The position numbers were made by a program, and so were the translations under genes. Source: an uncultured Tateyamaria sp. (GTDB lineage Bacteria > Pseudomonadota > Alphaproteobacteria > Rhodobacterales > Rhodobacteraceae). Taken from it: a stretch of 64,000 nucleotides of DNA. The notes below the pieces were generated by a model. That model did not search any database. It saw nothing but the letters and a program-made list of their open reading frames with translations, and had not been told where the DNA came from. Positions 1 to 64,000 of this stretch are shown piece after piece (position 1 is the stretch's first letter; each line of letters opens with the position of its first letter). The DNA lies in assembly GCF_947488715.1 (NCBI RefSeq), contig NZ_CANLAG010000001.1:62001-126000 (forward strand). Direction: 5' to 3'.

Positions 1-1724
1 GGCTGGCCGCGTTCTGTTCCGCTGCGGCCGGTATCCTCGAGGCAGGCACCGCGCTGATCCTGGGCCGGGTGATTGATGCCACTGTGCAGCTGGGTCCTGA
101 TGGGTTCTTTACCGTGGGCAATATTGGTCTGGTTGTCGGCGCGCTGGCGTTTTTCCTGATCGCGCGGCCCATCCTCTTTGGTCTCAGTTCCGCGACCAAC
201 TCGATCATCGTTCAGCCCAATGTGAACCCCCTTGTTTTGTCGCGCCTGCACCGTTGGACGCTTGGTCAGTCGGTGGGTTTCTTTGACGACGACTTTGCCG
301 GGCGCATCGCCCAGAAGCAGATGCAGGCGGCGCGGGCAGTCACGGATGTGGTGTCCGAATTTATCAACGTGGTTGCATTTGCACTGGCCTCGTTGGTGGG
401 GTCAGTGCTGTTGCTGCTGGCCATTGATTGGCGGGTGGCAATCGGTTTCGCGGTCTGGCTGGTGTTCTATTTCGCGCTGATCCGCTGGTATCTGCCGCGT
501 ATTCGCAAACGGTCGGCGGCGCGCGCGGCGGCACGTGCGATGGTGTCGGGACAGGTCGTTGACACGATCACCAACATCAAAACGGTCAAGCTTTTTGCCC
601 ACGACGATCACGAAGATCAGGCGGCGCTGGGCGCAATGGGATCGTTCCGCGAAACGGCGGTGGATTTTGGTGTTCTGGCCGCCGGTTTCAGGTTTGCGCT
701 GATGGCGTTGGCGGGTCTGCTACCGGTTCTGTTGCTCGGTGGCACAATCCTGATGTGGCAGCGCGGGTTTGCCACGCCGGGTGACATCGTGGCCTCCGGC
801 GCAATTGCCATTCGCATTGCGCAAATGACGGGCTGGGTCAGCTTTACGCTTATGGCGATCTATTCGAATATCGGCGAGGTCGAGGATGGCATGCGCACCT
901 TGACCCCACGCACACGCGTCGAGGATCAGGCAGATGCGCACCATCTGTCCCATGTGTCGGGCGCGATCACCTTTGACCGCCTTGGGTTCAGCTATGGCCG
1001 TCAGACGGGTGGCATCGACGACGTGAACCTGTCGATCAAACCGGGTGAAAAGGTGGGCATTGTCGGCGCGTCCGGTGCCGGGAAATCGACCTTGGTTTCG
1101 CTGCTCTTGCGTCTCTACGAAGGCGAAAAAGGTCGTATTCTCATCGACGGGCACGACACGAGCGCGGTGACCCAGGACAGTTTGCGGCATAACATCGGGC
1201 TGGTGACCCAAGAGACGGCGATGTTCAACAGATCCGCCCGTGACAACATTCTCTATGGCCGACCGGATGCCAGTGACGACGACATGATCGCCGCCGCACG
1301 CAAGGCCGAAGCGCATGACTTTATCCTGGATCTTCAGGACCACCGTGGCCGCAAAGGATACGAGGCGCATCTGGGCGAGCGTGGTGTGAAACTGTCGGGT
1401 GGTCAGCGCCAGCGCATCGCCTTGGCGCGCGCGATCCTCAAGGACGCGCCGATCCTGGTGTTGGATGAGGCCACCAGTGCCCTCGACAGCGAAGTCGAGG
1501 CGTCGATTCAGGCCGCACTGACCCGTGTGATGGAGGGCAAGACCGTCCTCGCCATTGCCCACCGTCTGTCCACGCTGACCGAAATGGACAGGATTGTCGT
1601 CATGGATCGTGGCCGCATCGTCGAAGAGGGCGCGCATGACGTATTGCTGGCGCAGGGCGGGCTGTATGCCAAGTATTGGCAGCGGCAATCTGGTGGCTTT
1701 ATCAGTACCAAGGCTGCGGAATAG
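1..1724 (+). CDS. ABC exporter, fused membrane and ATPase domains (5' end outside window)
   Basis: The reading frame is open from base 3 to the left edge, so the N-terminus is missing; about 573 residues are visible. This is a half-transporter of the MsbA/ATM1 type. The first ~300 visible residues contain several hydrophobic membrane segments, and a complete nucleotide-binding domain follows. That domain shows Walker A (GASGAGKST), the signature LSGGQRQR, Walker B (ILVLDEATSALDS) and the H-loop AIAHRLST. The ATPase looks intact. Such proteins work as dimers in the inner membrane and export lipids, peptides or drugs; the substrate cannot be read from the sequence. An internal GTG at 69 could be mistaken for a start, but coding continues upstream of it. 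Confidence 0.93.
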   Translation, partial: LAAFCSAAAGILEAGTALILGRVIDATVQLGPDGFFTVGNIGLVVGALAFFLIARPILFGLSSATNSIIVQPNVNPLVLSRLHRWTLGQSVGFFDDDFAGRIAQKQMQAARAVTDVVSEFINVVAFALASLVGSVLLLLAIDWRVAIGFAVWLVFYFALIRWYLPRIRKRSAARAAARAMVSGQVVDTITNIKTVKLFAHDDHEDQAALGAMGSFRETAVDFGVLAAGFRFALMALAGLLPVLLLGGTILMWQRGFATPGDIVASGAIAIRIAQMTGWVSFTLMAIYSNIGEVEDGMRTLTPRTRVEDQADAHHLSHVSGAITFDRLGFSYGRQTGGIDDVNLSIKPGEKVGIVGASGAGKSTLVSLLLRLYEGEKGRILIDGHDTSAVTQDSLRHNIGLVTQETAMFNRSARDNILYGRPDASDDDMIAAARKAEAHDFILDLQDHRGRKGYEAHLGERGVKLSGGQRQRIALARAILKDAPILVLDEATSALDSEVEASIQAALTRVMEGKTVLAIAHRLSTLTEMDRIVVMDRGRIVEEGAHDVLLAQGGLYAKYWQRQSGGFISTKAAE

Positions 1725-1762
1725 GGGTTTTGCAGATCGCAGCGGCCCAGTAGGCACCCACC

Positions 1763-3001
1763 ATGAGAAAAACAGTAACCATCGAACGGCTTGGCCAACA
1801 GGGCGACGGCGTCGCGGGCGACATGTTTGTCCCGCTGGCCTTACCGGGCGAAGTGGTCAGCGGCATCCCGGACGGCGACCAATTGACCGAGATGCGTGTC
1901 GAAACACCATCTGCGGACCGTGTTTCAGCACCCTGCCCACATTTCCGGTCCTGCGGCGGCTGCCAAGTGCAGCACGCCAGCGACACCTGCGTTGCAGGTT
2001 GGAAACGGGGCATCGTGGAAACGGCTCTGACTGTGCAGGGCGTAACGGCAACCGTGCGCCCCATTCTAACATCCCCGGACCGGTCCCGCCGCCGCGCGAC
2101 CTTTGCCGCGCGGCGCACGAAAAAGGGCGCGATGGCTGGTTTCCACGCGCGCAAGTCCGACGCCATCATACCGGTTCCATCCTGCGTTCTGGTCACGCCA
2201 ACCCTGGCCAAATCTGCGCCGATGGCCGAGGCGCTGGCCGTGGCAGGCGCCAGTCGCAAGGGCGCCTTGTCCGTCAGTGTGACAGACAGCGTTGATGGTC
2301 TGGATGTTCTGGTTACGGGTGGCAAACCACTGGATGGACCGTTGCGCATCACCCTCGCCGCCTTGTGCGAGGCACACGGGCTGGCGCGCCTGACATGGGA
2401 AGACGAGCTGATCGGGATGCGCATGCCGCCGTCACACGCCATGGGTGCGGCACGCGTGGTGCCGCCGCCCGGCGCGTTCCTGCAAGCGACCGAACACGGT
2501 CAGGCGACGTTGACTGATCTGGTGCGTGACATCGTTGGTCCTGCCAAATCTGTTCTCGATCTGTTTGCTGGCTGCGGAACATTTGCCTTGCCGCTGGCCA
2601 AAACCGCCGAGGTTCACGCCGTCGAAGGGGATCGCGCCATGCTGGCCGCACTGGACGGTGGCTGGCGACAGGCGCAGGGGCTCAAGCGGGTGACAACCGA
2701 AACGCGTGATCTGTTTCGCCGTCCACTGATGCCGGATGAACTTGCGCGCTTTGACGCAGCAGTGATTGACCCGCCTCGTGCCGGAGCGGCTGCGCAAATC
2801 GCAGAGCTGGCGCAGGCCAAAATCGAAACCATTGCGTACGTATCCTGCAATCCACAGACCTTTGCACGTGATGCAAAAACCTTGTGCGATGCTGGCTATT
2901 CCCTCGATTGGGTCCAACCTGTTGATCAGTTCCGCTGGTCCGCGCATGTGGAACTTGTCGCGGCATTCCGTCTGGCCCATATCCGGGACCAAAGGAGATA
3001 A
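1763..3001 (+). CDS. rlmD: 23S rRNA (uracil-5-)-methyltransferase, RlmD/TrmA family
   Basis: This 412-residue class I SAM-dependent RNA methyltransferase belongs to the RumA/TrmA family, which makes 5-methyluridine in rRNA or tRNA. An N-terminal TRAM-like segment is followed by four cysteines expected to bind a [4Fe-4S] cluster (C58, C64, C67, C141). The SAM-binding motif is LDLFAGCGTF. The catalytic part has DPPRAGA and the nucleophile motif YVSCNPQTF (C362). The length is close to E. coli RlmD (433). Assignment to RlmD rather than RlmC or TrmA rests on the Fe-S cysteines and is probable, not certain. Its last codons contain the ribosome-binding site of the next gene. Confidence 0.85.
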   Translation: MRKTVTIERLGQQGDGVAGDMFVPLALPGEVVSGIPDGDQLTEMRVETPSADRVSAPCPHFRSCGGCQVQHASDTCVAGWKRGIVETALTVQGVTATVRPILTSPDRSRRRATFAARRTKKGAMAGFHARKSDAIIPVPSCVLVTPTLAKSAPMAEALAVAGASRKGALSVSVTDSVDGLDVLVTGGKPLDGPLRITLAALCEAHGLARLTWEDELIGMRMPPSHAMGAARVVPPPGAFLQATEHGQATLTDLVRDIVGPAKSVLDLFAGCGTFALPLAKTAEVHAVEGDRAMLAALDGGWRQAQGLKRVTTETRDLFRRPLMPDELARFDAAVIDPPRAGAAAQIAELAQAKIETIAYVSCNPQTFARDAKTLCDAGYSLDWVQPVDQFRWSAHVELVAAFRLAHIRDQRR

Positions 3002-3002
3002 C

Positions 3003-3788
3003 ATGTTCGATCGTGCCCGTTTGACGACCGCCCTGCAAAGCGATGGCGTCAGCAACTTTATCATTGCCGTTATCATCGTGAATGCGATCACACTTGGGCT
3101 CGAAACATCTTCGGTTGCGATGAATGCTGCGGGTCCGTTGATTGTGTTGATCGACCGCATCTGTCTTGGAATTTTTGTGATTGAAATCCTGGCCAAGTTG
3201 GTGGCTTATAGGTCCGGTTTCTTCCGCAATGGATGGAATGTTTTCGATTTCGTGATCGTTGGCATTGCACTGATCCCCGGCGGTGCCGGGTTGTCGGTTC
3301 TGCGGGCCTTGCGGATTTTGCGGGTGTTGCGCGTTATATCCGTGGCCCCCAGCCTGCGCCGCGTTGTCGAAGGGTTTGTGACTGCATTGCCCGGCATGGG
3401 CAGCGTGTTCCTGTTGATGGCGCTGATTTTCTATATCGGCGCGGTCATGGCGACCAAACTCTTTGGCAGCAGCTTTCCCGACTGGTTCGGCAATCTGGGC
3501 CTCAGCGCCTACTCTCTGTTCCAGATCATGACGCTGGAATCCTGGTCCATGGGAATCGTCCGCCCGGTCATGGAGGTCTATCCCTACGCCTGGCTGTTCT
3601 TTGTGCCGTTTATCATGGTGACGACATTCGCGGTCGTGAACCTGTTGGTCGGCCTGATCGTAAACTCGATGCAGGACGCCCATGCCGAGGAAACCAACGC
3701 CGCCACCGACAGCTATCGTGACGCTGTCATGCAGCGCCTCGAGGCGATTGAGGCCAAGCTGGACGCCCGAGACAACCGCGACCCATAG
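3003..3788 (+). CDS. Bacterial voltage-gated sodium channel (NaChBac/NavAb type)
   Basis: This 261-residue six-transmembrane ion channel shows the hallmarks of prokaryotic Nav channels. The S4 voltage sensor has arginines every third residue (R101, R104, R107, R110). The selectivity filter is TLESWSM (T177-M183), with the glutamate that forms the high-field-strength sodium site. S6 follows, and then a charged C-terminal tail likely to form the four-helix coiled coil (about residues 225-255). Four subunits form one inner-membrane channel. I chose the ATG at 3003 because AAAGGAG lies just upstream; the frame stays open further upstream only inside rlmD. It sits one base after the rlmD stop, so the two are probably co-transcribed. 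In known bacteria these channels affect motility, chemotaxis and pH homeostasis. Confidence 0.93.
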   Translation: MFDRARLTTALQSDGVSNFIIAVIIVNAITLGLETSSVAMNAAGPLIVLIDRICLGIFVIEILAKLVAYRSGFFRNGWNVFDFVIVGIALIPGGAGLSVLRALRILRVLRVISVAPSLRRVVEGFVTALPGMGSVFLLMALIFYIGAVMATKLFGSSFPDWFGNLGLSAYSLFQIMTLESWSMGIVRPVMEVYPYAWLFFVPFIMVTTFAVVNLLVGLIVNSMQDAHAEETNAATDSYRDAVMQRLEAIEAKLDARDNRDP

Positions 3789-3811
3789 GTCACGATCACG
3801 CGCAGGTGATC

Positions 3812-3832
3812 AGGCGGATTCCGAATCCGCCT
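3812..3832 (+). terminator. Hairpin downstream of the sodium-channel gene
   Basis: A perfect 9-bp inverted repeat (AGGCGGATT / AATCCGCCT) with a 3-base loop lies 24 bases after the channel stop. No clear U-run follows, so it may be a weak terminator or an mRNA 3'-end stabiliser. Confidence 0.5.
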
Positions 3833-3903
3833 ATCTTCGCGTATGGTTTCAATGATATTTTAAGGCCAATTACAAAAAACCACCCCGTGGGACAGGATTT
3901 TCA

Positions 3904-4401
3904 ATGAAGCGCAGACATCTGATGATGGGTGGCGCAGCCGCGTTTGGTTTAGGCGCGTGCACCCAGAGCAAGTTCAAGACATATCGCGGCCCGGACGTGA
4001 CCTATATCGTGGTCAACAAAGAGGCGCGCGAGATGTTTCTCTTCAACAACAACAAGGTGCTCAAGGAATACGAGATCGACCTGGGCTTTGAGCCGATTGG
4101 CGACAAGTTCTTTGAGGGCGACGGCAAAACGCCCGAAGGCACTTACATCATCGACCGCCGCAACCCCAACAGCAGGTTCCACCTGTCTCTCGGGATTTCC
4201 TATCCCAATGCACGGGACCGGGCCGAGGCGGCCGCACTGGGCAAACCGCCCGGCGGTGACATCTTTATCCACGGTCATTCCAGCCCCTTCAAACGCGGGA
4301 CAGATGATTGGACATGGGGCTGTATCGCCGTGACCAACCGCGAGATGGAAGACGTCTATGCGATGGTGCGCAACGGCACCCCGATCCAGATCAATCCCTG
4401 A
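3904..4401 (+). CDS. L,D-transpeptidase family lipoprotein (YkuD domain)
   Basis: The 165-residue protein starts with a signal peptide ending in a lipobox (LGAC, C19), so it is predicted to be a lipoprotein. The rest is a YkuD domain with H123-G-H125 and catalytic C140 in DWTWGCIAVTN. This family forms 3-3 peptidoglycan cross-links or attaches or removes envelope proteins at the peptide stem by cysteine chemistry. The WGCIAV context is of the type in YafK-like members and differs from the classical SxGCxR motif, so hydrolase activity is also possible. It converges with the CAP lipoprotein gene, with stop codons directly abutting (4401/4402). Confidence 0.86.
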   Translation: MKRRHLMMGGAAAFGLGACTQSKFKTYRGPDVTYIVVNKEAREMFLFNNNKVLKEYEIDLGFEPIGDKFFEGDGKTPEGTYIIDRRNPNSRFHLSLGISYPNARDRAEAAALGKPPGGDIFIHGHSSPFKRGTDDWTWGCIAVTNREMEDVYAMVRNGTPIQINP

Positions 4402-5043
4402 TCACGTGGCGGGTGTGGTTGTGACAACCACCAGATCCGCCTCGGTTTCGTCGGTTGCGACCTCTTCCGGTTCGGCGTCAGGCACCAGACGGCTGGCCGA
4501 CGGGTTCGCTGACGGAATGGATGGCGCGTTGTTCGGGTTGCCCATCACCATGGTCCACCAGATCTTGCCATTGGGTTCCTGAAACCAGGCGAATCCCATC
4601 TGTTGCGCTTGGGGTGACAGGATCGTCCGACGGGTGTCAGGCTGTTCCATCCAGGCCGCAAGCGTTTCCAGTTCGGTCTCGTAGGTCTCCGAGATGTTCT
4701 CGCCAACGAGGCTGCCCGCATATCCAACCCGCGCCAGCCGATCGATAGGCGACGACCCGTCCGAGCCGAAATGCCAGGGGCGGTTCTGCAACGACATATC
4801 GCGCGAATGCGTGGCCGCGGCTGCGTTCAGTTGCGGGTCAAGCTCAACCGGGCCCGCGCCGCGCGTGCTGCGCAACGCGTTGACCGAGTCCAGCATGCGA
4901 AACTGAAGCTTGGCGGTGTCGTTATTGCGGATACGGTACAGTTTGGGCAGCGGTCGCCCATCATCCGTGCGCGTTGGCGCCGACGACGGCGTACATGCAG
5001 CAAGGGCAAGCAAGGCAACGAGAATAACAGAGAAAATACGCAT
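4402..5043 (-). CDS. CAP/SCP-domain lipoprotein
   Basis: The 213-residue protein begins with a signal peptide and lipobox (LAAC, C17). A CAP domain (cysteine-rich secretory protein/antigen 5/PR-1, without the extra cysteines) spans about residues 45-175. It shows LNAAAATHSRDM, the Asn-Glu-Asn region GENISETY and a late WWTMVMG strand. Bacterial CAP proteins are secreted or envelope-anchored and of mostly unknown biochemistry; some are linked to cell-wall homeostasis. The C-terminal ~35 residues are low-complexity and acidic, so probably disordered. It lies between two L,D-transpeptidase genes, which fits an envelope role. Confidence 0.82.
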   Translation of the reverse strand: MRIFSVILVALLALAACTPSSAPTRTDDGRPLPKLYRIRNNDTAKLQFRMLDSVNALRSTRGAGPVELDPQLNAAAATHSRDMSLQNRPWHFGSDGSSPIDRLARVGYAGSLVGENISETYETELETLAAWMEQPDTRRTILSPQAQQMGFAWFQEPNGKIWWTMVMGNPNNAPSIPSANPSASRLVPDAEPEEVATDETEADLVVVTTTPAT

Positions 5044-5213
5044 GGGTCCTGCACAACATTTGTTTGTTTGAAACTCGATAGCCCGTCGTGCGTTGCATTA
5101 CAAACGCACATCGGCGTGATGCCGCGTGATGACATCTGTTTGATTTGCGACTGAGGCTTTCGCGCAATATTGTCTGCCGCGAAGGCAGTAAACCACATTC
5201 GGAGAGGCATTCA

Positions 5214-5807
5214 ATGTCCAAGAAGCCATTTGGTACACCTACACGTCGGGCCTTTTTGGCCGGAACAGCGGCCCTTTTGGGCACGCCCGCCATTGCCCAG
5301 AACATTCCCGCCGGACAGGCATCGCGCGACCCCAACCTGTCGGCGCGCCGCAACATCTCCAGCTTCCGCACGCTGGATTGGCAGCCCTATTTCGACAACC
5401 TGCGCAAGGGTGCGATTCTCGTCGATATCGACAGCCGTGCAGTACACTACTGGAACGAAGATCAGACAGTTTACAAACTGTACCCGTCCAGTGTGCCACT
5501 GACCGACGATCTGACACGCCGCGGCCGGACCCAGGTGATTCTCAAGGATCCCGAGCCCGATTGGCGCCCAACCCCGTCCATGAAACAGCGTAACCCGGAA
5601 TGGCCCGATTATATTGGCCCCGGCCCGCAAAACCCGCTGGGCACACGGTCGCTGCACCTCAGCTGGACCTATTATCGCATCCACGGCACCCACGATACGC
5701 GCAAGATTGGCCGCAAATCTTCGAACGGCTGCATCGGGCTCTATAATGAGCATATCGAAGAGCTGTACGAGATGGCGAATGTCGGTACGCAAGTGTTGCT
5801 AATTTGA
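5214..5807 (+). CDS. L,D-transpeptidase, Tat-exported (ErfK/YbiS type)
   Basis: This 197-residue protein has a twin-arginine-like leader (RRAFLAG, then a hydrophobic stretch and AQ cleavage site near residue 29). Its YkuD domain shows H157-G-T and S170-N-G-C173, with C173 the expected nucleophile. It should form peptidoglycan cross-links or attach proteins in the periplasm. I chose the ATG at 5214 because GGAGAGG lies just upstream and translation from it gives the leader at once; the frame is open back to 5145. It is the second L,D-transpeptidase within 2 kb and has the more canonical active site of the two. Confidence 0.88.
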   Translation: MSKKPFGTPTRRAFLAGTAALLGTPAIAQNIPAGQASRDPNLSARRNISSFRTLDWQPYFDNLRKGAILVDIDSRAVHYWNEDQTVYKLYPSSVPLTDDLTRRGRTQVILKDPEPDWRPTPSMKQRNPEWPDYIGPGPQNPLGTRSLHLSWTYYRIHGTHDTRKIGRKSSNGCIGLYNEHIEELYEMANVGTQVLLI

Positions 5808-5946
5808 CGACATTGCGGCGGATCGGCAGCTAACCATTTGAAACATGGTTTGCAAATCCGCCCCATTGCTGTTTACACAACACTACGAGGTAAGTCTTGG
5901 GTGCGTTCTGGCGAACTATGCCAGCGCGCTGATTTTGGAGGTTACT

Positions 5947-6126
5947 ATGAAAAAACTCGTTCTCGCTGCTGCTCTGACCGCTGCTGCTTCCACTGCATTC
6001 GCCGGCGCTCCTGCCGAGCCGATCATCGAAGCACCTGTCATCGTCGAAGAAACACGTAGCTCCTCGGGCGGCATCATCCTGCCCCTGCTGCTGTTGATCG
6101 TCGTCGCGGCTGCTGTTTCCGACTAA
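5947..6126 (+). CDS. Small exported or membrane protein, unknown function
   Basis: This 59-residue protein has a clear signal peptide (MKKLVLAAAL... ending at AFAG near residue 20) and a short acidic linker. A second hydrophobic segment near the C-terminus (GGIILPLLLLIVVAAAVSD) could anchor it in the membrane. A strong GGAGG site lies at 5938 and a perfect terminator follows, so this looks like a compact, well-expressed monocistronic gene. I do not recognise a characterised family. Small proteins like this are known beside hemH in related genomes, but that does not establish a function. Confidence 0.75.
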   Translation: MKKLVLAAALTAAASTAFAGAPAEPIIEAPVIVEETRSSSGGIILPLLLLIVVAAAVSD

Positions 6127-6146
6127 GTTTCGGACGCAAGAAAATC

Positions 6147-6177
6147 AAAAAGGCGGCACGCAAGTGCCGCCTTTTTT
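6147..6177. terminator. Rho-independent terminator, probably bidirectional
   Basis: A 9-bp perfect stem (AGGCGGCAC / GTGCCGCCT, 6151-6172) with a GCAA loop has an A-run before it and a T-run after it. It can end the small-protein gene on the plus strand and hemH on the minus strand. Confidence 0.9.
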
Positions 6178-6214
6178 CGTTTCAGAGCTGTTGCCAGTCT
6201 TGTGGGGCGGGGCT

Positions 6215-7276
6215 TTAGGCCAACCACCCTTGCAGGTTCTCTTCGATCACGGTGTTCAGCGCGTCGATATGTGCATCATCGTCGTTGAGGCAGGGGATAT
6301 AGGTGAACGTCTCACCACCCGCGTGCTCAAAGCTTTCCTTGATCTCTTCGTTGATCTCTTCGAGCGTTTCGATGCAATCCGCCGAGAACGCAGGCGCACA
6401 GACGGCGATGTTCTTCTTGCCCGCTTCGGCCAGACGGGCCACCTCTTCGACTGTGTAGGGCTGCAACCACTCTTCGGGGCCGAATTTCGACTGGAACGTC
6501 GTGGTGATCTCGGTGTCTGCCCAACCCAGCCGCTCTTTCAGCAGGCGCGTCGTTTTCTGACACTGGCAATGGTACGGGTCGCCTTCCATCAAATAGCGGA
6601 TCGGCACCCCGTGATAGCTGCACACCAGAATGTCCGGTCGCGTATCCAGCGCGCCATAAGCCCGCTCAATCGACTGTGCCAGCGCCTCGATGTACTCTGG
6701 ATGCTGATAGTACGGTTCGACTGTACGGGTCGTCGGCTGCCACTTTTCTTCCATCAACGCGCGAAAGAACTGGTCGTTTGCTGTGGCTGACGTTGCACCG
6801 GCATAGTGTGGGTACAGCGGGAAAAACAGGATCTTCTGGCACCCGGCCTCAACCATCTCGCGCACCTTGGATTTGGTCGACGGATTGCCGTAGCGCATGC
6901 AGAAATCAACCATCACCTGATCGCCATAGCGCGCCTGTAGACCGGCCTTGATCTTGGTCGTCTGGTCTTTGGTGATGGTCATCAACGGGCTTTCACCCGC
7001 ATCGTGATTCCAGATAGATTTGTAGGCCGCACCGGATGAAAAGGGGCGCTTGGTCAGGATGATCAGTTGCAGCAGGGGTTGCCAGACCCACGCGCTGTAG
7101 TCGATGACCCGTTTGTCGGACAGGAATTCGTTCAGGTACCGGCGCATCGACCAATAGTCGTAGTTATCCGGCGTTCCGAGATTCGCCAGCAGGATACCAA
7201 CCCGCGCCTGCGGGATCGCGGGGTGATCGTCGGCGGCATGGGCCGGACGTATCGCGGTCTTGCTGGTATCAAGCAT
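6215..7276 (-). CDS. hemH: Ferrochelatase
   Basis: The 353-residue protein inserts Fe(II) into protoporphyrin IX, the last step of protoheme synthesis, at the cytoplasmic membrane. Recognisable family motifs are GILLANLGTPD near the N-terminus, LNEFLSDKRVID, FPLYPHYAGATSAT, the metal-ligand histidine motif CSYHGVP and the glutamate-containing FSADCIETLEEI. The length is normal for proteobacterial enzymes. It lies downstream of the methyltransferase gene on the same strand with a gap of 55 bases, and it ends at the bidirectional terminator. Confidence 0.97.
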   Translation of the reverse strand: MLDTSKTAIRPAHAADDHPAIPQARVGILLANLGTPDNYDYWSMRRYLNEFLSDKRVIDYSAWVWQPLLQLIILTKRPFSSGAAYKSIWNHDAGESPLMTITKDQTTKIKAGLQARYGDQVMVDFCMRYGNPSTKSKVREMVEAGCQKILFFPLYPHYAGATSATANDQFFRALMEEKWQPTTRTVEPYYQHPEYIEALAQSIERAYGALDTRPDILVCSYHGVPIRYLMEGDPYHCQCQKTTRLLKERLGWADTEITTTFQSKFGPEEWLQPYTVEEVARLAEAGKKNIAVCAPAFSADCIETLEEINEEIKESFEHAGGETFTYIPCLNDDDAHIDALNTVIEENLQGWLA

Positions 7277-7331
7277 TCTCTGGGCATCCTCGTGCAGTAT
7301 GGGGGACCAGATAAACGGTTTTGGGTGCGCG

Positions 7332-8153
7332 TCAATCTGGCAGCGACGTTTCGTCCGTGTGCAAGGCGTCTGCCAACCGTGCCTGCGCCGATCCCGGTCG
7401 CAGTGGTTTCTGCTGACTGTCGTCGGGCGCCCACCCGGTCAGCAAGATCAATTCATAGGTCGCGATGATGCCGTCCCCGCTGTCGGCGGGATAGGCGCGC
7501 GCATAAATGTCCGCGGCGCGTTCAAACACTGCGCGGCGCGTCGGCCTGCGCAGGCGGCTAGTCAGCGCGTTGGCCTCGCCCATAGCCCGCAGATCGCGCA
7601 TCAGGTGCCACATGGATGCGTATTGCACCCGCAATGGCACAGTATCTGCGACCGGCAACGCCAACCCCGCCCGTTGCAGCAAACCGCCCAGATCGCGCAC
7701 CTCGCCCATCGGTGCCACCCGAGGGGACAGCCCGCCACAAACCGCAATCTCGGCTTCGGCCAGTGCCGCGCGCAGCTCAAACAGCGTTTGGCCACCCAGC
7801 GCCACCGCCAGCAACAGCCCATCGGGTTTGAGGGCGCGCCGACACTGGATCAACTGGCCCACAGGGTCATTTGCCCAGTGCAGGCCCATGCTGTGGATCA
7901 CCGCATCGTGACCACCCGTGGTCAGCGGCAGCGTCTCCGTCTCGGGAAAAACGGCGGCATCTGCGATTGCACCCTCCCAGATGTGGGGAAAGGCCGTGAC
8001 CACCGCTGGCGATTGAAAGGTTTTGTTAACCAGTTCCAGACGATCATGCACATCGTCCCGTGCGATCTCTTGCAGGAACAGCGCATCGGGTGCGGCGCGC
8101 GCGCGGTTGAGGGCAAGCGCATAAGGATCGGTAAGGGCGTTGGCGTGGGTCAT
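7332..8153 (-). CDS. SAM-dependent methyltransferase, BioC/NDUFAF5-like
   Basis: This 273-residue class I methyltransferase domain protein resembles bacterial BioC-like and NDUFAF5-like proteins. It shows HDAVIHSMGLHWANDPVG, ALKPDGLLLAVALGG and the conserved C-terminal AAYELI-type segment (ATYELILLTGWAP). Eukaryotic NDUFAF5 hydroxylates an arginine of complex I; the bacterial role is not settled. The glycine-rich SAM motif is poorly conserved, so catalytic activity as a methyltransferase is uncertain. I chose the ATG at 8153 over a TTG two codons upstream. It diverges from comF with a gap of about 20 bases. Confidence 0.78.
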   Translation of the reverse strand: MTHANALTDPYALALNRARAAPDALFLQEIARDDVHDRLELVNKTFQSPAVVTAFPHIWEGAIADAAVFPETETLPLTTGGHDAVIHSMGLHWANDPVGQLIQCRRALKPDGLLLAVALGGQTLFELRAALAEAEIAVCGGLSPRVAPMGEVRDLGGLLQRAGLALPVADTVPLRVQYASMWHLMRDLRAMGEANALTSRLRRPTRRAVFERAADIYARAYPADSGDGIIATYELILLTGWAPDDSQQKPLRPGSAQARLADALHTDETSLPD

Positions 8154-8174
8154 GGGCAATCAGGATAGGTCGGC

Positions 8175-8900
8175 ATGGGTCTCATACAAACAACACTTGC
8201 GGCCATCTACCCCCCGCGCTGTCTTGGGTGCGGATCCACGGTCGACAGCGACTTTGGCCTGTGCGGCGCTTGTTGGGGTCAAACCGCGTTCATCGGTGGC
8301 GCATCCTGCGATGCCTGCGGCGCGCCTGTGCCCGGCAGCGTCCAGGACGAGGACCTGCACTGTGACGCCTGCCTCAAAACACCGCGCCCCTGGGCGCATG
8401 GGCGTGCGGCGCTGACCTATACCGGCATGGGCCGCAAACTGGTCCTGGGTCTCAAACATGGCGATCGCCAAGAGGTCGCGCGCCCCGCCGCCGTGTGGAT
8501 GCAAGCCAGCCTTGGCGATATCGTCGATCCCCGGACCCTCATTGTGCCGGTACCTCTGCATTGGACGCGCCTGGCGAAACGGCGGTACAATCAGTCCGCC
8601 CTGATCGCGATGGAACTCTCCAAGCTCACGGGCCTCGACTGGTGTGCCGACCTGTTGCAACGGACCCGGCGGACCCCGTCACTGGATGGAAAATCACCGA
8701 CAGAACGGTCTGACGCGCTGTCCGGCGCCATCGCAATCGCCCCCAAACGGCGCCACCGCATTCAGAGCAGGCCAGTCCTGCTGGTCGATGATGTGATGAC
8801 AACCGGTGCCACGTTGGCCGCCTGTGCCACGGCCTGCGGTGCGTCGGGTGCGGATCATGTGTGCGTGAGCGTACTGGCACGGGCGGTCAAAGATCACTAA
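8175..8900 (+). CDS. comF: ComF family protein (double zinc ribbon plus phosphoribosyltransferase)
   Basis: The 241-residue protein has an N-terminal double zinc-ribbon with four CxxC pairs (C16/C19, C30/C33, C45/C48, C63/C66). A phosphoribosyltransferase fold follows, with the PRPP loop VLLVDDVMTTGAT near residue 200. ComF supports uptake of single-stranded DNA in competent bacteria; in many non-competent species its role is unknown. The downstream grxC gene starts 36 bases after its stop, so the two may share a transcript. Confidence 0.9.
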   Translation: MGLIQTTLAAIYPPRCLGCGSTVDSDFGLCGACWGQTAFIGGASCDACGAPVPGSVQDEDLHCDACLKTPRPWAHGRAALTYTGMGRKLVLGLKHGDRQEVARPAAVWMQASLGDIVDPRTLIVPVPLHWTRLAKRRYNQSALIAMELSKLTGLDWCADLLQRTRRTPSLDGKSPTERSDALSGAIAIAPKRRHRIQSRPVLLVDDVMTTGATLAACATACGASGADHVCVSVLARAVKDH

Positions 8901-8936
8901 ATCCGATGCAACGCAGTACGCAAAGGACCAAGACCG

Positions 8937-9194
8937 ATGAAACCCGTTGAAATCTATACGTCGCCGCTGTGTGGCTATTGTCATGCCGCAAAACGACTGC
9001 TCAAGGAAAAAGGCGTGGCCTTTTCCGAGGTGAACGTGCTGGCACAGCCGGGCCGCAAGGCCGAGATGATCAAACGTGCAAATGGTGGTCGGACCGTGCC
9101 GCAGATCTTTATTGGCGACTCGCACGTTGGCGGATGCGACGATCTCTATGCGCTCGAGCAGTCAGGGAAACTTGACCCGCTTCTCGCCTCCTGA
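8937..9194 (+). CDS. grxC: Glutaredoxin 3
   Basis: This is an 85-residue dithiol glutaredoxin with the active site C12-G-Y-C15, the cis-proline motif RTVPQIFIGD and the glycine pair GGCDD. It uses glutathione to reduce disulfides and mixed disulfides in the cytoplasm. Its length and motifs match GrxC. The stop codon is followed at once by the ATG of the nitrilase-family gene, so the two are translated from one mRNA. Confidence 0.95.
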   Translation: MKPVEIYTSPLCGYCHAAKRLLKEKGVAFSEVNVLAQPGRKAEMIKRANGGRTVPQIFIGDSHVGGCDDLYALEQSGKLDPLLAS

Positions 9195-10025
9195 ATGAAA
9201 GCGGCCCTGCTGCAACTCAACGTCTCGGACGATCCGGTGGCCAATCTGCCCCGGACGGTCGCGATGGTGCAGCAGGCTGCGGATGAGGGGGCGCAGTTTG
9301 TGCTGACCCCCGAGGTGACCAACTGTGTTAGCACCGCGCGTGTTCATCAGAACGCGGTTCTGCAAACCCAGGAACAGGATCAGACCCTGACTGCGCTGTG
9401 CACAGTTGCGGCCGCACGTGGGATACACCTGCTAATCGGTTCACTTGCCGTTAAAACGGATGAAGCGGACGGGCGGTTTGCCAACCGGTCTTTCCTGATT
9501 GGCCCGGATGGCGCGATCATCGCGGGTTATGACAAGATACATATGTTCGACGTCCGTATCTCTGACACCGAAACATATGCCGAATCCGCCGGATACCGCC
9601 CCGGCACACGTGCCGTGGTCGCGAATACAGACATTGGCACCATCGGCATGGCCATCTGCTATGACATGCGCTTTCCACGATTGTCGGATGCGCTTGTGTC
9701 GGCAGGCGCCGAGATACTGACCTATCCATCCGCGTTTTCCCCTGTCACGGGTGCGGCGCATTGGCACAGTCTTTTGCGGGCCCGCGCGATTGAGGCGGGG
9801 GCCTGGGTGTTGGCCCCGGCGCAGACAGGCACGCATTCCAGCGCGAATCACAAGACGCGGGACACCTATGGGCACAGCCTCGTGGTCAATCCATGGGGGG
9901 AGGTCGTGCTTGACGCAGGGGCGGCGCCGGGCGTTTATATGTTCGATCTGGATTTGGACGCTGTGGCCGAGGCGCGCCGCCGTATCCCGTCGCGGGAAAA
10001 CGCGCGCCGTTTTGATGGCCCCTGA
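9195..10025 (+). CDS. Carbon-nitrogen hydrolase, nitrilase family (Nit1-like amidase)
   Basis: This 276-residue nitrilase-superfamily enzyme has the Glu-Lys-Cys triad visible as E40 (LTPEVTN), K114 (YDKIHMFDV) and C155 (MAICYDMRFP). The KIHMFDV and PSAF-then-HW elements are typical of the Nit/omega-amidase branch. Members hydrolyse deaminated glutathione or omega-amides such as alpha-ketoglutaramate. The position directly behind grxC fits a glutathione-repair role, but that is inference. The ATG follows the grxC TGA with no gap. Confidence 0.87.
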   Translation: MKAALLQLNVSDDPVANLPRTVAMVQQAADEGAQFVLTPEVTNCVSTARVHQNAVLQTQEQDQTLTALCTVAAARGIHLLIGSLAVKTDEADGRFANRSFLIGPDGAIIAGYDKIHMFDVRISDTETYAESAGYRPGTRAVVANTDIGTIGMAICYDMRFPRLSDALVSAGAEILTYPSAFSPVTGAAHWHSLLRARAIEAGAWVLAPAQTGTHSSANHKTRDTYGHSLVVNPWGEVVLDAGAAPGVYMFDLDLDAVAEARRRIPSRENARRFDGP

Positions 10026-10030
10026 GGTGT

Positions 10031-10480
10031 ATGAGCACAGAAAAGAACGCATTGGCCATTTCGCTCTTCAGCGAGGTGCTGGCAGCGGATCAGATGGTCC
10101 GCAACCGGCTCAGCCGCGTGTTGCCCAAAGGTATGGAGATTTCGCATTTCTCTGTTCTGAACCATCTCGCCTGGCACGAGGGCGAGCGTAGCCCGGCACA
10201 ACTGGCCGAGGCGTTCAACGTGACCCGTGGTGCGATGACCAACACGCTGAATCGGCTGGAATGGGCGGGATATGTGCACATCCGCCCCGATTGGGACGAC
10301 GCACGCCGCAAGATGGTTGCCATCAGCCCCGCAGGCCGCCGCGCACGGGAACAGGCGCTCAGCGCCATTGCCCCCATGGTCGGCGAAGTCATCGACAACC
10401 TGGGCGAAGACCGCGTCAAAGCGACCTTGCCCATCCTGCGCGAATTGCGGGCGCGCATGGCACCGGTCAAGTCGGACTAG
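10031..10480 (+). CDS. MarR family transcriptional regulator
   Basis: The 149-residue protein has a winged-helix MarR domain. The recognition helix region is [19 protein letters not shown] and the wing region contains [16 protein letters not shown], the usual D-R signature. It likely binds DNA as a dimer and is released by a small ligand or oxidation; the target is unknown. It starts five bases after the nitrilase-family gene and may be co-transcribed with it. Its TAG stop overlaps the stop codon of ubiG on the opposite strand. Confidence 0.87.
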
Positions 10481-11226
10481 GCGGCGGGCTTGGTGCTCGC
10501 GGTCACATAGTTCACACTCAGATCGCTGTCCGACAGTTTCCACGCCCATGTCAGGGGGTTAAAGATGAACCCCTTGCGGTCCACAGGGTCCAATCCCGCA
10601 TCTCGGATCAGGTCGAACAATTCGTCAGGTGTGATGAACTTGGACCATTCATGCGTCCCCTTGGGCAGCCAACGCATCACATGTTCGGCACCGATGATCG
10701 CCATCATGTAAGATTTCGGATTGCGGTTGATGGTCGAACAAATGTGCAACCCGCCGGGTTTGAGCAACTGCTGGCACGCCGTCAGATAGCTGAGTGGATC
10801 GGCCACATGCTCAACAACTTCCATGTTCAGGACGACGTCAAACTGCTCTCCGGCGGCGGCCATGTCTTCGGCCGTGGTGTGACGATAGTCGATTGTCAGG
10901 CCAGATTGCTCTGCATGGACCTGCGCAACCGGTATGTTGCGTTCAGCAGCATCGGCACCCACAACATCTGCGCCCACTCGGGCCATCGGCTCTGCCAACA
11001 GACCCCCACCGCAGCCAATGTCGAGGATGCGCAGACCCTCAAAACCTTTCGCATGCGAAAGGTTTCGGTCAAATTCGGCGGCAATCTGGCTGGTGATATA
11101 GTCCAACCGGCACGGGTTCAGCATGTGCAGCGGCTTGAATTTTCCGTTGGGATCCCACCATTCCGCGGCCATCGCCTCGAATTTTGCGATTTCTGCCGGG
11201 TCAACGGTCGTTTGATGCGTTTGCAT
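10477..11226 (-). CDS. ubiG: Ubiquinone biosynthesis O-methyltransferase
   Basis: The 249-residue class I SAM methyltransferase catalyses both O-methylations in ubiquinone synthesis. It has the N-terminal signature [19 protein letters not shown], the SAM motif [30 protein letters not shown] and the C-terminal [16 protein letters not shown] chose the ATG at 11226 because it gives the family's normal N-terminus ([10 protein letters not shown]); the frame is open further upstream, but that part is antisense to the aminopeptidase gene. It converges with the MarR gene. Confidence 0.95.
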
Positions 11227-11277
11227 TTCGGTCTCCGTATGCTCATGTGCGTCTTGCGCCCTATGTAGGTCGGTACA

Positions 11278-12249
11278 ATGGACAAACACAGTGATCAAAA
11301 GCGCGCGGTACAATATCTGTACCCGCCTCTGGACCCCTTCGACCAGCGGATGCTGGACGTGGGAGACGGGCATCGCGTCTACGTCGAGCAATGCGGCAAT
11401 CCGCAGGGCATGCCTGTTGTCGTTCTGCATGGCGGTCCCGGTGGCGGGTGCAGCCCGGCGATGCGGCGCTACTTTGATCCAGAGCGGTTTCGCGTCATCC
11501 TGTTCGATCAACGCGGGTGTGGCCGGTCGCGGCCGCATGCGTCGGTGGTGAACAACACCACTTGGCACCTCGTGCGCGACATCGAACTGATCCGCCAAAC
11601 GCTCGACATCGATGCGTGGATTGTCTTTGGCGGTAGCTGGGGCGCGACTCTGTCCCTTATCTACGCCGAGGCGCACCCCGCCCGCGTGCGGCACCTCGTG
11701 TTGCGCGGTGTCTTCTTGATGACCCAGGCAGAGCTTGATTGGTTCTACGGCGGCGGCGCTGGTAAATTCTGGCCTGAGGTTTGGGCCCGTTTCGAAGGGT
11801 TGGTGCCCGAGGACGAGCGCGGTGATCTGATCGGTGCCTATCACCGTCGCCTGTTTTCGGGCGACGTGTCACAGGAAACCCGGTTTGCCCGTGCCTGGTC
11901 TGCGTGGGAAAATGCGCTGGCGTCGATCCACTCGACCGGATCGGGTGGCGAAGCGCCCGGCGACTATGCGCGCGCCTTTGCGCGGCTCGAGAATCACTAT
12001 TTCACCAATGCGGGTTTCCTCGATTTTGACGGACAGATCCTCGCGCATGCGGGGCGGATCAAACATATCCCCGGCACCATCGTGCAGGGTCGATATGACA
12101 TGATTTGCCCACCTGACAGCGCCTACGCCCTGTCTCAGGCGTGGCCGGCGTCTGACCTCAAGATGGTGCGGAATGCAGGACATGCCTTGTCTGAACCCGG
12201 TATTTCGGCTGAACTGGTGCGGACTATGGACAGGATTGCAGGAAAATGA
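11278..12249 (+). CDS. pip: Prolyl aminopeptidase
   Basis: The 323-residue alpha/beta-hydrolase removes N-terminal proline from peptides (peptidase family S33). The oxyanion segment is HGGPGGG (51-57), the nucleophile is S120 in GGSWGATL, and the acid and base are in GRYDMICP and NAGHALSE near the end. The N-terminal block [21 protein letters not shown] is typical of the family. The stop codon region overlaps the start of the next gene (ATGA), which implies translational coupling to a peptide-binding protein; a peptide-use theme is plausible. Confidence 0.95.
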
Positions 12250-13016
12250 CCCGCATCGATCGCCGCGCCTTGTTTGCATCCGGTGCAGCCGCTGCCTTGT
12301 TGGCGGCGACGGGCGCGTCGGCGTTGCCGCAACGCGGTGGACGTCTGCGCGCGGCGTTGTCGCCCGACCTGTTCGACCTCGCGGTCAACGCGACCGTTTT
12401 CGACAACCTCACGGAAATCGCCGCTGACGGCACGATGCGCGGAGAGTTGGCAACTGACTGGTTATCCGACGCCGATGCGCGCGTATGGCATTTCACGCTG
12501 CGCGACGATGTGACGTTTCACGATGGCACCCTGTTTGACGCATCGGCTGTAACCGGCCTGATGAACGGCGTGGAAATGCTGGATGCGAGGACAGTCCGGA
12601 TCACTCTGGACACACCAAACCCCAGCCTGCCCTATTTGCTGGCCCAGCCCGGTTTTGAAATCCGCAATGCGACCGGAACCGGCCTCTATGAGGTGCAGAA
12701 ACTGGATGCGGGGCGTCATTTCATTGGGACGCGTGTGGACAACCATTGGAAACAGGGCGCCGGGTGGTTCGACAGCATCGAATTTGTGCAATTCGGCGCC
12801 GACTACGTGCGGGCCGAGGCGCTGCGTGACGGGCTGGTGGACGTAGCGGATGTCGTGGCGCTGGACGACTATGCCGACCCGCGCGACTACATGAAACTGC
12901 CCGGCGATCACGCGCCCACCCATATCGCCAGCCGCACAGTTGCGGTGCCGGTCACGGTCGGCAAGTCCTGGCCACTGGACAACCTGCGCATGGCGGAACG
13001 GTGGTGGATGGCCTGA
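12246..13016 (+). CDS. Shortened peptide ABC-transporter substrate-binding protein (SBP family 5)
   Basis: The 256-residue protein has a Tat-like leader (RRALFASG, hydrophobic stretch, cleavage near residue 26) and the N-terminal lobe of family 5 binding proteins. Visible blocks are [41 protein letters not shown] and [19 protein letters not shown]. Full-length members are about 500 residues. Here the middle, including the second lobe, is missing, and the sequence closes with a normal-looking C-terminus ([14 protein letters not shown]). No stop or frameshift is visible within the gene, so it may be a stable short form and not a fresh pseudogene. It overlaps pip by four bases. Confidence 0.72.
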
Positions 13017-13105
13017 GGGGCTTGCAGACTCGCCCGACCTTACGTATATCCCCCTCAACAGCGGCGCGCTGGGGTCCAAACCCAACGCTCCACCGGGAAA
13101 CATCG

Positions 13106-13128
13106 ACGGGCCGCGCGCCCGTTTTTTT
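13106..13128 (+). terminator. Rho-independent terminator upstream of rimP
   Basis: A 6-bp GC-rich stem (ACGGGC / GCCCGT) with a CGCGC loop is followed by seven Ts. It lies 28 bases before the rimP start, so it ends the pip-SBP transcript and could also sit in the rimP leader. Confidence 0.82.
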
Positions 13129-13155
13129 GTGCCTTGTCACTGGATTTTGGATCAC

Positions 13156-13731
13156 ATGACCAACGACCTGATCGCCAAAGCAGCCATTGACCGCCGCCTG
13201 GCCGAGATCATCACCCCGGTGATCGAGGATCTGGGCTATGAGTTGGTGCGTATTCGGCTGATGAGCGGCAAGGAAACGACGCTGCAAATCATGGCGGACA
13301 AGCCTGATGGCGGGATCGAGGTGGATGATTGCGGTGCGATTTCCACGGCGGTGAGCGCGACCCTCGATGTCGAGGATCCGATCCTTGATGCCTATACCCT
13401 CGAAGTGTCGAGCCCTGGCATCGACCGCCCGCTGACCCGGCTCAAGGACTTCGATGCGTTCGAAGGCTACGAGGCCAAGCTGGAAACGGATGAGTTGATC
13501 GACGGACGCCGCCGCTTCAAGGGTGTACTGGCCGGGATCGAGGATGACGAAGTGCTGATCAACGTGACCGAGGGCACGATTGGTCTGAAATTCGACTGGC
13601 TGAGTGATGCCAAGCTCGTTCTGACGGACGAGCTGATCAAGGAAATGTTGCGCCAACGCAAAGCGGCTGGCGTGCTGAACGAAACAGATTTCGATGAAAT
13701 ACAGACTGACACGTCTGAGGAGGACACCTGA
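13156..13731 (+). CDS. rimP: Ribosome maturation factor RimP
   Basis: The 191-residue protein is a 30S-subunit assembly factor. Motifs are [27 protein letters not shown], the strongly conserved [14 protein letters not shown] and a C-terminal Sm-like domain ([17 protein letters not shown]). The C-terminus carries an acidic extension beyond E. coli RimP (about 150 residues). The start at 13156 gives the usual N-terminus; no strong ribosome-binding site is visible before it. Its TGA shares one base with the nusA ATG. It is the first gene of the rimP-nusA-ylxR-infB operon. Confidence 0.94.
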
Positions 13732-15356
13732 TGGCCATTACATCTGCAAACCAGCTTGAGCTGTTGCAAACCGCCGAGGCTGTTGCCCGCGAAAAGATGA
13801 TCGACCCTGCGCTGGTCATCGAGGCGATGGAAGAATCGCTCGCCCGCGCGGCCAAGTCCCGCTACGGCGCGGAAATGGACATTCGTGTCAGCATCGACCG
13901 CAAGACGGGTCGCGCGACATTCACGCGTGTACGTACGGTGGTCGAAGATGAACTGCTGGAAAACTATCAGGCCGAGTTCACCGTTGAGCAGGCCAAGCAG
14001 TACATGGAAGACCCCGAGGTCGGCCAACAGCTGATCGAAGAGGTGCCCCCGGTCGAGATGGGCCGCATCGCCGCGCAGTCGGCCAAGCAGGTGATTCTGC
14101 AAAAGGTGCGCGAAGCCGAGCGGGATCGTCAGTACGAAGAGTTCAAGGATCGCGCAGGCACGATCATCAACGCGCTGGTCAAGCGCGAAGAGTACGGCAA
14201 CGTCATCGTCGATGTGGGTGCAGGCGAAGCGATCCTGCGCCGCAATGAAAAGATTGGCCGCGAATCCTATCGCCCAAATGACCGCATCCGCTGCTACATC
14301 AAGGACGTGCGCCGCGAACAGCGTGGGCCGCAGATCTTCCTGAGCCGCACCGCGCCTGAGTTCATGGCCGAGCTGTTTAAGATGGAAGTGCCAGAGATCT
14401 ATGACGGTATCATCGAGATCAAGGCCGTCGCCCGTGACCCCGGTTCGCGCGCCAAGATTGCTGTGATTTCCTATGACGGGTCCATCGACCCTGTGGGTGC
14501 CTGTGTGGGTATGCGCGGCAGCCGTGTGCAGGCCGTTGTGAATGAATTGCAGGGCGAAAAGATCGACATCATTCCGTGGAATGAGGATCAGCCGACCTTC
14601 CTCGTGAACGCGTTGCAGCCTGCCGAGGTGAGCAAGGTGGTTCTGGACGAAGAAGCCGGCAAGATCGAAGTTGTGGTGCCGGAAGAGCAACTGAGCCTCG
14701 CCATCGGTCGTCGCGGTCAGAACGTGCGTCTGGCCAGCCAGCTGACCAACCTCGACATCGACATCATGACAGAAGCCGACGAATCGGCCCGCCGTCAGGC
14801 CGAATTCGAAGAGCGTACCAAGCTATTCATGGACAACCTCGACCTCGACGAGTTCTTTGCCCAGTTGCTGGTGTCCGAAGGGTTCACGAACCTCGAAGAG
14901 GTTGCATACGTTGAGTTGGACGAGCTGTTGGTGATCGACGGTGTGGACGAAGGCACGGCGCAGGAACTGCAGGCCCGTGCGCGCGACGTGCTCGAAGCGG
15001 CGGCCAAAGCAGCACTTGAGAATGCGCGTGCCCTGGGTGCCGAGGACAGCCTTATTGAATTCGACGGGCTCACACCCCAAATGGTTGAAGCGTTGGCTAA
15101 GGACGACGTGAAAACTCTCGAAGATTTTGCGACATGCGCGGATTGGGAACTGGCCGGTGGCTGGACAACTGTGGATGGCGAGCGTCACAAGGATGATGGT
15201 GTTCTCGAACCCTTTGACGTGTCTCTGGAAGAGGCGCAGCAACTGGTGATGACGGCCCGTATCCTGTTGGGCTGGGTCGATCCGGCAGAACTGGAAGCCG
15301 AAGCGGAAGAAGGCGCTGAGGAAGACGGTGAACTGACCGAGGAGACCGAGGCCTGA
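13731..15356 (+). CDS. nusA: Transcription termination/antitermination factor NusA
   Basis: The 541-residue RNA-polymerase-binding protein modulates pausing, termination and antitermination. In order it has the N-terminal polymerase-binding domain (ending near residue 130), an S1 domain (GNVIVDVGAGEAILRR to FLSRT), two KH domains with CVGMRGSRVQAV and LAIGRRGQNVRLA, and C-terminal helix-hairpin-helix repeats (DELLVIDGVDEGTAQELQAR). A Glu-rich tail closes it. The length fits alphaproteobacterial NusA. It overlaps rimP by one base. Confidence 0.97.
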   Translation: MAITSANQLELLQTAEAVAREKMIDPALVIEAMEESLARAAKSRYGAEMDIRVSIDRKTGRATFTRVRTVVEDELLENYQAEFTVEQAKQYMEDPEVGQQLIEEVPPVEMGRIAAQSAKQVILQKVREAERDRQYEEFKDRAGTIINALVKREEYGNVIVDVGAGEAILRRNEKIGRESYRPNDRIRCYIKDVRREQRGPQIFLSRTAPEFMAELFKMEVPEIYDGIIEIKAVARDPGSRAKIAVISYDGSIDPVGACVGMRGSRVQAVVNELQGEKIDIIPWNEDQPTFLVNALQPAEVSKVVLDEEAGKIEVVVPEEQLSLAIGRRGQNVRLASQLTNLDIDIMTEADESARRQAEFEERTKLFMDNLDLDEFFAQLLVSEGFTNLEEVAYVELDELLVIDGVDEGTAQELQARARDVLEAAAKAALENARALGAEDSLIEFDGLTPQMVEALAKDDVKTLEDFATCADWELAGGWTTVDGERHKDDGVLEPFDVSLEEAQQLVMTARILLGWVDPAELEAEAEEGAEEDGELTEETEA

Positions 15357-15367
15357 TCTCAGGCCTC
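15348..15367 (+). repeat. Inverted repeat across the nusA stop codon
   Basis: GAGGCCTGA and TCAGGCCTC form a perfect 9-bp inverted repeat with two bases between (practical stem 8 bp, ATCT loop). There is no T-run, so it is not a standard terminator; it may tune downstream expression or mRNA processing between nusA and ylxR. Confidence 0.5.
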
Positions 15368-15378
15368 GGGGCAACCTC

Positions 15379-16029
15379 ATGGGTCGCGGTGGCGCATCCA
15401 AAGAGCGGTCAGATGGACCGGAACGCAAGTGCATTGCCACGGGCGAGGTGCAACCTAAGTTTGGGTTGATCCGTTTCGTCGTTGGGCCTGATGCACAGAT
15501 TGTGCCGGACATCGCGGGCAAATTGCCTGGGCGTGGTATATACGTGGCCGCCGATCGGACGGCGCTGGACAAAGCGGTGGCCAAAAAGCTGTTTGCACGG
15601 GGGGCCAAGCAACCCGTGCAGGTGCCGGACGACCTGACGAACGAGGTTGAACGGCAGTTGGCGCGGCGGGTTGTCGATTTGATCGCCTTGTCGCGAAAAT
15701 CTGGCCGGGCTGTGGCTGGCTATGAAAAAGTGAAATCCTGGCTTCAAATGGAAGAGGCACAGGTTCTGATACAAGCGGTAGATGGTTCGGGTCGTGGCAA
15801 GACCAAACTGAGCACGCCGCATTTTGGAACATATATCGGATGGCTGACATCTGACGAGTTGGGTTTGGCCTTTGGCCGCCAAACTGTGATACATGGGGCG
15901 CTCGCCTCTGGTGGACTCACGCAACGTGTTGTAGAGGAAGCCAACCGTTTACGCGGAGTCCGCGAAATTGTGGTGTCTCAGGCCACCGGGCGCGAAAATA
16001 CAGAGGCATCGGCCTCTGGGAAGGATTGA
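15379..16029 (+). CDS. ylxR: YlxR (DUF448) RNA-binding protein with L7Ae-like C-terminal part
   Basis: The 216-residue protein starts with a YlxR/DUF448 domain (ERKCIATGEVQP, LPGRGIYVAADRTAL) of about 90 residues. A second segment of about 100 residues looks like the L7Ae/YlxQ-type RNA-binding fold (DLIALSRKSGRAVAGYEKVKSWL, IQAVDGSGRGKTKL). In Firmicutes the two are separate genes, ylxR and ylxQ, between nusA and infB; here they are one polypeptide. The position between nusA and infB supports a role in transcription or translation. YlxR is reported to bind RNase P RNA in some bacteria; I cannot tell whether that holds here. Confidence 0.87.
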   Translation: MGRGGASKERSDGPERKCIATGEVQPKFGLIRFVVGPDAQIVPDIAGKLPGRGIYVAADRTALDKAVAKKLFARGAKQPVQVPDDLTNEVERQLARRVVDLIALSRKSGRAVAGYEKVKSWLQMEEAQVLIQAVDGSGRGKTKLSTPHFGTYIGWLTSDELGLAFGRQTVIHGALASGGLTQRVVEEANRLRGVREIVVSQATGRENTEASASGKD

Positions 16030-16035
16030 CGAGCT

Positions 16036-18510
16036 TTGAGCGATACAGACGGAAAGAAGACATTGGGTCTGCGCGGTGGCGCGCGCCCTGGCAACGTGAA
16101 ACAGAGTTTCAGCCACGGACGTACCAAGAATGTCGTCGTCGAAACGAAACGCAAGCGGGTCGTTGTACCCAAGCCGGGGGCAGGCAAGCCCGCGGGCGGA
16201 GGAAGTGCATCCGCCGGTGACCCGAGCCGCCGCCCCGCCGGGATCTCTGACGCAGAGATGGATCGCCGCCTGAAGGCGGTTCAGGCTGCCAAGGCACGCG
16301 AAGTCGAAGAAGCGGCAGAGCGCGCCGCAGCCGAAAAGGCACGCGAAGTCGAACGCGAGCGCCGCCGGGCCGAGATCGAGGCCAAGGAGCGCGAAGAGAA
16401 AGAGCGTGAAGAAAGCCTGAAAGCCAAGGCCGCCGAAGAGGCGCGCAAGGCTGCTGAGGCCGAAGCGGCTGCGCAAGCGGCTGCGGCTGCACCGCCCGCC
16501 GAATCGACCAAGCCCGCGCAACGCCAGGCACAGCCTGCGGCGGCCCCGCGCAAGCAGGACCGCGACCGCGACCAGCGCAACAACAACCGCGGCAAAGGCG
16601 ACGATGGTCGTCGTTCCGGCAAGCTGACGCTGAACCAGGCGCTGTCTGGTGGCGAAGGTGGTCGCCAGCGGTCGATGGCCGCGATGAAGCGGAAACAGGA
16701 GCGTGCCCGCCAGAAAGCGATGGGTGGTGCGGTTGAGCGTGAAAAGGTTACGCGCACCGTCAACCTGCCCGAGGCAATTGTCGTGTCCGAGCTGGCCAAC
16801 CGTATGGCCGAGCGCGTGGGCGACGTTGTCAAATCGCTGATGCAGATGGGCATGATGGTCACGCAGAACCAGACCATCGACGCGGACACAGCCGAACTGA
16901 TCATCGAAGAGTTCGGCCACAACGTGCAGCGCGTGTCGGATGCCGACGTTGAGGATGTGATCAAGGAAGTCGTCGACGCAGACGAAGACCTGAAATCGCG
17001 CCCACCGGTCATCACGATCATGGGTCACGTTGACCATGGTAAGACATCGTTGCTGGATGCGATCCGCGACGCCAAGGTTGTCGCGGGCGAAGCAGGTGGC
17101 ATCACGCAGCACATCGGTGCCTATCAGGTGCAAACCGACGAAGGCGTGACGCTGTCGTTCCTGGATACGCCTGGCCACGCGGCGTTTACGTCGATGCGGT
17201 CACGTGGTGCACAGGTGACGGATATCGTGGTTCTGGTGGTTGCGGCGGATGACGCCGTGATGCCCCAAACCGTCGAAGCGATTAACCACGCCAAGGCCGC
17301 CGAAGTGCCGATGATTGTTGCGATCAACAAGATCGACCGTCCGGCTGCGAATCCTGACAAGGTGCGGACAGATCTGCTGCAACACGAAGTGGTTGTCGAA
17401 AAGATGTCCGGCGAAGTGCAGGACGTCGAAGTTTCGGCGATCACCGGGCAAGGTCTGGATTCCCTGCTCGAAGCGATTGCGCTGCAGTCCGAGATCCTTG
17501 AACTGAAAGCCAACCCCGACCGCGCCGCCCAAGGTGCCGTGATCGAGGCGCAGCTGGATGTGGGTCGCGGTCCGGTTGCAACTGTTCTGGTTCAGACCGG
17601 GACACTGCGCCAAGGCGATATCTTTGTTGTGGGTGAGCAGTACGGTAAGGTCCGTGCGCTGATCAACGACAAGGGCGAGCGCGTCAAAGAGGCTGGCCCG
17701 TCGGTGCCTGTCGAGGTACTGGGCCTGAACGGCACACCCGAAGCGGGCGACGTGCTGAACGTGACCGAGACCGAAGCGCAGGCGCGTGAGATTGCCGAGT
17801 ATCGCGAGAAAGCGGCCAAGGACAAACGCGCGGCGGCTGGTGCGGCGACGACCCTCGAACAGCTTATGGCGAATGCCAAGGCGGACGAGAATGTCAGCGA
17901 ACTGCCCATCTTGGTCAAAGCGGATGTGCAGGGCTCTGCCGAGGCGATCGTTCAGGCGATGGAAAAGATTGGCAACGACGAGGTGCGCGTGCGCGTACTG
18001 CACTCGGGTGTTGGTGCCATCACTGAAACGGACGTCGGTCTGGCCGAAGCGTCAGGCGCGCCGATCATGGGCTTTAACGTCCGTGCAAACGCGTCGGCCC
18101 GGAACACGGCCAACCAGAAGGGCGTCGAGATCCGGTACTATTCGGTGATCTATGACCTTGTGGATGATGTGAAAGCTGCGGCCTCGGGTCTGTTGAGCGC
18201 GGAAATCCGCGAGAACTTCATCGGCTATTCCGAGATCAAGGAAGTCTTCAAGGTTACGGGCGTTGGCAAGGTTGCCGGTTGTCTGGTCACCGAAGGTGTC
18301 GCACGTCGCTCTGCCGGTGTGCGCCTGCTGCGCGACAACGTGGTGATCCACGAAGGTACGCTGAAGACGCTCAAACGCTTCAAGGATGAAGTGGCCGAGG
18401 TGCAGTCCGGTCAGGAATGCGGCATGGCCTTTGAGAACTATGATGACATCCGCCCGCAGGACGTCATCGAGATCTTTGAACGCGAAGAGATCACGCGCAC
18501 GCTGGACTGA
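16036..18510 (+). CDS. infB: Translation initiation factor IF-2
   Basis: This 824-residue GTPase places initiator tRNA on the 30S subunit. An N-terminal IF2-associated stretch is followed by a long charged Ala/Glu/Lys/Arg region (about 80-200) and the conserved G domain. G1 is GHVDHGKTS (near 330), G3 DTPGHAAF and G4 NKIDRP. The C-terminal domains end with [22 protein letters not shown]. The start is a TTG at 16036, six bases after the ylxR stop. The GTPase core is complete. The gene ends the operon at a strong terminator. Confidence 0.97.
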
Positions 18511-18530
18511 TAGCGGCGCACCCAGAATCG

Positions 18531-18560
18531 AAAAGGGGACGGTGAAAACCGTCCCCTTTT
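18531..18560 (+). terminator. Strong rho-independent terminator after infB
   Basis: A perfect 13-bp inverted repeat (AAAAGGGGACGGT / ACCGTCCCCTTTT) closes on a GAAA tetraloop. It is 20 bases past the infB stop and ends in a T-run. By symmetry it can also serve the small minus-strand gene that ends at 18584. Confidence 0.93.
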
Positions 18561-18583
18561 GATTTGGAATGATCTGAATTTCG

Positions 18584-18718
18584 TCAGGCAGCCTGAGTGA
18601 CTGGCATCCCAGAGTATTGCGCGCCATCGACGCGTACGGTCATCCGACCGTCTGGCAGGGTTTTTACGTAAATCCCCTGCACCAAAACCGATGTGCCCAG
18701 TGCAATCGTTCTCAGCAT
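18584..18718 (-). CDS. Small protein of 44 residues, unknown function
   Basis: A short open frame runs from an ATG at 18718 to a TGA at 18584, with an excellent GGAGGAAAG ribosome-binding site seven bases upstream (18722-18730). The product starts MLRTIALGTSVLVQGIYVKT and ends SGMPVTQAA. It is not strongly hydrophobic and alternates beta-prone residues (RMTVRVDGAQYSG), which suggests a small beta-structured protein. The gene sits alone between the infB terminator and mutT, transcribed opposite to infB. I do not recognise a named family. The strong Shine-Dalgarno, sensible composition and shared bidirectional terminator make it likely real. Confidence 0.7.
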   Translation of the reverse strand: MLRTIALGTSVLVQGIYVKTLPDGRMTVRVDGAQYSGMPVTQAA

Positions 18719-18838
18719 GATCTTTCCTCCCCAAAAGAAAGTTGTAGGAACAATGTACGCGCATTGGTTAACAAGTCATCAACAATGTCATGAATTTGTC
18801 ATTTTTTGTGCGCAAAAATTATGGGCACACGCTTAAGT

Positions 18839-19237
18839 TTAAAGCCAATCACGCAAAACAGGTATCAGGGGAATGTCTGCGGCGGGCATTGGATAGTCTT
18901 TTAGGTCATTTGCTTTGACCCATTTCAACGCCTGACCTTCGCGTGATTGCGGCACCCCTTCCCACTTTCGACAGGCGAAAAGCGGCATCAACAGGTGGAA
19001 CGAATCGTAGCTGTGGCTGGCGAATGTCAGAGGTGCGAGACAGGATTGCCAGGTGTTGATGCCCAGCTCTTCCTGCAGTTCGCGGATCAAGGCGATTTCA
19101 GGCGTTTCGCCCGGTTCGACCTTGCCGCCGGGAAATTCCCACAGGCCAGCCATGGATTTCCCCTCGGGGCGCTGGGCCAAGAGGATTCGTCCGTCGACGT
19201 CGATCAACGCAACGGCGGAAACGAGAACCACTTTCAC
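18839..19237 (-). CDS. mutT: 8-oxo-dGTP diphosphatase (MutT, Nudix hydrolase)
   Basis: The 132-residue Nudix hydrolase has a complete Nudix box: GGKVEPGE, then REL and EELGI. MutT removes 8-oxo-dGTP from the nucleotide pool and prevents A:T to C:G mutations. I chose the GTG at 19237, which overlaps the argJ stop as GTGA and gives the normal start VKVVLVSAVALID; the frame is open upstream within argJ. It is the last gene of the ppiC-argJ-mutT operon. Confidence 0.92.
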   Translation of the reverse strand: MKVVLVSAVALIDVDGRILLAQRPEGKSMAGLWEFPGGKVEPGETPEIALIRELQEELGINTWQSCLAPLTFASHSYDSFHLLMPLFACRKWEGVPQSREGQALKWVKANDLKDYPMPAADIPLIPVLRDWL

Positions 19238-20454
19238 GACCGGTAGTCCGCGTTGATGTCGATATAGCGATGGGTCAAATCGCAGGTCCAAACTGTCGCT
19301 GCGCCGTCGCCCATGCCGCAGTCGACGCGGATGCGGATTTGGTCGCCCTTCATATGTGCGGCTGCGTCTGCCTCCACGTAGTTGAGGCTGACCCATCCGT
19401 CTTCGGCGACCTGCGTGTCACCAAACCAGATGGACAGGGTGTCACGATCCGCGGGCGCGCCGGACTTGCCAACGGCCATGACGACGCGGCCCCAATTCGG
19501 GTCCTCACCTGCTATGGCTGTTTTGACCAGCGGCGAATTGGCGATGGACAGGCCATGCGTTCTTGCGCTCGCTGTGTCGACCGCACCTGTGACGGTGATC
19601 TCGACAAACTTGGTTGCGCCTTCACCATCGCGCACGACCTGATGCGCGAGGTCGAGCATGACCTTGTGCAGCGCCTGTTCAAATCCGGCATCACCTGCCG
19701 CGTTGACTTGGCTGGCGCCGGTAGCTGCGACCAGCAGACTGTCGGATGTCGATGTGTCGCTGTCCACGGTGATGCAGTTGAACGTCTGGTCGCAGAGGCG
19801 CGCCGTCATATCCTGCAACGCGGATTGATCGACCAGCGCGTCGGTAAAGATGTAGACCAGCATCGTGGCCATATCGGGGGCAATCATACCGCTGCCCTTG
19901 GCGATCCCGGCAATGCTGACAGGTTTGCCGTCAATGGTGCAGGTGGCCGAGGCACCCTTGGCGTATGTGTCGGTTGTCATGATCGCCCGCGCTGCGCCCT
20001 CGATTCCATCCGCGGACAATGCGCTGTTGAGTTCTGGCAGTTTGTCGGTGATCCGTTCGTGGTGCAGGGGTTCGCCGATAACACCGGTCGAGGCGGTGAA
20101 CACGCGATTTGTCGGTATGCCCGTCGCGCTTGCCGTTGCCTCGACAATTGTCGACACCGCGACCGCGCCATTGAGGCCGGTGAATGCGTTTGAATTGCCG
20201 GAGTTGACCAAAATCGCAGCGCCAGCCGTTGTCGCACTGCCGAGTTTCGCCTGACAGTCGAGCACGGCGGCCGACCGGGTTGCGGAGCGCGTAAATACGC
20301 CAGCGATGGACGTGCCCGGCGCGCATTGCGCCAGCATCACGTCTGTTCGGCCTGAATATCCTACGCCCGCAGCAACGGCGGCAAATTGGACACCCGCGAT
20401 GGGTGGCAAGTCAGGGAACCGAGCGGGTGCCAGTGGCGAGATCTTGGACGCCAT
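19234..20454 (-). CDS. argJ: Bifunctional ornithine acetyltransferase/N-acetylglutamate synthase
   Basis: The 406-residue ArgJ precursor transfers acetyl from N-acetylornithine to glutamate in the cyclic arginine pathway and can also use acetyl-CoA. It is self-cleaved into two chains at the motif KGSGMIAPDMATML, with T197 the new N-terminal nucleophile. Other conserved parts are ILVNSGNSNA, NCITVDSDTSTSDS and NWGRVVMAVGKSG. The length is normal. It follows the peptidyl-prolyl isomerase gene with a 3-base gap and overlaps mutT by four bases. Confidence 0.97.
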   Translation of the reverse strand: MASKISPLAPARFPDLPPIAGVQFAAVAAGVGYSGRTDVMLAQCAPGTSIAGVFTRSATRSAAVLDCQAKLGSATTAGAAILVNSGNSNAFTGLNGAVAVSTIVEATASATGIPTNRVFTASTGVIGEPLHHERITDKLPELNSALSADGIEGAARAIMTTDTYAKGASATCTIDGKPVSIAGIAKGSGMIAPDMATMLVYIFTDALVDQSALQDMTARLCDQTFNCITVDSDTSTSDSLLVAATGASQVNAAGDAGFEQALHKVMLDLAHQVVRDGEGATKFVEITVTGAVDTASARTHGLSIANSPLVKTAIAGEDPNWGRVVMAVGKSGAPADRDTLSIWFGDTQVAEDGWVSLNYVEADAAAHMKGDQIRIRVDCGMGDGAATVWTCDLTHRYIDINADYRS

Positions 20455-20457
20455 TTG

Positions 20458-21297
20458 CTATTCGACCAGCGTCAGATCTTTGAGCATGGCGGGGTCGATT
20501 GCGTCAGCGCCCGATTGATCGATGGTTGCGCCGGCTTCGAGTTCGGACACGTATTCCTCAAGTGCTGCCTCGCGGACTTCGGCTTCCAACTCCTGGCGGA
20601 GCGATTCAAGCGAGGGACGTTCCTGAATCCGTGTCTCGTTCAGGATGATCACGTGCCAGCCGAATTGTGTCTGGACGGGTTCGGACACCTGACCGGGCTC
20701 CAACGCGATCACCGCCGCCTCGAAGCTGGGGACCATTGCGCCCGTGCCGAACCAACCCAATTGACCGCCATTGGGGCCGGACGGGCCTGTCGATTTATCG
20801 CGGGCTGTCGCGGCAAAATCTGCGCCGCCTTCGATCTCTTCCTTGACGGCCTGTGCGGCCTCTTCGGTTTCGACGAGGATGTGCGAGGCGTTGTATTCGC
20901 GAGACGGTTCAGCGTCCTGGAAACGGGCATCGTACGCTGTTTGCACAGCTTCGGGCGTGATGGTGCGCTGGAACAGTTTTTCCAGTTCCTCGCCAGCGGT
21001 CAGCGACCGGGTTTCGTTGTCAATCGACAGTTTTGCACGCGCGGGCAATTCGCCGTCATATGCCTGGGACAGCAGGGTCTGGTGCACAAGCTGTTCGAGG
21101 ATGCCGTTGAACAGGACCTCGTCAGGCAATTCCTGGAATTGGGCGGGCAGGGTGGCCCGTGCCACGATCATGTGACCCACCGTGATTTCTGTCCCGTTCA
21201 CGGTCGCGACGACGGTGTTTGCGTCCTGCGCAGCAGCGGGCAGGGCCATGGCGGCAACAAGGCCAAATGCAGGCAGGGAGAGAAAGCGTTTGATCAT
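20458..21297 (-). CDS. Periplasmic peptidyl-prolyl cis-trans isomerase (parvulin type)
   Basis: The 279-residue protein has a signal peptide (MIKRFLSLPAFGLVAAMALPAAAQ). An N-terminal chaperone-like helical region precedes a parvulin domain (SREYNASHILVETEEAAQ, STGPSGPNGGQLGWFGTGAMVPSFE, PVQTQFGWHVIILNE). It should assist folding of exported proteins, like PrsA or SurA. The ATG at 21297 was chosen because it starts the signal peptide; the frame extends 15 codons upstream. It faces secA across about 170 bases, so an export factor and a folding factor share one intergenic region. Confidence 0.92.
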   Translation of the reverse strand: MIKRFLSLPAFGLVAAMALPAAAQDANTVVATVNGTEITVGHMIVARATLPAQFQELPDEVLFNGILEQLVHQTLLSQAYDGELPARAKLSIDNETRSLTAGEELEKLFQRTITPEAVQTAYDARFQDAEPSREYNASHILVETEEAAQAVKEEIEGGADFAATARDKSTGPSGPNGGQLGWFGTGAMVPSFEAAVIALEPGQVSEPVQTQFGWHVIILNETRIQERPSLESLRQELEAEVREAALEEYVSELEAGATIDQSGADAIDPAMLKDLTLVE

Positions 21298-21335
21298 CGA
21301 ACAGTCCTTGGGCTGTGCACGCAGGGCTGCGCGCA

Positions 21336-21364
21336 TTGACACGGTATAGCGTGACCCTTACATC
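21336..21364 (+). promoter_or_regulatory. Candidate sigma-70 promoter for secA
   Basis: A consensus -35 box TTGACA (21336-21341) is followed after 17 bases by TACATC (21359-21364), a weak -10 match. It would start a leader of about 100 bases before secA. The -35 is exact but the -10 matches only half of the consensus. Confidence 0.4.
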
Positions 21365-21471
21365 GCCCTATGGACGCGGCCTGGGCCGGTTTCTGCCCAC
21401 CGTATCTATGGGCTTGGCGCGCGCCCGGCAAGCAGTTGCTGCACAACATGAATTGATCGGCTGGAGAACGC

Positions 21472-24168
21472 ATGCTCGGTTTCGGAACGCTCACCAAGAA
21501 GGTGTTTGGTACCCCTAATGATCGCAAGGTCAAAGCCACGCGCCCGCTGGTCGAAAAGATCAATGCGCTGGAGCCGGAATTCGAGGCGCTGAGCGACGAT
21601 GGTCTGAAGGACAAGACCGAAGCACTGGCGCAGCGTGCCATGGGCGGTGAGAGCCTCGATGACCTGCTGCCCGAAGCGTTTGCCAACTGCCGCGAGGCGG
21701 CGAAACGGGCGCTGGGTCTGCGGGCCTATGACACCCAGTTGTTGGGTGCGATTTTCCTGCATCAGGGCAACATCGCCGAGCAAAAGACCGGTGAGGGGAA
21801 AACCCTGACGGCGACCTTTGCCACATATCTGAACGCGCTGACCGGCAAGGGCGTGCATGTGGTGACCGTGAACGATTACCTCGTTCAGCGTGACGCGGAG
21901 TGGATGGGCAAGGTGTTTGGTGCCTTGGGTCTGACCACTGGTGTGGCAATTGCGGGTATGGACGAGGACGCCAAGCGCGCCGCCTATGCCTGTGATGTGA
22001 CCTATGCCACGAACAACGAGTTGGGCTTTGACTATCTGCGCGACAACATGAAACCCTCGATTGAGGACATGGTTCAGCGCGGGCACAACTATGCCATCGT
22101 GGACGAGGTCGACAGTATTCTGATCGATGAGGCGCGGACGCCGCTGGTCATTTCCGGCCCGTTGCAGGACCGGTCCGAGATGTATGTGACCATCGATGCG
22201 ATTATTCCGCTGATCGAGGACGCGCATTTCACGCTTGATGAGAAACAGAAGAACGTCACATTTACGGACGAGGGCAACGAGTTTCTCGAAGAGCAGTTGC
22301 TGGCGCGCGGTCTGATCGAAGAAGGCCATTCGCTCTATGATCCGGAAAGCACGACAATCGTGCACCACGTCAACCAGGGTCTGCGTGCGCACAAGCTGTT
22401 CCTGCGGGACAAGGACTATATCGTCCGCAGTGGTGAAGTTGTCCTGATCGACGAATTTACCGGTCGGATGATGGCGGGTCGCCGTTTGTCTGACGGCTTG
22501 CATCAGGCGCTGGAAGCCAAGGAAGGCGTTCAGATCCAGCCCGAGAACCAGACGTTGGCCTCTGTCACGTTCCAGAATTATTTCCGCCTCTATAACAAGC
22601 TGGCGGGCATGACCGGCACAGCGGCGACCGAAGCCGAAGAGTTTGGCGAGATTTACGGGTTGGGCGTGGTCGAAGTGCCGACCAACAAGCCCATCGCCCG
22701 CGTTGATGAAGATGATCAGGTGTTCCGCACCGGGCAGGAAAAATACCTGGCCATGGTCAAAGAGATCAAGGCCGCCCATGAAAAGGGGCAGCCGGTTCTG
22801 GTCGGGACAACGTCCATCGACAAGTCCGAAATGTTTGCGACTATGCTCACCGCTGAGAACATTCCGCACAACGTCCTTAACGCGCGCCAGCACGAACAAG
22901 AGGCGCAGATTATTGCGGATGCCGGCAAACTGGCCGCGGTGACCATTGCAACCAACATGGCGGGCCGTGGTACTGACATTCAGCTGGGTGGCAACGTCGA
23001 GATGAAGGTGCTGGAAGCGATTACCGCTGATCCAGAAGCCGATCCCGAAGCCATCCGCGCCCGGATTGAAGCAGAACACGAGGACGAAAAGCAAAAGGTG
23101 CTGACCGCCGGTGGTCTGTTTGTTCTGGCGTCTGAACGGCACGAAAGCCGCCGGATCGACAACCAGTTGCGTGGCCGTTCGGGCCGTCAGGGAGATCCAG
23201 GTCGCACGTCCTTTTATCTCAGCCTCGAAGACGACCTGATGCGTATCTTTGGCTCTGACCGTCTGGACAAGGTGCTCAAGACGCTGGGTCTGGAGGAAGG
23301 CGAGGCGATTGTGCATCCTTGGGTGAACAAGTCGCTGGAGCGCGCGCAGGCCAAGGTCGAAGGGCGCAACTTTGACATCCGTAAGCAGTTGCTGAAATTC
23401 GATGACGTGATGAACGACCAACGTAAGGTCGTGTTCAGCCAACGTCGTGAGATCATGGAGGCCGATGACCTGTCCGAGATCACGTCGGACATGCGCGACG
23501 AAGTGGTCGACGATCTGATTGATCAGTACATGCCAGCCAACTCCTATGCCGATCAGTGGGACACGCAGGGCCTGTATGCGGCTGTGATTGAACAACTGGG
23601 TCTGAACGTTCCGGTGATGGAATGGTGCGACGAAGAGGGCGTGGACGACGAACAGATCCGCGAACGTTTGATTGCAGCCAGTGATGCGCTGATGGCCGAA
23701 AAGACCGAAGCCTTTGGCGAAGAGAATATGCGCAGCATCGAGAAGCAGTTGGTGTTGCAGGCCATCGACGGCAAGTGGCGCGAACACCTTTTGACGCTGG
23801 AGCATCTGCGCTCGGTTGTTGGGTTCCGTGGCTACGCACAGCGTGACCCGTTGAACGAATACAAGAACGAAGCGTTCCAGTTGTTCGAGGTGATGCTCGA
23901 AAGCCTGCGGACCGAAGTGACGCAGAAACTGGCGCTGATCCGCCCGATGACCGAGGAAGAGCGTCAGCAAATGCTGGCGGACATGGCGGCACAGCAGCAG
24001 GCAGCCATAGAGCCTGCTGAGGATGCCCTGCCTGCGCCGACCGAAGAGGCGATTGCAAACGGGTTTGATGAAAACGACCCTGCGACATGGGGCAACCCCG
24101 GTCGCAACGCGCCTTGCCCCTGTGGGTCCGGTCGGAAATTCAAGCAATGCCACGGGCGTCTTGCCTGA
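21472..24168 (+). CDS. secA: Preprotein translocase ATPase SecA
   Basis: This 898-residue motor ATPase drives Sec-dependent export. It has Walker A in QKTGEGKTL (about 105-112), the DEAD-like box [17 protein letters not shown], the preprotein cross-linking domain, [26 protein letters not shown] and [18 protein letters not shown]. The C-terminal zinc/SecB-binding motif [14 protein letters not shown] is present. Length and all motor motifs are normal. A candidate promoter lies in the gap shared with the divergent isomerase gene. Confidence 0.98.
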
Positions 24169-24176
24169 GGCATTGC
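24144..24176 (+). repeat. Inverted repeat spanning the secA stop codon
   Basis: GCAATGCC (24144-24151) and GGCATTGC (24169-24176) form an 8-bp perfect stem with a 17-base loop that includes the secA stop. No T-run follows. It could reduce read-through into the next gene. Confidence 0.35.
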
Positions 24177-24275
24177 CTTAATCCTGCCCCAAAGACTCCG
24201 CGACCCGGTCATACCCCGGCCCTGATGCTGTGCGATTCCTTACCGTGATCCAATCCGTGGAAGGGACGTGGGACA

Positions 24276-25271
24276 ATGCAGCATATGAAGGAAATCGTGA
24301 CGGCCGTTGGCACGCTTGCCATCGCTGTGGGCATTGGTTTCGTCATGCAAAGCAGCGAAGCCGCTCAGGAACGTTATGGCAAATCGGCGCGGCCGATTTC
24401 GATCCCGGCCCCCGAAGCACCCGCCGAAACGCTCAACGGGAGCGCCAGTGCTGATGTGCTCGAAGTGCAGGACATCGAACTGACGTCCGCGTCGGACACC
24501 GCCGCCACGTCAGAGGTTGCGCCTGTGCAGCGCGTCTCGGCACCTGCTGGTGATCTTCCGCCCGAAACAGAGGGTGTGGCCCAGTCCGAACAGTGCGAAA
24601 TGACGGCCACCGCAATTCCGACAGCCGCGGCGATGGTCAACCTGACCCTTGATGCGCCGTGTGCTGGCAACGAACGTCTGACGGTGCACCACAACGGTAT
24701 GATGTTCACCGAAACCACAGATGCCGACGGTGGCCTGAGCGTCACGGTGCCTGCGATGACGGAACAAGCGGTGTTCATCATCGCGTTTTCCAATGGCGAT
24801 GGCGCTGTTGCGCAAACCACCGTGCCGGATCTTGGTCGCTATTACCGCGTTGCGCTGCAATGGCGTGGGCGCACAGGGTTTGAATTGCACGCACGTGAGT
24901 TTGGTGCGGACTATGGCCAGGAAGGTCACGTGTGGACTGGCGCGCCACAAAACGCGGCGGGTATGGTTGCGGGACAGAACGGATTTGCCATGCGGTTGGG
25001 GGACGCGCTGTCTGCGGAACCGCTGATTGCCGAGATTTACACATTCCCGACCGGCATGTCCGAACGTGCTGGCACCATCGATCTGAGTGTCGAAGCCGAA
25101 GTGACCAATGGCAATTGCGGGCTGGATATCGAGGCGCAATCGCTCGAGATGATGGCGGGTGGACAGATGAAAACACAGGATCTGTGGCTGTCTGTGCCTG
25201 ATTGCGATGCTGTTGGCAGCTTTCTGGTGTTGAACAATCTTGTCTCAGACCTGAAAGTCGCAAGCAACTGA
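24276..25271 (+). CDS. Exported protein of unknown function
   Basis: The 331-residue protein starts with a hydrophobic segment (VGTLAIAVGIGFVM, about 10-24) that is a signal peptide or membrane anchor. A low-complexity Pro/Ala/Glu/Thr-rich linker runs to about residue 105, and then comes a folded beta-rich region with several cysteines (in EQCEMTA, APCAGNERL, NGNCGL, VPDCDA). These could form disulfides in the periplasm. I do not recognise a family. The gene lies 22 bases ahead of a periplasmic-binding/OmpA fusion on the same strand, so the two probably act together in the envelope. An alternative ATG three codons downstream is possible. Confidence 0.75.
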   Translation: MQHMKEIVTAVGTLAIAVGIGFVMQSSEAAQERYGKSARPISIPAPEAPAETLNGSASADVLEVQDIELTSASDTAATSEVAPVQRVSAPAGDLPPETEGVAQSEQCEMTATAIPTAAAMVNLTLDAPCAGNERLTVHHNGMMFTETTDADGGLSVTVPAMTEQAVFIIAFSNGDGAVAQTTVPDLGRYYRVALQWRGRTGFELHAREFGADYGQEGHVWTGAPQNAAGMVAGQNGFAMRLGDALSAEPLIAEIYTFPTGMSERAGTIDLSVEAEVTNGNCGLDIEAQSLEMMAGGQMKTQDLWLSVPDCDAVGSFLVLNNLVSDLKVASN

Positions 25272-25293
25272 CCGTTGCGACAAAGGGCTGACT

Positions 25294-26847
25294 ATGGCTT
25301 GGGTACGTGCGGCGATTTTCGCCGCACTTTCTTTTTGGGCGACTGCGTTGACCGCGCAGGACGTCACTTTGACCTCGCCAGATGGGCAGGTCGAACTCAG
25401 CGGGACGTTGCTGGGTTTTGATGGTGAGTTTTACCGCATCGAGACTGTCTATGGCGAATTGACTGTGGATGGATCTGGCGTGCTGTGTGACGGCCCTGCC
25501 TGCCCAAACCTTCAGGATTTTGTTGCCGAAGTCAGCATCTCGGGTTCGGCCACCATGGGGTCCGTTCTGATGCCCGCGCTGATCGAGGGGTTCGCCCTGC
25601 GCAACGACTATTCGGCGGCGCGGCTATCGATTGGTCCGTCGAACTTTGTCTACGAGCTCAAGGACAACAGCACCGACAAGACCGTCGCCCTGTTCTATTT
25701 CCATGTCTCTACCACTGACGAGGGGTTTGCCGATCTGTTGGTGAACGATGCGGATATCGTCATGGCACTGCGTGAAATCCGGCCCGATGAACGCCAGCGC
25801 GCGCGGGATGCCGGGATGGGTGACATGACGGATGCAAATCGCAGTCGCGTGTTGGCCCTGGATGCGATGGTGCCGATTGTGTCGCCCTCGAACCCGGTAG
25901 ACCAAATTTCGCCGCAGGCGTTGGCCCGCGTATTTGGTGGACGGATCACGAATTGGCAGGAACTGGGCGGCGCTGACGCCCCCATCACGCTGCACCTGCC
26001 GGGCGCGCAGACCGGATTGGGTCAGACTGTCGAGGATGAGATCATGGGCCCCGCGCGTCTGGCGTTTGCCGATGAAATTGTGCGCCATCCCCGCCCGCGA
26101 GAGGTGGTGGACGCGGTGTTGGCGGATCCGTTTGGTCTGGGTATTGCGAGCTATGCTGATACAGGCAACACGCGGTCCCTGACGCTGACCGGCACATGCG
26201 GGTTTTCCCTTTCGGCGGCGCGTGGCACGATCAAGACCGAAGATTATCCGTTGACCGCGCCCATGTTTCTATACGTCCCCGCCCGGCGTTTGCCCAAGGT
26301 CGCGCGGGAGTTTCTGGCCTTTACCCGTGGGGCGTCGGCGCAGATTGTGATCCGCCGTGCGGGTTTTATTGATCAGGCGCCCGAGGAAATCTCGATCAAC
26401 GATCAGGGGTATCGGTTTGCCAATGCAGTCACTGCTGCGGGTCCAGAGGTGTCGTTAGAAGAATTGCAGCGTATGACGCGCACGCTGTACGGCATGGCGC
26501 GCTTGACGACGTCGTTCCGGTTCGAGGCGGGATCGGTTCGTCTGGATGCGCAATCACGGTCCAATGTGCAGCAATTGGCGCGCGCGCTGGAGCAGGGCAA
26601 ATACGATGCGCGGCAGATCTTGCTGGTCGGTTTCAGTGACGGGGATGGACCGGCCACAGCCAACCGTGACATCGCGTTGCGACGGGCCGAAGCGGTGATG
26701 CGCGCGGTCACAACCGCCGCTGAAACGGTGAACTTTGATCGCATTCAGATGGGCGTCGACGCATTCGGAGAAGCCTTGCCCATGGCGTGCGATGACAGCG
26801 CATGGGGCCGCCAGGCAAACCGGCGCGTCGAGGTGTGGGTCCGCTAA
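25294..26847 (+). CDS. Phosphate-binding-like domain fused to OmpA peptidoglycan-binding domain
   Basis: The 517-residue protein has a signal peptide (cleavage near residue 22). A PstS-like periplasmic binding region follows (VSISGSATMGSVLMPALIEGF, NPVDQISPQALARVFGGRITNWQELGG). The C-terminal OmpA-like domain covers about residues 400-517, with FRFEAGSVRLDAQSRSNVQQL, LLVGFSDGDG, NRDIALRRAEAV and the peptidoglycan-binding ending NRRVEVWV. A substrate-binding fold tethered to the cell wall suggests a stationary binding or sensing protein; no transporter genes adjoin it. The stop overlaps the radC stop on the other strand. Confidence 0.86.
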   Translation: MAWVRAAIFAALSFWATALTAQDVTLTSPDGQVELSGTLLGFDGEFYRIETVYGELTVDGSGVLCDGPACPNLQDFVAEVSISGSATMGSVLMPALIEGFALRNDYSAARLSIGPSNFVYELKDNSTDKTVALFYFHVSTTDEGFADLLVNDADIVMALREIRPDERQRARDAGMGDMTDANRSRVLALDAMVPIVSPSNPVDQISPQALARVFGGRITNWQELGGADAPITLHLPGAQTGLGQTVEDEIMGPARLAFADEIVRHPRPREVVDAVLADPFGLGIASYADTGNTRSLTLTGTCGFSLSAARGTIKTEDYPLTAPMFLYVPARRLPKVAREFLAFTRGASAQIVIRRAGFIDQAPEEISINDQGYRFANAVTAAGPEVSLEELQRMTRTLYGMARLTTSFRFEAGSVRLDAQSRSNVQQLARALEQGKYDARQILLVGFSDGDGPATANRDIALRRAEAVMRAVTTAAETVNFDRIQMGVDAFGEALPMACDDSAWGRQANRRVEVWVR

Positions 26848-27593
26848 AGGTATCCTTCGGATTTGAAGCTGAGCTCGCGTGATTTGCCCACGATCAGGTG
26901 GTCATGAAGTGTCAGGCCCAGAGCAGCACAGGCCATTTCCATCTGAGCCGTCATGTCGATGTCGGACTGGCTAGGGGTCGGGTCGCCGGATGGGTGGTTG
27001 TGCACAAGGATAAGCGCAGAGGCGTTGAGTTCCAGAGCGCGTTTGGCCACCTCGCGGGGATAGACGGGGACGTGGTCAACGGTGCCCTTGCCCTGCTCTT
27101 CGTCCGCGATCAGCACGTTCTTGCGGTCCAGAAACAGAACCCGGAACTGTTCGGTTTCGCGGTGCGCCATCGTGGTATGGCAGTAATCAACCAAGGCGTC
27201 CCAACTGGAAATAACTTGTTTGTTCATAACCTTGGCGCGGGCGAGGCGCTGGGCAGAGGCCTCGATGATCTTGAGTTCGCAGATCACCGCATCGCCGACG
27301 CCCTTGATGCTGCGCAGCCGGTCAGGCGGAGCAGAGACGACACGGTTGAAGTCACCAAACTCGGCCATCAGGGTATGTGCGAGTGGTTTGACGTCCTGGC
27401 GGGGAATGGCGCGAAACAGAACGAGTTCCAGCAGTTCGTAGTCAGGGACCGCGCCAGCGCCGCCATCCATGAACCGTGTGCGCAGACGTTTGCGGTGGTC
27501 CGCCATATAGGACGGCGTACGCCCGCGCGGCATGGGCGCGGGCGTTGCTTCGTCGAAATCGAAGGGCAGCGGCTGTTCGGCAAATTCGGACAT
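26844..27593 (-). CDS. radC: RadC family JAMM/MPN-domain protein
   Basis: The 249-residue protein has an N-terminal helix-hairpin-helix region (DRLRSIKGVGDAVICELK) and a C-terminal MPN domain with the JAMM metal motif HNHPSGDPTPSQSD. It was once linked to DNA repair, but its true function in bacteria is unresolved and it is often called a DNA repair protein by convention. It lies downstream of dnaJ on the same strand with a gap of 66 bases that contains a long inverted repeat. Confidence 0.93.
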   Translation of the reverse strand: MSEFAEQPLPFDFDEATPAPMPRGRTPSYMADHRKRLRTRFMDGGAGAVPDYELLELVLFRAIPRQDVKPLAHTLMAEFGDFNRVVSAPPDRLRSIKGVGDAVICELKIIEASAQRLARAKVMNKQVISSWDALVDYCHTTMAHRETEQFRVLFLDRKNVLIADEEQGKGTVDHVPVYPREVAKRALELNASALILVHNHPSGDPTPSQSDIDMTAQMEMACAALGLTLHDHLIVGKSRELSFKSEGYL

Positions 27594-27621
27594 GTCCGAA
27601 CGGTGCCGCAGCTTGGTTAGA

Positions 27622-27669
27622 GAAGGGTTAACGGGGCAACGAAATCCACCGCTGTTGGTTTAACCCTTC
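27622..27669 (-). repeat. 10-bp inverted repeat between dnaJ and radC
   Basis: GAAGGGTTAA (27622-27631) and TTAACCCTTC (27660-27669) are perfect complements separated by 28 bases. One arm contains the dnaJ stop codon. The pair could form a stem that terminates or stabilises the dnaK-dnaJ transcript, or be a protein-binding site. Confidence 0.5.
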
Positions 27670-28811
27670 ATCGAATCCCAAAAGGACTTCACCGATGAAA
27701 AGAAGCTGCTGGATTCAGGGTTGTTCTCTTCGGAGAGGTCCTCGAATTCGCGGAGCAATTCCTTTTGACGGCTGGTCAGGTTGACGGGTGTTTCGACGGC
27801 CAATTCGATGAACATGTCACCGGCACCACCACCGCGCAGGGCTGGCATGCCCTTGGACCGCAAACGCATCTGGCGTCCTGATTGCGACCCTGCCGGGATC
27901 TGCACTCGGCCGCGACCGCCGTCGATGGTTGGCACCTCGATCGAACCGCCCAGTGCCGCGGTGCCCATGCTGACCGGCACGCGGCAGAACAGGTTGGTGC
28001 CGTCGCGTTCAAACAGTTTGTGATCAGACACCTCGATAAAGATGTACAGATCGCCGGATGGGCCGCCGCGCATTCCGGCTTCGCCCTCGCCAGCAAGGCG
28101 GATGCGGGTGCCGGTTTCGACGCCTGCGGGGATGTTCACGGACAGCGCGCGATCCTTTTCGACGCGACCGGCGCCGGAACAGGTTTTGCATGGGTTTTGG
28201 ATGATCTGGCCCAGGCCCGAACATGTGGGGCAGGTCCGTTCAACGGTAAAGAACCCCTGTTGCGCGCGTACCTTGCCCATGCCCGAACACGTCGGGCAGG
28301 TTGTGGGTTCGGTGCCGCCCTCGGCACCGGAGCCATCGCAGCTGCCGCAGCTGACGGATGTGGGGACATTGATCGTTTTTTGCAGACCTGCAAACGCCTC
28401 CTCAAGAGAGATGCGCAGGTTGTAGCGCAGGTCAGACCCACGCGCGGCTCGACGTCCGCCGCCGCCACCGCGTTGGCCGCCCATGAAGTCGCCAAAGAGG
28501 TCGTCGAACACATCGGAAAAGGCAGAGCCCATATCCGGGTGGCCGCCGCCAAAACCGCCGCGTTGTCCGCCGCCGCCCATGCCACCTTCGAATGCGGCAT
28601 GACCGAAGCGGTCATAGGCCGCTTTTTTCTCGGCGTCTTTCAGGACGTCATAAGCCTCGTTGGCTTCTTTGAACTGACTTTCTGCGTTGGGATTGTCGGC
28701 GTTGCGGTCGGGGTGCAGCTCTTTGGCCTTGGTGCGGTAGCCCTTTTTGATCTCGTCAGCGCTTGCGCCTCTGGAGACGCCAAGCACCTCGTAATAATCA
28801 CGTTTTGCCAT
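27660..28811 (-). CDS. dnaJ: Molecular chaperone DnaJ
   Basis: The 383-residue Hsp40 co-chaperone stimulates DnaK ATPase. In order it has a J domain with the HPD motif (ELHPDRN, 33-35), a Gly/Phe-rich region ([10 protein letters not shown]), a zinc-finger domain with four CxxCxGxG repeats ([32 protein letters not shown]) and the C-terminal substrate-binding domain. It is a full type I DnaJ. A clear AAAGGAG site precedes the ATG. It follows dnaK with a 77-base gap holding a hairpin. Confidence 0.98.
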
Positions 28812-28837
28812 GGATCAACTCCTTTGCTGGAACGTCT

Positions 28838-28863
28838 GAGGCCGGCCTGATCGGGCCGGCCTC
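28838..28863 (-). repeat. Hairpin between dnaK and dnaJ
   Basis: A 10-bp perfect GC-rich inverted repeat (GAGGCCGGCC / GGCCGGCCTC) with a 6-base loop occupies the dnaK-dnaJ gap, 25 bases past the dnaK stop. There is no T-run, so partial termination or RNase processing that leaves more dnaK than dnaJ mRNA is the likely role. Confidence 0.65.
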
Positions 28864-28888
28864 GTGATTGGTTCCCTTGCGCGCAAGA

Positions 28889-30805
28889 TCAGGCGCGCTT
28901 GTCGTCGTCGAGATCTTCGAACTCTGCGTCCACGATGTCGTCGTCATCGCCGCGTGGTTCATCCGCACCGGCTGGCTCTTCTTCGGCGTCTTCTTGCGCC
29001 GATTTGTAAATCGCTTCGCCCAGTTTCATGGCCGCTTCGGTCACGTTCTGGATGCCGGACTTGATCTTGTCTGCGCCAGCACCGTCCGCTTCAAGGTCGT
29101 CCTTGAGTGCGGCAATCGCCAGTTCGATGGCTTCGATCGTGGTCGGGTCGACCTTGTCCGCATGCTCTTCCATCGACTTTTCGGTCGAGTGGATGAGGCT
29201 CTCAGCCTGGTTTTTCGCCTCGATCAGCTCGCGACGCTCCTTGTCCGCCTCGGCGTTGTCCTCGGCGTCCTTGACCATTTGTTCGATGTCGTCGTCCGAC
29301 AAACCGCCCGAGGCCTGGATCGTGATCTGCTGTTCCTTGCCGGTGCCCTTGTCCTTGGCGCCCACCGACACGATGCCGTTGGCGTCGATGTCAAAGGTCA
29401 CTTCGATCTGAGGCATGCCACGCGGGGCAGGCGGGATGTTTTCGAGGTTGAAGGCACCGAGGATCTTGTTGTCGGCGGCCATTTCCCGTTCACCCTGGAA
29501 CACGCGGATGGTCACGGCGTTCTGGTTGTCTTCGGCGGTCGAGAAGATCTGGCTCTTCTTCGTCGGGATCGTCGTGTTGCGGTCGATTAGTCGGGTGAAC
29601 ACGCCGCCCAGCGTTTCGATGCCCAGCGACAGCGGCGTCACGTCGAGCAGGACAACGTCCTTGACGTCGCCTTGCAGAACACCGGCCTGAATTGCGGCAC
29701 CCATGGCAACCACTTCGTCGGGGTTCACGCCCTTGTGCGGCTCTTTGCCAAAGAACTTGGTCACTTCCTCAACCACGCGCGGCATGCGGGTCATACCACC
29801 GACGAGGACAACCTCGTCAATGTCGCCTGCGGACAGGCCCGCGTCCTTGAGCGCAGCGGCGCAGGGTTTCATCGACGCTTTGATCAGGTCACCAACCAAC
29901 TGCTCCAGCTTGGCGCGGGTCAGTTTCATCACCATGTGCAGCGGCTGGCCGTTGCTGCCCATCGAGATGAAGGGCTGGTTGATTTCGGTCTGGTTGGCGC
30001 TGGACAGCTCGATCTTGGCCTTTTCCGCCGCCTCTTTCAGACGTTGCAGGGCCATCTTGTCAGCAGTCAGGTCAACGGCGTGCTCTTTTTTGAACTCGTC
30101 CGCGAGGTAGTTGACGATGCGCATGTCAAAGTCTTCACCACCGAGGAACGTGTCGCCGTTGGTGGATTTCACTTCGAACAGGCCGTCGTCGATTTCGAGG
30201 ATGGTCACGTCGAATGTACCGCCGCCGAGGTCGTAAACCGCGATGGTTTGGCTGTTTTCCTTGTCGAGGCCATAGGCCAGCGCGGCAGCTGTGGGTTCGT
30301 TGATGATCCGCAGTACTTCCAGGCCCGCGATCTTGCCCGCGTCCTTGGTCGCCTGACGCTGTGCGTCGTTGAAATAGGCGGGGACAGTGATGACCGCTTG
30401 GGTCACGTCTTCGCCGAGGTAGCTTTCGGCGGTTTCTTTCATCTTGCCCAGGATGAAGGCAGAGATCTGGCTGGGCGAGTATTTCTCGCCACGGCTTTCG
30501 ACCCATGCGTCACCATTGCCGCCGTCGATCACGGCGAAGGGCAGGTTTTTCTTGTCCTTGGCCAGATCCGCGTCGTCATTGCGACGGCCGATCAGGCGTT
30601 TGACACCAAAGATGGTGTTGTCGGGGTTCGTGACCGCTTGCCGTTTGGCAGGCTGGCCGACGAGACGTTCGTTTTCGGTGAAGGCCACGATGGACGGTGT
30701 GGTGCGCGCGCCCTCGGCGTTTTCGATCACGCGGGGCTGGCTGCCGTCCATGATGGCGATACAGCTGTTTGTGGTTCCCAGGTCAATACCGATGACTTTG
30801 GCCAT
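28889..30805 (-). CDS. dnaK: Molecular chaperone DnaK (Hsp70)
   Basis: The 638-residue Hsp70 has the ATPase signatures [23 protein letters not shown] and [13 protein letters not shown]. The linker [13 protein letters not shown] leads into the substrate-binding domain, and a helical lid and acidic tail ([15 protein letters not shown]) close it. It folds and protects proteins with DnaJ and GrpE. The length is standard. It is transcribed leftwards with dnaJ from a promoter region shared with alkB. Confidence 0.98.
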
Positions 30806-30884
30806 GTTTTCGATCCCTCATATCAGTTCAAGGCGATGACACGAGGCGGCGACCCGGTTCGGCATCGACGCCACGTATTACAAT

Positions 30885-30902
30885 GCGCAAGAAACCTTGC
30901 GC
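30885..30902. repeat. Inverted repeat in the dnaK leader
   Basis: GCGCAAG and CTTGCGC form a perfect 7-bp inverted repeat with a 4-base spacer, at or just after the predicted dnaK transcription start. It is not the CIRCE element (TTAGCACTC-N9-GAGTGCTAA). It could be an operator or a 5' stabilising hairpin. Confidence 0.6.
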
Positions 30903-30911
30903 GCTGGGGCG

Positions 30912-30940
30912 TATATAAGGAGGGTCAATTGACGCTGCAA
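30912..30940 (-). promoter_or_regulatory. Candidate dnaK promoter
   Basis: Reading the minus strand, TTGCAG (30940-30935) and TATATA (30917-30912) are spaced by 17 bases, with CTCCT just before the -10. This resembles a sigma-70 promoter and loosely a heat-shock (RpoH) -10. Transcription would start near 30905 and give a leader of about 100 bases. The sigma factor cannot be decided from the sequence. Confidence 0.45.
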
Positions 30941-30995
30941 CCATTGCGGCGGGGTCGAAAACAGCAAAAATTGCACATAACGGGGTGTTTGGGGC

Positions 30996-31595
30996 ATGCG
31001 GGCGACTATTCGGGGCTTTGATATCTACAAAGGGTATCTGGATGCTGCTGCACAGGCAGATTTAGTATCTGCAGTTCGAGATGTTGCCGTGGCTGCACCG
31101 ATGTTTTCGCCGGAAACACCGTATGGAAAACCGATGAGCGTGCGCATGACCTCTACCGGGGCGCTTGGGTGGTATGCGGATCGCACTGGATACCGCTATG
31201 CGCCGTGCCATCCGGGTGGTGCAGCGTGGCCGCCGATCCCTGATGCGGTTGTGGCCTTGTGGCATGATCTGACCGGGTTGGAGCGTGCGCCGGATTGCTG
31301 TTTGATCAACTACTACGGTGAGGGCGCGAGGATGGGGATGCATCAGGACAAGGACGAGGCGGATTTTAAGTGGCCGGTTTTGTCTGTGTCTTTGGGGGAT
31401 GCGGGCCAGTTTCGGATCGGGAACGAGACGCGCGGCGGCAAGACCGAATCGCTGTGGCTGGAATCGGGTGACGTGGTGGTCATGGGCGGTGCTGCGCGGC
31501 TGACCTATCACGGGGTGGACCGCATTCGGTTTGGATCGTCGACGCTGTTGCCCAAGGGCGGACGGATCAACTTGACCTGTCGCGTGGTGACCTGA
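30996..31595 (+). CDS. alkB: AlkB-type alpha-ketoglutarate-dependent DNA/RNA demethylase
   Basis: The 199-residue Fe(II)/2-oxoglutarate dioxygenase repairs 1-methyladenine and 3-methylcytosine by oxidative demethylation. The iron ligands are H116, D118 (GMHQDKDE) and H172 (TYHGVDR), with 2-oxoglutarate-binding arginines in GGRINLTCR near the end. The substrate-contact loop INYYGEGARM is present. The length is close to E. coli AlkB (216). It stands alone, divergent from dnaK, and almost meets marC in convergent orientation (two bases between stops). Confidence 0.93.
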   Translation: MRATIRGFDIYKGYLDAAAQADLVSAVRDVAVAAPMFSPETPYGKPMSVRMTSTGALGWYADRTGYRYAPCHPGGAAWPPIPDAVVALWHDLTGLERAPDCCLINYYGEGARMGMHQDKDEADFKWPVLSVSLGDAGQFRIGNETRGGKTESLWLESGDVVVMGGAARLTYHGVDRIRFGSSTLLPKGGRINLTCRVVT

Positions 31596-31597
31596 CC

Positions 31598-32275
31598 CTA
31601 TTGGCCGGGTGGAACGAGCACGGAACTGGTGGGGTGCGCCTTGAACGCCGCATCAAGGTCGAGCAGTTGCAGCGTATCCAGACCAACGAGCACCGAATCG
31701 ACCGCAATCGTGGCGAGGATGATCCCCATGACGCGACTGATGACACTGGCCCCGGTGTTCCCAATCAGGCGGAACACATAGGTCGCGGACAAGAGCAGGA
31801 GCAGGGTGATCAACAGGACGCCAATCAACAGCCCGGCGGTAACCAATTGGTCCGGCAGGCTTTCTGTTTCGTTGTCGGTCAGAACGACGATGGCCAGCAT
31901 TGCACCGGGTGACGCGATGGATGGCATTGCCAGCGGGAACACGGCACCGGCGAGGTGATCACGCTCGGCCTCGGCAATCTCGGTCTGGGATTTTGCATCG
32001 CCAAAGATCATGGTGAGCGCAAAGAGGAACAGGATGATCCCGCCCGCGATCTGGAAAGACCCAAGGCGGAGGCCAATTGCTTCAAGCAGGTACTGCCCGC
32101 CAAAGAGAAACGCCAACAGGACCAGCCCGGCAATTCCCACGGCCCGGATTGCGAACTGGCGATGCAGGGCAATCGGCACATGTGCCACGGCAAACAGAAA
32201 GACGGGCAGTGACCCCACAGGGTCGATCACCACAAAAAGGGTAATGAATTCGCGTAGCAGCGACAGCCAGTCCAC
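31598..32275 (-). CDS. MarC family integral membrane protein
   Basis: The 225-residue protein has about six hydrophobic segments and family motifs LFVVIDPVGSLPVFL, FQIAGGIILFLFALTMIFG and PLAMPSIASPGAM. MarC was once thought to cause multiple antibiotic resistance, but that has been withdrawn and the function is unknown; it sits in the inner membrane. The gene is 18 bases downstream of the ABC-2 permease gene and could be on the same transcript. Confidence 0.9.
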   Translation of the reverse strand: MDWLSLLREFITLFVVIDPVGSLPVFLFAVAHVPIALHRQFAIRAVGIAGLVLLAFLFGGQYLLEAIGLRLGSFQIAGGIILFLFALTMIFGDAKSQTEIAEAERDHLAGAVFPLAMPSIASPGAMLAIVVLTDNETESLPDQLVTAGLLIGVLLITLLLLLSATYVFRLIGNTGASVISRVMGIILATIAVDSVLVGLDTLQLLDLDAAFKAHPTSSVLVPPGQ

Positions 32276-32293
32276 AGCGGGTTCTCCCGAACG

Positions 32294-33118
32294 TTAGCGC
32301 CGTGCGTTCCAGCTGAGCGAGGCGTGACGGCGGGTATAGAATTCGCCCATCAGCCCGACCATCACAAGGATGATTCCGACCCACAGTGCGTATTCCCACG
32401 AGGAGTAGCGCGGATTGTAGTTGATAAAGGCATAGCCGCGCGACTGGTCGATGGTGTGGAACAGCGGGTTCCAGTCAAACATCGCCAGCATGAAGCTGGG
32501 CAATGTGTTGGCCACGAACATCTTGCCCGAGGCAATCATGTTCGCGCGCTGATAGATCTGGGTAAAGATCGAGACGAATGTCGGGAACCACGGTTTGATC
32601 GCCAGCAGGACCAGACCCAAGGCGCAGCCGGTGAACCACGCAATCAGCAACATCCCGAACGCGCCGAATGGGTCGTCGATTTCCAGCGGGGTAAAGGCCA
32701 CGTGGTAGATAAACAGGATCATAAACAGCGACAGAACCTGAACATAAAGCGCACCAAGCGCAGCAGATGAGATCGAGATGATCGTATTCATCGGCGCGTG
32801 CTGCATCATCGGGCTTGCCGGGCCTTCGGACCCGACGACGGCACCCAGCGATTTGGTGTGCGTCATATAAAGGAAGATGCCCGTCATGATGTAGACGAGG
32901 AAATCGCCACGGATCGCCGCACCGCGCAGCCCCAGTACAGAGAACATCACATAGAAGGCGCCGACAAAGATCACCGCCTGCAACATGTTCATCGCAATCG
33001 CGAGGAACGCGTTGTTATGCGTCTTGCGCACCGACCGGACGATCGAGTGGTAGATGACCTCGAACATGGCCATGGCGGTGCCAAAGCCGGACTGTGGCTT
33101 GCGGGTTGATTGAAACAT
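32294..33118 (-). CDS. ABC-2 type polysaccharide export permease (KpsM-like)
   Basis: The 274-residue membrane protein is like the permeases of capsule or O-antigen exporters. Six hydrophobic segments and a typical C-terminal end (MVGLMGEFYTRRHASLSW) are visible. I chose the ATG at 33118 (MFQSTRKPQS); an alternative start at 33199 would add 27 residues. Such permeases need an ATPase subunit (KpsT) and often periplasmic and outer-membrane partners, none of which is encoded beside it. The nearby glycosyltransferases suggest a surface glycan as substrate. Confidence 0.82.
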   Translation of the reverse strand: MFQSTRKPQSGFGTAMAMFEVIYHSIVRSVRKTHNNAFLAIAMNMLQAVIFVGAFYVMFSVLGLRGAAIRGDFLVYIMTGIFLYMTHTKSLGAVVGSEGPASPMMQHAPMNTIISISSAALGALYVQVLSLFMILFIYHVAFTPLEIDDPFGAFGMLLIAWFTGCALGLVLLAIKPWFPTFVSIFTQIYQRANMIASGKMFVANTLPSFMLAMFDWNPLFHTIDQSRGYAFINYNPRYSSWEYALWVGIILVMVGLMGEFYTRRHASLSWNARR

Positions 33119-33236
33119 GTGCGGTTCTGCCTCGACTGACGCGATGGTCGCAGGGAATTCTTGCCGTTCCGTTAGCACCACAGCATAAGGGGCGCGCATT
33201 GTGATTTCAACAAATGCCCGTGTGAGGAACGAATTT

Positions 33237-34034
33237 ATGAACTACGACGATTTGATCCCGGTGATCCGCAAACTGGCCCTCGAGGCTGGCGACAAGATCA
33301 TGGAGATTTATGACGGCGATGATTTTGAAGTAAAGTCCAAGTCCGATGACAGCCCGGTGACGGCAGCAGACGAAGCTGCGGATGCGCTGATTTCCGATGG
33401 TCTCCGCGCGGCGTTTCCCGATGTGATGCTGGTGACCGAAGAGCAGGCGGCGACCCATTCCACCACTGGCGACACGTTCCTGATCGTTGATCCGCTGGAT
33501 GGCACCAAGGAATTCGTCCACCGTCGTGGTGATTTCACCGTGAACATTGCATTGGTCGAAGGTGGTGTACCGACGCGCGGCGTTGTCTATGCACCGGCCA
33601 AGGGGCGCATGTTCTTTACCCTTGCAGATGGTCAATCCGTCGAGGAAAGCGGCGCGCTGGACAAAAACGAGATGGGTGAGGTTACACCAATCAACGTGGC
33701 TCAAAGCGACAACAGCGCGCTGATGGTTGTGGCATCAAAGTCGCACCGCGATCAGGCCACGGATGACTACATTAACAAGTACAACGTCAAAGACATGAAG
33801 AGCGCGGGTTCATCGCTCAAGTTCTGTTTGGTTGCGACGGGCGAGGCGGATATTTACCCGCGTGTTGGTCGCACAATGGAGTGGGACACCGCCGCGGGTC
33901 ACGCGGTGCTGACGGGTGCGGGCGGCAAAGTGGTGCGTTTCGACAACCATGAGACCCTGATGTACGGCAAAGATACCTATGCCAACCCGTTCTTTATCGC
34001 CTATGCGCCCGGTGTTGAGCTGAAGCCAGCCTGA
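33237..34034 (+). CDS. cysQ: 3'(2'),5'-bisphosphate nucleotidase CysQ
   Basis: The 265-residue enzyme of the inositol-monophosphatase superfamily hydrolyses PAP to AMP and phosphate. Metal-site motifs are VTEEQ, DPLDGTKEF and WDTAAGHAVLTGAGG. PAP is produced when sulfate is transferred from PAPS, by reduction or by sulfotransferases, and must be cleared. The ATG at 33237 gives the usual N-terminus (MNYDDLIPVIRKLALEAG) behind GAGGAACG. Its last base is shared with the kdsB start region, so the two are coupled. Confidence 0.93.
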   Translation: MNYDDLIPVIRKLALEAGDKIMEIYDGDDFEVKSKSDDSPVTAADEAADALISDGLRAAFPDVMLVTEEQAATHSTTGDTFLIVDPLDGTKEFVHRRGDFTVNIALVEGGVPTRGVVYAPAKGRMFFTLADGQSVEESGALDKNEMGEVTPINVAQSDNSALMVVASKSHRDQATDDYINKYNVKDMKSAGSSLKFCLVATGEADIYPRVGRTMEWDTAAGHAVLTGAGGKVVRFDNHETLMYGKDTYANPFFIAYAPGVELKPA

Positions 34035-34834
34035 TGTCTGTTCTGATCGTCATCCCAGCCCGCTATGCCTCGACCCGGTATCCGGGCAAACCGCTGGTGC
34101 CGTTGACCGGTGCAACCGGCGAGGCGCAGACCCTGATCGAGCGCAGCTGGCGTGCCGCCTGCGATGTGGCCGGGGTGGACCGTGTGGTTGTGGCGACGGA
34201 TGACGATCGTATCAAAGCGGCCTCTGAAGCCTTTGGCGCAGAGGTTGTGATGACGTCAGAGGCGTGCGGCAACGGAACAGAGCGTTGCGCCGAGGCGCAT
34301 GCCGCGCTGGGCGGTGGATATGATATTGTCGTAAACCTGCAAGGCGACGCGCCATTGACGCCCGCCTGGTTCATCGAAGGGCTGGTCGATGGTCTGCGCG
34401 CCGCGCCAGATGCCGAGATTGCGACTCCGGTCCTGCGGTGTGACGGGGCGACGCTGACCGGTTTTCTGGAGGACCGCAAAGCGGGACGCGTTGGCGGTAC
34501 GACCGCTGTGTTTGGTGCCGCTGGTCAGGCGCTCTATTTCTCCAAGGAAGTCATTCCGTACACCAATACCGACTATGCCCCGGATGCGGACACGCCAGTG
34601 TTTCACCATGTGGGTGTCTATGCCTATCGCCCAGATGCGCTTGCTGCCTATCCCGGCTGGCCCGTTGGGCCATTGGAGCAGTTGGAGGGGTTGGAACAGC
34701 TTCGGTTTCTGGAAAACGGGAGGCAGGTTCTGTGTGTCGAAGTGGCGGCGCGTGGCCGACAGTTCTGGGAACTGAACAACCCCGAAGATGTGCCAAAGAT
34801 TGAGCAAATGATGGCGGATATGGGTCTGGCATGA
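34034..34834 (+). CDS. kdsB: 3-deoxy-manno-octulosonate cytidylyltransferase
   Basis: The 266-residue enzyme activates Kdo as CMP-Kdo for lipid A-core assembly. Motifs are VIPARYASTRYPGKPL, VVVATDDDRI, NLQGDAPL and the late HHVGVYAYR. The length is normal (E. coli 248). The stop overlaps the next glycosyltransferase gene by four bases (ATGA). With kdsD and lptCAB downstream, this gives several steps of Kdo/LPS supply in one neighbourhood. Confidence 0.94.
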   Translation: MSVLIVIPARYASTRYPGKPLVPLTGATGEAQTLIERSWRAACDVAGVDRVVVATDDDRIKAASEAFGAEVVMTSEACGNGTERCAEAHAALGGGYDIVVNLQGDAPLTPAWFIEGLVDGLRAAPDAEIATPVLRCDGATLTGFLEDRKAGRVGGTTAVFGAAGQALYFSKEVIPYTNTDYAPDADTPVFHHVGVYAYRPDALAAYPGWPVGPLEQLEGLEQLRFLENGRQVLCVEVAARGRQFWELNNPEDVPKIEQMMADMGLA

Positions 34835-36063
34835 CCCAGCCACCTGTCAGCGTTGTGGTGGTGAGCCGCGACAGGCCTGCGGCATTGCGCCGATGCCTGA
34901 CCGCGCTGGCGCAGGTGCAGTATACGCCGTTCGAAGTGGTTGTGGTCGCCGACGTCAAAGGCCGTGCGACAGTTGCGGGATCGCCACTGGCCGGTTTGGT
35001 CAAAGTGGTCGAATTTGACCGGCCCAACATCTCTGAGGCGCGCAACCTTGGCATCAGCCACGCGGCGGGCGACATCGTTGCGTTCATTGACGATGACGCG
35101 GTGCCTGAGCCCAGTTGGCTGACGCACCTCGTGTCACCGGCCACCCGGCCACATGTCGGCGCCACGGGTGGATTTGTCCGGGGCCGGAACGGTATCTCGT
35201 TTCAGTGGCAGGCGCGCAGCATCGACGAGACCGGTGCAACGGAACACATGGAAATGAATCCGCGGCGGGCGACGATCCTGACACCCAAAGGTGCGCGTGG
35301 CACAAAAACCGAAGGCACCAATATGGCGGTGCGCCGGGACGTGTTGGTGGATCTCGAAGGGTTTGACCCCGGCTTTGCGTTTTATCTGGACGAAACGGAT
35401 CTGAACCTGCGGCTGGCGCGTGCGGGCCACGCCACGGCAATTGTTCCGATGGCCGAAGTGCATCACGGTTTCGCCGCCAGCCCCCGTCGCAGAGCGGATC
35501 GGGTGCCACGTGACCTGTTCGACATCGGTGCAAGCTGGGCAGTGTTCCAGCGCAAGTACCTGTCCGAGGCCGAGCGCCGCGATCATTGGCGTGCCATTCG
35601 TTTGTCCGAGCGCAAACGTGCGTTGGAACATATGGTGGCTGGGCGGCTCTTGCCACGCGATGTGCGGTATCTGCTGGGACGGCTTGATCAGGGATACAGC
35701 CAGGGTTTGATGCGCAAGCGCGGAGGCGCGCAGATTTCAGCCAGCCCGATTTTGCCCTATCAGCCGCTAGAGGTTGCACCGCGCAAGAGTGTGCTGATCT
35801 CTGGCCGGATCTGGCAGGCCAAACGCTTGCGCGCCGAAGCGGCCGAGAGGGTGAAAAACGGCGAGATTGTCACCTTGTTCCTGCTCTCGCCCACGTCTCT
35901 ATATCATCACGTGCGGTTCGACCCGCGTGGATTTTGGGAGCAAAGCGGTGGACTGTTTGGCAAGTCGAGCCGGGACGATGTGGTGTTTCGCCCTTATGGC
36001 TTTCGGGAAAGAGTGCTTAGAGAACGTGAACGTGTCGCGATTCAGCGTCTATTTTCCGCATAA
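34831..36063 (+). CDS. Glycosyltransferase family 2
   Basis: The 410-residue GT-A fold protein has an N-terminal GT2 domain: VSVVVVSRDRPAALRRCL, the DxD-like FIDDDAVP and GTNMAVRRDVLVDLEGFDPGFAFYLDETDLNLRL. A C-terminal part of about 130 residues rich in Arg and Lys has no family I recognise. It should transfer a sugar from a nucleotide donor in envelope glycan synthesis; donor and acceptor are unknown. Translation is coupled to kdsB, so a lipopolysaccharide-core or linked glycan is a fair guess. Confidence 0.85.
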   Translation: MTQPPVSVVVVSRDRPAALRRCLTALAQVQYTPFEVVVVADVKGRATVAGSPLAGLVKVVEFDRPNISEARNLGISHAAGDIVAFIDDDAVPEPSWLTHLVSPATRPHVGATGGFVRGRNGISFQWQARSIDETGATEHMEMNPRRATILTPKGARGTKTEGTNMAVRRDVLVDLEGFDPGFAFYLDETDLNLRLARAGHATAIVPMAEVHHGFAASPRRRADRVPRDLFDIGASWAVFQRKYLSEAERRDHWRAIRLSERKRALEHMVAGRLLPRDVRYLLGRLDQGYSQGLMRKRGGAQISASPILPYQPLEVAPRKSVLISGRIWQAKRLRAEAAERVKNGEIVTLFLLSPTSLYHHVRFDPRGFWEQSGGLFGKSSRDDVVFRPYGFRERVLRERERVAIQRLFSA

Positions 36064-36204
36064 ATTTGGCGCGTCTGCGCAACACTTTGCCGGTCAAGGC
36101 AGGAATTCAGGAATTGGACATTCTTTGGTCGCAGTCTAATAGTAAGGCGTTGCCAGAAAAGTTATTGCACCTGCAAACCAGATATCAAAACGAGGATGAC
36201 GCGT

Positions 36205-37098
36205 ATGCGTAAGAAGGTCACAAAAGCAATTTTCCCGGTCGCCGGGCTGGGTACGCGGTTTTTGCCAGCGACCAAGTCCGTGCCCAAGGAGATCATGACC
36301 CTCGTGGATCGCCCGTTGATCCAATACGCGATCGACGAAGCGCGCGCTGCGGGTATCAAGGAATTCATTTTTGTCACCTCGCGCGGCAAAGGTGCGCTTG
36401 AGGACTATTTTGACCATTCCCCCACGCTGGAGCAGGAGCTGCGCAAAAAGGGTAAAGACGAGCTGTTGGACGTGTTGAAAGACACCAATATGGACAGCGG
36501 CGCGATTGCCTATATCCGTCAGCACAAGGCGCTGGGTCTGGGGCACGCCGTTTGGTGCGCGCGTCGCCTGATCGCCAACGAACCCTTCGCGGTTATTCTG
36601 CCCGATGACGTGATTGCCGCCGAGAAACCCTGCTTGCAGCAGATGGTTGAGGCATTCGAGGAAACGCAAGGCAACATCGTTGCCGCGATGGAAGTTCCTC
36701 CGGAAAAAGCGTCGTCCTACGGTGTTCTCGACATCAAGGAAGACATGGGCCAGATGGTCGAAGTCAAAGGCATGGTTGAAAAGCCGCCTGCCGGTGAGGC
36801 ACCATCGAACCTGGCCGTGATTGGCCGTTATATTTTGACGCCGCAGGTGCTGCGCTCGCTTAACCAGATGAAGTCTGGCGCTGGTGGTGAAATCCAGCTG
36901 ACTGATGCCATCGCCCAAGAGATCGGTGGCGAAGACGGCGTTTACGGCTACCGTTTCCGTGGTCAGCGTTTTGACTGCGGGTCCAAGTCGGGTTTCCTTC
37001 AGGCGACTGTGTCCTTTGGTCTGGCGCGCGAAGAACTGCGTGACGACCTGTTGAGCTACATTCAGGATGTCGTTCAGATGGACAAAGCCGCAGAGTAA
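36205..37098 (+). CDS. galU: UTP-glucose-1-phosphate uridylyltransferase
   Basis: The 297-residue enzyme makes UDP-glucose. Motifs are FPVAGLGTRFLPATKSVPKE, the UTP-binding ILPDDVI, VVEKPP-like VEKPPAGEAPSNLAVIGRYI and the C-terminal RFDCGSKSGFLQA. I chose the ATG at 36205 because GAGG sits at a normal distance from it; an ATG at 36196 would add three residues but lies too close to that site. It feeds GalE 16 bases downstream and the glycosyltransferases around it. Confidence 0.95.
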   Translation: MRKKVTKAIFPVAGLGTRFLPATKSVPKEIMTLVDRPLIQYAIDEARAAGIKEFIFVTSRGKGALEDYFDHSPTLEQELRKKGKDELLDVLKDTNMDSGAIAYIRQHKALGLGHAVWCARRLIANEPFAVILPDDVIAAEKPCLQQMVEAFEETQGNIVAAMEVPPEKASSYGVLDIKEDMGQMVEVKGMVEKPPAGEAPSNLAVIGRYILTPQVLRSLNQMKSGAGGEIQLTDAIAQEIGGEDGVYGYRFRGQRFDCGSKSGFLQATVSFGLAREELRDDLLSYIQDVVQMDKAAE

Positions 37099-37113
37099 AC
37101 CAGGGATCACATT

Positions 37114-38097
37114 GTGAAGCATGTATTGGTAACGGGTGGTGCGGGTTATATCGGCTCGCACGCCTGCAAGGCCCTGCGCGCTGCCGGGTTTGTTCCGGTG
37201 ACGTACGACAATCTCGAGACCGGGTGGAAGGATGCCGTCAAGTTCGGCCCGTTTGAACAGGGCGATCTGATGGACCGCGCTCGCCTCGACGCTGTCTTTG
37301 CCACGTACAAGCCGGTTGCTGTCATGCACTTTGCCGCCCTCAGCCAGGTTGGCGAGAGCATGAAGGAGCCGGGCCGGTACTGGCGCAACAATGTTCTGGG
37401 TTCACTGACTCTGATCGAGGCGGCTGTGGCGGCTGGGTGCATGGATTTTGTGTTCTCGTCGACCTGTGCGACCTATGGCGATCAGGACAACGTGGTTCTG
37501 GACGAAAACAGCGAACAGCACCCCATCAACGCCTATGGCGCGTCCAAACGTGCAATCGAGGATGTGCTTGTAGATTTTGAGGCGGCCTATGGGCTGCGCC
37601 ACGTCATCTTTCGGTACTTCAATGTTGCGGGCGCGGATCCCGATGGCGAGGTGGGCGAGTTCCACCAGCCAGAGACGCATTTGATCCCGCTGATGCTGGA
37701 TGCGATTGCGGGCAAGCGTGACGCGCTGACGGTCTATGGCACCGACTACGAGACGCCGGACGGCACCTGTATCCGTGACTACGTGCATGTGTGCGATCTG
37801 GTGGATGCGCATGTTCTGGGCCTCAAGTGGCTGCAGGACGGTAAAGGCAGCCGTGTGTTCAACCTTGGCACCGGGTCCGGGTTTTCGGTGCGCGAGGTCA
37901 TCGACCATTCGCGGTCGGTTACCAATCAGGCGGTTCCATATGTTGACGGCGCACGTCGCGCAGGTGACTGTACCAAGCTGGTGTCAGGATCGACGCGGGC
38001 AGAAACCGAATTGGGGTGGACACCCACACGGTCGACGCTTGAGACGATGATCACCGATGCATGGAGATGGCACCAAACTGGCCACTACGACACATAA
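37114..38097 (+). CDS. galE: UDP-glucose 4-epimerase
   Basis: The 327-residue extended short-chain dehydrogenase interconverts UDP-glucose and UDP-galactose (some members also the N-acetyl forms). The NAD-binding motif is GGAGYIGSH, the catalytic Ser/Tyr/Lys are in FSSTCATYG and YGASK, and the late PDGTCIRDYVHVCDL is typical. The start is GTG. With galU it supplies UDP-glucose and UDP-galactose for the local glycan. Its 3' end overlaps the next gene by 41 bases. Confidence 0.95.
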   Translation: MKHVLVTGGAGYIGSHACKALRAAGFVPVTYDNLETGWKDAVKFGPFEQGDLMDRARLDAVFATYKPVAVMHFAALSQVGESMKEPGRYWRNNVLGSLTLIEAAVAAGCMDFVFSSTCATYGDQDNVVLDENSEQHPINAYGASKRAIEDVLVDFEAAYGLRHVIFRYFNVAGADPDGEVGEFHQPETHLIPLMLDAIAGKRDALTVYGTDYETPDGTCIRDYVHVCDLVDAHVLGLKWLQDGKGSRVFNLGTGSGFSVREVIDHSRSVTNQAVPYVDGARRAGDCTKLVSGSTRAETELGWTPTRSTLETMITDAWRWHQTGHYDT

Positions 38098-39256
38098 TCC
38101 GCCCCCCGCGCGCCTGCTGGATCTGACTCGCCTGATGCGGCGGGTGGGCAAGGTCTTGACCGGCGTGGATCGTGTCGAATGGGCCTATCTGCGGGCCCTG
38201 ATGGCCGATCCCGTACCTGTCTACGGGCTTATCCGTGCCCAACTTGGTTACATCCTACTTGATCCGGATGGCGTGGCGTCGTTGGCGCCGTCGCTGGGCG
38301 GTCCTGAACCCGATACATCAGCGGATGCGCAGCGGCGTCGGACATGGCGCAAGGCGCGGCGTCTATCCATCAGCCGGGTTCCCCCCGCCCTGTTGGGCCG
38401 CATGTTGCGCGGCGGGCTGCCGCGCGGTGTCGCCTACCTGAATGTGGGGCATTCGAACCTGACGGACCGGGTCCTTGGCACACTCAAGGCGATCGACGCG
38501 CATATCAGCGTTTTGGTGCATGACGTCATTCCATTGGATTTTCCCGACTATCAACGCGACGGATCAGTCGCGCCATTCGCGGCAATGATTGAGCGTGTTG
38601 GCACACAGGCCGATCTGTTGATCTATAATTCGGCCGATACGCAGACCCGGACCGAAGCACGCATGGCTGCGCCGCCACCTGGGATTGTTGCTCATTTGGG
38701 AACAGACTTGGTGCCATCCGCGCCTGATGATTTGCCCCAAGGCATGCCGCCAAGGGCCCCGTTTTTTGTCTGTATCGGCACAATTGAACCGCGCAAGAAC
38801 CACGCGTTTTTGTTGGATATGTGGGAACAGATGGGTGCAGACGCACCGACATTGGTGATTGCAGGTAGCCGCGGATGGAAGAACGAAGACGTGTTTTCCC
38901 GTCTCGATGCCTTGCCCGAAGGTGGTTCGGTCCGTGAGGTTGCAGGGCTGAGTGATGGTGCCTTGGCCGCGTTGGTCGAGCAATCACAAGGCGTTTTGTT
39001 CCCCTCTCATGCAGAGGGATTTGGCCTGCCTGCAACAGAGGCAGCATCGCGCGGTGTGCCCGTGATCGTGAATGATCTTGAGGTGTTCCGCGAAATCTTG
39101 GGCGATATTCCAGTTTACGCAAGCGTTTCAGATCGTTATCTGTGGATAAACAAGATCAAAGAGTTGGCCGAGGCAGACAAGCAAACGCCCAAACAACCGC
39201 AGTACCATGCCCCCACCTGGGACACGCATTTCAAGACTGTGTTAAGGTTGACCTGA
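38057..39256 (+). CDS. Glycosyltransferase family 4 (GT-B)
   Basis: The 399-residue retaining GT-B enzyme resembles mannosyl- and rhamnosyltransferases of polysaccharide clusters. The C-terminal half has the donor-site elements FFVCIGTIEPRKNHAFLL and the E-x7-E block HAEGFGLPATEAASRGVPVI. The N-terminal half carries HDVIPLDFP. The start inside galE is the first ATG in frame; a start slightly downstream would shorten the 41-base overlap. Donor sugar and acceptor are unknown. Confidence 0.84.
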   Translation: MHGDGTKLATTTHNPPPARLLDLTRLMRRVGKVLTGVDRVEWAYLRALMADPVPVYGLIRAQLGYILLDPDGVASLAPSLGGPEPDTSADAQRRRTWRKARRLSISRVPPALLGRMLRGGLPRGVAYLNVGHSNLTDRVLGTLKAIDAHISVLVHDVIPLDFPDYQRDGSVAPFAAMIERVGTQADLLIYNSADTQTRTEARMAAPPPGIVAHLGTDLVPSAPDDLPQGMPPRAPFFVCIGTIEPRKNHAFLLDMWEQMGADAPTLVIAGSRGWKNEDVFSRLDALPEGGSVREVAGLSDGALAALVEQSQGVLFPSHAEGFGLPATEAASRGVPVIVNDLEVFREILGDIPVYASVSDRYLWINKIKELAEADKQTPKQPQYHAPTWDTHFKTVLRLT

Positions 39257-39305
39257 TAGGCGCAACGCTGGTCGTATCACGCGGCAGGTAGAGGAACGGA
39301 GTTCG

Positions 39306-40316
39306 GTGGGCGCTTGGCAGTCATATAGGCTGAGGCTTCAGCGCAAGCGGTGGCGCATTCGTGCGGTCCGCAAGCGTCGCGAATTGAAACGTATTACCAA
39401 TCGCACTGACCAGATCCGCCCCAGCGATTTGCTGTGTTTTTCCACTCAGAGAAACGAGGCGGTACGCCTGCCCTATTTCCTCGACTACTACCGAGAGATG
39501 GGCATCAACCATTTCCTGATCGTGGACAATGACAGTACGGATGGTTCTGTCGATTACCTTGCCTCGCAGCCTGATGTGTCGGTCTGGTCCACTTCGGGCA
39601 GTTACAAGCGCTCGCGATTTGGTGTCGACTGGCTGAACTGGCTACAAATGAAATATGGGCATGGCCATTGGAACCTGGTGGTCGATCCCGATGAGTTCCT
39701 CGTCTATCCGTTTTGCGATACCCGGCCATTGCGTGCGCTCACCGATTGGCTGGACGCGTCGTCGATCAAATCGTTCTCTGCCATGCTGCTCGATATGTAT
39801 CCCAAGGGGCGGTTGGACGAACAGCCGTACCAGTCGGGGCAGAACCCGCTCGAGATTGCCAGTTGGTTTGACAGCGGGAATTATACGATTTCGCGCAACC
39901 ACACCTTTGGAAACCTGTGGATACAGGGTGGCCCCCGTGCGCGCGTGTTCTTTCCCGACACGCCGGAACGTGCGCCTGCGCTCAACAAGATCCCGTTGGT
40001 CAAATGGGACCGCCGCTATGCCTATGTGAGTTCGACGCATATGTTGCTGCCGCGTGGTTTGAACCAGGTCTACGACGAATGGGGTGGCGAAAAGGCGTCG
40101 GGCGTCCTGTTGCACGCCAAGTTTCTGGATACCTTCAACACCAAGGCCGCCGAAGAGTTGCAGCGCAAGCAGCACTATGCCGCTAGCGTGGAATACAAAG
40201 CCTACGCCGATACGTTGCGGGATGACCCGGACCTGTGGTGCAAATGGTCCGAAAAATACATCAACTGGCGTCAGCTTGAGATTTTGGGCCTGATGTCGAA
40301 AGGGAACTGGGCGTGA
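39306..40316 (+). CDS. Glycosyltransferase family 2 (PF13704-like)
   Basis: The 336-residue protein is related to the 'glycosyl transferase family 2_4' group. It has a basic N-terminal stretch, then STQRNEAVRLPYFLDYYREMGINHFLIVDNDSTDGS and the DxD motif VVDPDEFLVY. The translation start is GTG with GAGG a few bases ahead. Its stop overlaps the GT14 gene start (GTGA), so the two enzymes are made together. The substrate is unknown; the company suggests cell-surface glycan. Confidence 0.83.
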   Translation: MGAWQSYRLRLQRKRWRIRAVRKRRELKRITNRTDQIRPSDLLCFSTQRNEAVRLPYFLDYYREMGINHFLIVDNDSTDGSVDYLASQPDVSVWSTSGSYKRSRFGVDWLNWLQMKYGHGHWNLVVDPDEFLVYPFCDTRPLRALTDWLDASSIKSFSAMLLDMYPKGRLDEQPYQSGQNPLEIASWFDSGNYTISRNHTFGNLWIQGGPRARVFFPDTPERAPALNKIPLVKWDRRYAYVSSTHMLLPRGLNQVYDEWGGEKASGVLLHAKFLDTFNTKAAEELQRKQHYAASVEYKAYADTLRDDPDLWCKWSEKYINWRQLEILGLMSKGNWA

Positions 40317-42010
40317 GTGTCGGTATTGTCATGCTGGTGCACAACGCCTTTGACCGCGCCGAACAGGCCGCGCGTCACTGGGCGGCGGGCGGTTGTCCGG
40401 TTGTGATCCACGTGGACGTCGCCGTGCCGCGCAAGGTTTATGCCGCCTTTGCCCGCGCACTGGCGGACGTGCCGGCGATCCGGTTTTGCAAACGCTACCG
40501 CTGTGAATGGGGAACGTGGGGCATCGTCGCGGCCAGCCAGACGGCGTCGGAAATGATGCTGGCCCAGTTTCCGGATGTGCGGCATGTCTATCTGGCTTCG
40601 GGGTCCTGTTTGCCACTGCGCCCCGTCGAAGAGCTGATTGAATATCTCGAAGAGCGCCCGCGCACCGATTTTATCGAAAGCGCTACAACCGCCGATGTTC
40701 CTTGGACTGTCGGGGGGCTGGATCAGGAACGGTTCACCCTGCGTTTTCCGTTCTCGTGGAAGCGACAGCGGCTGCTTTTTGATCGCTATGTCGAGTTGCA
40801 GCGCCGCTTTAAGATGAAGCGCAAGATACCCGATGGTCTGGTCCCCCATATGGGCAGCCAATGGTGGTGCCTGACCCGTCAGACGCTGTCGGCGATCCTT
40901 CAGGGGCCGGATCGCAAGGAATATGACACGTATTTCCGGCATGTCTGGATTCCGGACGAAAGCTATTTCCAGACGCTTGCGCGACAGTATTCCACCAAGA
41001 TCGAAAGCCGGTCGTTGACCCTGTCCAAGTTCGATTTTCAAGGCAAACCGCACATTTTCTACGACGATCACCTGCAACTGTTGCGGCGGTCCGACTGTTT
41101 CGTTGCGCGCAAGATTTGGCCCCATGCCAACCGACTGTACGAGGCGTTTCTGACCGACCCCGCCGGTGCGATGAAGCGGACAGAGCCGAACCCCGGCAAG
41201 ATTGACCGCATTTTCGCCAAAGCTGTCGAGCGTCGGACGCGCGGGCGGCCCGGCCTCTATATGCAGAGCCGGTTTCCGAACGAAGACTGGGAAAACGGCG
41301 TCACTGCCGCGCCCTATTCGATGTTTCAGGGGTTCACCGAGATTTTCGAGAATTTCGAACCGTGGCTGTCCAAAGCGACAGGCGCGCGCGTGCATGGGCA
41401 TTTGTTTCACCCCGACCGGGTCGAGTTTGCCGAAGGGCAAACAACGCTGAATGGCGCGCTCAGCGACAGCGCGCGGGCACGGGACTATAACGCCAATGCG
41501 TTCCTGACCAACCTGATCTGGAACACACGCGGCGAACGTCAGTGTTTCCAGTTTGGGCCAGAGGGCAATCAATCGGTCAACTGGCGCATCGCCAAGGATC
41601 CAAATGCGCAGGTTTCGGTGATTTCAGGTGCGTGGGCGGTGCCATTGTTCCGGTCCAATATGAACTTTCTCGATATCCGCAAGCTGGCCGCGCAGTTGCA
41701 GAAAATCGAAAGCGACCATCTGGATGTTCTGCGGTCACCCTATGTGAAGGCGCGCGTGCGTATCTGGACCATGGCGGAATTTATCGAGGCACCGATGGAA
41801 CCGTTGCAGGGTATTCTGGACGAGATTGGTCAAACGCAAGCGCGGCGTCTGTCCGAAGTGCCTAAGATGGTTGATTTGACGGGGTTCGGGCAATTCCTGC
41901 AGAATCTCAAGAACCAGGGCATGCATCCCTATCTGATGGGCGATTTTCCTGTGGCGCTGGGTCCTGAACCCGCACATGATCGTCCGCGCAAACCCTATCT
42001 GGTGCGGTAA
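40313..42010 (+). CDS. Beta-1,6-N-acetylglucosaminyltransferase-like protein (GT14) with DUF5927-type C-terminus
   Basis: The 565-residue protein starts with a Core-2/I-branching (GT14) domain, about 1-270: VMLVHNAFDRAEQAARHW, YLASGSCLPLRP, the DFIES block and SQWWCLTRQTL. A second region of about 280 residues resembles the DUF5927 domain found with this enzyme in Roseobacter genomes. GT14 enzymes add beta-1,6-linked GlcNAc or related sugars in eukaryotes; the bacterial product is uncertain. The start is GTG. It is followed after 6 bases by the sulfotransferase. Confidence 0.84.
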   Translation: MSVGIVMLVHNAFDRAEQAARHWAAGGCPVVIHVDVAVPRKVYAAFARALADVPAIRFCKRYRCEWGTWGIVAASQTASEMMLAQFPDVRHVYLASGSCLPLRPVEELIEYLEERPRTDFIESATTADVPWTVGGLDQERFTLRFPFSWKRQRLLFDRYVELQRRFKMKRKIPDGLVPHMGSQWWCLTRQTLSAILQGPDRKEYDTYFRHVWIPDESYFQTLARQYSTKIESRSLTLSKFDFQGKPHIFYDDHLQLLRRSDCFVARKIWPHANRLYEAFLTDPAGAMKRTEPNPGKIDRIFAKAVERRTRGRPGLYMQSRFPNEDWENGVTAAPYSMFQGFTEIFENFEPWLSKATGARVHGHLFHPDRVEFAEGQTTLNGALSDSARARDYNANAFLTNLIWNTRGERQCFQFGPEGNQSVNWRIAKDPNAQVSVISGAWAVPLFRSNMNFLDIRKLAAQLQKIESDHLDVLRSPYVKARVRIWTMAEFIEAPMEPLQGILDEIGQTQARRLSEVPKMVDLTGFGQFLQNLKNQGMHPYLMGDFPVALGPEPAHDRPRKPYLVR

Positions 42011-42016
42011 CCTGTC

Positions 42017-43444
42017 ATGGCCCAATTCGACTATTTCGTTGTGTTCGCAGAGATGCGGACAGGCTCCAATTTTCTGGAAACCAATCTGAATGCGTTTGAT
42101 GGCATCGCTTGTCATGGCGAGGCGTTCAATCCGCATTTTATCGGCTATCCCAATCGAGACGATGCGCTGGGCGTCACGCAGGCCGCGCGCGATGCAGACC
42201 CCAAGCAACTCTTGCGCGAAGTTCGAAAAGCGCCGGGGTTGAACGGGTTTCGTTACTTTCACGACCATGACCCGCGTATTCTCGATCGCATTCTGGATGA
42301 CCCCAAATGCGCCAAGATCGTACTGACCCGGAACCCCGTGGACAGCTATGTGTCGTGGAAAATTGCGCAGGCCACTGGCCAGTGGAAGCTGACGGATGCC
42401 AAAGCGCGCAAGGACGGCAAAGCCGAGTTCGTCGCCGATGAATTTGCCGAACACTTGTCCGCCTTGCAGAATTTTCAGGTCACGCTGCTCAACCGTCTGC
42501 AAACCAGTGGGCAGACCGCGTTTTACGTTGCTTACGAAGATTTGCAGAGCCTCGATGTCATGAACGGTTTGGCCGCCTGGTTGGGCAGTGACGCCCGGCT
42601 TGAGGCATTGGACAAAAGCCTGAAGGTGCAGAACCCAAGCGCGCTGTCCGACAAGGTCAGCAATTTTGGTCAAATGACTGAGGCCCTGTCCGGTCTGGAC
42701 AGTTTCAATCTGACCCGCACACCCAATTTCGAACCACGGCGCGGGGCGGCTGTGCCGACCTATCACGCAAGCGAGACGGCACCGCTTTTGTATCTGCCTG
42801 TGCGGGGTGGGCCGTCTGACCCTGTGTTGCAGTGGTTGCGTGATCTAGACAAAAGCGCGGATGCTGCGCCTGCGTCCAAGCTGTCTCAGAACGATTTGCG
42901 CGAATGGATGCGCGACCACACGGGCCACCGCAGTTTCTCCGTGTTGCGGCACCCGTTGGTGCGGGCGCACGCCGTGTTTTGCCACCGAATTCTGAACATC
43001 GGTCAGGGTGGATATGGCGGGATCAGGACGACGCTGACCAAACGGTACAAGATGCCGCTCCCTACTGATCCGGCCGCCAGCGATTATGACAAGGTGGCGC
43101 ACCGCACGGCGTTTGCAGCGTTCCTTGGATTCCTCAAAACCAACCTTGCGGGTCAGACAGGCGTGCGGGTGGACCCGGATTGGGCCAGCCAATCAAAGAT
43201 CATCGAAGGATTCGCAGAATTTGTGCTGCCGGACAGGTTGATGCGCCAAGACACCGTGGCGCATGAGCTTGCGGAACTTGCGGTGGCTGTGGGTATTGAC
43301 GCGCCGCCTGCTTTGAAGGGCCCGAGTGCGGACGCACCTTATGCGCTGGCTGATATCTATGATGCAGAAATCGAGGCCTTGGCGCGCGCGGCCTATGGGC
43401 GGGATTATCTGATGTTTGGTTTCAGCGACTGGACGCCGACCTGA
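42017..43444 (+). CDS. Sulfotransferase with two PAPS-type regions ('NodH' family)
   Basis: The 475-residue protein begins with a 5'-phosphosulfate-binding loop (AEMRTGSNFLE, R14-E21) and a 3'-phosphate-type segment (VLTRNPVDSYVSWK), as in NodH/Stf0-type sulfotransferases. Residues 300-420 contain a second sulfotransferase-like segment (SVLRHPLVRAHAVFCHRIL, around 308-326), which resembles the 3'-phosphate-binding motif of carbohydrate sulfotransferases. The protein should transfer sulfate from PAPS to a glycan or lipid. The nearby cysQ would remove the PAP by-product. It converges with ptsN, with stop codons abutting. Confidence 0.8.
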   Translation: MAQFDYFVVFAEMRTGSNFLETNLNAFDGIACHGEAFNPHFIGYPNRDDALGVTQAARDADPKQLLREVRKAPGLNGFRYFHDHDPRILDRILDDPKCAKIVLTRNPVDSYVSWKIAQATGQWKLTDAKARKDGKAEFVADEFAEHLSALQNFQVTLLNRLQTSGQTAFYVAYEDLQSLDVMNGLAAWLGSDARLEALDKSLKVQNPSALSDKVSNFGQMTEALSGLDSFNLTRTPNFEPRRGAAVPTYHASETAPLLYLPVRGGPSDPVLQWLRDLDKSADAAPASKLSQNDLREWMRDHTGHRSFSVLRHPLVRAHAVFCHRILNIGQGGYGGIRTTLTKRYKMPLPTDPAASDYDKVAHRTAFAAFLGFLKTNLAGQTGVRVDPDWASQSKIIEGFAEFVLPDRLMRQDTVAHELAELAVAVGIDAPPALKGPSADAPYALADIYDAEIEALARAAYGRDYLMFGFSDWTPT

Positions 43445-43909
43445 TCACGCCGCTTGTGCGGGTTTCGCCTCGTTCAGAATGGCGAACAGGGTGGAGGCAT
43501 CAGGATTGGCGCGCAGTTTCGTACACACGGATGGATCGCGCAGGGTACGAGACACCAGTGCCAGCGCCTTGAGATGTTCAACGCCTGCTTCTTCGGGTGC
43601 GAACAGGGCAAAGGCGATGTCGACCGGTTGACGATCCACGGCATCGAAATCAATCGGGCGGTCCAGCAGGACAAAAGCACCCATGACATGTTCGATACCA
43701 TCCAAACGCGCGTGCGGCAGGGCGACGCCGTGTCCAACACCTGTCGGGCCAAGCGCCTCACGTGCCAGCAATGCCTCGACAACCAGACCGGCATGCACGT
43801 CATAGGCGCCCTGCACGACATCACCGATCTCGTGCAAAAGGCGTTTTTTTGACGAAGCGGAGGTCACGACCTTGACCGCCTCGGGTTTCAGGAGAGTTCC
43901 AAAATCCAT
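43445..43909 (-). CDS. ptsN: PTS IIA-like nitrogen-regulatory protein
   Basis: The 154-residue EIIA-Ntr protein takes phosphate from the PTS-Ntr chain on H66 (GVALPHARLD). It regulates potassium, carbon and nitrogen metabolism by protein contacts. Conserved parts are LLHEIGDVV, EALLAREALGPTGVGHGVALPHA and FALFAPEEAGVEHLKALALVSR. It follows hpf with a gap of 39 bases on the minus strand, as in many proteobacteria. Confidence 0.95.
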   Translation of the reverse strand: MDFGTLLKPEAVKVVTSASSKKRLLHEIGDVVQGAYDVHAGLVVEALLAREALGPTGVGHGVALPHARLDGIEHVMGAFVLLDRPIDFDAVDRQPVDIAFALFAPEEAGVEHLKALALVSRTLRDPSVCTKLRANPDASTLFAILNEAKPAQAA

Positions 43910-43948
43910 TTTGCTCGCACTGTCAGCGCGTCGATGCGCGCCGATCCC

Positions 43949-44512
43949 TTACGGGTCAATCCAGCCAATATTACCATCATCCCGACGGTATACGACGTTT
44001 AGCCCGTCTTTTCCCTCATTTCGGAACACCAGTACAGGGGCGCCCGCCAATTCCATTTGCATCACTGCCTCGCCAACGGAGAGAGACGGAATCTTGGTTT
44101 CCATCTCGGCCACGATCATTGGCTTCAAGCTTTCTGGTTCCGAGTCGTCCGAACCGTCTTCAGAGGCGAGGATATACGAGGCCGCGCCCGAGAGTTCAAC
44201 TGGCTGCGCGCGCTCCTTGTGGTGGTCTTTGAGACGCCGCTTGTAACGGCGCAACTGCTTTTCCATTTTCTCGGAACATCCGTCAAAAGCAGCATATATT
44301 TCAGTGGCATGCGCCTTGGCCTGGGCCGTCAAGCCGGTGGACAGGTGCACGGTCGCCTCGCAGACGAATTCGTGTGCGGACTTGGAAAACACCACATTCG
44401 CGTTGGTGGGACGTTCGGCGTATTTCTGCACAACGCCGCTAAGTTCATCCCGAACGTGAGTTTGCAGGGCGTCGCCGATGTCGATCTGTTTGCCACTGAT
44501 TTGGTATTGCAT
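43949..44512 (-). CDS. hpf: Ribosome hibernation promoting factor, long form
   Basis: The 187-residue protein has the N-terminal S30AE/YfiA fold (MQYQISGKQIDIGDALQTHV, VSAHATEIYAAFD-like region near 85-100). A linker leads to the long-form C-terminal dimerisation domain (KIPSLSVGEAVMQMELAGAPVLVFRN, DGNIGWIDP). Long HPF joins ribosomes into inactive 100S dimers in stationary phase. The ATG at 44512 was chosen because AAGGAGAAAG lies just upstream; the frame extends 15 codons further. Confidence 0.95.
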   Translation of the reverse strand: MQYQISGKQIDIGDALQTHVRDELSGVVQKYAERPTNANVVFSKSAHEFVCEATVHLSTGLTAQAKAHATEIYAAFDGCSEKMEKQLRRYKRRLKDHHKERAQPVELSGAASYILASEDGSDDSEPESLKPMIVAEMETKIPSLSVGEAVMQMELAGAPVLVFRNEGKDGLNVVYRRDDGNIGWIDP

Positions 44513-44742
44513 GCTTTCTCCTTCATTTAGGTCCGCGCCGACAGCAAGACGGGCCATAGGTGTGGCCGGAAACAGGTTGTCAGATAAACGGAACGGGCTG
44601 GCCTGTAGCCTGACCGGACATGCGCCCAGAGAGTGGGCGAATAAGTCTGAGGATCAGGGACAGCGTCAAAGCCATACACCCATTGCACGCCAAAAGTGCG
44701 GTAGCTGTCAATGAAAAGCGGCGAAAATGGTTACGCAGTCCG
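44513..44742 (-). other. 230-base gap between lptB and hpf, no gene seen
   Basis: This is where many proteobacteria carry rpoN (lptB-rpoN-hpf-ptsN). Here no reading frame of useful length or sigma-54-like sequence is visible. The region probably holds the hpf promoter; I found no convincing -35/-10 pair. Confidence 0.6.
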
Positions 44743-45501
44743 TTAGCCGATGCGAAAATTCTCGCCGAGATACACGCGGCGGACATTCTCGTTTTGCACG
44801 ACATCTTCGGGCGTTCCAGACATCAGAACCTGCCCGTCATGCAGGATATAGGCGCGGTCGACGATATCGAGTGTTTCGCGGACATTGTGGTCGGTGATCA
44901 GCACACCCAGCCCACGGTTTTTGAGGTCAGCGACGAGGCTGCGGATGTCTCCGACCGAGATGGGATCGACGCCGGCAAACGGTTCGTCCAGCAGAAGATA
45001 GCGCGGATTGGCGGCCAGTGCGCGGGCGATTTCCACGCGCCGACGCTCACCACCCGACAGGGCCAGAGCCGGGGCGCGGCGCATATGTTCGATCGAAAAC
45101 TCGCTCAGCAGTTCTTCGAGGCGTTCACGGCGTTTGTGCCGGTCCTTTTCGGTGATATCGAGAATGGCGAGGATGTTGTCTTGGACACTGAGCCCCCGAA
45201 AGATGCTCATTTCCTGCGGCAGATAACCGATGCCCATCTGGGCCCGGCGATACATCGGTAGCGCGGTCACATCTGTGCCATCCAACACGACCTTGCCGCC
45301 CTCTGGTGTGACCAGCCCGGCCACGCTGTAAAACGTCGTGGTCTTGCCCGACCCGTTTGGACCAAGCAGCGCGACAACCTCGCCCCGGTTCAGTTCCATG
45401 GAAAAGTCGCGGATCACCAGTTTCTTGCGGTAGGATTTGCGCAAATGCGAAATCTTGAGACCGGACGAGCCCCCCGCCACTTTCAGGTCGGGCTTGGACA
45501 T
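44743..45501 (-). CDS. lptB: LPS export ABC transporter ATP-binding protein
   Basis: The 252-residue ATPase powers LptFG extraction of lipopolysaccharide from the inner membrane. Walker A is GPNGSGKTT, the Q-loop [11 protein letters not shown], the signature [15 protein letters not shown] and Walker [13 protein letters not shown]. The H-loop is DHNVRETL. The first base pair of its start codon overlaps the lptA stop, giving tight coupling. The LptF and LptG permeases are not in this window. Confidence 0.96.
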
Positions 45502-45989
45502 CAGTTGTTTCCGGTTTGAAGGATCGTCTTGACCCGGCCTTGCATGCGCGCGGTGCCGTCATCCAGATTGACGGTCATGCGGTCAGCGCTCAGCGCGCTT
45601 TGGCCCTGTGTCATCAAAACATCGCCGGTCATGACGATCACACCGTCATCAATGTCATAGTCGGCGCGTTGCGATTCGGCAGCGTCCGGCCCGGACACGA
45701 GGGTCACGCCGCCCGTTGCTTCGAGCCGTTGAATACCTTGCGAATCCTGCCTGTAGATCACCAGAACCCGCGCCGCCGAAAGGCGCATCGCACCCTGACC
45801 GATGATGACGTTACCCGTGAAAATCGCAGCGCCAGTTGCCTGATCCACGCTCAGTTCATCCGCGCTGACCTCAACCGGGGCAGAGGTATCTTGCTGGATC
45901 GCGCCAAAGGCCACCTTGGTTCCTTGGGCAATGGCTGGGGTCGTCAAGCCCAACAGGGCGACGCATGCGATGGCACGAAAAAAGGTCAC
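45501..45989 (-). CDS. lptA: LPS transport periplasmic protein LptA
   Basis: The 162-residue protein has a signal peptide ([22 protein letters not shown]) and a repeated beta-strand OstA-like domain ([34 protein letters not shown]). LptA polymerises into the periplasmic bridge that carries LPS to the outer membrane. It overlaps lptB by one base and follows lptC with a 9-base gap. Confidence 0.92.
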
Positions 45990-45998
45990 GGGGTCTTG

Positions 45999-46595
45999 TC
46001 ACTCTTCCAAATTCTTGGGGTCGTATATCAGTTTCACCCCGTTTGTGAAAATCAAATGGGCGTTTTCATTGTCCCCGACCCGTTGCAGTTGCATCTGGCC
46101 GGCGTTCAGCACGCCAAGTGGACCCGATCCCATGACAGGTCCGGGCGATTCGACAGCCAAGGTGTCAAAGTCGGTATGCAGCGCGTCAGAGGTCAGTTTG
46201 TACCCGGTTGACGTGGTGATCACCACGTTGCCGCGCAACGACGATGTGCCCTGCATCATGTCGAATGCGCCCTTGTCTGAAAACAGGACAATGCGTGTGC
46301 CAGAGGACAGATCAATCTGTGCCGACAGGTCGCTTGCCTCGTTGTTGGTGCCAGCGCGGGTGGCCATGGTTCCGGCGGAGACCGTGACCCGGTCGCCAGC
46401 GTCGGTCGTACCGGAAAAGAAAGGCGCGGTGATTTGTTGCCCTTTCAGGCGCTCCGCGATTTCCGTCTCGGCAAAGGGGACGGCGGCCATGGGGTCGATG
46501 TTGCGCGACAGCAGGAACAGCGTGGACAGCAGGCCAAGCGCCGTCAAAGGCAGCAGCACCTTAAGCCAGGCGACCAGTCGCGAATAGCGGTCCAT
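45999..46595 (-). CDS. lptC: LPS export protein LptC
   Basis: The 198-residue bitopic inner-membrane protein has an N-terminal anchor (VAWLKVLLPLTALGLLSTLFLL, about 8-29) and a periplasmic OstA-like beta domain (RIVLFSDKGAFDMMQGTSSLRGNVVI). LptC passes LPS from LptB2FG to LptA. Position and topology, more than sequence identity, make the assignment; the family is poorly conserved. It follows kdsD by 24 bases. Confidence 0.88.
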   Translation of the reverse strand: MDRYSRLVAWLKVLLPLTALGLLSTLFLLSRNIDPMAAVPFAETEIAERLKGQQITAPFFSGTTDAGDRVTVSAGTMATRAGTNNEASDLSAQIDLSSGTRIVLFSDKGAFDMMQGTSSLRGNVVITTSTGYKLTSDALHTDFDTLAVESPGPVMGSGPLGVLNAGQMQLQRVGDNENAHLIFTNGVKLIYDPKNLEE

Positions 46596-46619
46596 GCCTT
46601 GTTCCCCGGCTATAGTGGC

Positions 46620-47588
46620 CTAGCCCAGCCCCACCCGAAGGCAGTCGTGGATATGCAGGATACCTTGCGGAACGGCTGGCCCGTCTGCGGGCACTGCAAA
46701 GACACAGGTGATCTTGCGTTGGTTCATAAGGGCGACCGCCTCTTCGGCCAACGCCCCGGTGTGAATGGTAGTGGGAGAGGTGGTCATCACATCGGCTGCT
46801 GTCAACCCAAGCAGCCCGTCCATGTGCCGCCGCAAGTCACCATCGGTGATGATCCCCACCAGAATGCCCTGATCCCCGGTCACACCGACCACGCCCAGGC
46901 TCTTGCGGCTGATTTCCAACAAGGCATCTGACATTGGCGTGCTGAGGGTGACGAGCGGGATGGCCGACCCCTTGTGCATCAGATCGCCGACACGGGACAG
47001 TTGCGCACCCAATTTGCCGCCGGGGTGGAAGTCGCGAAAGTGTTCGGCGGTGAATGACCTGTGTTCCATCAACGCGACCGCCAGTGCGTCGCCAAGCGCA
47101 AGCGTCATGGTGGTCGATGTGGTCGGGACGACACCAGTGCCGCAGGCTTCGCCCAGGTCGGGCAGTTGCAGAACCACGTCACACTGACTGCCAAGGCTGC
47201 TGTTCGGGGCCTTGGTAATCCCGATCAACGGTATCTCAAACCGGCGTGAAAAGGCGATGAGGTTGGCCAGTTCCGGCGCTTCGCCACCGTTCGAGATGGC
47301 CAGCACAACGTCGTTGCGGGTGATCATACCCAGATCGCCATGGCTCGCCTCGGCAGGGTGGACGAACTGGGCGGGTGTGCCAGTGCTGGCCAGTGTCGCG
47401 GCAACCTTGCGTGCGATGTGCCCTGACTTGCCGATCCCGGTCACGATGACCCGGCCCGATGTGTTCAACAGCAGGTCAATCGCCGCGCGAAAACTGGCGT
47501 CGATGCTATCGGCCAGAACCACAAGCGCGTCAGCTTCGGTGCGGATGACCCGCCTTGCCGTGTCGATAAAGGGGGTCTTGTCCGTCAT
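46620..47588 (-). CDS. kdsD: Arabinose-5-phosphate isomerase
   Basis: The 322-residue protein converts ribulose-5-phosphate to arabinose-5-phosphate, the first step of Kdo synthesis. It has a SIS domain (VIVTGIGKSGHIARKVAATLASTG, HGDLGMI, FHPGGKLG) and two CBS domains in the C-terminal half (GDLMHKGSAIPLV, GIITDGDLRRHM, TSPTTI). Length and layout match KdsD/KpsF. It overlaps the nrnC gene by four bases (ATGA) and leads into lptCAB. Confidence 0.94.
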   Translation of the reverse strand: MTDKTPFIDTARRVIRTEADALVVLADSIDASFRAAIDLLLNTSGRVIVTGIGKSGHIARKVAATLASTGTPAQFVHPAEASHGDLGMITRNDVVLAISNGGEAPELANLIAFSRRFEIPLIGITKAPNSSLGSQCDVVLQLPDLGEACGTGVVPTTSTTMTLALGDALAVALMEHRSFTAEHFRDFHPGGKLGAQLSRVGDLMHKGSAIPLVTLSTPMSDALLEISRKSLGVVGVTGDQGILVGIITDGDLRRHMDGLLGLTAADVMTTSPTTIHTGALAEEAVALMNQRKITCVFAVPADGPAVPQGILHIHDCLRVGLG

Positions 47589-48199
47589 GAGTGTGCAAAA
47601 ATGTCCGTCTCAGGCCAGCCCGCCAAATCCAAATGCGCGCGCATCGGCAAAAAGTCAAAGCAGGCCTGCGCGATCTCCATCCGGCCCTCACGCTCTAGCC
47701 GCAAGTTCAGGGCGTCGCGCAATTTATGCAGGTACAGGACATCCGAGGCCGCGTATTCCAGTTGCGCGTCGGTCAGTGTGTCAGCGCCCCAGTCGCTCGA
47801 CTGCTGCTGCTTTGAGATGTCGATGCCCAGCATTTCCTGCAACAAGTTCTTGAGGCCGTGGCGGTCCGTATAGGTGCGGATCAAACGGCTGGCGATTTTG
47901 GTGCAATAGACCGGCGCAGTCACGGCGCCAAAGGCGTTCTGCATGGCTGCAATGTCAAAGCGCCCAAAGTGAAACAGTTTGAGCACATTCGGATCGGTCA
48001 ACAGCTTGCACAGGTTGGGTGCTTGGGTCTGCCCCAGCTTGATCTGCACGATATGCGCATTTCCGTCACCGCCGGACAATTGCACCACACACAGCCGGTC
48101 GCGGTGCGGGTTCAATCCCATGGTTTCACAGTCAATGGCGACAACCGGGCCCAGGTCCAGGTCATCAGGAAGGTCGGAGATGTGCAGCGTATTGGTCAT
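47585..48199 (-). CDS. nrnC: DEDDy 3'-5' exoribonuclease, NrnC type
   Basis: The 204-residue protein is the short RNase D-like exonuclease of alphaproteobacteria. The DEDDy residues are D23 and E25 (AIDCETMG), D82 (HFGRFDIAAM), Y149 and D153 (LEYAASDVL). It has no HRDC domains, unlike true RNase D. NrnC degrades the last di- and oligoribonucleotides in bacteria without oligoribonuclease Orn. Databases often call it ribonuclease D. Its start is 42 bases from the paaX stop. Confidence 0.88.
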   Translation of the reverse strand: MTNTLHISDLPDDLDLGPVVAIDCETMGLNPHRDRLCVVQLSGGDGNAHIVQIKLGQTQAPNLCKLLTDPNVLKLFHFGRFDIAAMQNAFGAVTAPVYCTKIASRLIRTYTDRHGLKNLLQEMLGIDISKQQQSSDWGADTLTDAQLEYAASDVLYLHKLRDALNLRLEREGRMEIAQACFDFLPMRAHLDLAGWPETDIFAHS

Positions 48200-48241
48200 A
48201 GACCCGCTATAACGCCTGTCCCGCCCTTGGGAAAGAAGGGT

Positions 48242-49000
48242 TTAGGCGGCTTTTATCGCGTCCAGATCCGGCCGGGCAAACCGGGTCAGCAACCCCGTGA
48301 CCAGAGCGCGGCAGTCGTGACCACGCCAATCGGGTGAATGTGATGCGCGGGGCAGATCCGGGTGCCGGAGCGTCAGACGCCGCCACGCATGGACAATCAT
48401 CACACGCAAAACGGCAACCTCAAGCGGTGTCAGTTGGACATCCCGCAGCTCCGCATCGACGTCCATTAACACGGCGTGCAGGGCCTTGTAGGCATCGCGC
48501 AGCGCCGTTGGTTCCAGTTGCGCGCCCAGCCAGGGCGGTAAATCCATCGGTGCAAGCTGCATTGCGCTGTCTGGCAGTGGCGTTGCATCTGCTGCGAGGT
48601 ATACGCGCGGCGTTATCTGAGCATAGAGCGCGGGATCAAGTGCCGTGCCTGCGTCCGGCATGATCAGCGCATAGGCGCCACGCCCCATTTGATCCGGGGT
48701 GCCATAGATGCGCGGGCGTGCCGCCTCGCTGTCACGGCGTCCCTGTTCCGTCAGGCTGTGCAGGCTGGTGCGCCCGCGTTTTTGTGATGCGATCCAGCCG
48801 TCACTGCGCAATCTGTGCAATGCAACGCGCGTCGCCTCAGGTTTGATCCCTATGGCACTCATGATGGCAGACAAGGTTGGACCGTCCAGGGGGTCATTTG
48901 GCGCAAGGTCGCCAAACACGGTCACCAAAACCGACCAAACCCTCAACGGTCCCAGGTCGGCCAGTGCCCGAATGGCTTGGGTATGGGCGTCAGTGGGCAT
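48242..49000 (-). CDS. paaX: PaaX family transcriptional repressor
   Basis: The 252-residue regulator has an N-terminal winged helix (VWSVLVTVFGDL, GPTLSAIMSAIGIKPEATRVALHRLRSDGWI, KRGRTSLHSLTEQG) and a PaaX C-terminal region. PaaX represses phenylacetate genes and is released by phenylacetyl-CoA. Its start overlaps the paaZ stop by 11 bases, so here it is the last gene of the operon it likely controls. This would be autoregulation through the shared promoter. Confidence 0.87.
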   Translation of the reverse strand: MPTDAHTQAIRALADLGPLRVWSVLVTVFGDLAPNDPLDGPTLSAIMSAIGIKPEATRVALHRLRSDGWIASQKRGRTSLHSLTEQGRRDSEAARPRIYGTPDQMGRGAYALIMPDAGTALDPALYAQITPRVYLAADATPLPDSAMQLAPMDLPPWLGAQLEPTALRDAYKALHAVLMDVDAELRDVQLTPLEVAVLRVMIVHAWRRLTLRHPDLPRASHSPDWRGHDCRALVTGLLTRFARPDLDAIKAA

Positions 49001-51005
49001 TCATCGTCAGCAGCTCGTATTCCGCTGCCACCTCTTCGTTCTGGTTCAAAAGCGTCACGTGCCAGCGTACCTCGCCATAGTCGTCATTGCGCGGTGTCTT
49101 TGCCTTGACGGTCAGACGCACCTTGATGCTGTCGCCCGCCTCGACCGGTTTCATGAACCGCAGATTGTCGAGGCCGGTGTTTGCCAAAACGGGTCCGGGG
49201 TCAGGTTGCACAAACAACCCAGCCGCAAAGCTGAGCAACAGGTAGCCATGCGCCACACGGCCCGGAAAGAACGGATTGGCTCGCGCCGCGTCGTCGTCCA
49301 TGTGGGCATAGAACGTATCGCCAGTGAAATGGGCGAAGGTTTCGATATCTTCCAACGTGATCTGCCGCGCGGCAGAGTGCAGCGTGTCCCCGATACGCAG
49401 ATCCCCAAAGGGACGTGTGAACGGGTGTGCAGCCTCGGTCGCCTCGACAGCACCCGGCACCCATTGGCCCGTGATGCCGCTCAAAATGTCAGGGCTACCT
49501 TGGATGGCCGTGCGCTGCATATAGTGTAGCACGGCGCGGACGCCGCCCAACTCTTCGCCGCCGCCCGCACGTCCCGGACCGCCATGAACCATATGCGGCA
49601 GGGGTGCGCCGTGTCCGGTTGCCTCTTTCATACTGTCGCGGTTGTTAAAGTAGAGCCGCCCGTGAAAACACGCGGAGGCCAGCGTGATCTGACGCGCTGT
49701 TTCTGCACTATGGGTGACGATGGATGCCACCAGCGATCCTTTGCCCCGGTTCAACAGTGCGGCGGCGTGTTCGAGGTCGCGGTACGGCAAGATCGTCGAT
49801 ACCGGACCGAACGCTTCGACATCATGGATCGCCTGTGCGGCATCCGGATCGGCACAGTGAAACAATATCGGCGGTAGAAACGCACCCTTGCTACCGGACA
49901 TCGCAAACGCATCGGGATCACCACACAGTCGCTCCGCCTCGGCTCCGATCTGCGTGACCTTGTCCAGAACGTCGTTTTTCTGCGCGTTAGAGACCAATGC
50001 ACCCATCTGAGTACCCTCGGCACGGGGATCACCAACTGAGACATCGGACAAACGGGCGCGCACGGCGTCAATCACGGCCTCGGTCTGTGTGGCGGGCACC
50101 ATCACCCGGCGTATTGCCGTACATTTTTGCCCAGCCTTAGTAGTCATTTCCTGGATGACTTCCTTGACGAACAGATCGAATTCCGGCGTGCCCGGCACGG
50201 CATCAGGACCAAGCACCGAGGCATTCAGGCTGTCCTGTTCGGGGGTAAACCGGACACCGTTCGACAACAGGTTTTCGTTTTTGCGCAGTGTTAGAGCCGT
50301 ATTTGCGGAACCGGTGAATGTCACAACATCCTGACAGTCGAGGTGATCCAGCAGTTCACCCGTGCCACCCGCAATCAGTTGCAGCGCACCTTTGGGCAAT
50401 AGCCCACTGGCCTGGATCAGGCGCACACAGGCTTCGGTCACATAAGAGGTGGCAGTGGCTGGTTTGACGATGGTGGGCATACCGGCCAACAGGCATGGCG
50501 CGATCTTTTCCAGCATCCCCCAGACAGGGAAATTGAATGCGTTGATGTGGACAGCAACGCCTTGCAGTGGCGTACAGACGTGGCGCCCCTGAAACTGACC
50601 GGATCGGCCAAGCTGTTCCGTTGCGCCATCGAGATAGACATGCCCGTCCGGCATTTCCCGCCGCCCCTTGGACGCGAAAACCAGCATTGTCCCAATGCCG
50701 CCGTCCACGTCGATCAGGTGATCCGCCTGCGTGGCACCGGTGTCAAAGCTGAGGTCATAAAGGGTCTGACGATGATCGCGCAGGTACATCGCCACCGCCT
50801 TGAGCATGCGGGCGCGGTCATGGAACGACATCGCGCGCAGGGCCGGTCCACCCACCTCACGTGCATGCGTGCGCATCAGATGGACATCCAGCGTATCGTT
50901 GCCCGCCTCAGCAATGACATCGCCGGTAATCGCGCTGGATATGGCGCGTGCGCCCGAACCGGGGGCCACCCATTGACCCGCAACTAGACTGTGAACCTGG
51001 CGCAT
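48990..51005 (-). CDS. paaZ: Oxepin-CoA hydrolase / 3-oxo-5,6-dehydrosuberyl-CoA semialdehyde dehydrogenase
   Basis: The 671-residue fusion protein opens the oxepin ring and oxidises the aldehyde in the phenylacetate pathway. The N-terminal aldehyde dehydrogenase (to about 520) has VTFTGSA, the nucleophile C295 (KAGQKCTAIRR) and AFGPVSTILPY. The C-terminal MaoC-like hydratase (about 535-671) has FAHFTGDTFYAHMDDDAA and RVAHGYLLLS. The ATG at 51005 gives the family N-terminus (MRQVHSLVAGQWV). Both domains look complete. Confidence 0.94.
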   Translation of the reverse strand: MRQVHSLVAGQWVAPGSGARAISSAITGDVIAEAGNDTLDVHLMRTHAREVGGPALRAMSFHDRARMLKAVAMYLRDHRQTLYDLSFDTGATQADHLIDVDGGIGTMLVFASKGRREMPDGHVYLDGATEQLGRSGQFQGRHVCTPLQGVAVHINAFNFPVWGMLEKIAPCLLAGMPTIVKPATATSYVTEACVRLIQASGLLPKGALQLIAGGTGELLDHLDCQDVVTFTGSANTALTLRKNENLLSNGVRFTPEQDSLNASVLGPDAVPGTPEFDLFVKEVIQEMTTKAGQKCTAIRRVMVPATQTEAVIDAVRARLSDVSVGDPRAEGTQMGALVSNAQKNDVLDKVTQIGAEAERLCGDPDAFAMSGSKGAFLPPILFHCADPDAAQAIHDVEAFGPVSTILPYRDLEHAAALLNRGKGSLVASIVTHSAETARQITLASACFHGRLYFNNRDSMKEATGHGAPLPHMVHGGPGRAGGGEELGGVRAVLHYMQRTAIQGSPDILSGITGQWVPGAVEATEAAHPFTRPFGDLRIGDTLHSAARQITLEDIETFAHFTGDTFYAHMDDDAARANPFFPGRVAHGYLLLSFAAGLFVQPDPGPVLANTGLDNLRFMKPVEAGDSIKVRLTVKAKTPRNDDYGEVRWHVTLLNQNEEVAAEYELLTMNAH

Positions 51006-51015
51006 CGCGGCCCCC

Positions 51016-52080
51016 CTAATGTTGGTCGTAATCAACCGTCAAAGTATCTGAGACGGGGTAACACTGGCAGGTCAGGACATACCCCGCCTCAACCTCGTAG
51101 TCTTCGAGCGCGTGGTTGGTGAGCAATTCGTATTCGCCCTCGGTGACCTTGGCCTTGCACGTGCTACAGACACCCGCCTTGCAGGCATAGGGCGCATCAA
51201 GGCTGTTCGACAACGCGGCCTCGAGGACGGGCATGTCCTTGGGCATTTCTATGCTGTGCGTGGTCCCGTCCAAGGTGATTTGCACCTGTGTTCCCTTGGC
51301 GTCTCGTGCGCGGTCGCGGATCGTATGTTGGGCCAGTTGGCCTTGTTGCCCGGCACCGAACAGTTCGAATTTGATACGCTCTTTTTCCACGCCGTGCCCT
51401 TCGAGCGCGGTGGCGATCGCCTTCATCATGGGCTCGGGGCCACAGATGAAGGCGGTGTCTAAAGACGCGACCGATATCCACGACTTGAACAGCAGCGCGC
51501 ATTTTTCGCCATCCACTCGGCCCGAAAACAGGTCGATGTCCTGACCTGTTTCCAGCACATGTATCAGCGTAAAGCGCCCCATATAGCGGTTCTTGAGGTC
51601 TTCGAGTTCTTCGCGGAACATGATCGTGTGAACGGCGCGATTTGCGTAGATAAGCGTGAACCGGCTGTCGAGTTCGCGGGCCAGCGTGGTCTTGAGGATC
51701 GACAGGATCGGGGTGATGCCGGACCCACCAGCAAACCCAAGGTAGGACCGCGGCGCATCTGCCGCCACATCGGCCCTGAAATTGCCCATGGGTGGCATCG
51801 CGTGCAACGTATCCCCGACGACAAGCTCTGTGTTCGCAAATGTGGAAAACGCGCCACCCTCGACCCGTTTGATCCCCACTTGCAAACACCCGTCGTCAAG
51901 GCCGGCGCAGATCGAATAGTTCCGCCGCAGCTCGGTGTCATCGAACATGCGTTTGAACGTGAGGTACTGACCGGGGACAAACGCAAATGCCCGCGGATCA
52001 TCGGGGCGCAATGTCAGGACCACCGCATCACGGATGGTGCGGTGGATGTGGGTCACGGTGAGGGGGTGAAACTGGCTCAT
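51016..52080 (-). CDS. paaE: Phenylacetyl-CoA epoxidase reductase subunit PaaE
   Basis: The 354-residue flavoprotein passes electrons from NADPH to the PaaABC epoxidase. FAD-binding RNYSICAGLDDG, NAD-binding FAGGSGITPILSIL and a C-terminal plant-type [2Fe-2S] domain (YACKAGVCSTCKAKV, LTCQC) are visible. The order is typical for PaaE. The ATG overlaps the paaD stop (ATGA). It ends ten bases ahead of paaZ. Confidence 0.95.
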   Translation of the reverse strand: MSQFHPLTVTHIHRTIRDAVVLTLRPDDPRAFAFVPGQYLTFKRMFDDTELRRNYSICAGLDDGCLQVGIKRVEGGAFSTFANTELVVGDTLHAMPPMGNFRADVAADAPRSYLGFAGGSGITPILSILKTTLARELDSRFTLIYANRAVHTIMFREELEDLKNRYMGRFTLIHVLETGQDIDLFSGRVDGEKCALLFKSWISVASLDTAFICGPEPMMKAIATALEGHGVEKERIKFELFGAGQQGQLAQHTIRDRARDAKGTQVQITLDGTTHSIEMPKDMPVLEAALSNSLDAPYACKAGVCSTCKAKVTEGEYELLTNHALEDYEVEAGYVLTCQCYPVSDTLTVDYDQH

Positions 52081-52544
52081 ATGCACTTGAAGTAGTCAAA
52101 GGGTTCCAGGCAATTGGTGCAGCGCCACTGCGCCTTGCATGGGGTTGATCCGAACTGGCTGATCTTTTCGACCTGATGGGACTGGCACAGTGGGCAACGC
52201 TTTGGTCCTCCGGCGGCTTGGGGTGGTGCGATGCCATAGCGTTCCAGCTTGGCCTTGCCCGTGTCTGTCATCCAATCTGTCGTCCAAGGTGGTGCTATTT
52301 GCCTCTTTAGAGACAGGTTTTCGATTCCACGTGCGCGCAAGGCCGCCTCGATTTCAAAGTTTATGATGCTGGTCGCCGGACAGCCGGAATAGGTCGGCGT
52401 TACCGTGACCTCTAGAACGTCCCCTTGCCATTTTACGTCCCGGATCACGCCCAGATCGACCAGAGAGATGGCGGGAATTTCCGGGTCAGGGACATCTGCG
52501 AGCCAGGTCCACACGTCTTGGACGGATGCTGTGGTCATTACCAT
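52077..52544 (-). CDS. paaD: PaaD, Fe-S/diiron maturation protein for the epoxidase
   Basis: The 155-residue protein has an N-terminal MIP18/DUF59 domain (WTWLADVPDPEIPAISLVDLG, VTVTPTYSGCPAT) and a C-terminal zinc-ribbon-like part with paired cysteines (RCPLCQSH, WRCTNCLEPFDYFKC). PaaD is needed for active PaaABC, probably for cofactor assembly. Two starts are possible, 52544 and 52538; the second overlaps the paaC stop as TAATG. The name PaaJ is also used for this subunit in some genomes. Confidence 0.9.
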   Translation of the reverse strand: MVMTTASVQDVWTWLADVPDPEIPAISLVDLGVIRDVKWQGDVLEVTVTPTYSGCPATSIINFEIEAALRARGIENLSLKRQIAPPWTTDWMTDTGKAKLERYGIAPPQAAGGPKRCPLCQSHQVEKISQFGSTPCKAQWRCTNCLEPFDYFKCI

Positions 52545-53260
52545 GTCGCATCAGGATAGTTGCGCGGCAACACCTGCATCGTTGCCAGCATATGGCCCAG
52601 GTGTTCCGTATGACGTGCACCCGTCTTGCCGCCCAGATGGGCGAAATCCGTGTTTGGCCGTGTCAGCGTCGCTTCAGCAAAAACAGTGTCTGTATAGGCG
52701 TAAAAGGCAGGGCGTAGGCCGCTCATATCGATCAAATCATCGGTATCGGTGCTGAACATCTCGCCCACATAGGGCCACAGCCGATCCAGGGCCGCTTGCA
52801 TCCGCGTGTGACTTTCTTCGGTGCCATCGCCCAGCGCAATGACCGTGTCCGATGACCTTTCGCGGTGGTAGGTGGCCTCCTTGACCGACTTCTGCGCAAT
52901 CGCAGCGATCTCGGCGTCGTCATGTTCGGTCAACGCCGTCAGTGCATCGAGATGCCAGGTGTCAAACAGAAACTGCCGCATCATCGTAACGCCGAAATCG
53001 CGGTTGGGTTGTTCGACAAGCAAGAGGTTGCGAAAATCCCACGCGTCCCTGTGATAAGCCAGCGTATCCGCCGTGCGCCCAGCGCCTTCTCGTTCTGCGG
53101 CAAGGCCCAGCCACAGCTGGGTCTGACCGATCAGATCCAGCGCCATGTTGGCGAGTGCGATGTCTTCCTCCAGCGCGGGGGCATGCCCACACCATTCCGA
53201 CAACCGCTGGCCCAGCACCAACGTGTTGTCGCCCATGCGGATCAGGCCAGCGACGCTCAC
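52538..53260 (-). CDS. paaC: Phenylacetyl-CoA epoxidase structural subunit PaaC
   Basis: The 240-residue ferritin-like helical protein is the structural partner of PaaA in the PaaAC core. Family blocks are LGQRLSEWCGHAPALEEDIALANMALDLIGQ, YHRDAWDFRNLLLVEQPN and EATYHRERSSD. PaaC does not carry the active diiron site. The GTG start overlaps the paaB stop (GTGA). Confidence 0.93.
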   Translation of the reverse strand: MSVAGLIRMGDNTLVLGQRLSEWCGHAPALEEDIALANMALDLIGQTQLWLGLAAEREGAGRTADTLAYHRDAWDFRNLLLVEQPNRDFGVTMMRQFLFDTWHLDALTALTEHDDAEIAAIAQKSVKEATYHRERSSDTVIALGDGTEESHTRMQAALDRLWPYVGEMFSTDTDDLIDMSGLRPAFYAYTDTVFAEATLTRPNTDFAHLGGKTGARHTEHLGHMLATMQVLPRNYPDATW

Positions 53261-53541
53261 ATCGCACCTACATCGTCGGGAATGTCGAAAAAGGTCGGAT
53301 GGCGATAGACCTTGTCGTCCGCCGGATCATAGAGGGACCCCTTGTCATCGGGCGAGGACGCGGTGATGTCCGCTGCTGGCACGACCCAGATGCTGACCCC
53401 TTCCTTGCGGCGGGTATAGACGTCGCGGGCATTTTGGATCGCGTGTTCCGCGTCGCTTGCGTGCAGCGACCCGACATGCCGGTGGGACAGCCCGTGCTGA
53501 CCGCGAATGAAGACTTCCCATAGGGGCCATTCCTGTTTCAT
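53257..53541 (-). CDS. paaB: Phenylacetyl-CoA epoxidase subunit PaaB
   Basis: The 94-residue protein has the standard PaaB start [24 protein letters not shown] and [12 protein letters not shown]. PaaB links PaaAC units and helps electron transfer from PaaE. I chose the ATG at 53541 (overlapping the paaA stop as ATGA); the frame is open upstream inside paaA. The length matches the family. Confidence 0.95.
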
Positions 53542-54515
53542 TCCGCTGCGACCTTTGCGGCCTGTTTCTTGGCCGCATGTGCCAGCCGCGCCTCGCGCAC
53601 CCACGCGCCGTCGTCCCAGGCCTTCTGCCGTGCTTCGATGCGTTCAACCGAACAGGGGCCGTTGCCTTTGAGCACGTCAAAGAACTCTGACCAGTCCGGC
53701 TGGGCAAAGTCGTAGCCGCCCTTTTCCTCGTTCCATACCAGCGTCTCATCGGGGATGGTCAGCCCCAGATACTCAGCCTGCGGCACCGTCTGATCGACGA
53801 ATTTCTGGCGCAGCTCGTCATTGCCGTTCATCTTGATTTTCCAGCGCATCGATTGTTCGGAATGCACGCTTTCTGCGTCCGATGGGCCGAACATCATCAG
53901 CGACGGATACCAGAACCGGTTCAGCGCATCCTGCGCCATGCGCTTTTGCGCCTCCGTCCCGTTCGCCATCTTCATCATGATGTCGAACCCTTGCCGCTGG
54001 TGGAACGACTCCTCTTTGCAGATCCGCACCATCGACCGGGCGTAGGGGCCATAGGATGTCCGCTGCAACGGCACCTGGTTCATGATCGCGGCCCCATCAA
54101 CCAACCAGCCGACGGCACCCATATCCGCCCATGTCAGGGTCGGATAGGCAAAGATCGACGAATACTTCATTCGCCCGTCCAGCAGCATTTCGGTCAGTTC
54201 ATCACGGCTCACCCCCAGCGTCTCGGCGGCGCAATAGAGGTAGAGGCCATGCCCCGCCTCGTCCTGCACTTTGGCCAGCAGGATCGCCTTGCGCTCCAGC
54301 GTGGGCGCGCGTGTGATCCAGTTTCCCTCGGGCAGTTGGCCGACGATCTCGGAATGCGCGTGCTGCCCAATCTGGCGGATCAGGGTCTTGCGGTAGCCTG
54401 CGGGCATCCAATCCTTCGGCTCGATCTTGTCGCCCGCATCAATACGCGCCTGAAAGGCGGCCAGCTTTTCGGGATCGTCCTGCGTCGCTTCGGATTTGAT
54501 CATCTGTGCGTACAT
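53538..54515 (-). CDS. paaA: Phenylacetyl-CoA epoxidase catalytic subunit PaaA
   Basis: The 325-residue diiron oxygenase epoxidises the ring of phenylacetyl-CoA. Diiron ligands are in [10 protein letters not shown] and [13 protein letters not shown] (E-x2-H motifs). Other conserved stretches are [23 protein letters not shown] and [12 protein letters not shown]. It comes 31 bases after the thiolase gene. The subunit order A-B-C-D-E with 4-base overlaps supports stoichiometric synthesis. Confidence 0.97.
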
Positions 54516-54546
54516 CGTCTCAAGCCCTTTCCAAGATCGTCGCGCC

Positions 54547-55749
54547 TCAGGCGCGCTCTAAAATCATTGCAACCCCTTGCCCCACGCCCACACACATCGT
54601 GCACAGCGCATAGCGGCCACCGGTTCGTTTCAGTTGATAGGCGGCTGTCATCACCAGACGCGCGCCTGACATGCCCAAGGGATGCCCGATTGCGATGGCG
54701 CCGCCTTGCGCATTCACACGCGGGTCGTCATCCGCCACACCAAGGCTGCGCAGAGTTGCGAGGCCTTGGGCGGCAAAAGCTTCGTTCAATTCGATCACGT
54801 CCATCTGGTCGATGGTCAAACCGGCGCGTTTCAAAACCTTTTCACAGGCCGGAACAGGCCCGATGCCCATCACGCGCGGCGCCACGCCCGCGGCACACAT
54901 GGCGACGATACGGGCCATGGGCGTCAGGTCATTTGATTGCACGGTAGTGTCAGAGGCGAGCAAGATGGCCGCCGCTCCGTCGTTCACGCCCGATGCGTTG
55001 CCCGCTGTCACAGTCAGGTCAGGCCCGTTGATCCCGCGCAGTTTGGCGAGTTTTACCACTTCCGTGCCGGGGCGCGGATGCTCGTCCGTATCGACGACGA
55101 TTGGATCACCCTTGCGCAGTGGGATGGTGACGGGGGCGATTTCCTCGCCGAACAGGCCAGCCTCATGCGCTGCGGCCCAACGCGCCTGTGACCGTACAGC
55201 AAAAGCGTCCTGATCGGCACGGCCGACATCCCAGTCCGTTGCGACGTTGTCAGCCGTTTCAGGCATGGAATCGATGCCGTATTGCGCCTTCATCTGCGGG
55301 TTCACAAATCGCCAGCCGATTGTGGTGTCATAGACCTGGTTTGCGCGTGAAAATGCGGTTTCTGCCTTGGGCATGACGAAGGGCGCGCGGCTCATGCTTT
55401 CGATACCGCCTGCGATGGCCATATCCAGATCACCGGCCTTGATACCACGGGCGGCGATGCCCACGGCGTCCATGCCGGATGCACACAGCCGGTTGACCGT
55501 GATGCCAGGCACATCCACCGGCAGCCCGGCCAGCAGCGCCGCCATGCGGGCCACGTTGCGATTGTCTTCGCCCGCTTGGTTGGCGCAGCCCATGACCACA
55601 TCATCGACAGTTGACCAGTCCATGTGTGGATTCCGCGCCATCAATGCGGCGATTGGTGCAGCAGCCAGATCGTCCGCCCGTACCGATGACAATGCGCCGC
55701 CATAGCGACCAATCGGTGTGCGCTGTGCGTCACAGATGTATGCGTCCAT
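54547..55749 (-). CDS. paaJ: 3-oxoadipyl-CoA/3-oxo-5,6-dehydrosuberyl-CoA thiolase
   Basis: The 400-residue thiolase has the acyl-enzyme cysteine C89 ([13 protein letters not shown]), H356 ([11 protein letters not shown]) and C386 ([11 protein letters not shown]). The family fits PaaJ/PcaF, which cleave the beta-ketoadipyl-type products to acetyl-CoA and succinyl-CoA. The ATG at 55749 gives the usual start ([18 protein letters not shown]) behind AAGGAGAG. It is the first gene of the paa operon. PcaF for aromatic acids other than phenylacetate is an alternative, but context favours paaJ. Confidence 0.92.
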
Positions 55750-55783
55750 CGAACTCTCCTTGGGGATCAAGATAAGAGGTGCT

Positions 55784-55841
55784 GCGCAATCGCGCAATTA
55801 AAATGTTACGAAATTTTAACAGAGGTTGGTGATTTAGTAAC
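55784..55841 (-). promoter_or_regulatory. Candidate paa promoter and operator
   Basis: Minus-strand -35 GTTACT (55841-55836) and -10 TAAAAT (55818-55813) are 17 bases apart; the -10 is good and the -35 weak. Just downstream the heptamer ATTGCGC occurs twice in tandem (55784-55798, period 8), placed where a repressor such as PaaX could block transcription. Assignment to PaaX is inference. Confidence 0.4.
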
Positions 55842-55908
55842 GCTTTGGGCCTCGATGTTGCCTTGGGAACTGCATTGATACATATCCCGCAGGGCAAGGG
55901 GACCGACG

Positions 55909-56892
55909 ATGACACAGACCGCCGCCGTGACTGATCCACCAACCAAGTTTGCATACGGGGATTTGGTGTCTCTGATCATCTTTGGATACAATCAAGCAGA
56001 GATCATTCGCCCCATTATCATGGCTGCGTTGGCCCAGGACTACGTGAATCTTGAGATTGTGTTGTCTGACAACGGCTCTGCGGATGAGACCTTTGCCGTG
56101 ATGACAGAAATCGCAGATGCGTACAAAGGCCCTCACACTATCCGCCTGAACCGGAACGAGCCGCCGGGCCGCGGGTTCATTGGTCATGTCAATCAGGCCT
56201 TTGACCTCTGCCGGGGTGCTTTGATTGTCTACAATCCGGGGGATGACGTGTCCGAGCCACATCGCGTGGCGCGTTTGTCCCAGGCGGCCGCGCATACACA
56301 GGCGTTGCTCATCCATTCGGATGTGACGGAATGCGGTCCGGATGGACTGTCACTGGACAAGGTCTGGTCCGTGCAACCCAATCTTGAAGGCAAGACCTCG
56401 CAAGACGCGGCGCTGATGTTTGCGCTTTGCATCGGGGCGACTTGTGCATGGCGTCACGAGTTGATGGATCGGTTTGGGCCGATCGAAGAAACGGGCACCT
56501 ACGATGATCTTGTTTTCTATTTTCGGGCACTTCTGGCGGGCCGTGTGGCACATGTACCAGAACCGCTGATGCGCTATCGCACAGGCATCGGTCTGTCGCA
56601 CAGTGCCGAGCTGGGTGCCGGCGCGACACGTGCAGACCGGCTTGCGAAACTGGCTAGAATCCTGACCCTGAACCTGTCGACGATGCGCCAACGCAGGCGT
56701 GACGCAGATGCGGTGGGAGTAACGGACATCGTGTCGCTACTCGACCCAGAGATTGAGAGCACCGCTTATCAGTTGCGCCTGATCCAGGAGCCTGGGTTCG
56801 ATAGGGCGCAACGGTTTTCCTCTTGGCGCGGATTTCGTGTGGCGCGGCGTATGCGCCGTCGCCTCAACAAGACGCTGACCCACGTGACATGA
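55909..56892 (+). CDS. Glycosyltransferase family 2
   Basis: The 327-residue GT-A protein has VSLIIFGYNQAEIIRPIIMAAL, IVLSDNGSADET and NPGDDVSEPHRV as nucleotide-sugar and metal-binding elements. Later it has GPIEETGTYDDLVFYFRALL. It should transfer a sugar to an envelope glycan. It stands upstream of the dideoxyhexose genes on the same strand with 107 bases between, so it could be the enzyme that uses their product. It also faces the paa operon. Confidence 0.83.
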   Translation: MTQTAAVTDPPTKFAYGDLVSLIIFGYNQAEIIRPIIMAALAQDYVNLEIVLSDNGSADETFAVMTEIADAYKGPHTIRLNRNEPPGRGFIGHVNQAFDLCRGALIVYNPGDDVSEPHRVARLSQAAAHTQALLIHSDVTECGPDGLSLDKVWSVQPNLEGKTSQDAALMFALCIGATCAWRHELMDRFGPIEETGTYDDLVFYFRALLAGRVAHVPEPLMRYRTGIGLSHSAELGAGATRADRLAKLARILTLNLSTMRQRRRDADAVGVTDIVSLLDPEIESTAYQLRLIQEPGFDRAQRFSSWRGFRVARRMRRRLNKTLTHVT

Positions 56893-56999
56893 CCTGCCAG
56901 TGACAATTCAGCCGCCCTGCCGTATCAGAGCTTGAAGACACGGAATGGGGCAGGCAGACGCCAACCCGATCAATCACAGCCTGACCAAAGGAGCCGAGG

Positions 57000-58310
57000 G
57001 TGAACAGAGACGAAATCCTTGCTGCCAGCCGCGCCTATTTTGACGCAACGCACGCCCCCAAGGCCTTTGTACCGGGCGAAACCTATATCCCGCCCTCGGG
57101 CAAGGTGCTGGATGCTGATGACTGTGCCCACCTGATCGATGCGTCGCTCGACATGTGGCTGACCACCGGCCGCTATGGCGAGGAATTCGAGAGCAAGCTC
57201 GCGCGCATGTTTGGCAAGAAGCTGGCCAAGCTGACCGTTTCTGGTTCGGCGGCGAACCTGCTGGCCTTTTCCACGCTGACCTCGTGGAAGCTGGGCAAGG
57301 ACCGCCTGAAACCCGGTGACGAGGTGATCACGGTTGCCGCTGGGTTCCCGACCACCGTTGCGCCGATCATCCAGAACCGCTGTATCCCGGTCTTTGTCGA
57401 CATCGACATGACCACTCACAATGTGGACGTCGATGCGCTGGAGGCCGCGATTGGCCCCAAGACACGGGCGATCATGATCGCACACTCGCTGGGCAACCCG
57501 TTTGACGCCCCGCGCATTGCCGCGCTGGCCGAAAAACACAACCTGTTCCTGATCGAAGACTGCTGTGATGCCTTTGGTGCCAAGGTCGGCGGCAAGGGCG
57601 TCGGCACCTTTGGCCAGCTAGCCACGCTCAGCTTTTATCCCGCGCACCACATCACCATGGGCGAGGGCGGCGCAATCCTGATGGACCAGATGAAGCTGGG
57701 CCGCATCTGCGAAAGCTTCCGCGATTGGGGCCGCGACTGCTACTGCAAGCCGGGCAAGGACAACACCTGCGAAAAACGCTTTGACTGGCAGCTGGGCGAC
57801 CTGCCGCAAGGCTATGACCACAAGTACATCTACAGCCACCTGGGCTATAACCTCAAAGTGTCGGACATGCAGGCCGCGCTGGGCGTCAGCCAGCTGGACA
57901 AGCTGGGCCGCTTTATCGAGGCACGCAACGCCAACTTTGACGGGCTGACCAGCCGCCTCCGCGCCCGCGGCGTCGAAGAGTTTGCACACCTGCCCGAGGC
58001 GACGCCCGGCTCCGAACCCTCCTGGTTCGGCTTCCTGCTGACGCTCAAGGACGGCACCGAGCTGAAACGGTCGGAAATCACCCGCGCGCTCGAAGACCGC
58101 AAGGTCGGCACGCGACTGCTCTTTGGCGGCAACCTGCTCAAGCAACCCGCCTTCATGGGTCAGGAGATGCGCGTCGCAGGATCGCTCGATGTGACGGACA
58201 AGGTGATGCACGATAGCTTTTGGGTCGGCGTCTGGCCGGGCATCAACGACGAAATGCTCGACTATATGGCCGATACGATCATCAACGTGCTCAAGGAGCA
58301 ATCCACATGA
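57000..58310 (+). CDS. rfbH: CDP-4-keto-6-deoxyglucose 3-dehydrase (E1, RfbH/AscC)
   Basis: The 436-residue PMP-dependent [2Fe-2S] enzyme removes the C3 hydroxyl of CDP-6-deoxy-D-xylo-4-hexulose. The pyridoxal-site lysine of ordinary aminotransferases is replaced by histidine (SFYPAHHITMGEGG, H217), the mark of E1. The iron-sulfur cysteines match the E1 spacing C-x57-C-x-C-x7-C exactly (C189, C247, C249, C257). The start is GTG with AAAGGAG upstream. It needs an E3 reductase or an equivalent electron donor, not seen here. It overlaps the cytidylyltransferase gene (ATGA). Confidence 0.95.
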   Translation: MNRDEILAASRAYFDATHAPKAFVPGETYIPPSGKVLDADDCAHLIDASLDMWLTTGRYGEEFESKLARMFGKKLAKLTVSGSAANLLAFSTLTSWKLGKDRLKPGDEVITVAAGFPTTVAPIIQNRCIPVFVDIDMTTHNVDVDALEAAIGPKTRAIMIAHSLGNPFDAPRIAALAEKHNLFLIEDCCDAFGAKVGGKGVGTFGQLATLSFYPAHHITMGEGGAILMDQMKLGRICESFRDWGRDCYCKPGKDNTCEKRFDWQLGDLPQGYDHKYIYSHLGYNLKVSDMQAALGVSQLDKLGRFIEARNANFDGLTSRLRARGVEEFAHLPEATPGSEPSWFGFLLTLKDGTELKRSEITRALEDRKVGTRLLFGGNLLKQPAFMGQEMRVAGSLDVTDKVMHDSFWVGVWPGINDEMLDYMADTIINVLKEQST

Positions 58311-59080
58311 AGGCGATGATCCTCGCGGGCGGGTTCGGGACGCGGCTGGCCGAGGAATCGGACACCCGCCCCAAGCCAATGGTCGAGATCGGTGGCCGTC
58401 CGATCCTGTGGCACATCATGAAGCTCTACGAGCAGCACGACATCACCGATTTCATCATCTGCCTCGGGTACAAGGCCGACTATATCAAGAAATTCTTCCT
58501 CGATTACGCCGCCACCCTGTCGGACTTTACCGTGCAGGTGGGCACAGGTGCGGTCGAGGTGCACAAGCAGCGGTCGGAAAACTGGAACGTCACCCTGATC
58601 GACACGGGCCTGCATTCCATGACCGGTGGCCGCATCAAACGCGCGCTGTCCTATGTTGAGCCAGGTGAGACGTTCTGCATGACCTATGGCGATGGCCTGA
58701 GTGACGTGGATATCGGAGCATCCATTGCCTACCACAAGTCACATGGCAAACTGTGCACCACCACCGCTGTGACCCCACCCGGTCGATTTGGCGTACTCGA
58801 AATCAATGCGCAGGACGAGATCACGGATTTCCGGGAGAAGATCGCATCGGACCAGTACCGCATCAACGGCGGGTTCTTTGTGCTCGAACCGGGCGTGGGT
58901 GAATATATCGAAGGTGATGATACGATCTGGGAACAGGGACCGATGCGCCAGCTGGCTGCGGACAGACAAATGCGCGCGTTTAACCACGACGGCTTTTGGC
59001 AACCAATGGACACACTGCGTGACAAGCGCACCCTCGAGGCACTTTGGGACAGTGGCACCCCGCCCTGGCGGCAACCGTGA
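58307..59080 (+). CDS. rfbF: Glucose-1-phosphate cytidylyltransferase
   Basis: The 257-residue nucleotidyltransferase makes CDP-glucose from CTP and glucose-1-phosphate. Motifs are ILAGGFGTRLAEESDTRPKPMVEIGGRPILWHI, GTGAVEVHKQ and the metal site MTYGDGLSDVD. These are characteristic of RfbF/AscA/DdhA. The ATG at 58307 overlaps the rfbH stop. It supplies the first CDP-sugar of the pathway. Confidence 0.96.
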   Translation: MKAMILAGGFGTRLAEESDTRPKPMVEIGGRPILWHIMKLYEQHDITDFIICLGYKADYIKKFFLDYAATLSDFTVQVGTGAVEVHKQRSENWNVTLIDTGLHSMTGGRIKRALSYVEPGETFCMTYGDGLSDVDIGASIAYHKSHGKLCTTTAVTPPGRFGVLEINAQDEITDFREKIASDQYRINGGFFVLEPGVGEYIEGDDTIWEQGPMRQLAADRQMRAFNHDGFWQPMDTLRDKRTLEALWDSGTPPWRQP

Positions 59081-60171
59081 CCACAGGGCATGTGACACCC
59101 GCGTTCTGGAAGGGAAAACGTGTTTTCCTGACGGGACACACGGGGTTCAAAGGCGCTTGGCTGGCACATTGGCTGATCAGCATGGGGGCTGAGGTGACGG
59201 GTTACGCGCTCGCGCCCAATACCGACCCGGCCCTTTTCGATGCTCTGGAGCTGTCAGACCGGCTTGACCACCATGTTGGCGACATCCGCGATGCGGACAC
59301 ATTTCGCACCACCTTGTTGCAATCGCGTCCAAACGTGGTCCTTCACCTCGCAGCGCAACCAATTGTATCCGAGGGCTATGCCGATCCCACCGGTACTTTT
59401 GAGACCAATGTCATGGGTGTCGTTCACTTACTCGAGGCGTGCAGGGCGTTGGAAAACCCCGCGCAGGTCTTGGTGATCTCGTCCGACAAGTGTTACCGCA
59501 ACGACAATTCTGGGCGGGCATTTGCCATTGATGATCCACTGGGCGGCCATGATCCCTATTCGGCATCCAAGGCAGGTACTGAAATTGTCGTGGGCGCCTA
59601 CGCGGCTTCATTTTTCGCCAAAGGTGGCCCTGTGCAACTGGCCAGTGCGCGTGCGGGCAATGTCGTCGGTGGCGGCGACTGGTCCTTGAACCGGTTGGTG
59701 CCGGACGGCGCGCGCTGTTTTTCTACGGGTGTGCCGCTCGTGTTGCGCAACTCTCTGGCGACACGCCCGTGGCAACACGTCTTGGAACCATTGCACGGGT
59801 ATCTGTCACTCGTCGAAGCGATGGCGCGTGATCACAGCTTTGCCTGTCCTTGGAACTTCGGGCCTGTGATTAACACGCACGAAAGCGTCGGGCGCGTGGC
59901 AGAGTTGATGGCTGGCGCTTGGGGTGCAGATGCGCGGATCGAGATCACAACAAACGCGCAAGACTGGGAAGAGGCCAAAACTCTCGACATCGACAGCAGT
60001 GTAACACTGGACAAGCTGCGCTGGGCGCCTGTGCTGGATCTGGCGACAACAATCGACTGGACCGTTGCTTGGTATCGCGCCTTCTATGGTGCACCAGACT
60101 CGGCGGCCGTACGTGCTGTCACTCAAACGCAGATTGATGACTATGTCGCACTTCAGTCCCGTCGTTCCTGA
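59077..60171 (+). CDS. rfbG: CDP-glucose 4,6-dehydratase
   Basis: The 364-residue extended SDR enzyme makes CDP-4-keto-6-deoxyglucose, the substrate of E1. Motifs are FLTGHTGFKGAWLAHWL, LHLAAQPIVSEGY, the catalytic YSASKAGTE and SARAGNVVGGGDW. The GTG start overlaps the rfbF stop (GTGA). Its 3' end overlaps the next gene by 29 bases. Confidence 0.95.
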   Translation: MTTGHVTPAFWKGKRVFLTGHTGFKGAWLAHWLISMGAEVTGYALAPNTDPALFDALELSDRLDHHVGDIRDADTFRTTLLQSRPNVVLHLAAQPIVSEGYADPTGTFETNVMGVVHLLEACRALENPAQVLVISSDKCYRNDNSGRAFAIDDPLGGHDPYSASKAGTEIVVGAYAASFFAKGGPVQLASARAGNVVGGGDWSLNRLVPDGARCFSTGVPLVLRNSLATRPWQHVLEPLHGYLSLVEAMARDHSFACPWNFGPVINTHESVGRVAELMAGAWGADARIEITTNAQDWEEAKTLDIDSSVTLDKLRWAPVLDLATTIDWTVAWYRAFYGAPDSAAVRAVTQTQIDDYVALQSRRS

Positions 60172-61069
60172 CACCCTTGCCAATCACACAATTTGTGTCA
60201 CGGGGCACGGCGGTTATGTAGGGCGCCATGTGGTTTCGACCCTCATTTCGGCAGGGCATACGCCATTTCTGATTGGGCGTATCGACACAGTACAGGCACC
60301 TGTAGCGGGGGCTGCAATGGCAGCGCCATGGTCGGATGCCCACGCATTGTCGCGGCAGTTGATGACATTGGACGCTCCGGTTGTGCTGAACATAGCCGGG
60401 CACTTTGTCAGCCGTCATTCGGCGACCGACATTCCCGCATTGGTTTCGGGCAACCTGGAATATCCACTCACGATATTCGAGGCTGCAGCGGACGCAGGGG
60501 ATACACCCATCGTCAACGTCGGCACCAGTTGGGAGTTTTCGGACAAAGGTGCGCCGACTCCAGCCAATCTTTATGCCCAACTCAAGGCAGCGAATGCGCA
60601 AACGCTGGAATACTATGCGAGGACCCGCGCTTTGAAAGGTGTGAACCTCAAGCTGAACGACACATTTGGCGGCAAAGACACCCGTGGCAAGGTCATGGGC
60701 GCTATGCGGGACGCATGGTTGGCGGGGCGTTCGATGCAGCTACGGTCATGGGCGCAGCCGATCAACCTGCTGCACATCACTGATGTGGTTGAGGGGTTAT
60801 TTGCGGCAGCCCAGCGCGCGACGCAGTTGCCATTGCAAACGGTCGACACTGCCTTTCTGATGCATGATGAAACCGTTACTCTGGGTGCTATCTCAGAACT
60901 GCTGGCAGACATAGTGCCAGAGTTCGCCATTGATTTTGATGACCGCCGTCAAGAGGATTCTTCGCTGCGCGATGTTTGGGCAGATGCGCCCAGGCTGACG
61001 CAGTGGGAGCCACGCGTGACGCTTGAGGCTGGACTGCGCTCCTATTTCACTCGTGGAGATCCAAGATGA
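60143..61069 (+). CDS. NAD(P)-dependent 4-ketohexose reductase of the dideoxysugar pathway
   Basis: The 308-residue extended SDR protein has a nucleotide-binding motif (CVTGHGGYVGRHVV), a serine/threonine region (NVGTSWEFSD) and the catalytic YAQLK. In dideoxyhexose clusters, a protein of this class is the final C4-ketoreductase (as AbeJ/Prt/AscF). Its stereochemistry, and so the exact sugar, cannot be read from sequence. The start lies inside rfbG; 60137 is an alternative. It overlaps the epimerase gene by four bases (ATGA). Confidence 0.8.
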   Translation: MSHFSPVVPDTLANHTICVTGHGGYVGRHVVSTLISAGHTPFLIGRIDTVQAPVAGAAMAAPWSDAHALSRQLMTLDAPVVLNIAGHFVSRHSATDIPALVSGNLEYPLTIFEAAADAGDTPIVNVGTSWEFSDKGAPTPANLYAQLKAANAQTLEYYARTRALKGVNLKLNDTFGGKDTRGKVMGAMRDAWLAGRSMQLRSWAQPINLLHITDVVEGLFAAAQRATQLPLQTVDTAFLMHDETVTLGAISELLADIVPEFAIDFDDRRQEDSSLRDVWADAPRLTQWEPRVTLEAGLRSYFTRGDPR

Positions 61070-61620
61070 ACCTTCAGGCGCGCCCTCTGGGCATCTCGGG
61101 ATGTTTCGTCGCTCGGTTGCCTGTTTTACAGGATGCGCGCGGCGGTTTTCAGAAGCTGTTTCATGCGCCTGCCTTTGGGGACCTGGTGCCAGAACTGTCC
61201 CTGCAAGAGGCTTACCTGACGACCTCACAGAAAAACGTTTTGCGCGGGATGCATTTTCAATTGCCGCCACACGACCACGCCAAGGTTGTTGTCTGCCTGA
61301 CAGGTGCAGTGACGGACGTGATCCTGGATTTGCGGTCGGGTGACGGTTTTGGTGCCGTTGAGAGTGTTGCGCTTGCACCGGATGGCGACAATTGCGTGAT
61401 CTTGCCCAAAGGTGTCGCGCACGGTTTTTGCGCGCATGCAGACAACAGTGGCCTTTTGTACCTTGTTGAGACGGTGCACGCACCGGAACATGACGCTGGA
61501 ATCGCATGGGATGGTTTCGGGTTTGATTGGCCGGTGCGGGATCCAATTTTGTCGGATCGAGACCTTGGTCACCCGTCGCTTGCTGAATTCGTCGCCCCTG
61601 CGTCCTGGTGCAACCCCTAA
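61066..61620 (+). CDS. RmlC-like NDP-4-ketohexose epimerase
   Basis: The 184-residue cupin protein is related to dTDP-4-dehydrorhamnose 3,5-epimerase. The catalytic histidine motif (VLRGMHFQLPPHDHAKVV) is intact. The segment where typical RmlC proteins have TDYY.P reads ETVHAPEHD here, so the tyrosine used in protonation is not in place. In a 3,6-dideoxyhexose pathway such an enzyme would invert C5 (AscE-like), giving an L-sugar. The altered motif leaves its reaction open. It is the last gene of the five-gene block. Confidence 0.78.
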   Translation: MNLQARPLGISGCFVARLPVLQDARGGFQKLFHAPAFGDLVPELSLQEAYLTTSQKNVLRGMHFQLPPHDHAKVVVCLTGAVTDVILDLRSGDGFGAVESVALAPDGDNCVILPKGVAHGFCAHADNSGLLYLVETVHAPEHDAGIAWDGFGFDWPVRDPILSDRDLGHPSLAEFVAPASWCNP

Positions 61621-61953
61621 ACCAACGTCCCCAAAACACGAAATTACGGCCTTGGTGATTCGGTCTGAATCGCCTCTGTTTGGCTTGTGGCCCACCACCG
61701 AGCTCAGGTTTTTTGACCCTTGCCCGGTCCCAAACAGGGTATTTAATTCGAGATCGGAAAAAAATTGGCGGGTCTGGGGCCGATAACGCAAACTGTTGTT
61801 GACATGAGGGGTCTTAACGGGGCGTTCTAAAGGTCATCACCGCGTCCGAGGAGGGGCACGGAGATCAATGACCCTGTTTCAAGGGGCATGCACTGTTGTC
61901 GATGAACGGCAAATTTTGGCGCGACAGCGCAACATCTTTGGGAGGAGACCCTA
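61621..61953 (+). other. 333-base intergenic region before the sugar ABC transporter
   Basis: There is no convincing reading frame. A TTGACA box lies at 61799-61804, with only a poorly spaced TTCTAA (20 bases) as a partner. GGGAGGAGACCC just before the next ATG is a strong ribosome-binding site. A regulator site for the transporter is expected here, but I cannot define one. Confidence 0.55.
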
Positions 61954-62880
61954 ATGAAGAAGACAATGTTTGCGGCGCTTGCCGCTGCAACAGCAATCGC
62001 GGGCGCAGCGTATGCTGATGGCCACAGCGAACGCTACGTGATGATCACGCACACCCAAGGTACAGACCCGTTCTGGCCCGTGGTTGAAAAAGGTGGCCGC
62101 GACGCCGCTGCGGCCATTGGCGCCACGCTCGAGTACAACTTTGACGCCTCCGGCGACATGGCAGGCATGGCCGCTCTGATCGAAGCTGCTGCGGCCTCCG
62201 AGCCCGATGGCATCATCGTGTCGCTGCCCGATGCTGCGGCGCTTGGCCCGGCCATCAAATCCGCCGTTGCGGACGGTATCCCGGTTGTGACCATGAACTC
62301 TGGCCTCGAATCCTCGGCCGAGCTGGGTGCTCTGATGCACGTGGGTCAGCCCGAGCGTGACGCGGGTTTTGCCGCTGGTACACGTGCCAAGGCTGAAGGC
62401 GTGACCAAAGGTCTCTGCCTCAACCAAGAAGCGTTCAACACCGCGCTTGTCGACCGTTGCACCGGTTACTTCGACGCCATGGGCGCCGACCTGAACCAGA
62501 TCGACGTGTCGAACGACCCGGCCCAGATCGAAACACGTACTGCGGCCGCTCTGGAAGCGGACGAGAGCATCGACGGCGTTCTGGCTGTTGGTCCCCACGT
62601 CTGTGAAGCTGCAACCAAGGCGATCGAAGCCGTTGGTGCCGACGTGCACCTGGCGTGCTTTGACCTGTCGCCCGGTGTGATGGACATGATCGAAGACGGT
62701 CGTGCAGCCTTCACCATCGACCAGCAGCAGCGTCTGCAGGGCTACATGCCCGTGATCGTTCTGCACCTCTACAACAACCACGCAGGTCTGCTGCCCGGCA
62801 ACAACATCGCCTCGGGCCCCGGCTTCGTGGACAAGTCGAACGCCGCAGCCGTCAAAGAGCTGGCAGGCATCGACCGGTAA
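61954..62880 (+). CDS. Sugar ABC transporter periplasmic binding protein
   Basis: The 308-residue protein has a signal peptide (cleavage near residue 22, AYADG) and a type I periplasmic binding fold of the RbsB class. Motifs are MITHTQGTDPFWPVVEKGGRDAA, EAAAASEPDGIIVSLPD, PVVTMNSG and a hinge ending in IDQQQRLQGYMPVIVLHLY. It should capture a monosaccharide, such as a pentose, and deliver it to the permease downstream. Its codons are strongly biased to C endings, as expected of a highly expressed protein. Confidence 0.9.
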   Translation: MKKTMFAALAAATAIAGAAYADGHSERYVMITHTQGTDPFWPVVEKGGRDAAAAIGATLEYNFDASGDMAGMAALIEAAAASEPDGIIVSLPDAAALGPAIKSAVADGIPVVTMNSGLESSAELGALMHVGQPERDAGFAAGTRAKAEGVTKGLCLNQEAFNTALVDRCTGYFDAMGADLNQIDVSNDPAQIETRTAAALEADESIDGVLAVGPHVCEAATKAIEAVGADVHLACFDLSPGVMDMIEDGRAAFTIDQQQRLQGYMPVIVLHLYNNHAGLLPGNNIASGPGFVDKSNAAAVKELAGIDR

Positions 62881-62905
62881 TCGGTCTTTCGATCAAACAA
62901 TACGT

Positions 62906-62932
62906 CACAGGCGGGCGACCCGCTCGCCTGTG
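62906..62932 (+). repeat. Hairpin between binding-protein and permease genes
   Basis: CACAGGCG and CGCCTGTG form an 8-bp perfect stem around an 11-base loop, 26 bases after the binding-protein stop and with no T-run. Such hairpins commonly stabilise the binding-protein message and lower permease expression. Confidence 0.6.
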
Positions 62933-62970
62933 CGCTTAGCCAGCACATCAAAAAATTATTGGGGGGAACC

Positions 62971-64000
62971 ATGGCCGATCTCAGCGAAGCTGACAGACTG
63001 GCGCAGGAAACGTGGCTGCAACGGACAATCCGGAGGCCCGAAATCGGCTCGTTCATCGTGATGGTCGTCATTGTCGTGGTGCTGACATGGGCATCGAGCG
63101 GCAAGGCGTTCAACGCGCTTGGTCTCAAGAACAACGTACAGATCATCGCACAGTATGGGATCATCGCCATCGGCGCGGCCCTGTTGATGATCGCGGGTGA
63201 ATTCGATCTGTCCATCGGGTCCATGATCGGGTTTGCAGGCATGTCCATGGCGATCATGCTGAAATGGGGCCTGCCTTTTGGTCTGGGCGAGGCAACTCCG
63301 CTCACCGCACTTCTGATCACAATGGCTATGACGCTGACCCTTGGGTGGATCATCGGCAATATCGTTGTCAAGTCGGGGCTATCCTCCTTTATCGTGACGC
63401 TGGCCTTTCTCTTCTTTATGCGCGGTGTGACCGAAGTGTCGTTCCGCCTGATCAACCAATCCACACAGGTCTCCGGCCTGCCCGACTACAAAGAAGAAAG
63501 CTGGGTCGCCTGGGTCTTTGGTGGCGAAGTATTCGGCTGGTTCTATGACGCGTGGTTCTGGATCGGCATGCGTTTTGTCGATATGGGGTTCGAGCGCACG
63601 GACCAGTGGTTCACTCTGGGCGGCAATATCAACCGCCGCGGCACCCAATGGGTCGAAGGGTTCGATGCACGGTTCCTGTGGTTCATCCTGATCGCACTGG
63701 CCGCCTATTTCATCCTCAGCCGCACGCAGTTGGGCAACTGGATCTACGCCACAGGCGACAACAAGGAAGCGGCGCGCGCAAACGGTGTGCCCACGAACAA
63801 GGTCAAGATCGGCCTGTTCATGTTCACCGCCTTCTGCGCCACCATCTTTGCCGCCTGTCAGGTGTTTGAAAACAACACGTCTGATGCGGCCAAAGGCAAC
63901 CTGATGGAGCTTTTTGCCATCGCCATCGCGGTTGTGGGCGGCACGCTCATGACGGGAGGGTTCGGCAGCGTGCTGGGCGTCGTGTTCGGGGCAATCACCG
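62971..64000 (+). CDS. Sugar ABC transporter permease, RbsC class (3' end outside window)
   Basis: An ATG at 62971 behind GGGGGGAA starts an open frame that runs off the right edge (343 codons visible). It has a charged N-terminus and then many hydrophobic segments. Family motifs are IIAIGAALLMIAGEFDLSIGSMIGF, SGLSSFIVTLAFLFFMRG, the cytoplasmic loop TGDNKEAARANGVPTNKVK (EAA-type, contacting the ATPase) and AIAVVGGTLMTGGFG. It pairs with the binding protein just upstream; the ATPase gene should follow outside the window. An insertion of about 50 residues between GLPDYKEE and WFTLGGNI is longer than in E. coli RbsC (321 residues). Confidence 0.9.
   Translation, partial: MADLSEADRLAQETWLQRTIRRPEIGSFIVMVVIVVVLTWASSGKAFNALGLKNNVQIIAQYGIIAIGAALLMIAGEFDLSIGSMIGFAGMSMAIMLKWGLPFGLGEATPLTALLITMAMTLTLGWIIGNIVVKSGLSSFIVTLAFLFFMRGVTEVSFRLINQSTQVSGLPDYKEESWVAWVFGGEVFGWFYDAWFWIGMRFVDMGFERTDQWFTLGGNINRRGTQWVEGFDARFLWFILIALAAYFILSRTQLGNWIYATGDNKEAARANGVPTNKVKIGLFMFTAFCATIFAACQVFENNTSDAAKGNLMELFAIAIAVVGGTLMTGGFGSVLGVVFGAIT

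Follow-up and report, generated by a model that had tools for sequence, protein, structure and literature searches.

The locus at positions 33237–43444 of the window (the whole stretch of 64,000 nucleotides analyzed here, from an uncultured Tateyamaria sp.), taken together with a divergent permease gene beside it, probably directs the production of a sulfated surface polysaccharide (a capsule or an O-polysaccharide), which an ABC transporter would export after its cytoplasmic synthesis. We infer this from computed data on gene content, predicted folds, motifs and co-inheritance, and estimate its probability at roughly 0.6. A sulfated envelope glycan had already been proposed in the preliminary description of this DNA, and the invariant PAPS motifs of the sulfotransferase, the presence of a polysaccharide-exporter-type permease and the co-inheritance of the genes all argue for a glycan of this kind which is exported and predicted to be sulfated.

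The nine genes previously listed were all found on the + strand inside this interval, which bears out both the gene list and the single direction; what the list overlooked was the divergent permease and the fact that the last protein has two domains. Neighboring genes abut or overlap at 34034, 34831–34834, 38057–38097 and 40313–40316, and the widest intergenic gap in the cluster, located just before galU, measures 132 bp. The scans of 32900–44000 for promoter-like sites (4, vs. 4.0 expected, sd 2.3) and terminator-like sites (16, vs. 11.9 expected, sd 3.8) were uninformative. The KdsB protein scored slightly under the cut-off of the equivalog model TIGR00466 (145.6 bits, cut-off 155.2).

Table 1. 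Features of the glycan locus and its flanks (positions in the window).
Feature	Position	Strand	Evidence
ABC-2 type polysaccharide-export permease (KpsM/Wzm type), divergent	32294..33199	-	homologue profile vs. PDB
cysQ, 3'(2'),5'-bisphosphate nucleotidase	33237..34034	+	TIGR01331 270.3 bits, cut-off 228.8 (NCBIfam equivalog, passed)
kdsB/kpsU, CMP-Kdo synthetase	34034..34834	+	subfamily model NF003950 352.6 bits, cut-off 234
GT2 glycosyltransferase, variable position	34831..36063	+	Pfam PF13641/PF00535
galU, UTP-glucose-1-phosphate uridylyltransferase	36196..37098	+	TIGR01099 338 bits, cut-off 326.8
galE, UDP-glucose 4-epimerase	37114..38097	+	TIGR01179 412.5 bits, cut-off 262.3
GT4 glycosyltransferase, variable position	38057..39256	+	Pfam PF00534
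PF13704 GT2-type glycosyltransferase, constant module part	39306..40316	+	Pfam; locus and genome conservation
GT14 (Core-2/I-branching type) domain, residues 1-260	40313..41092	+	Branch PF02485 59.3 bits, cut-off 23.4
DUF5927 domain, residues 261-565, fused to GT14	41093..42010	+	PF19349
Predicted sulfotransferase N domain, Stf0/NodH-like	42017..42751	+	fold, profile, motifs
Sulfotransferase-like C domain, degenerate motifs	42752..43444	+	Sulfotransfer_2; motif counts
Flanking genes ptsN and hpf, pointing toward the cluster	43445..44557	-	PTS_EIIA_2; Ribosomal_S30AE
Flank: ABC ATPase (lptB by position), lptA, lptC, kdsD/kpsF	44743..47588	-	

The last protein, initially described simply as a sulfotransferase, consists of 475 residues forming two sulfotransferase-like domains in tandem: the name holds for the N domain, based on its profile and predicted fold, while the C-terminal domain is degenerate. 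The predicted structure of the N domain resembles that of Stf0 (1tex_D: VIA Z 12.5, rmsd 3.7, 193 aligned), and all of the 50 matches listed are sulfotransferases, including a few, such as Teg12, Teg14, and StaL, on which the titles are silent. Its best solved relative in profile searches is the LPS sulfotransferase NodH (9vki, 6e-14), with which the loop and the acidic residue E35 line up. The residues MRTGSN 13–18, R105, and S113, which we take to form the 5' phosphosulfate loop and the 3' phosphate site of PAPS, are invariant in 27/27 diverse homologues, as is E35. With these motifs and this fold, the N domain is predicted to be a PAPS-dependent sulfotransferase. Pfam searches on the 27 N domains (E up to 0.1) gave Sulfotransfer_3 in 20, Sulfotransfer_1 in 18, and Stf0 in 1, the N half of the window protein itself matching Sulfotransfer_1 only below the cut-off, and no NCBIfam match was obtained with any of the 27.

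Unlike the Stf0/NodH-type carbohydrate and LPS sulfotransferases, which it resembles in these respects, the enzyme is fused to a second, degenerate domain. In this C domain, Sulfotransfer_2 was identified at residues 290–470 (26.7 bits, Pfam cut-off 22) and in 18/26 homologues (E up to 0.1). Residues H312, P313, and R316 are present in all 26 homologues and R311 in 18, and no conserved phosphate-binding loop was found at 262–269 in this set. Profile comparison with the N domain yielded a probability of 48% over 43 columns and a score of 35.4, as compared with at most 24.5 in 100 shuffles. The PDB profile search with the C domain gave a single match, at E 1, and the structure searches with whole models probed mainly the first domain of each protein.

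The protein encoded immediately upstream belongs to the GT14 family, as indicated by the Branch match and by the predicted fold of residues 1–260, which matches C2GnT-L (2gak_A: Z 21.2, rmsd 2.9, 242 aligned) and xylosyltransferase 1 structures (Z 17.9–18.9); it differs from this family in its C-terminal DUF5927 domain. The matches obtained in structure searches with the whole protein were filled by the GT14 half, and the DUF5927 profile retrieved nothing relevant from the PDB (one chance-level match, E 0.95). When DUF5927 was compared with the sulfotransferase N domain using hhalign and the deeper profiles (27–28 sequences), a probability of 69% was obtained (E 4.3e-5, score 41; 65% with query and target swapped), a modest value for a pair selected after inspection of the models. 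The scores of the controls were lower: up to 25.5 with 100 column shuffles, 21.4 with the reversed target, and up to 19.9 with 11 sets built from other genes of the loci, one of these sets being a single sequence. Shallow profiles of 48–50 close sequences gave only 3–5%, and the comparison between DUF5927 and the C domain gave nothing (0.4%). The order and spacing of helices and strands agree between the DUF5927 and N-domain models. These comparisons make it probable that the locus encodes, in DUF5927, a third sulfotransferase-like domain of degenerate type. Its PAPS motifs are largely absent, which speaks against an active sulfotransferase: the phosphate loop is replaced by xGFxxLF, the position equivalent to E35 is occupied by H in 21 of the 28 sequences (R 2, S 2, N 2, Y 1), and position 438, at the end of the strand near R105, by S or T in 23/28 (R 3, K 1).

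The profile of the permease family matched KpsM of the KpsMT-KpsE complex (8tsh_C, 1.6e-11) and, at about 1e-4, the transport permeases 6oih and 6m96, which assigns it to the KpsM type. ABC2_membrane was detected in 13/26 homologues, which align from about 33115, and the window sequence alone gave no significant Pfam match. No ATPase gene adjoins it. In the host genome, two capsule-type permeases and two capsule-type ATPases were identified, the latter being the two clearly exporter-type proteins among 42 ATPase matches; the second permease (contig C14) matched KpsM with its own sequence at 7.6e-24, so that these ATPases may serve either permease. At 804–807 kb on contig C1 lie a KpsT-like ATPase gene, a KpsE-family gene (TIGR01010 185.9, under the cut-off of 437.5; 8tsh_E 8.4e-28) and a KdsA gene, and at 95.7–100.3 kb on contig C3 Capsule_synth (KpsC/KpsS-type) matches above the Pfam cut-off (95.8–100 kb) and KpsD-like genes, the NCBIfam scores of these C3 genes being under the cut-offs (225 of 600 with the KpsS model).

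The locus has features of the ABC-dependent group 2 capsule systems (KpsMT/E/D, Kdo-linked), the KpsMT-KpsE complex and Kdo linker of which are dealt with in PMC11041684: the permease is of the KpsM type, kdsB (kpsU) and kdsD (kpsF) are located nearby, and KpsT-, KpsE-, KpsS/KpsC-, and KpsD-like genes are present elsewhere. It differs from them in that the permease, the ATPase/KpsE genes, and the KpsC/S-type genes are dispersed over three places instead of forming one contiguous locus, in its two-domain sulfotransferase and GT14-DUF5927 fusion, and in its nearly family-wide occurrence. We have not labeled it a group 2 capsule locus, but it would operate as an ABC-dependent capsule system does.

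Among 459 relatives, 80 named loci carrying the sulfotransferase were examined, 66 of which extend at least 9.4 kb upstream of it and served as the basis for the gene counts. The PF13704 glycosyltransferase and GT14-DUF5927 were found in 66/66, galU in 64, cysQ and the divergent permease in 63 each, galE in 55, kdsB in 47, the GT2 gene at 34831–36063 in 44, and the GT4 gene in 43, the GT4 slot being taken in a number of loci by a second PF13704-type enzyme. These counts show that the grouping is not due to chance and that the last three genes (PF13704 glycosyltransferase, GT14-DUF5927, and sulfotransferase) are its constant part; in locus L045, this trio was all that was seen within 10 kb. GT14-DUF5927 lies immediately upstream of the sulfotransferase in all 74 named loci that reach 1.8 kb or more in that direction, the distance between alignment ends ranging from 7 to 287 bp and being less than 150 bp in 73 of them.

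A DUF5927 match was obtained in 283 of the 292 genomes of the order Rhodobacterales, including one (G075) based only on a weak match (1e-8) to a 65-residue remnant and another (G117) in which a broken GT14-DUF5927 gene stands next to an intact sulfotransferase gene; G140, G286, and G291 have two matches each. The sulfotransferase was matched in 279 of the same genomes, all of which also have a DUF5927 match, and one of these (G198) was counted based only on a weak match (3.6e-13) located outside its DUF5927 locus. DUF5927 without the sulfotransferase was observed in four genomes (G059, G221, G239, and G075). The fact that no sulfotransferase match occurs without a DUF5927 match in these 292 genomes, while DUF5927 is retained alone in these four cases, is the pattern expected of a late modifier; the intact sulfotransferase gene next to the broken gene in G117 counts against the sulfated-polysaccharide reading.

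In a sample of the class (289 genomes, 235 of which meet the quality filter), DUF5927 was matched only in four, which are all four members of the host's family; 285 gave no match, and the 20 listed among these belong to other families of the same class. We also selected 51 of the 292 genomes by hand: the host genome, 14 with no or weak sulfotransferase or DUF5927, and 36 others across many genera. The PF13704 glycosyltransferase was found at E 1.7e-133 or better in 41/41 genomes with the DUF5927 gene vs. 0/10 others (weaker PF13704-type matches in G060, 1.6e-11, G227, 6.1e-23, and G075, 3.7e-7 with two stops, were left out), and the permease gave a strong match in 41/41 vs. 0/10 (matches of 1.7e-7 to 4.7e-4 in G094, G110, G227, and G232 being left out). 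The permease, PF13704 glycosyltransferase, GT14-DUF5927, and sulfotransferase are a signature of the host's family. Searches of 72,556 plasmid records gave no DUF5927 match at 1e-5 and no full-length sulfotransferase; three records had partial sulfotransferase matches covering 36–46% of the query at 25–31% identity.

It had been argued that CysQ would be required to remove the PAP released by a busy sulfotransferase. The part of this argument that stood concerns the source of PAP: the host genome has an APS kinase, and the one CysH-type gene found in it carries the CC...CxxC motif of APS reductases. Sulfate assimilation may thus proceed without forming PAP, which makes sulfotransferases a likely source of it. 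The link to this particular module did not stand, since CysQ and APS kinase occur together in 51/51 of the chosen genomes, among them the 10 that lack the module. In the nine genomes lacking both DUF5927 and the sulfotransferase, cysQ adjoins kdsB in seven and has galU nearby in six. These data, along with the four Sulfotransfer_3 matches elsewhere in the host genome, indicate that CysQ is a general PAP phosphatase, and we rejected it as proof of the pathway. These four matches also mean that the sulfated products of the strain need not stem from the cluster.

We propose, on these grounds, that GalU and GalE would provide UDP-Glc and UDP-Gal, that the variable GT2 and GT4 enzymes would assemble a lineage-specific part of the glycan, and that the GT14 domain and the constant PF13704 glycosyltransferase would add a common core or branch. 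The N domain would then transfer sulfate from PAPS to the glycan ahead of export by the KpsM-type permease and an ATPase encoded elsewhere, PAP being removed by CysQ as a general housekeeping enzyme. In terms of scaffold roles, the degenerate C domain and the DUF5927 tail might grip the acceptor or join the GT14 enzyme to the sulfotransferase. A more speculative version, which we consider rather unlikely, is that in this family GT14-DUF5927 docks with the tandem active/pseudo sulfotransferase via DUF5927 as the docking or acceptor-holding part, coupling sugar addition and sulfation in one complex before ABC export; the logic of such a bacterial complex would parallel that by which chain elongation is coupled to sulfation in animal glycosaminoglycans.

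The acceptor could consist of LPS core sugars instead of a polymer. An LPS-core locus, in which the enzyme sulfates the core or lipid-linked sugars, would account for the presence of kdsB in the cluster, for the kinship of the N domain with NodH, and for the adjoining lptB-lptA-lptC-kdsD genes, lptB being found in 72 and lptA and lptC each in 71 of the 78 named loci that extend 3.5 kb or more downstream. LPS core is exported with lipid A and has no need of a polysaccharide-export permease, yet the permease shares the inheritance and loss pattern of the glycosyltransferases, and the lpt block remains after loss of the module (L089, L093, and L095; the absences in loci L087–L095, determined using custom profiles at E 1e-3, concern DUF5927 and the module-type sulfotransferase). 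We therefore regard this explanation as rather unlikely.

That the glycan is unsulfated and the sulfotransferase a mere neighbor acting on a small molecule or a protein seems improbable to us. The four genomes in which DUF5927 stands alone, along with G198, suggest that the sulfotransferase is dispensable for the rest of the module, but its constant position directly downstream of GT14-DUF5927, even in the trio-only locus, and the fact that no sulfotransferase match occurs without DUF5927 among the 292 genomes are difficult to reconcile with mere proximity. A simple cluster of envelope genes with housekeeping roles (cysQ, kdsB, galU, and galE) and no shared product, which we consider very improbable, would explain why the cysQ-kdsB pair survives module loss and why the cysQ locus of G072 lacks DUF5927 and the sulfotransferase, both of which are located elsewhere in that genome; this explanation fits only cysQ, kdsB, and galU, whereas the permease, PF13704 glycosyltransferase, GT14-DUF5927, and, nearly always, the sulfotransferase are gained and lost together.

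If a sulfated, exported polysaccharide is indeed the product, one sulfated surface glycan would be common to nearly all of a large bacterial family with many marine members, with a bearing on the adsorption of phages and gene-transfer agents, on how cells attach to algae, and on how much of the sulfated polysaccharide in the sea is of bacterial origin, and DUF5927, a domain of unknown function, would gain a testable identity. No literature on genes for such a glycan was found among open-licence papers. In the main text of PMC10218006, which deals with the RcGTA capsule receptor genes (rcc01081-01086 and rcc01932), the string "sulf" occurs once, in kanamycin sulfate, and "glycosyl" never. Sulfated O-polysaccharides have been reported from Poseidonocella pacifica and P. 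sedimentorum, according to citations in PMC7281560 and PMC9912281. These polysaccharides are known chemically; Poseidonocella and Tateyamaria both belong to the Roseobacteraceae (NCBI taxonomy), and the predicted product of the locus is likewise a sulfated surface polysaccharide.

The nine genes listed in the preliminary description, from cysQ to the sulfotransferase gene, are present as named on a single strand, and their arrangement is more than a matter of chance. The genome carrying them amounts to 4.13 Mb, and the closest named homologs of the sulfotransferase, among the best 80 of 459 relatives, belong to Tateyamaria (72-84% identity). The family profile of the membrane protein encoded next to cysQ matches 8tsh_C, which is KpsM in the solved structure of a KpsMT-KpsE capsule exporter (1.6e-11), and shows weaker matches with two further transport permeases, 6oih and 6m96, which we take to be Wzm proteins. 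Accession 8TSH is attributed to KpsMT-KpsE in PMC11041684. The idea that the locus makes a sulfated glycan is supported, in the form of a sulfated exported glycan.

Genes and loci discussed (C, contigs of the genome carrying the window; G, compared genomes; L, loci)
Feature	Location	Coordinates	Strand	Remarks
517-residue protein	window	25294-26844	+	
Frame opposite dnaK	window	29672-31018	+	
Membrane protein, KpsM-type permease by family profile	window	32294-33199	-	left of cysQ, divergent
cysQ to sulfotransferase gene	window	33237-43444	+	nine genes
GT14-DUF5927 gene	window	40313-42010	+	
Sulfotransferase gene	window	42017-43444	+	475 residues
ptsN, hpf, ABC ATPase at lptB position, lptA, lptC, kdsD	window			right flank, facing the cluster
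ATPase, KpsE-family gene, kdsA	C1 (L141)	804-807 kb		
Capsule_synth (KpsC/KpsS-type) and KpsD-like genes	C3	95.7-100.3 kb		
cysQ and APS kinase gene	L088 (G085)	8000-9300		
DUF5927 remnant	L099 (G075)	11455-11649		65 residues
Split GT14-DUF5927 gene	L112 (G117)	6950-8347		

In the order sample, DUF5927 matches were found in 283 of 292 genomes, all within a single family; this count includes G075, which has only a remnant, and G117, where a split gene adjoins an intact sulfotransferase gene. In the class sample, matches were present in only 4 of 289 genomes, all four from the same family. The sulfotransferase was matched in 279 of the same 292 genomes, including G198, where the only match is weak and lies outside the locus; it never occurred without a DUF5927 match, while four genomes had the DUF5927 match only and nine had neither. 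In a hand-picked set of 51 genomes, strong matches to both the permease and the PF13704 glycosyltransferase occurred in each of the 41 that carry a DUF5927 gene and were lacking in the 10 others. In the nine genomes missing both DUF5927 and the sulfotransferase, the module profiles gave no match at the loci. Based on this pattern of presence and loss, the permease, the PF13704 glycosyltransferase and GT14-DUF5927 form a unit that comes and goes, of which the sulfotransferase is the nearly constant yet dispensable last member. In a Roseovarius locus (L045), the PF13704, GT14-DUF5927 and sulfotransferase genes are the only part of the locus seen within 10 kb on each side, and in G072 neither DUF5927 nor the sulfotransferase occurs at the cysQ locus (L118), both being located elsewhere in the genome. 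In G075, the DUF5927 remnant adjoins a PF13704-type remnant, and cysQ-kdsB-galU-galE and the ptsN-hpf-lpt block now lie about 9 kb apart, with other sequence between them, as if the module had decayed and been replaced. In G117, the GT14-DUF5927 gene is broken into short frames beside the intact sulfotransferase gene; this may be a pseudogene or an assembly error.

The sulfotransferase consists of two domains. The N domain (residues 1-245) carries MRTGSN, E35, R105, and S113, presumably its PAPS site, in 27/27 diverse homologs, and matches the solved LPS sulfotransferase NodH 9vki at 6e-14, E35 being aligned with an acidic residue of 9vki. A counterpart of E35 acts as a catalytic residue in Stf0. 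In the predicted model (mean pLDDT 82.7, pTM 0.54), this domain has the Stf0 fold (1tex_D, Z 12.5, rmsd 3.7, 193 aligned). The C domain (residues 246-475) matches Sulfotransfer_2 in 18/26 homologs; its phosphate loop lacks conservation, and only 18/26 keep the arginine in front of the invariant HP. In view of the motifs and fold of the former and the motif loss in the latter, the N domain is likely to be the enzyme and the C domain its degenerate relative.

From profiles and predicted models, we infer that DUF5927 probably represents a third domain resembling a sulfotransferase. The model of GT14-DUF5927 (mean pLDDT 74.6, pTM 0.49) is clearly C2GnT-like in its GT14 half (2gak_A, Z 21.2), and in its second half, strands and helices follow one another in the order found in the modeled sulfotransferase N domain. 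Comparing the DUF5927 profile (28 diverse sequences) with that of the N domain (27), both of which are shallow (Neff about 3.6), gave a probability of 69% over 86 columns and an E-value of 4.3e-5, valid for one comparison of a pair picked only once the models had been viewed; an earlier comparison on closer sequences had given only 3-5%. The register is that predicted by the models, aligning an invariant HG, an invariant R, and a conserved D before the fourth strand. The real score was 41, versus 25.5 at most in 100 column shuffles of the target, 21.4 with the reversed target and 19.9 at most with eleven further gene sets of these loci, one of them consisting of a single sequence. Since the PAPS-site residues are largely missing, including the phosphate loop and a glutamate at the E35 position, DUF5927 would be degenerate. 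At the end of its fourth strand, near R105 of the sulfotransferase, S or T is present in 23/28 sequences, R in three of the most divergent members and K in one (L101, L102, L104, and L103), the others having S, T, or A; these basic residues are perhaps the trace of an ancestral 3' phosphate site.

CysQ had been read as the PAP-clearing companion of a busy sulfotransferase. A single CysH-type gene was found in the genome, with the CC and CxxC motifs presumed here to mark APS reductases. With an APS reductase, sulfate assimilation requires no PAPS, and PAP arises from sulfotransferases and holo-ACP synthase, which favors that argument. However, CysQ and APS kinase occur in 51/51 hand-picked genomes, and cysQ is located beside kdsB in 7/9 genomes with neither DUF5927 nor sulfotransferase, in 3/9 of which a cysQ-kdsB-galU stub adjoins ptsN-hpf-lptB-lptA-lptC. 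Because CysQ is kept without the module and tied to kdsB, it is weakened as specific evidence for a sulfated glycan, and the inference as originally worded is unsupported. In G085, a genome without the module, the neighbor of cysQ is not kdsB but the APS kinase gene.

In the proposed mechanism, the variable GT2 and GT4 enzymes, along with the constant PF13704 and GT14 ones, would draw on UDP-Glc and UDP-Gal from GalU and GalE; their product would be sulfated by the N domain and exported by the permease. This product may be either capsular or an O-polysaccharide; the reference lists of PMC7281560 and PMC9912281 include titles on two sulfated O-polysaccharides of Poseidonocella. No ATPase gene was found beside the window permease. 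On contig C1, an ATPase whose closest match is KpsT of 8tsi/8tsh (7.4e-39) is followed by a KpsE-family gene (TIGR01010 1.1e-54, yet below the model's cut-off; 8tsh_E 8.4e-28). These genes, together with the Capsule_synth and KpsD-like genes on C3, make a dispersed KpsMT/E/D system plausible. At the C1 locus, kdsA and a phosphohexomutase gene directly adjoin the ATPase and KpsE-family genes, and no capsule-type permease was identified in the neighboring frames scanned. The 56-kb contig C14 (L134, L135, and L142) carries another permease (KpsM match 7.6e-24), another ATPase, which is TagH/Wzt-like, and three of the genome's four Sulfotransfer_3 matches, of which one falls within a frame of 847 residues. 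C14 is thus a second, separate candidate sulfated-glycan locus, which weakens any firm pairing of the window permease with the C1 ATPase.

Three points appear to be new: a module spread over nearly the whole family, a sulfotransferase with an active and a degenerate domain in tandem, and what DUF5927 likely is. None of them was found in the open-licence literature searched, a body to which most subscription journals do not belong. Elsewhere in the window, the 517-residue protein combines a PBP-superfamily domain (PBP_like_2) with an OmpA domain. The frame opposite dnaK matches Pfam NAD-GH (PF10712) with 370 bits and is most likely not a glutamate dehydrogenase but an artefact antisense to dnaK, a conserved gene on the other strand.
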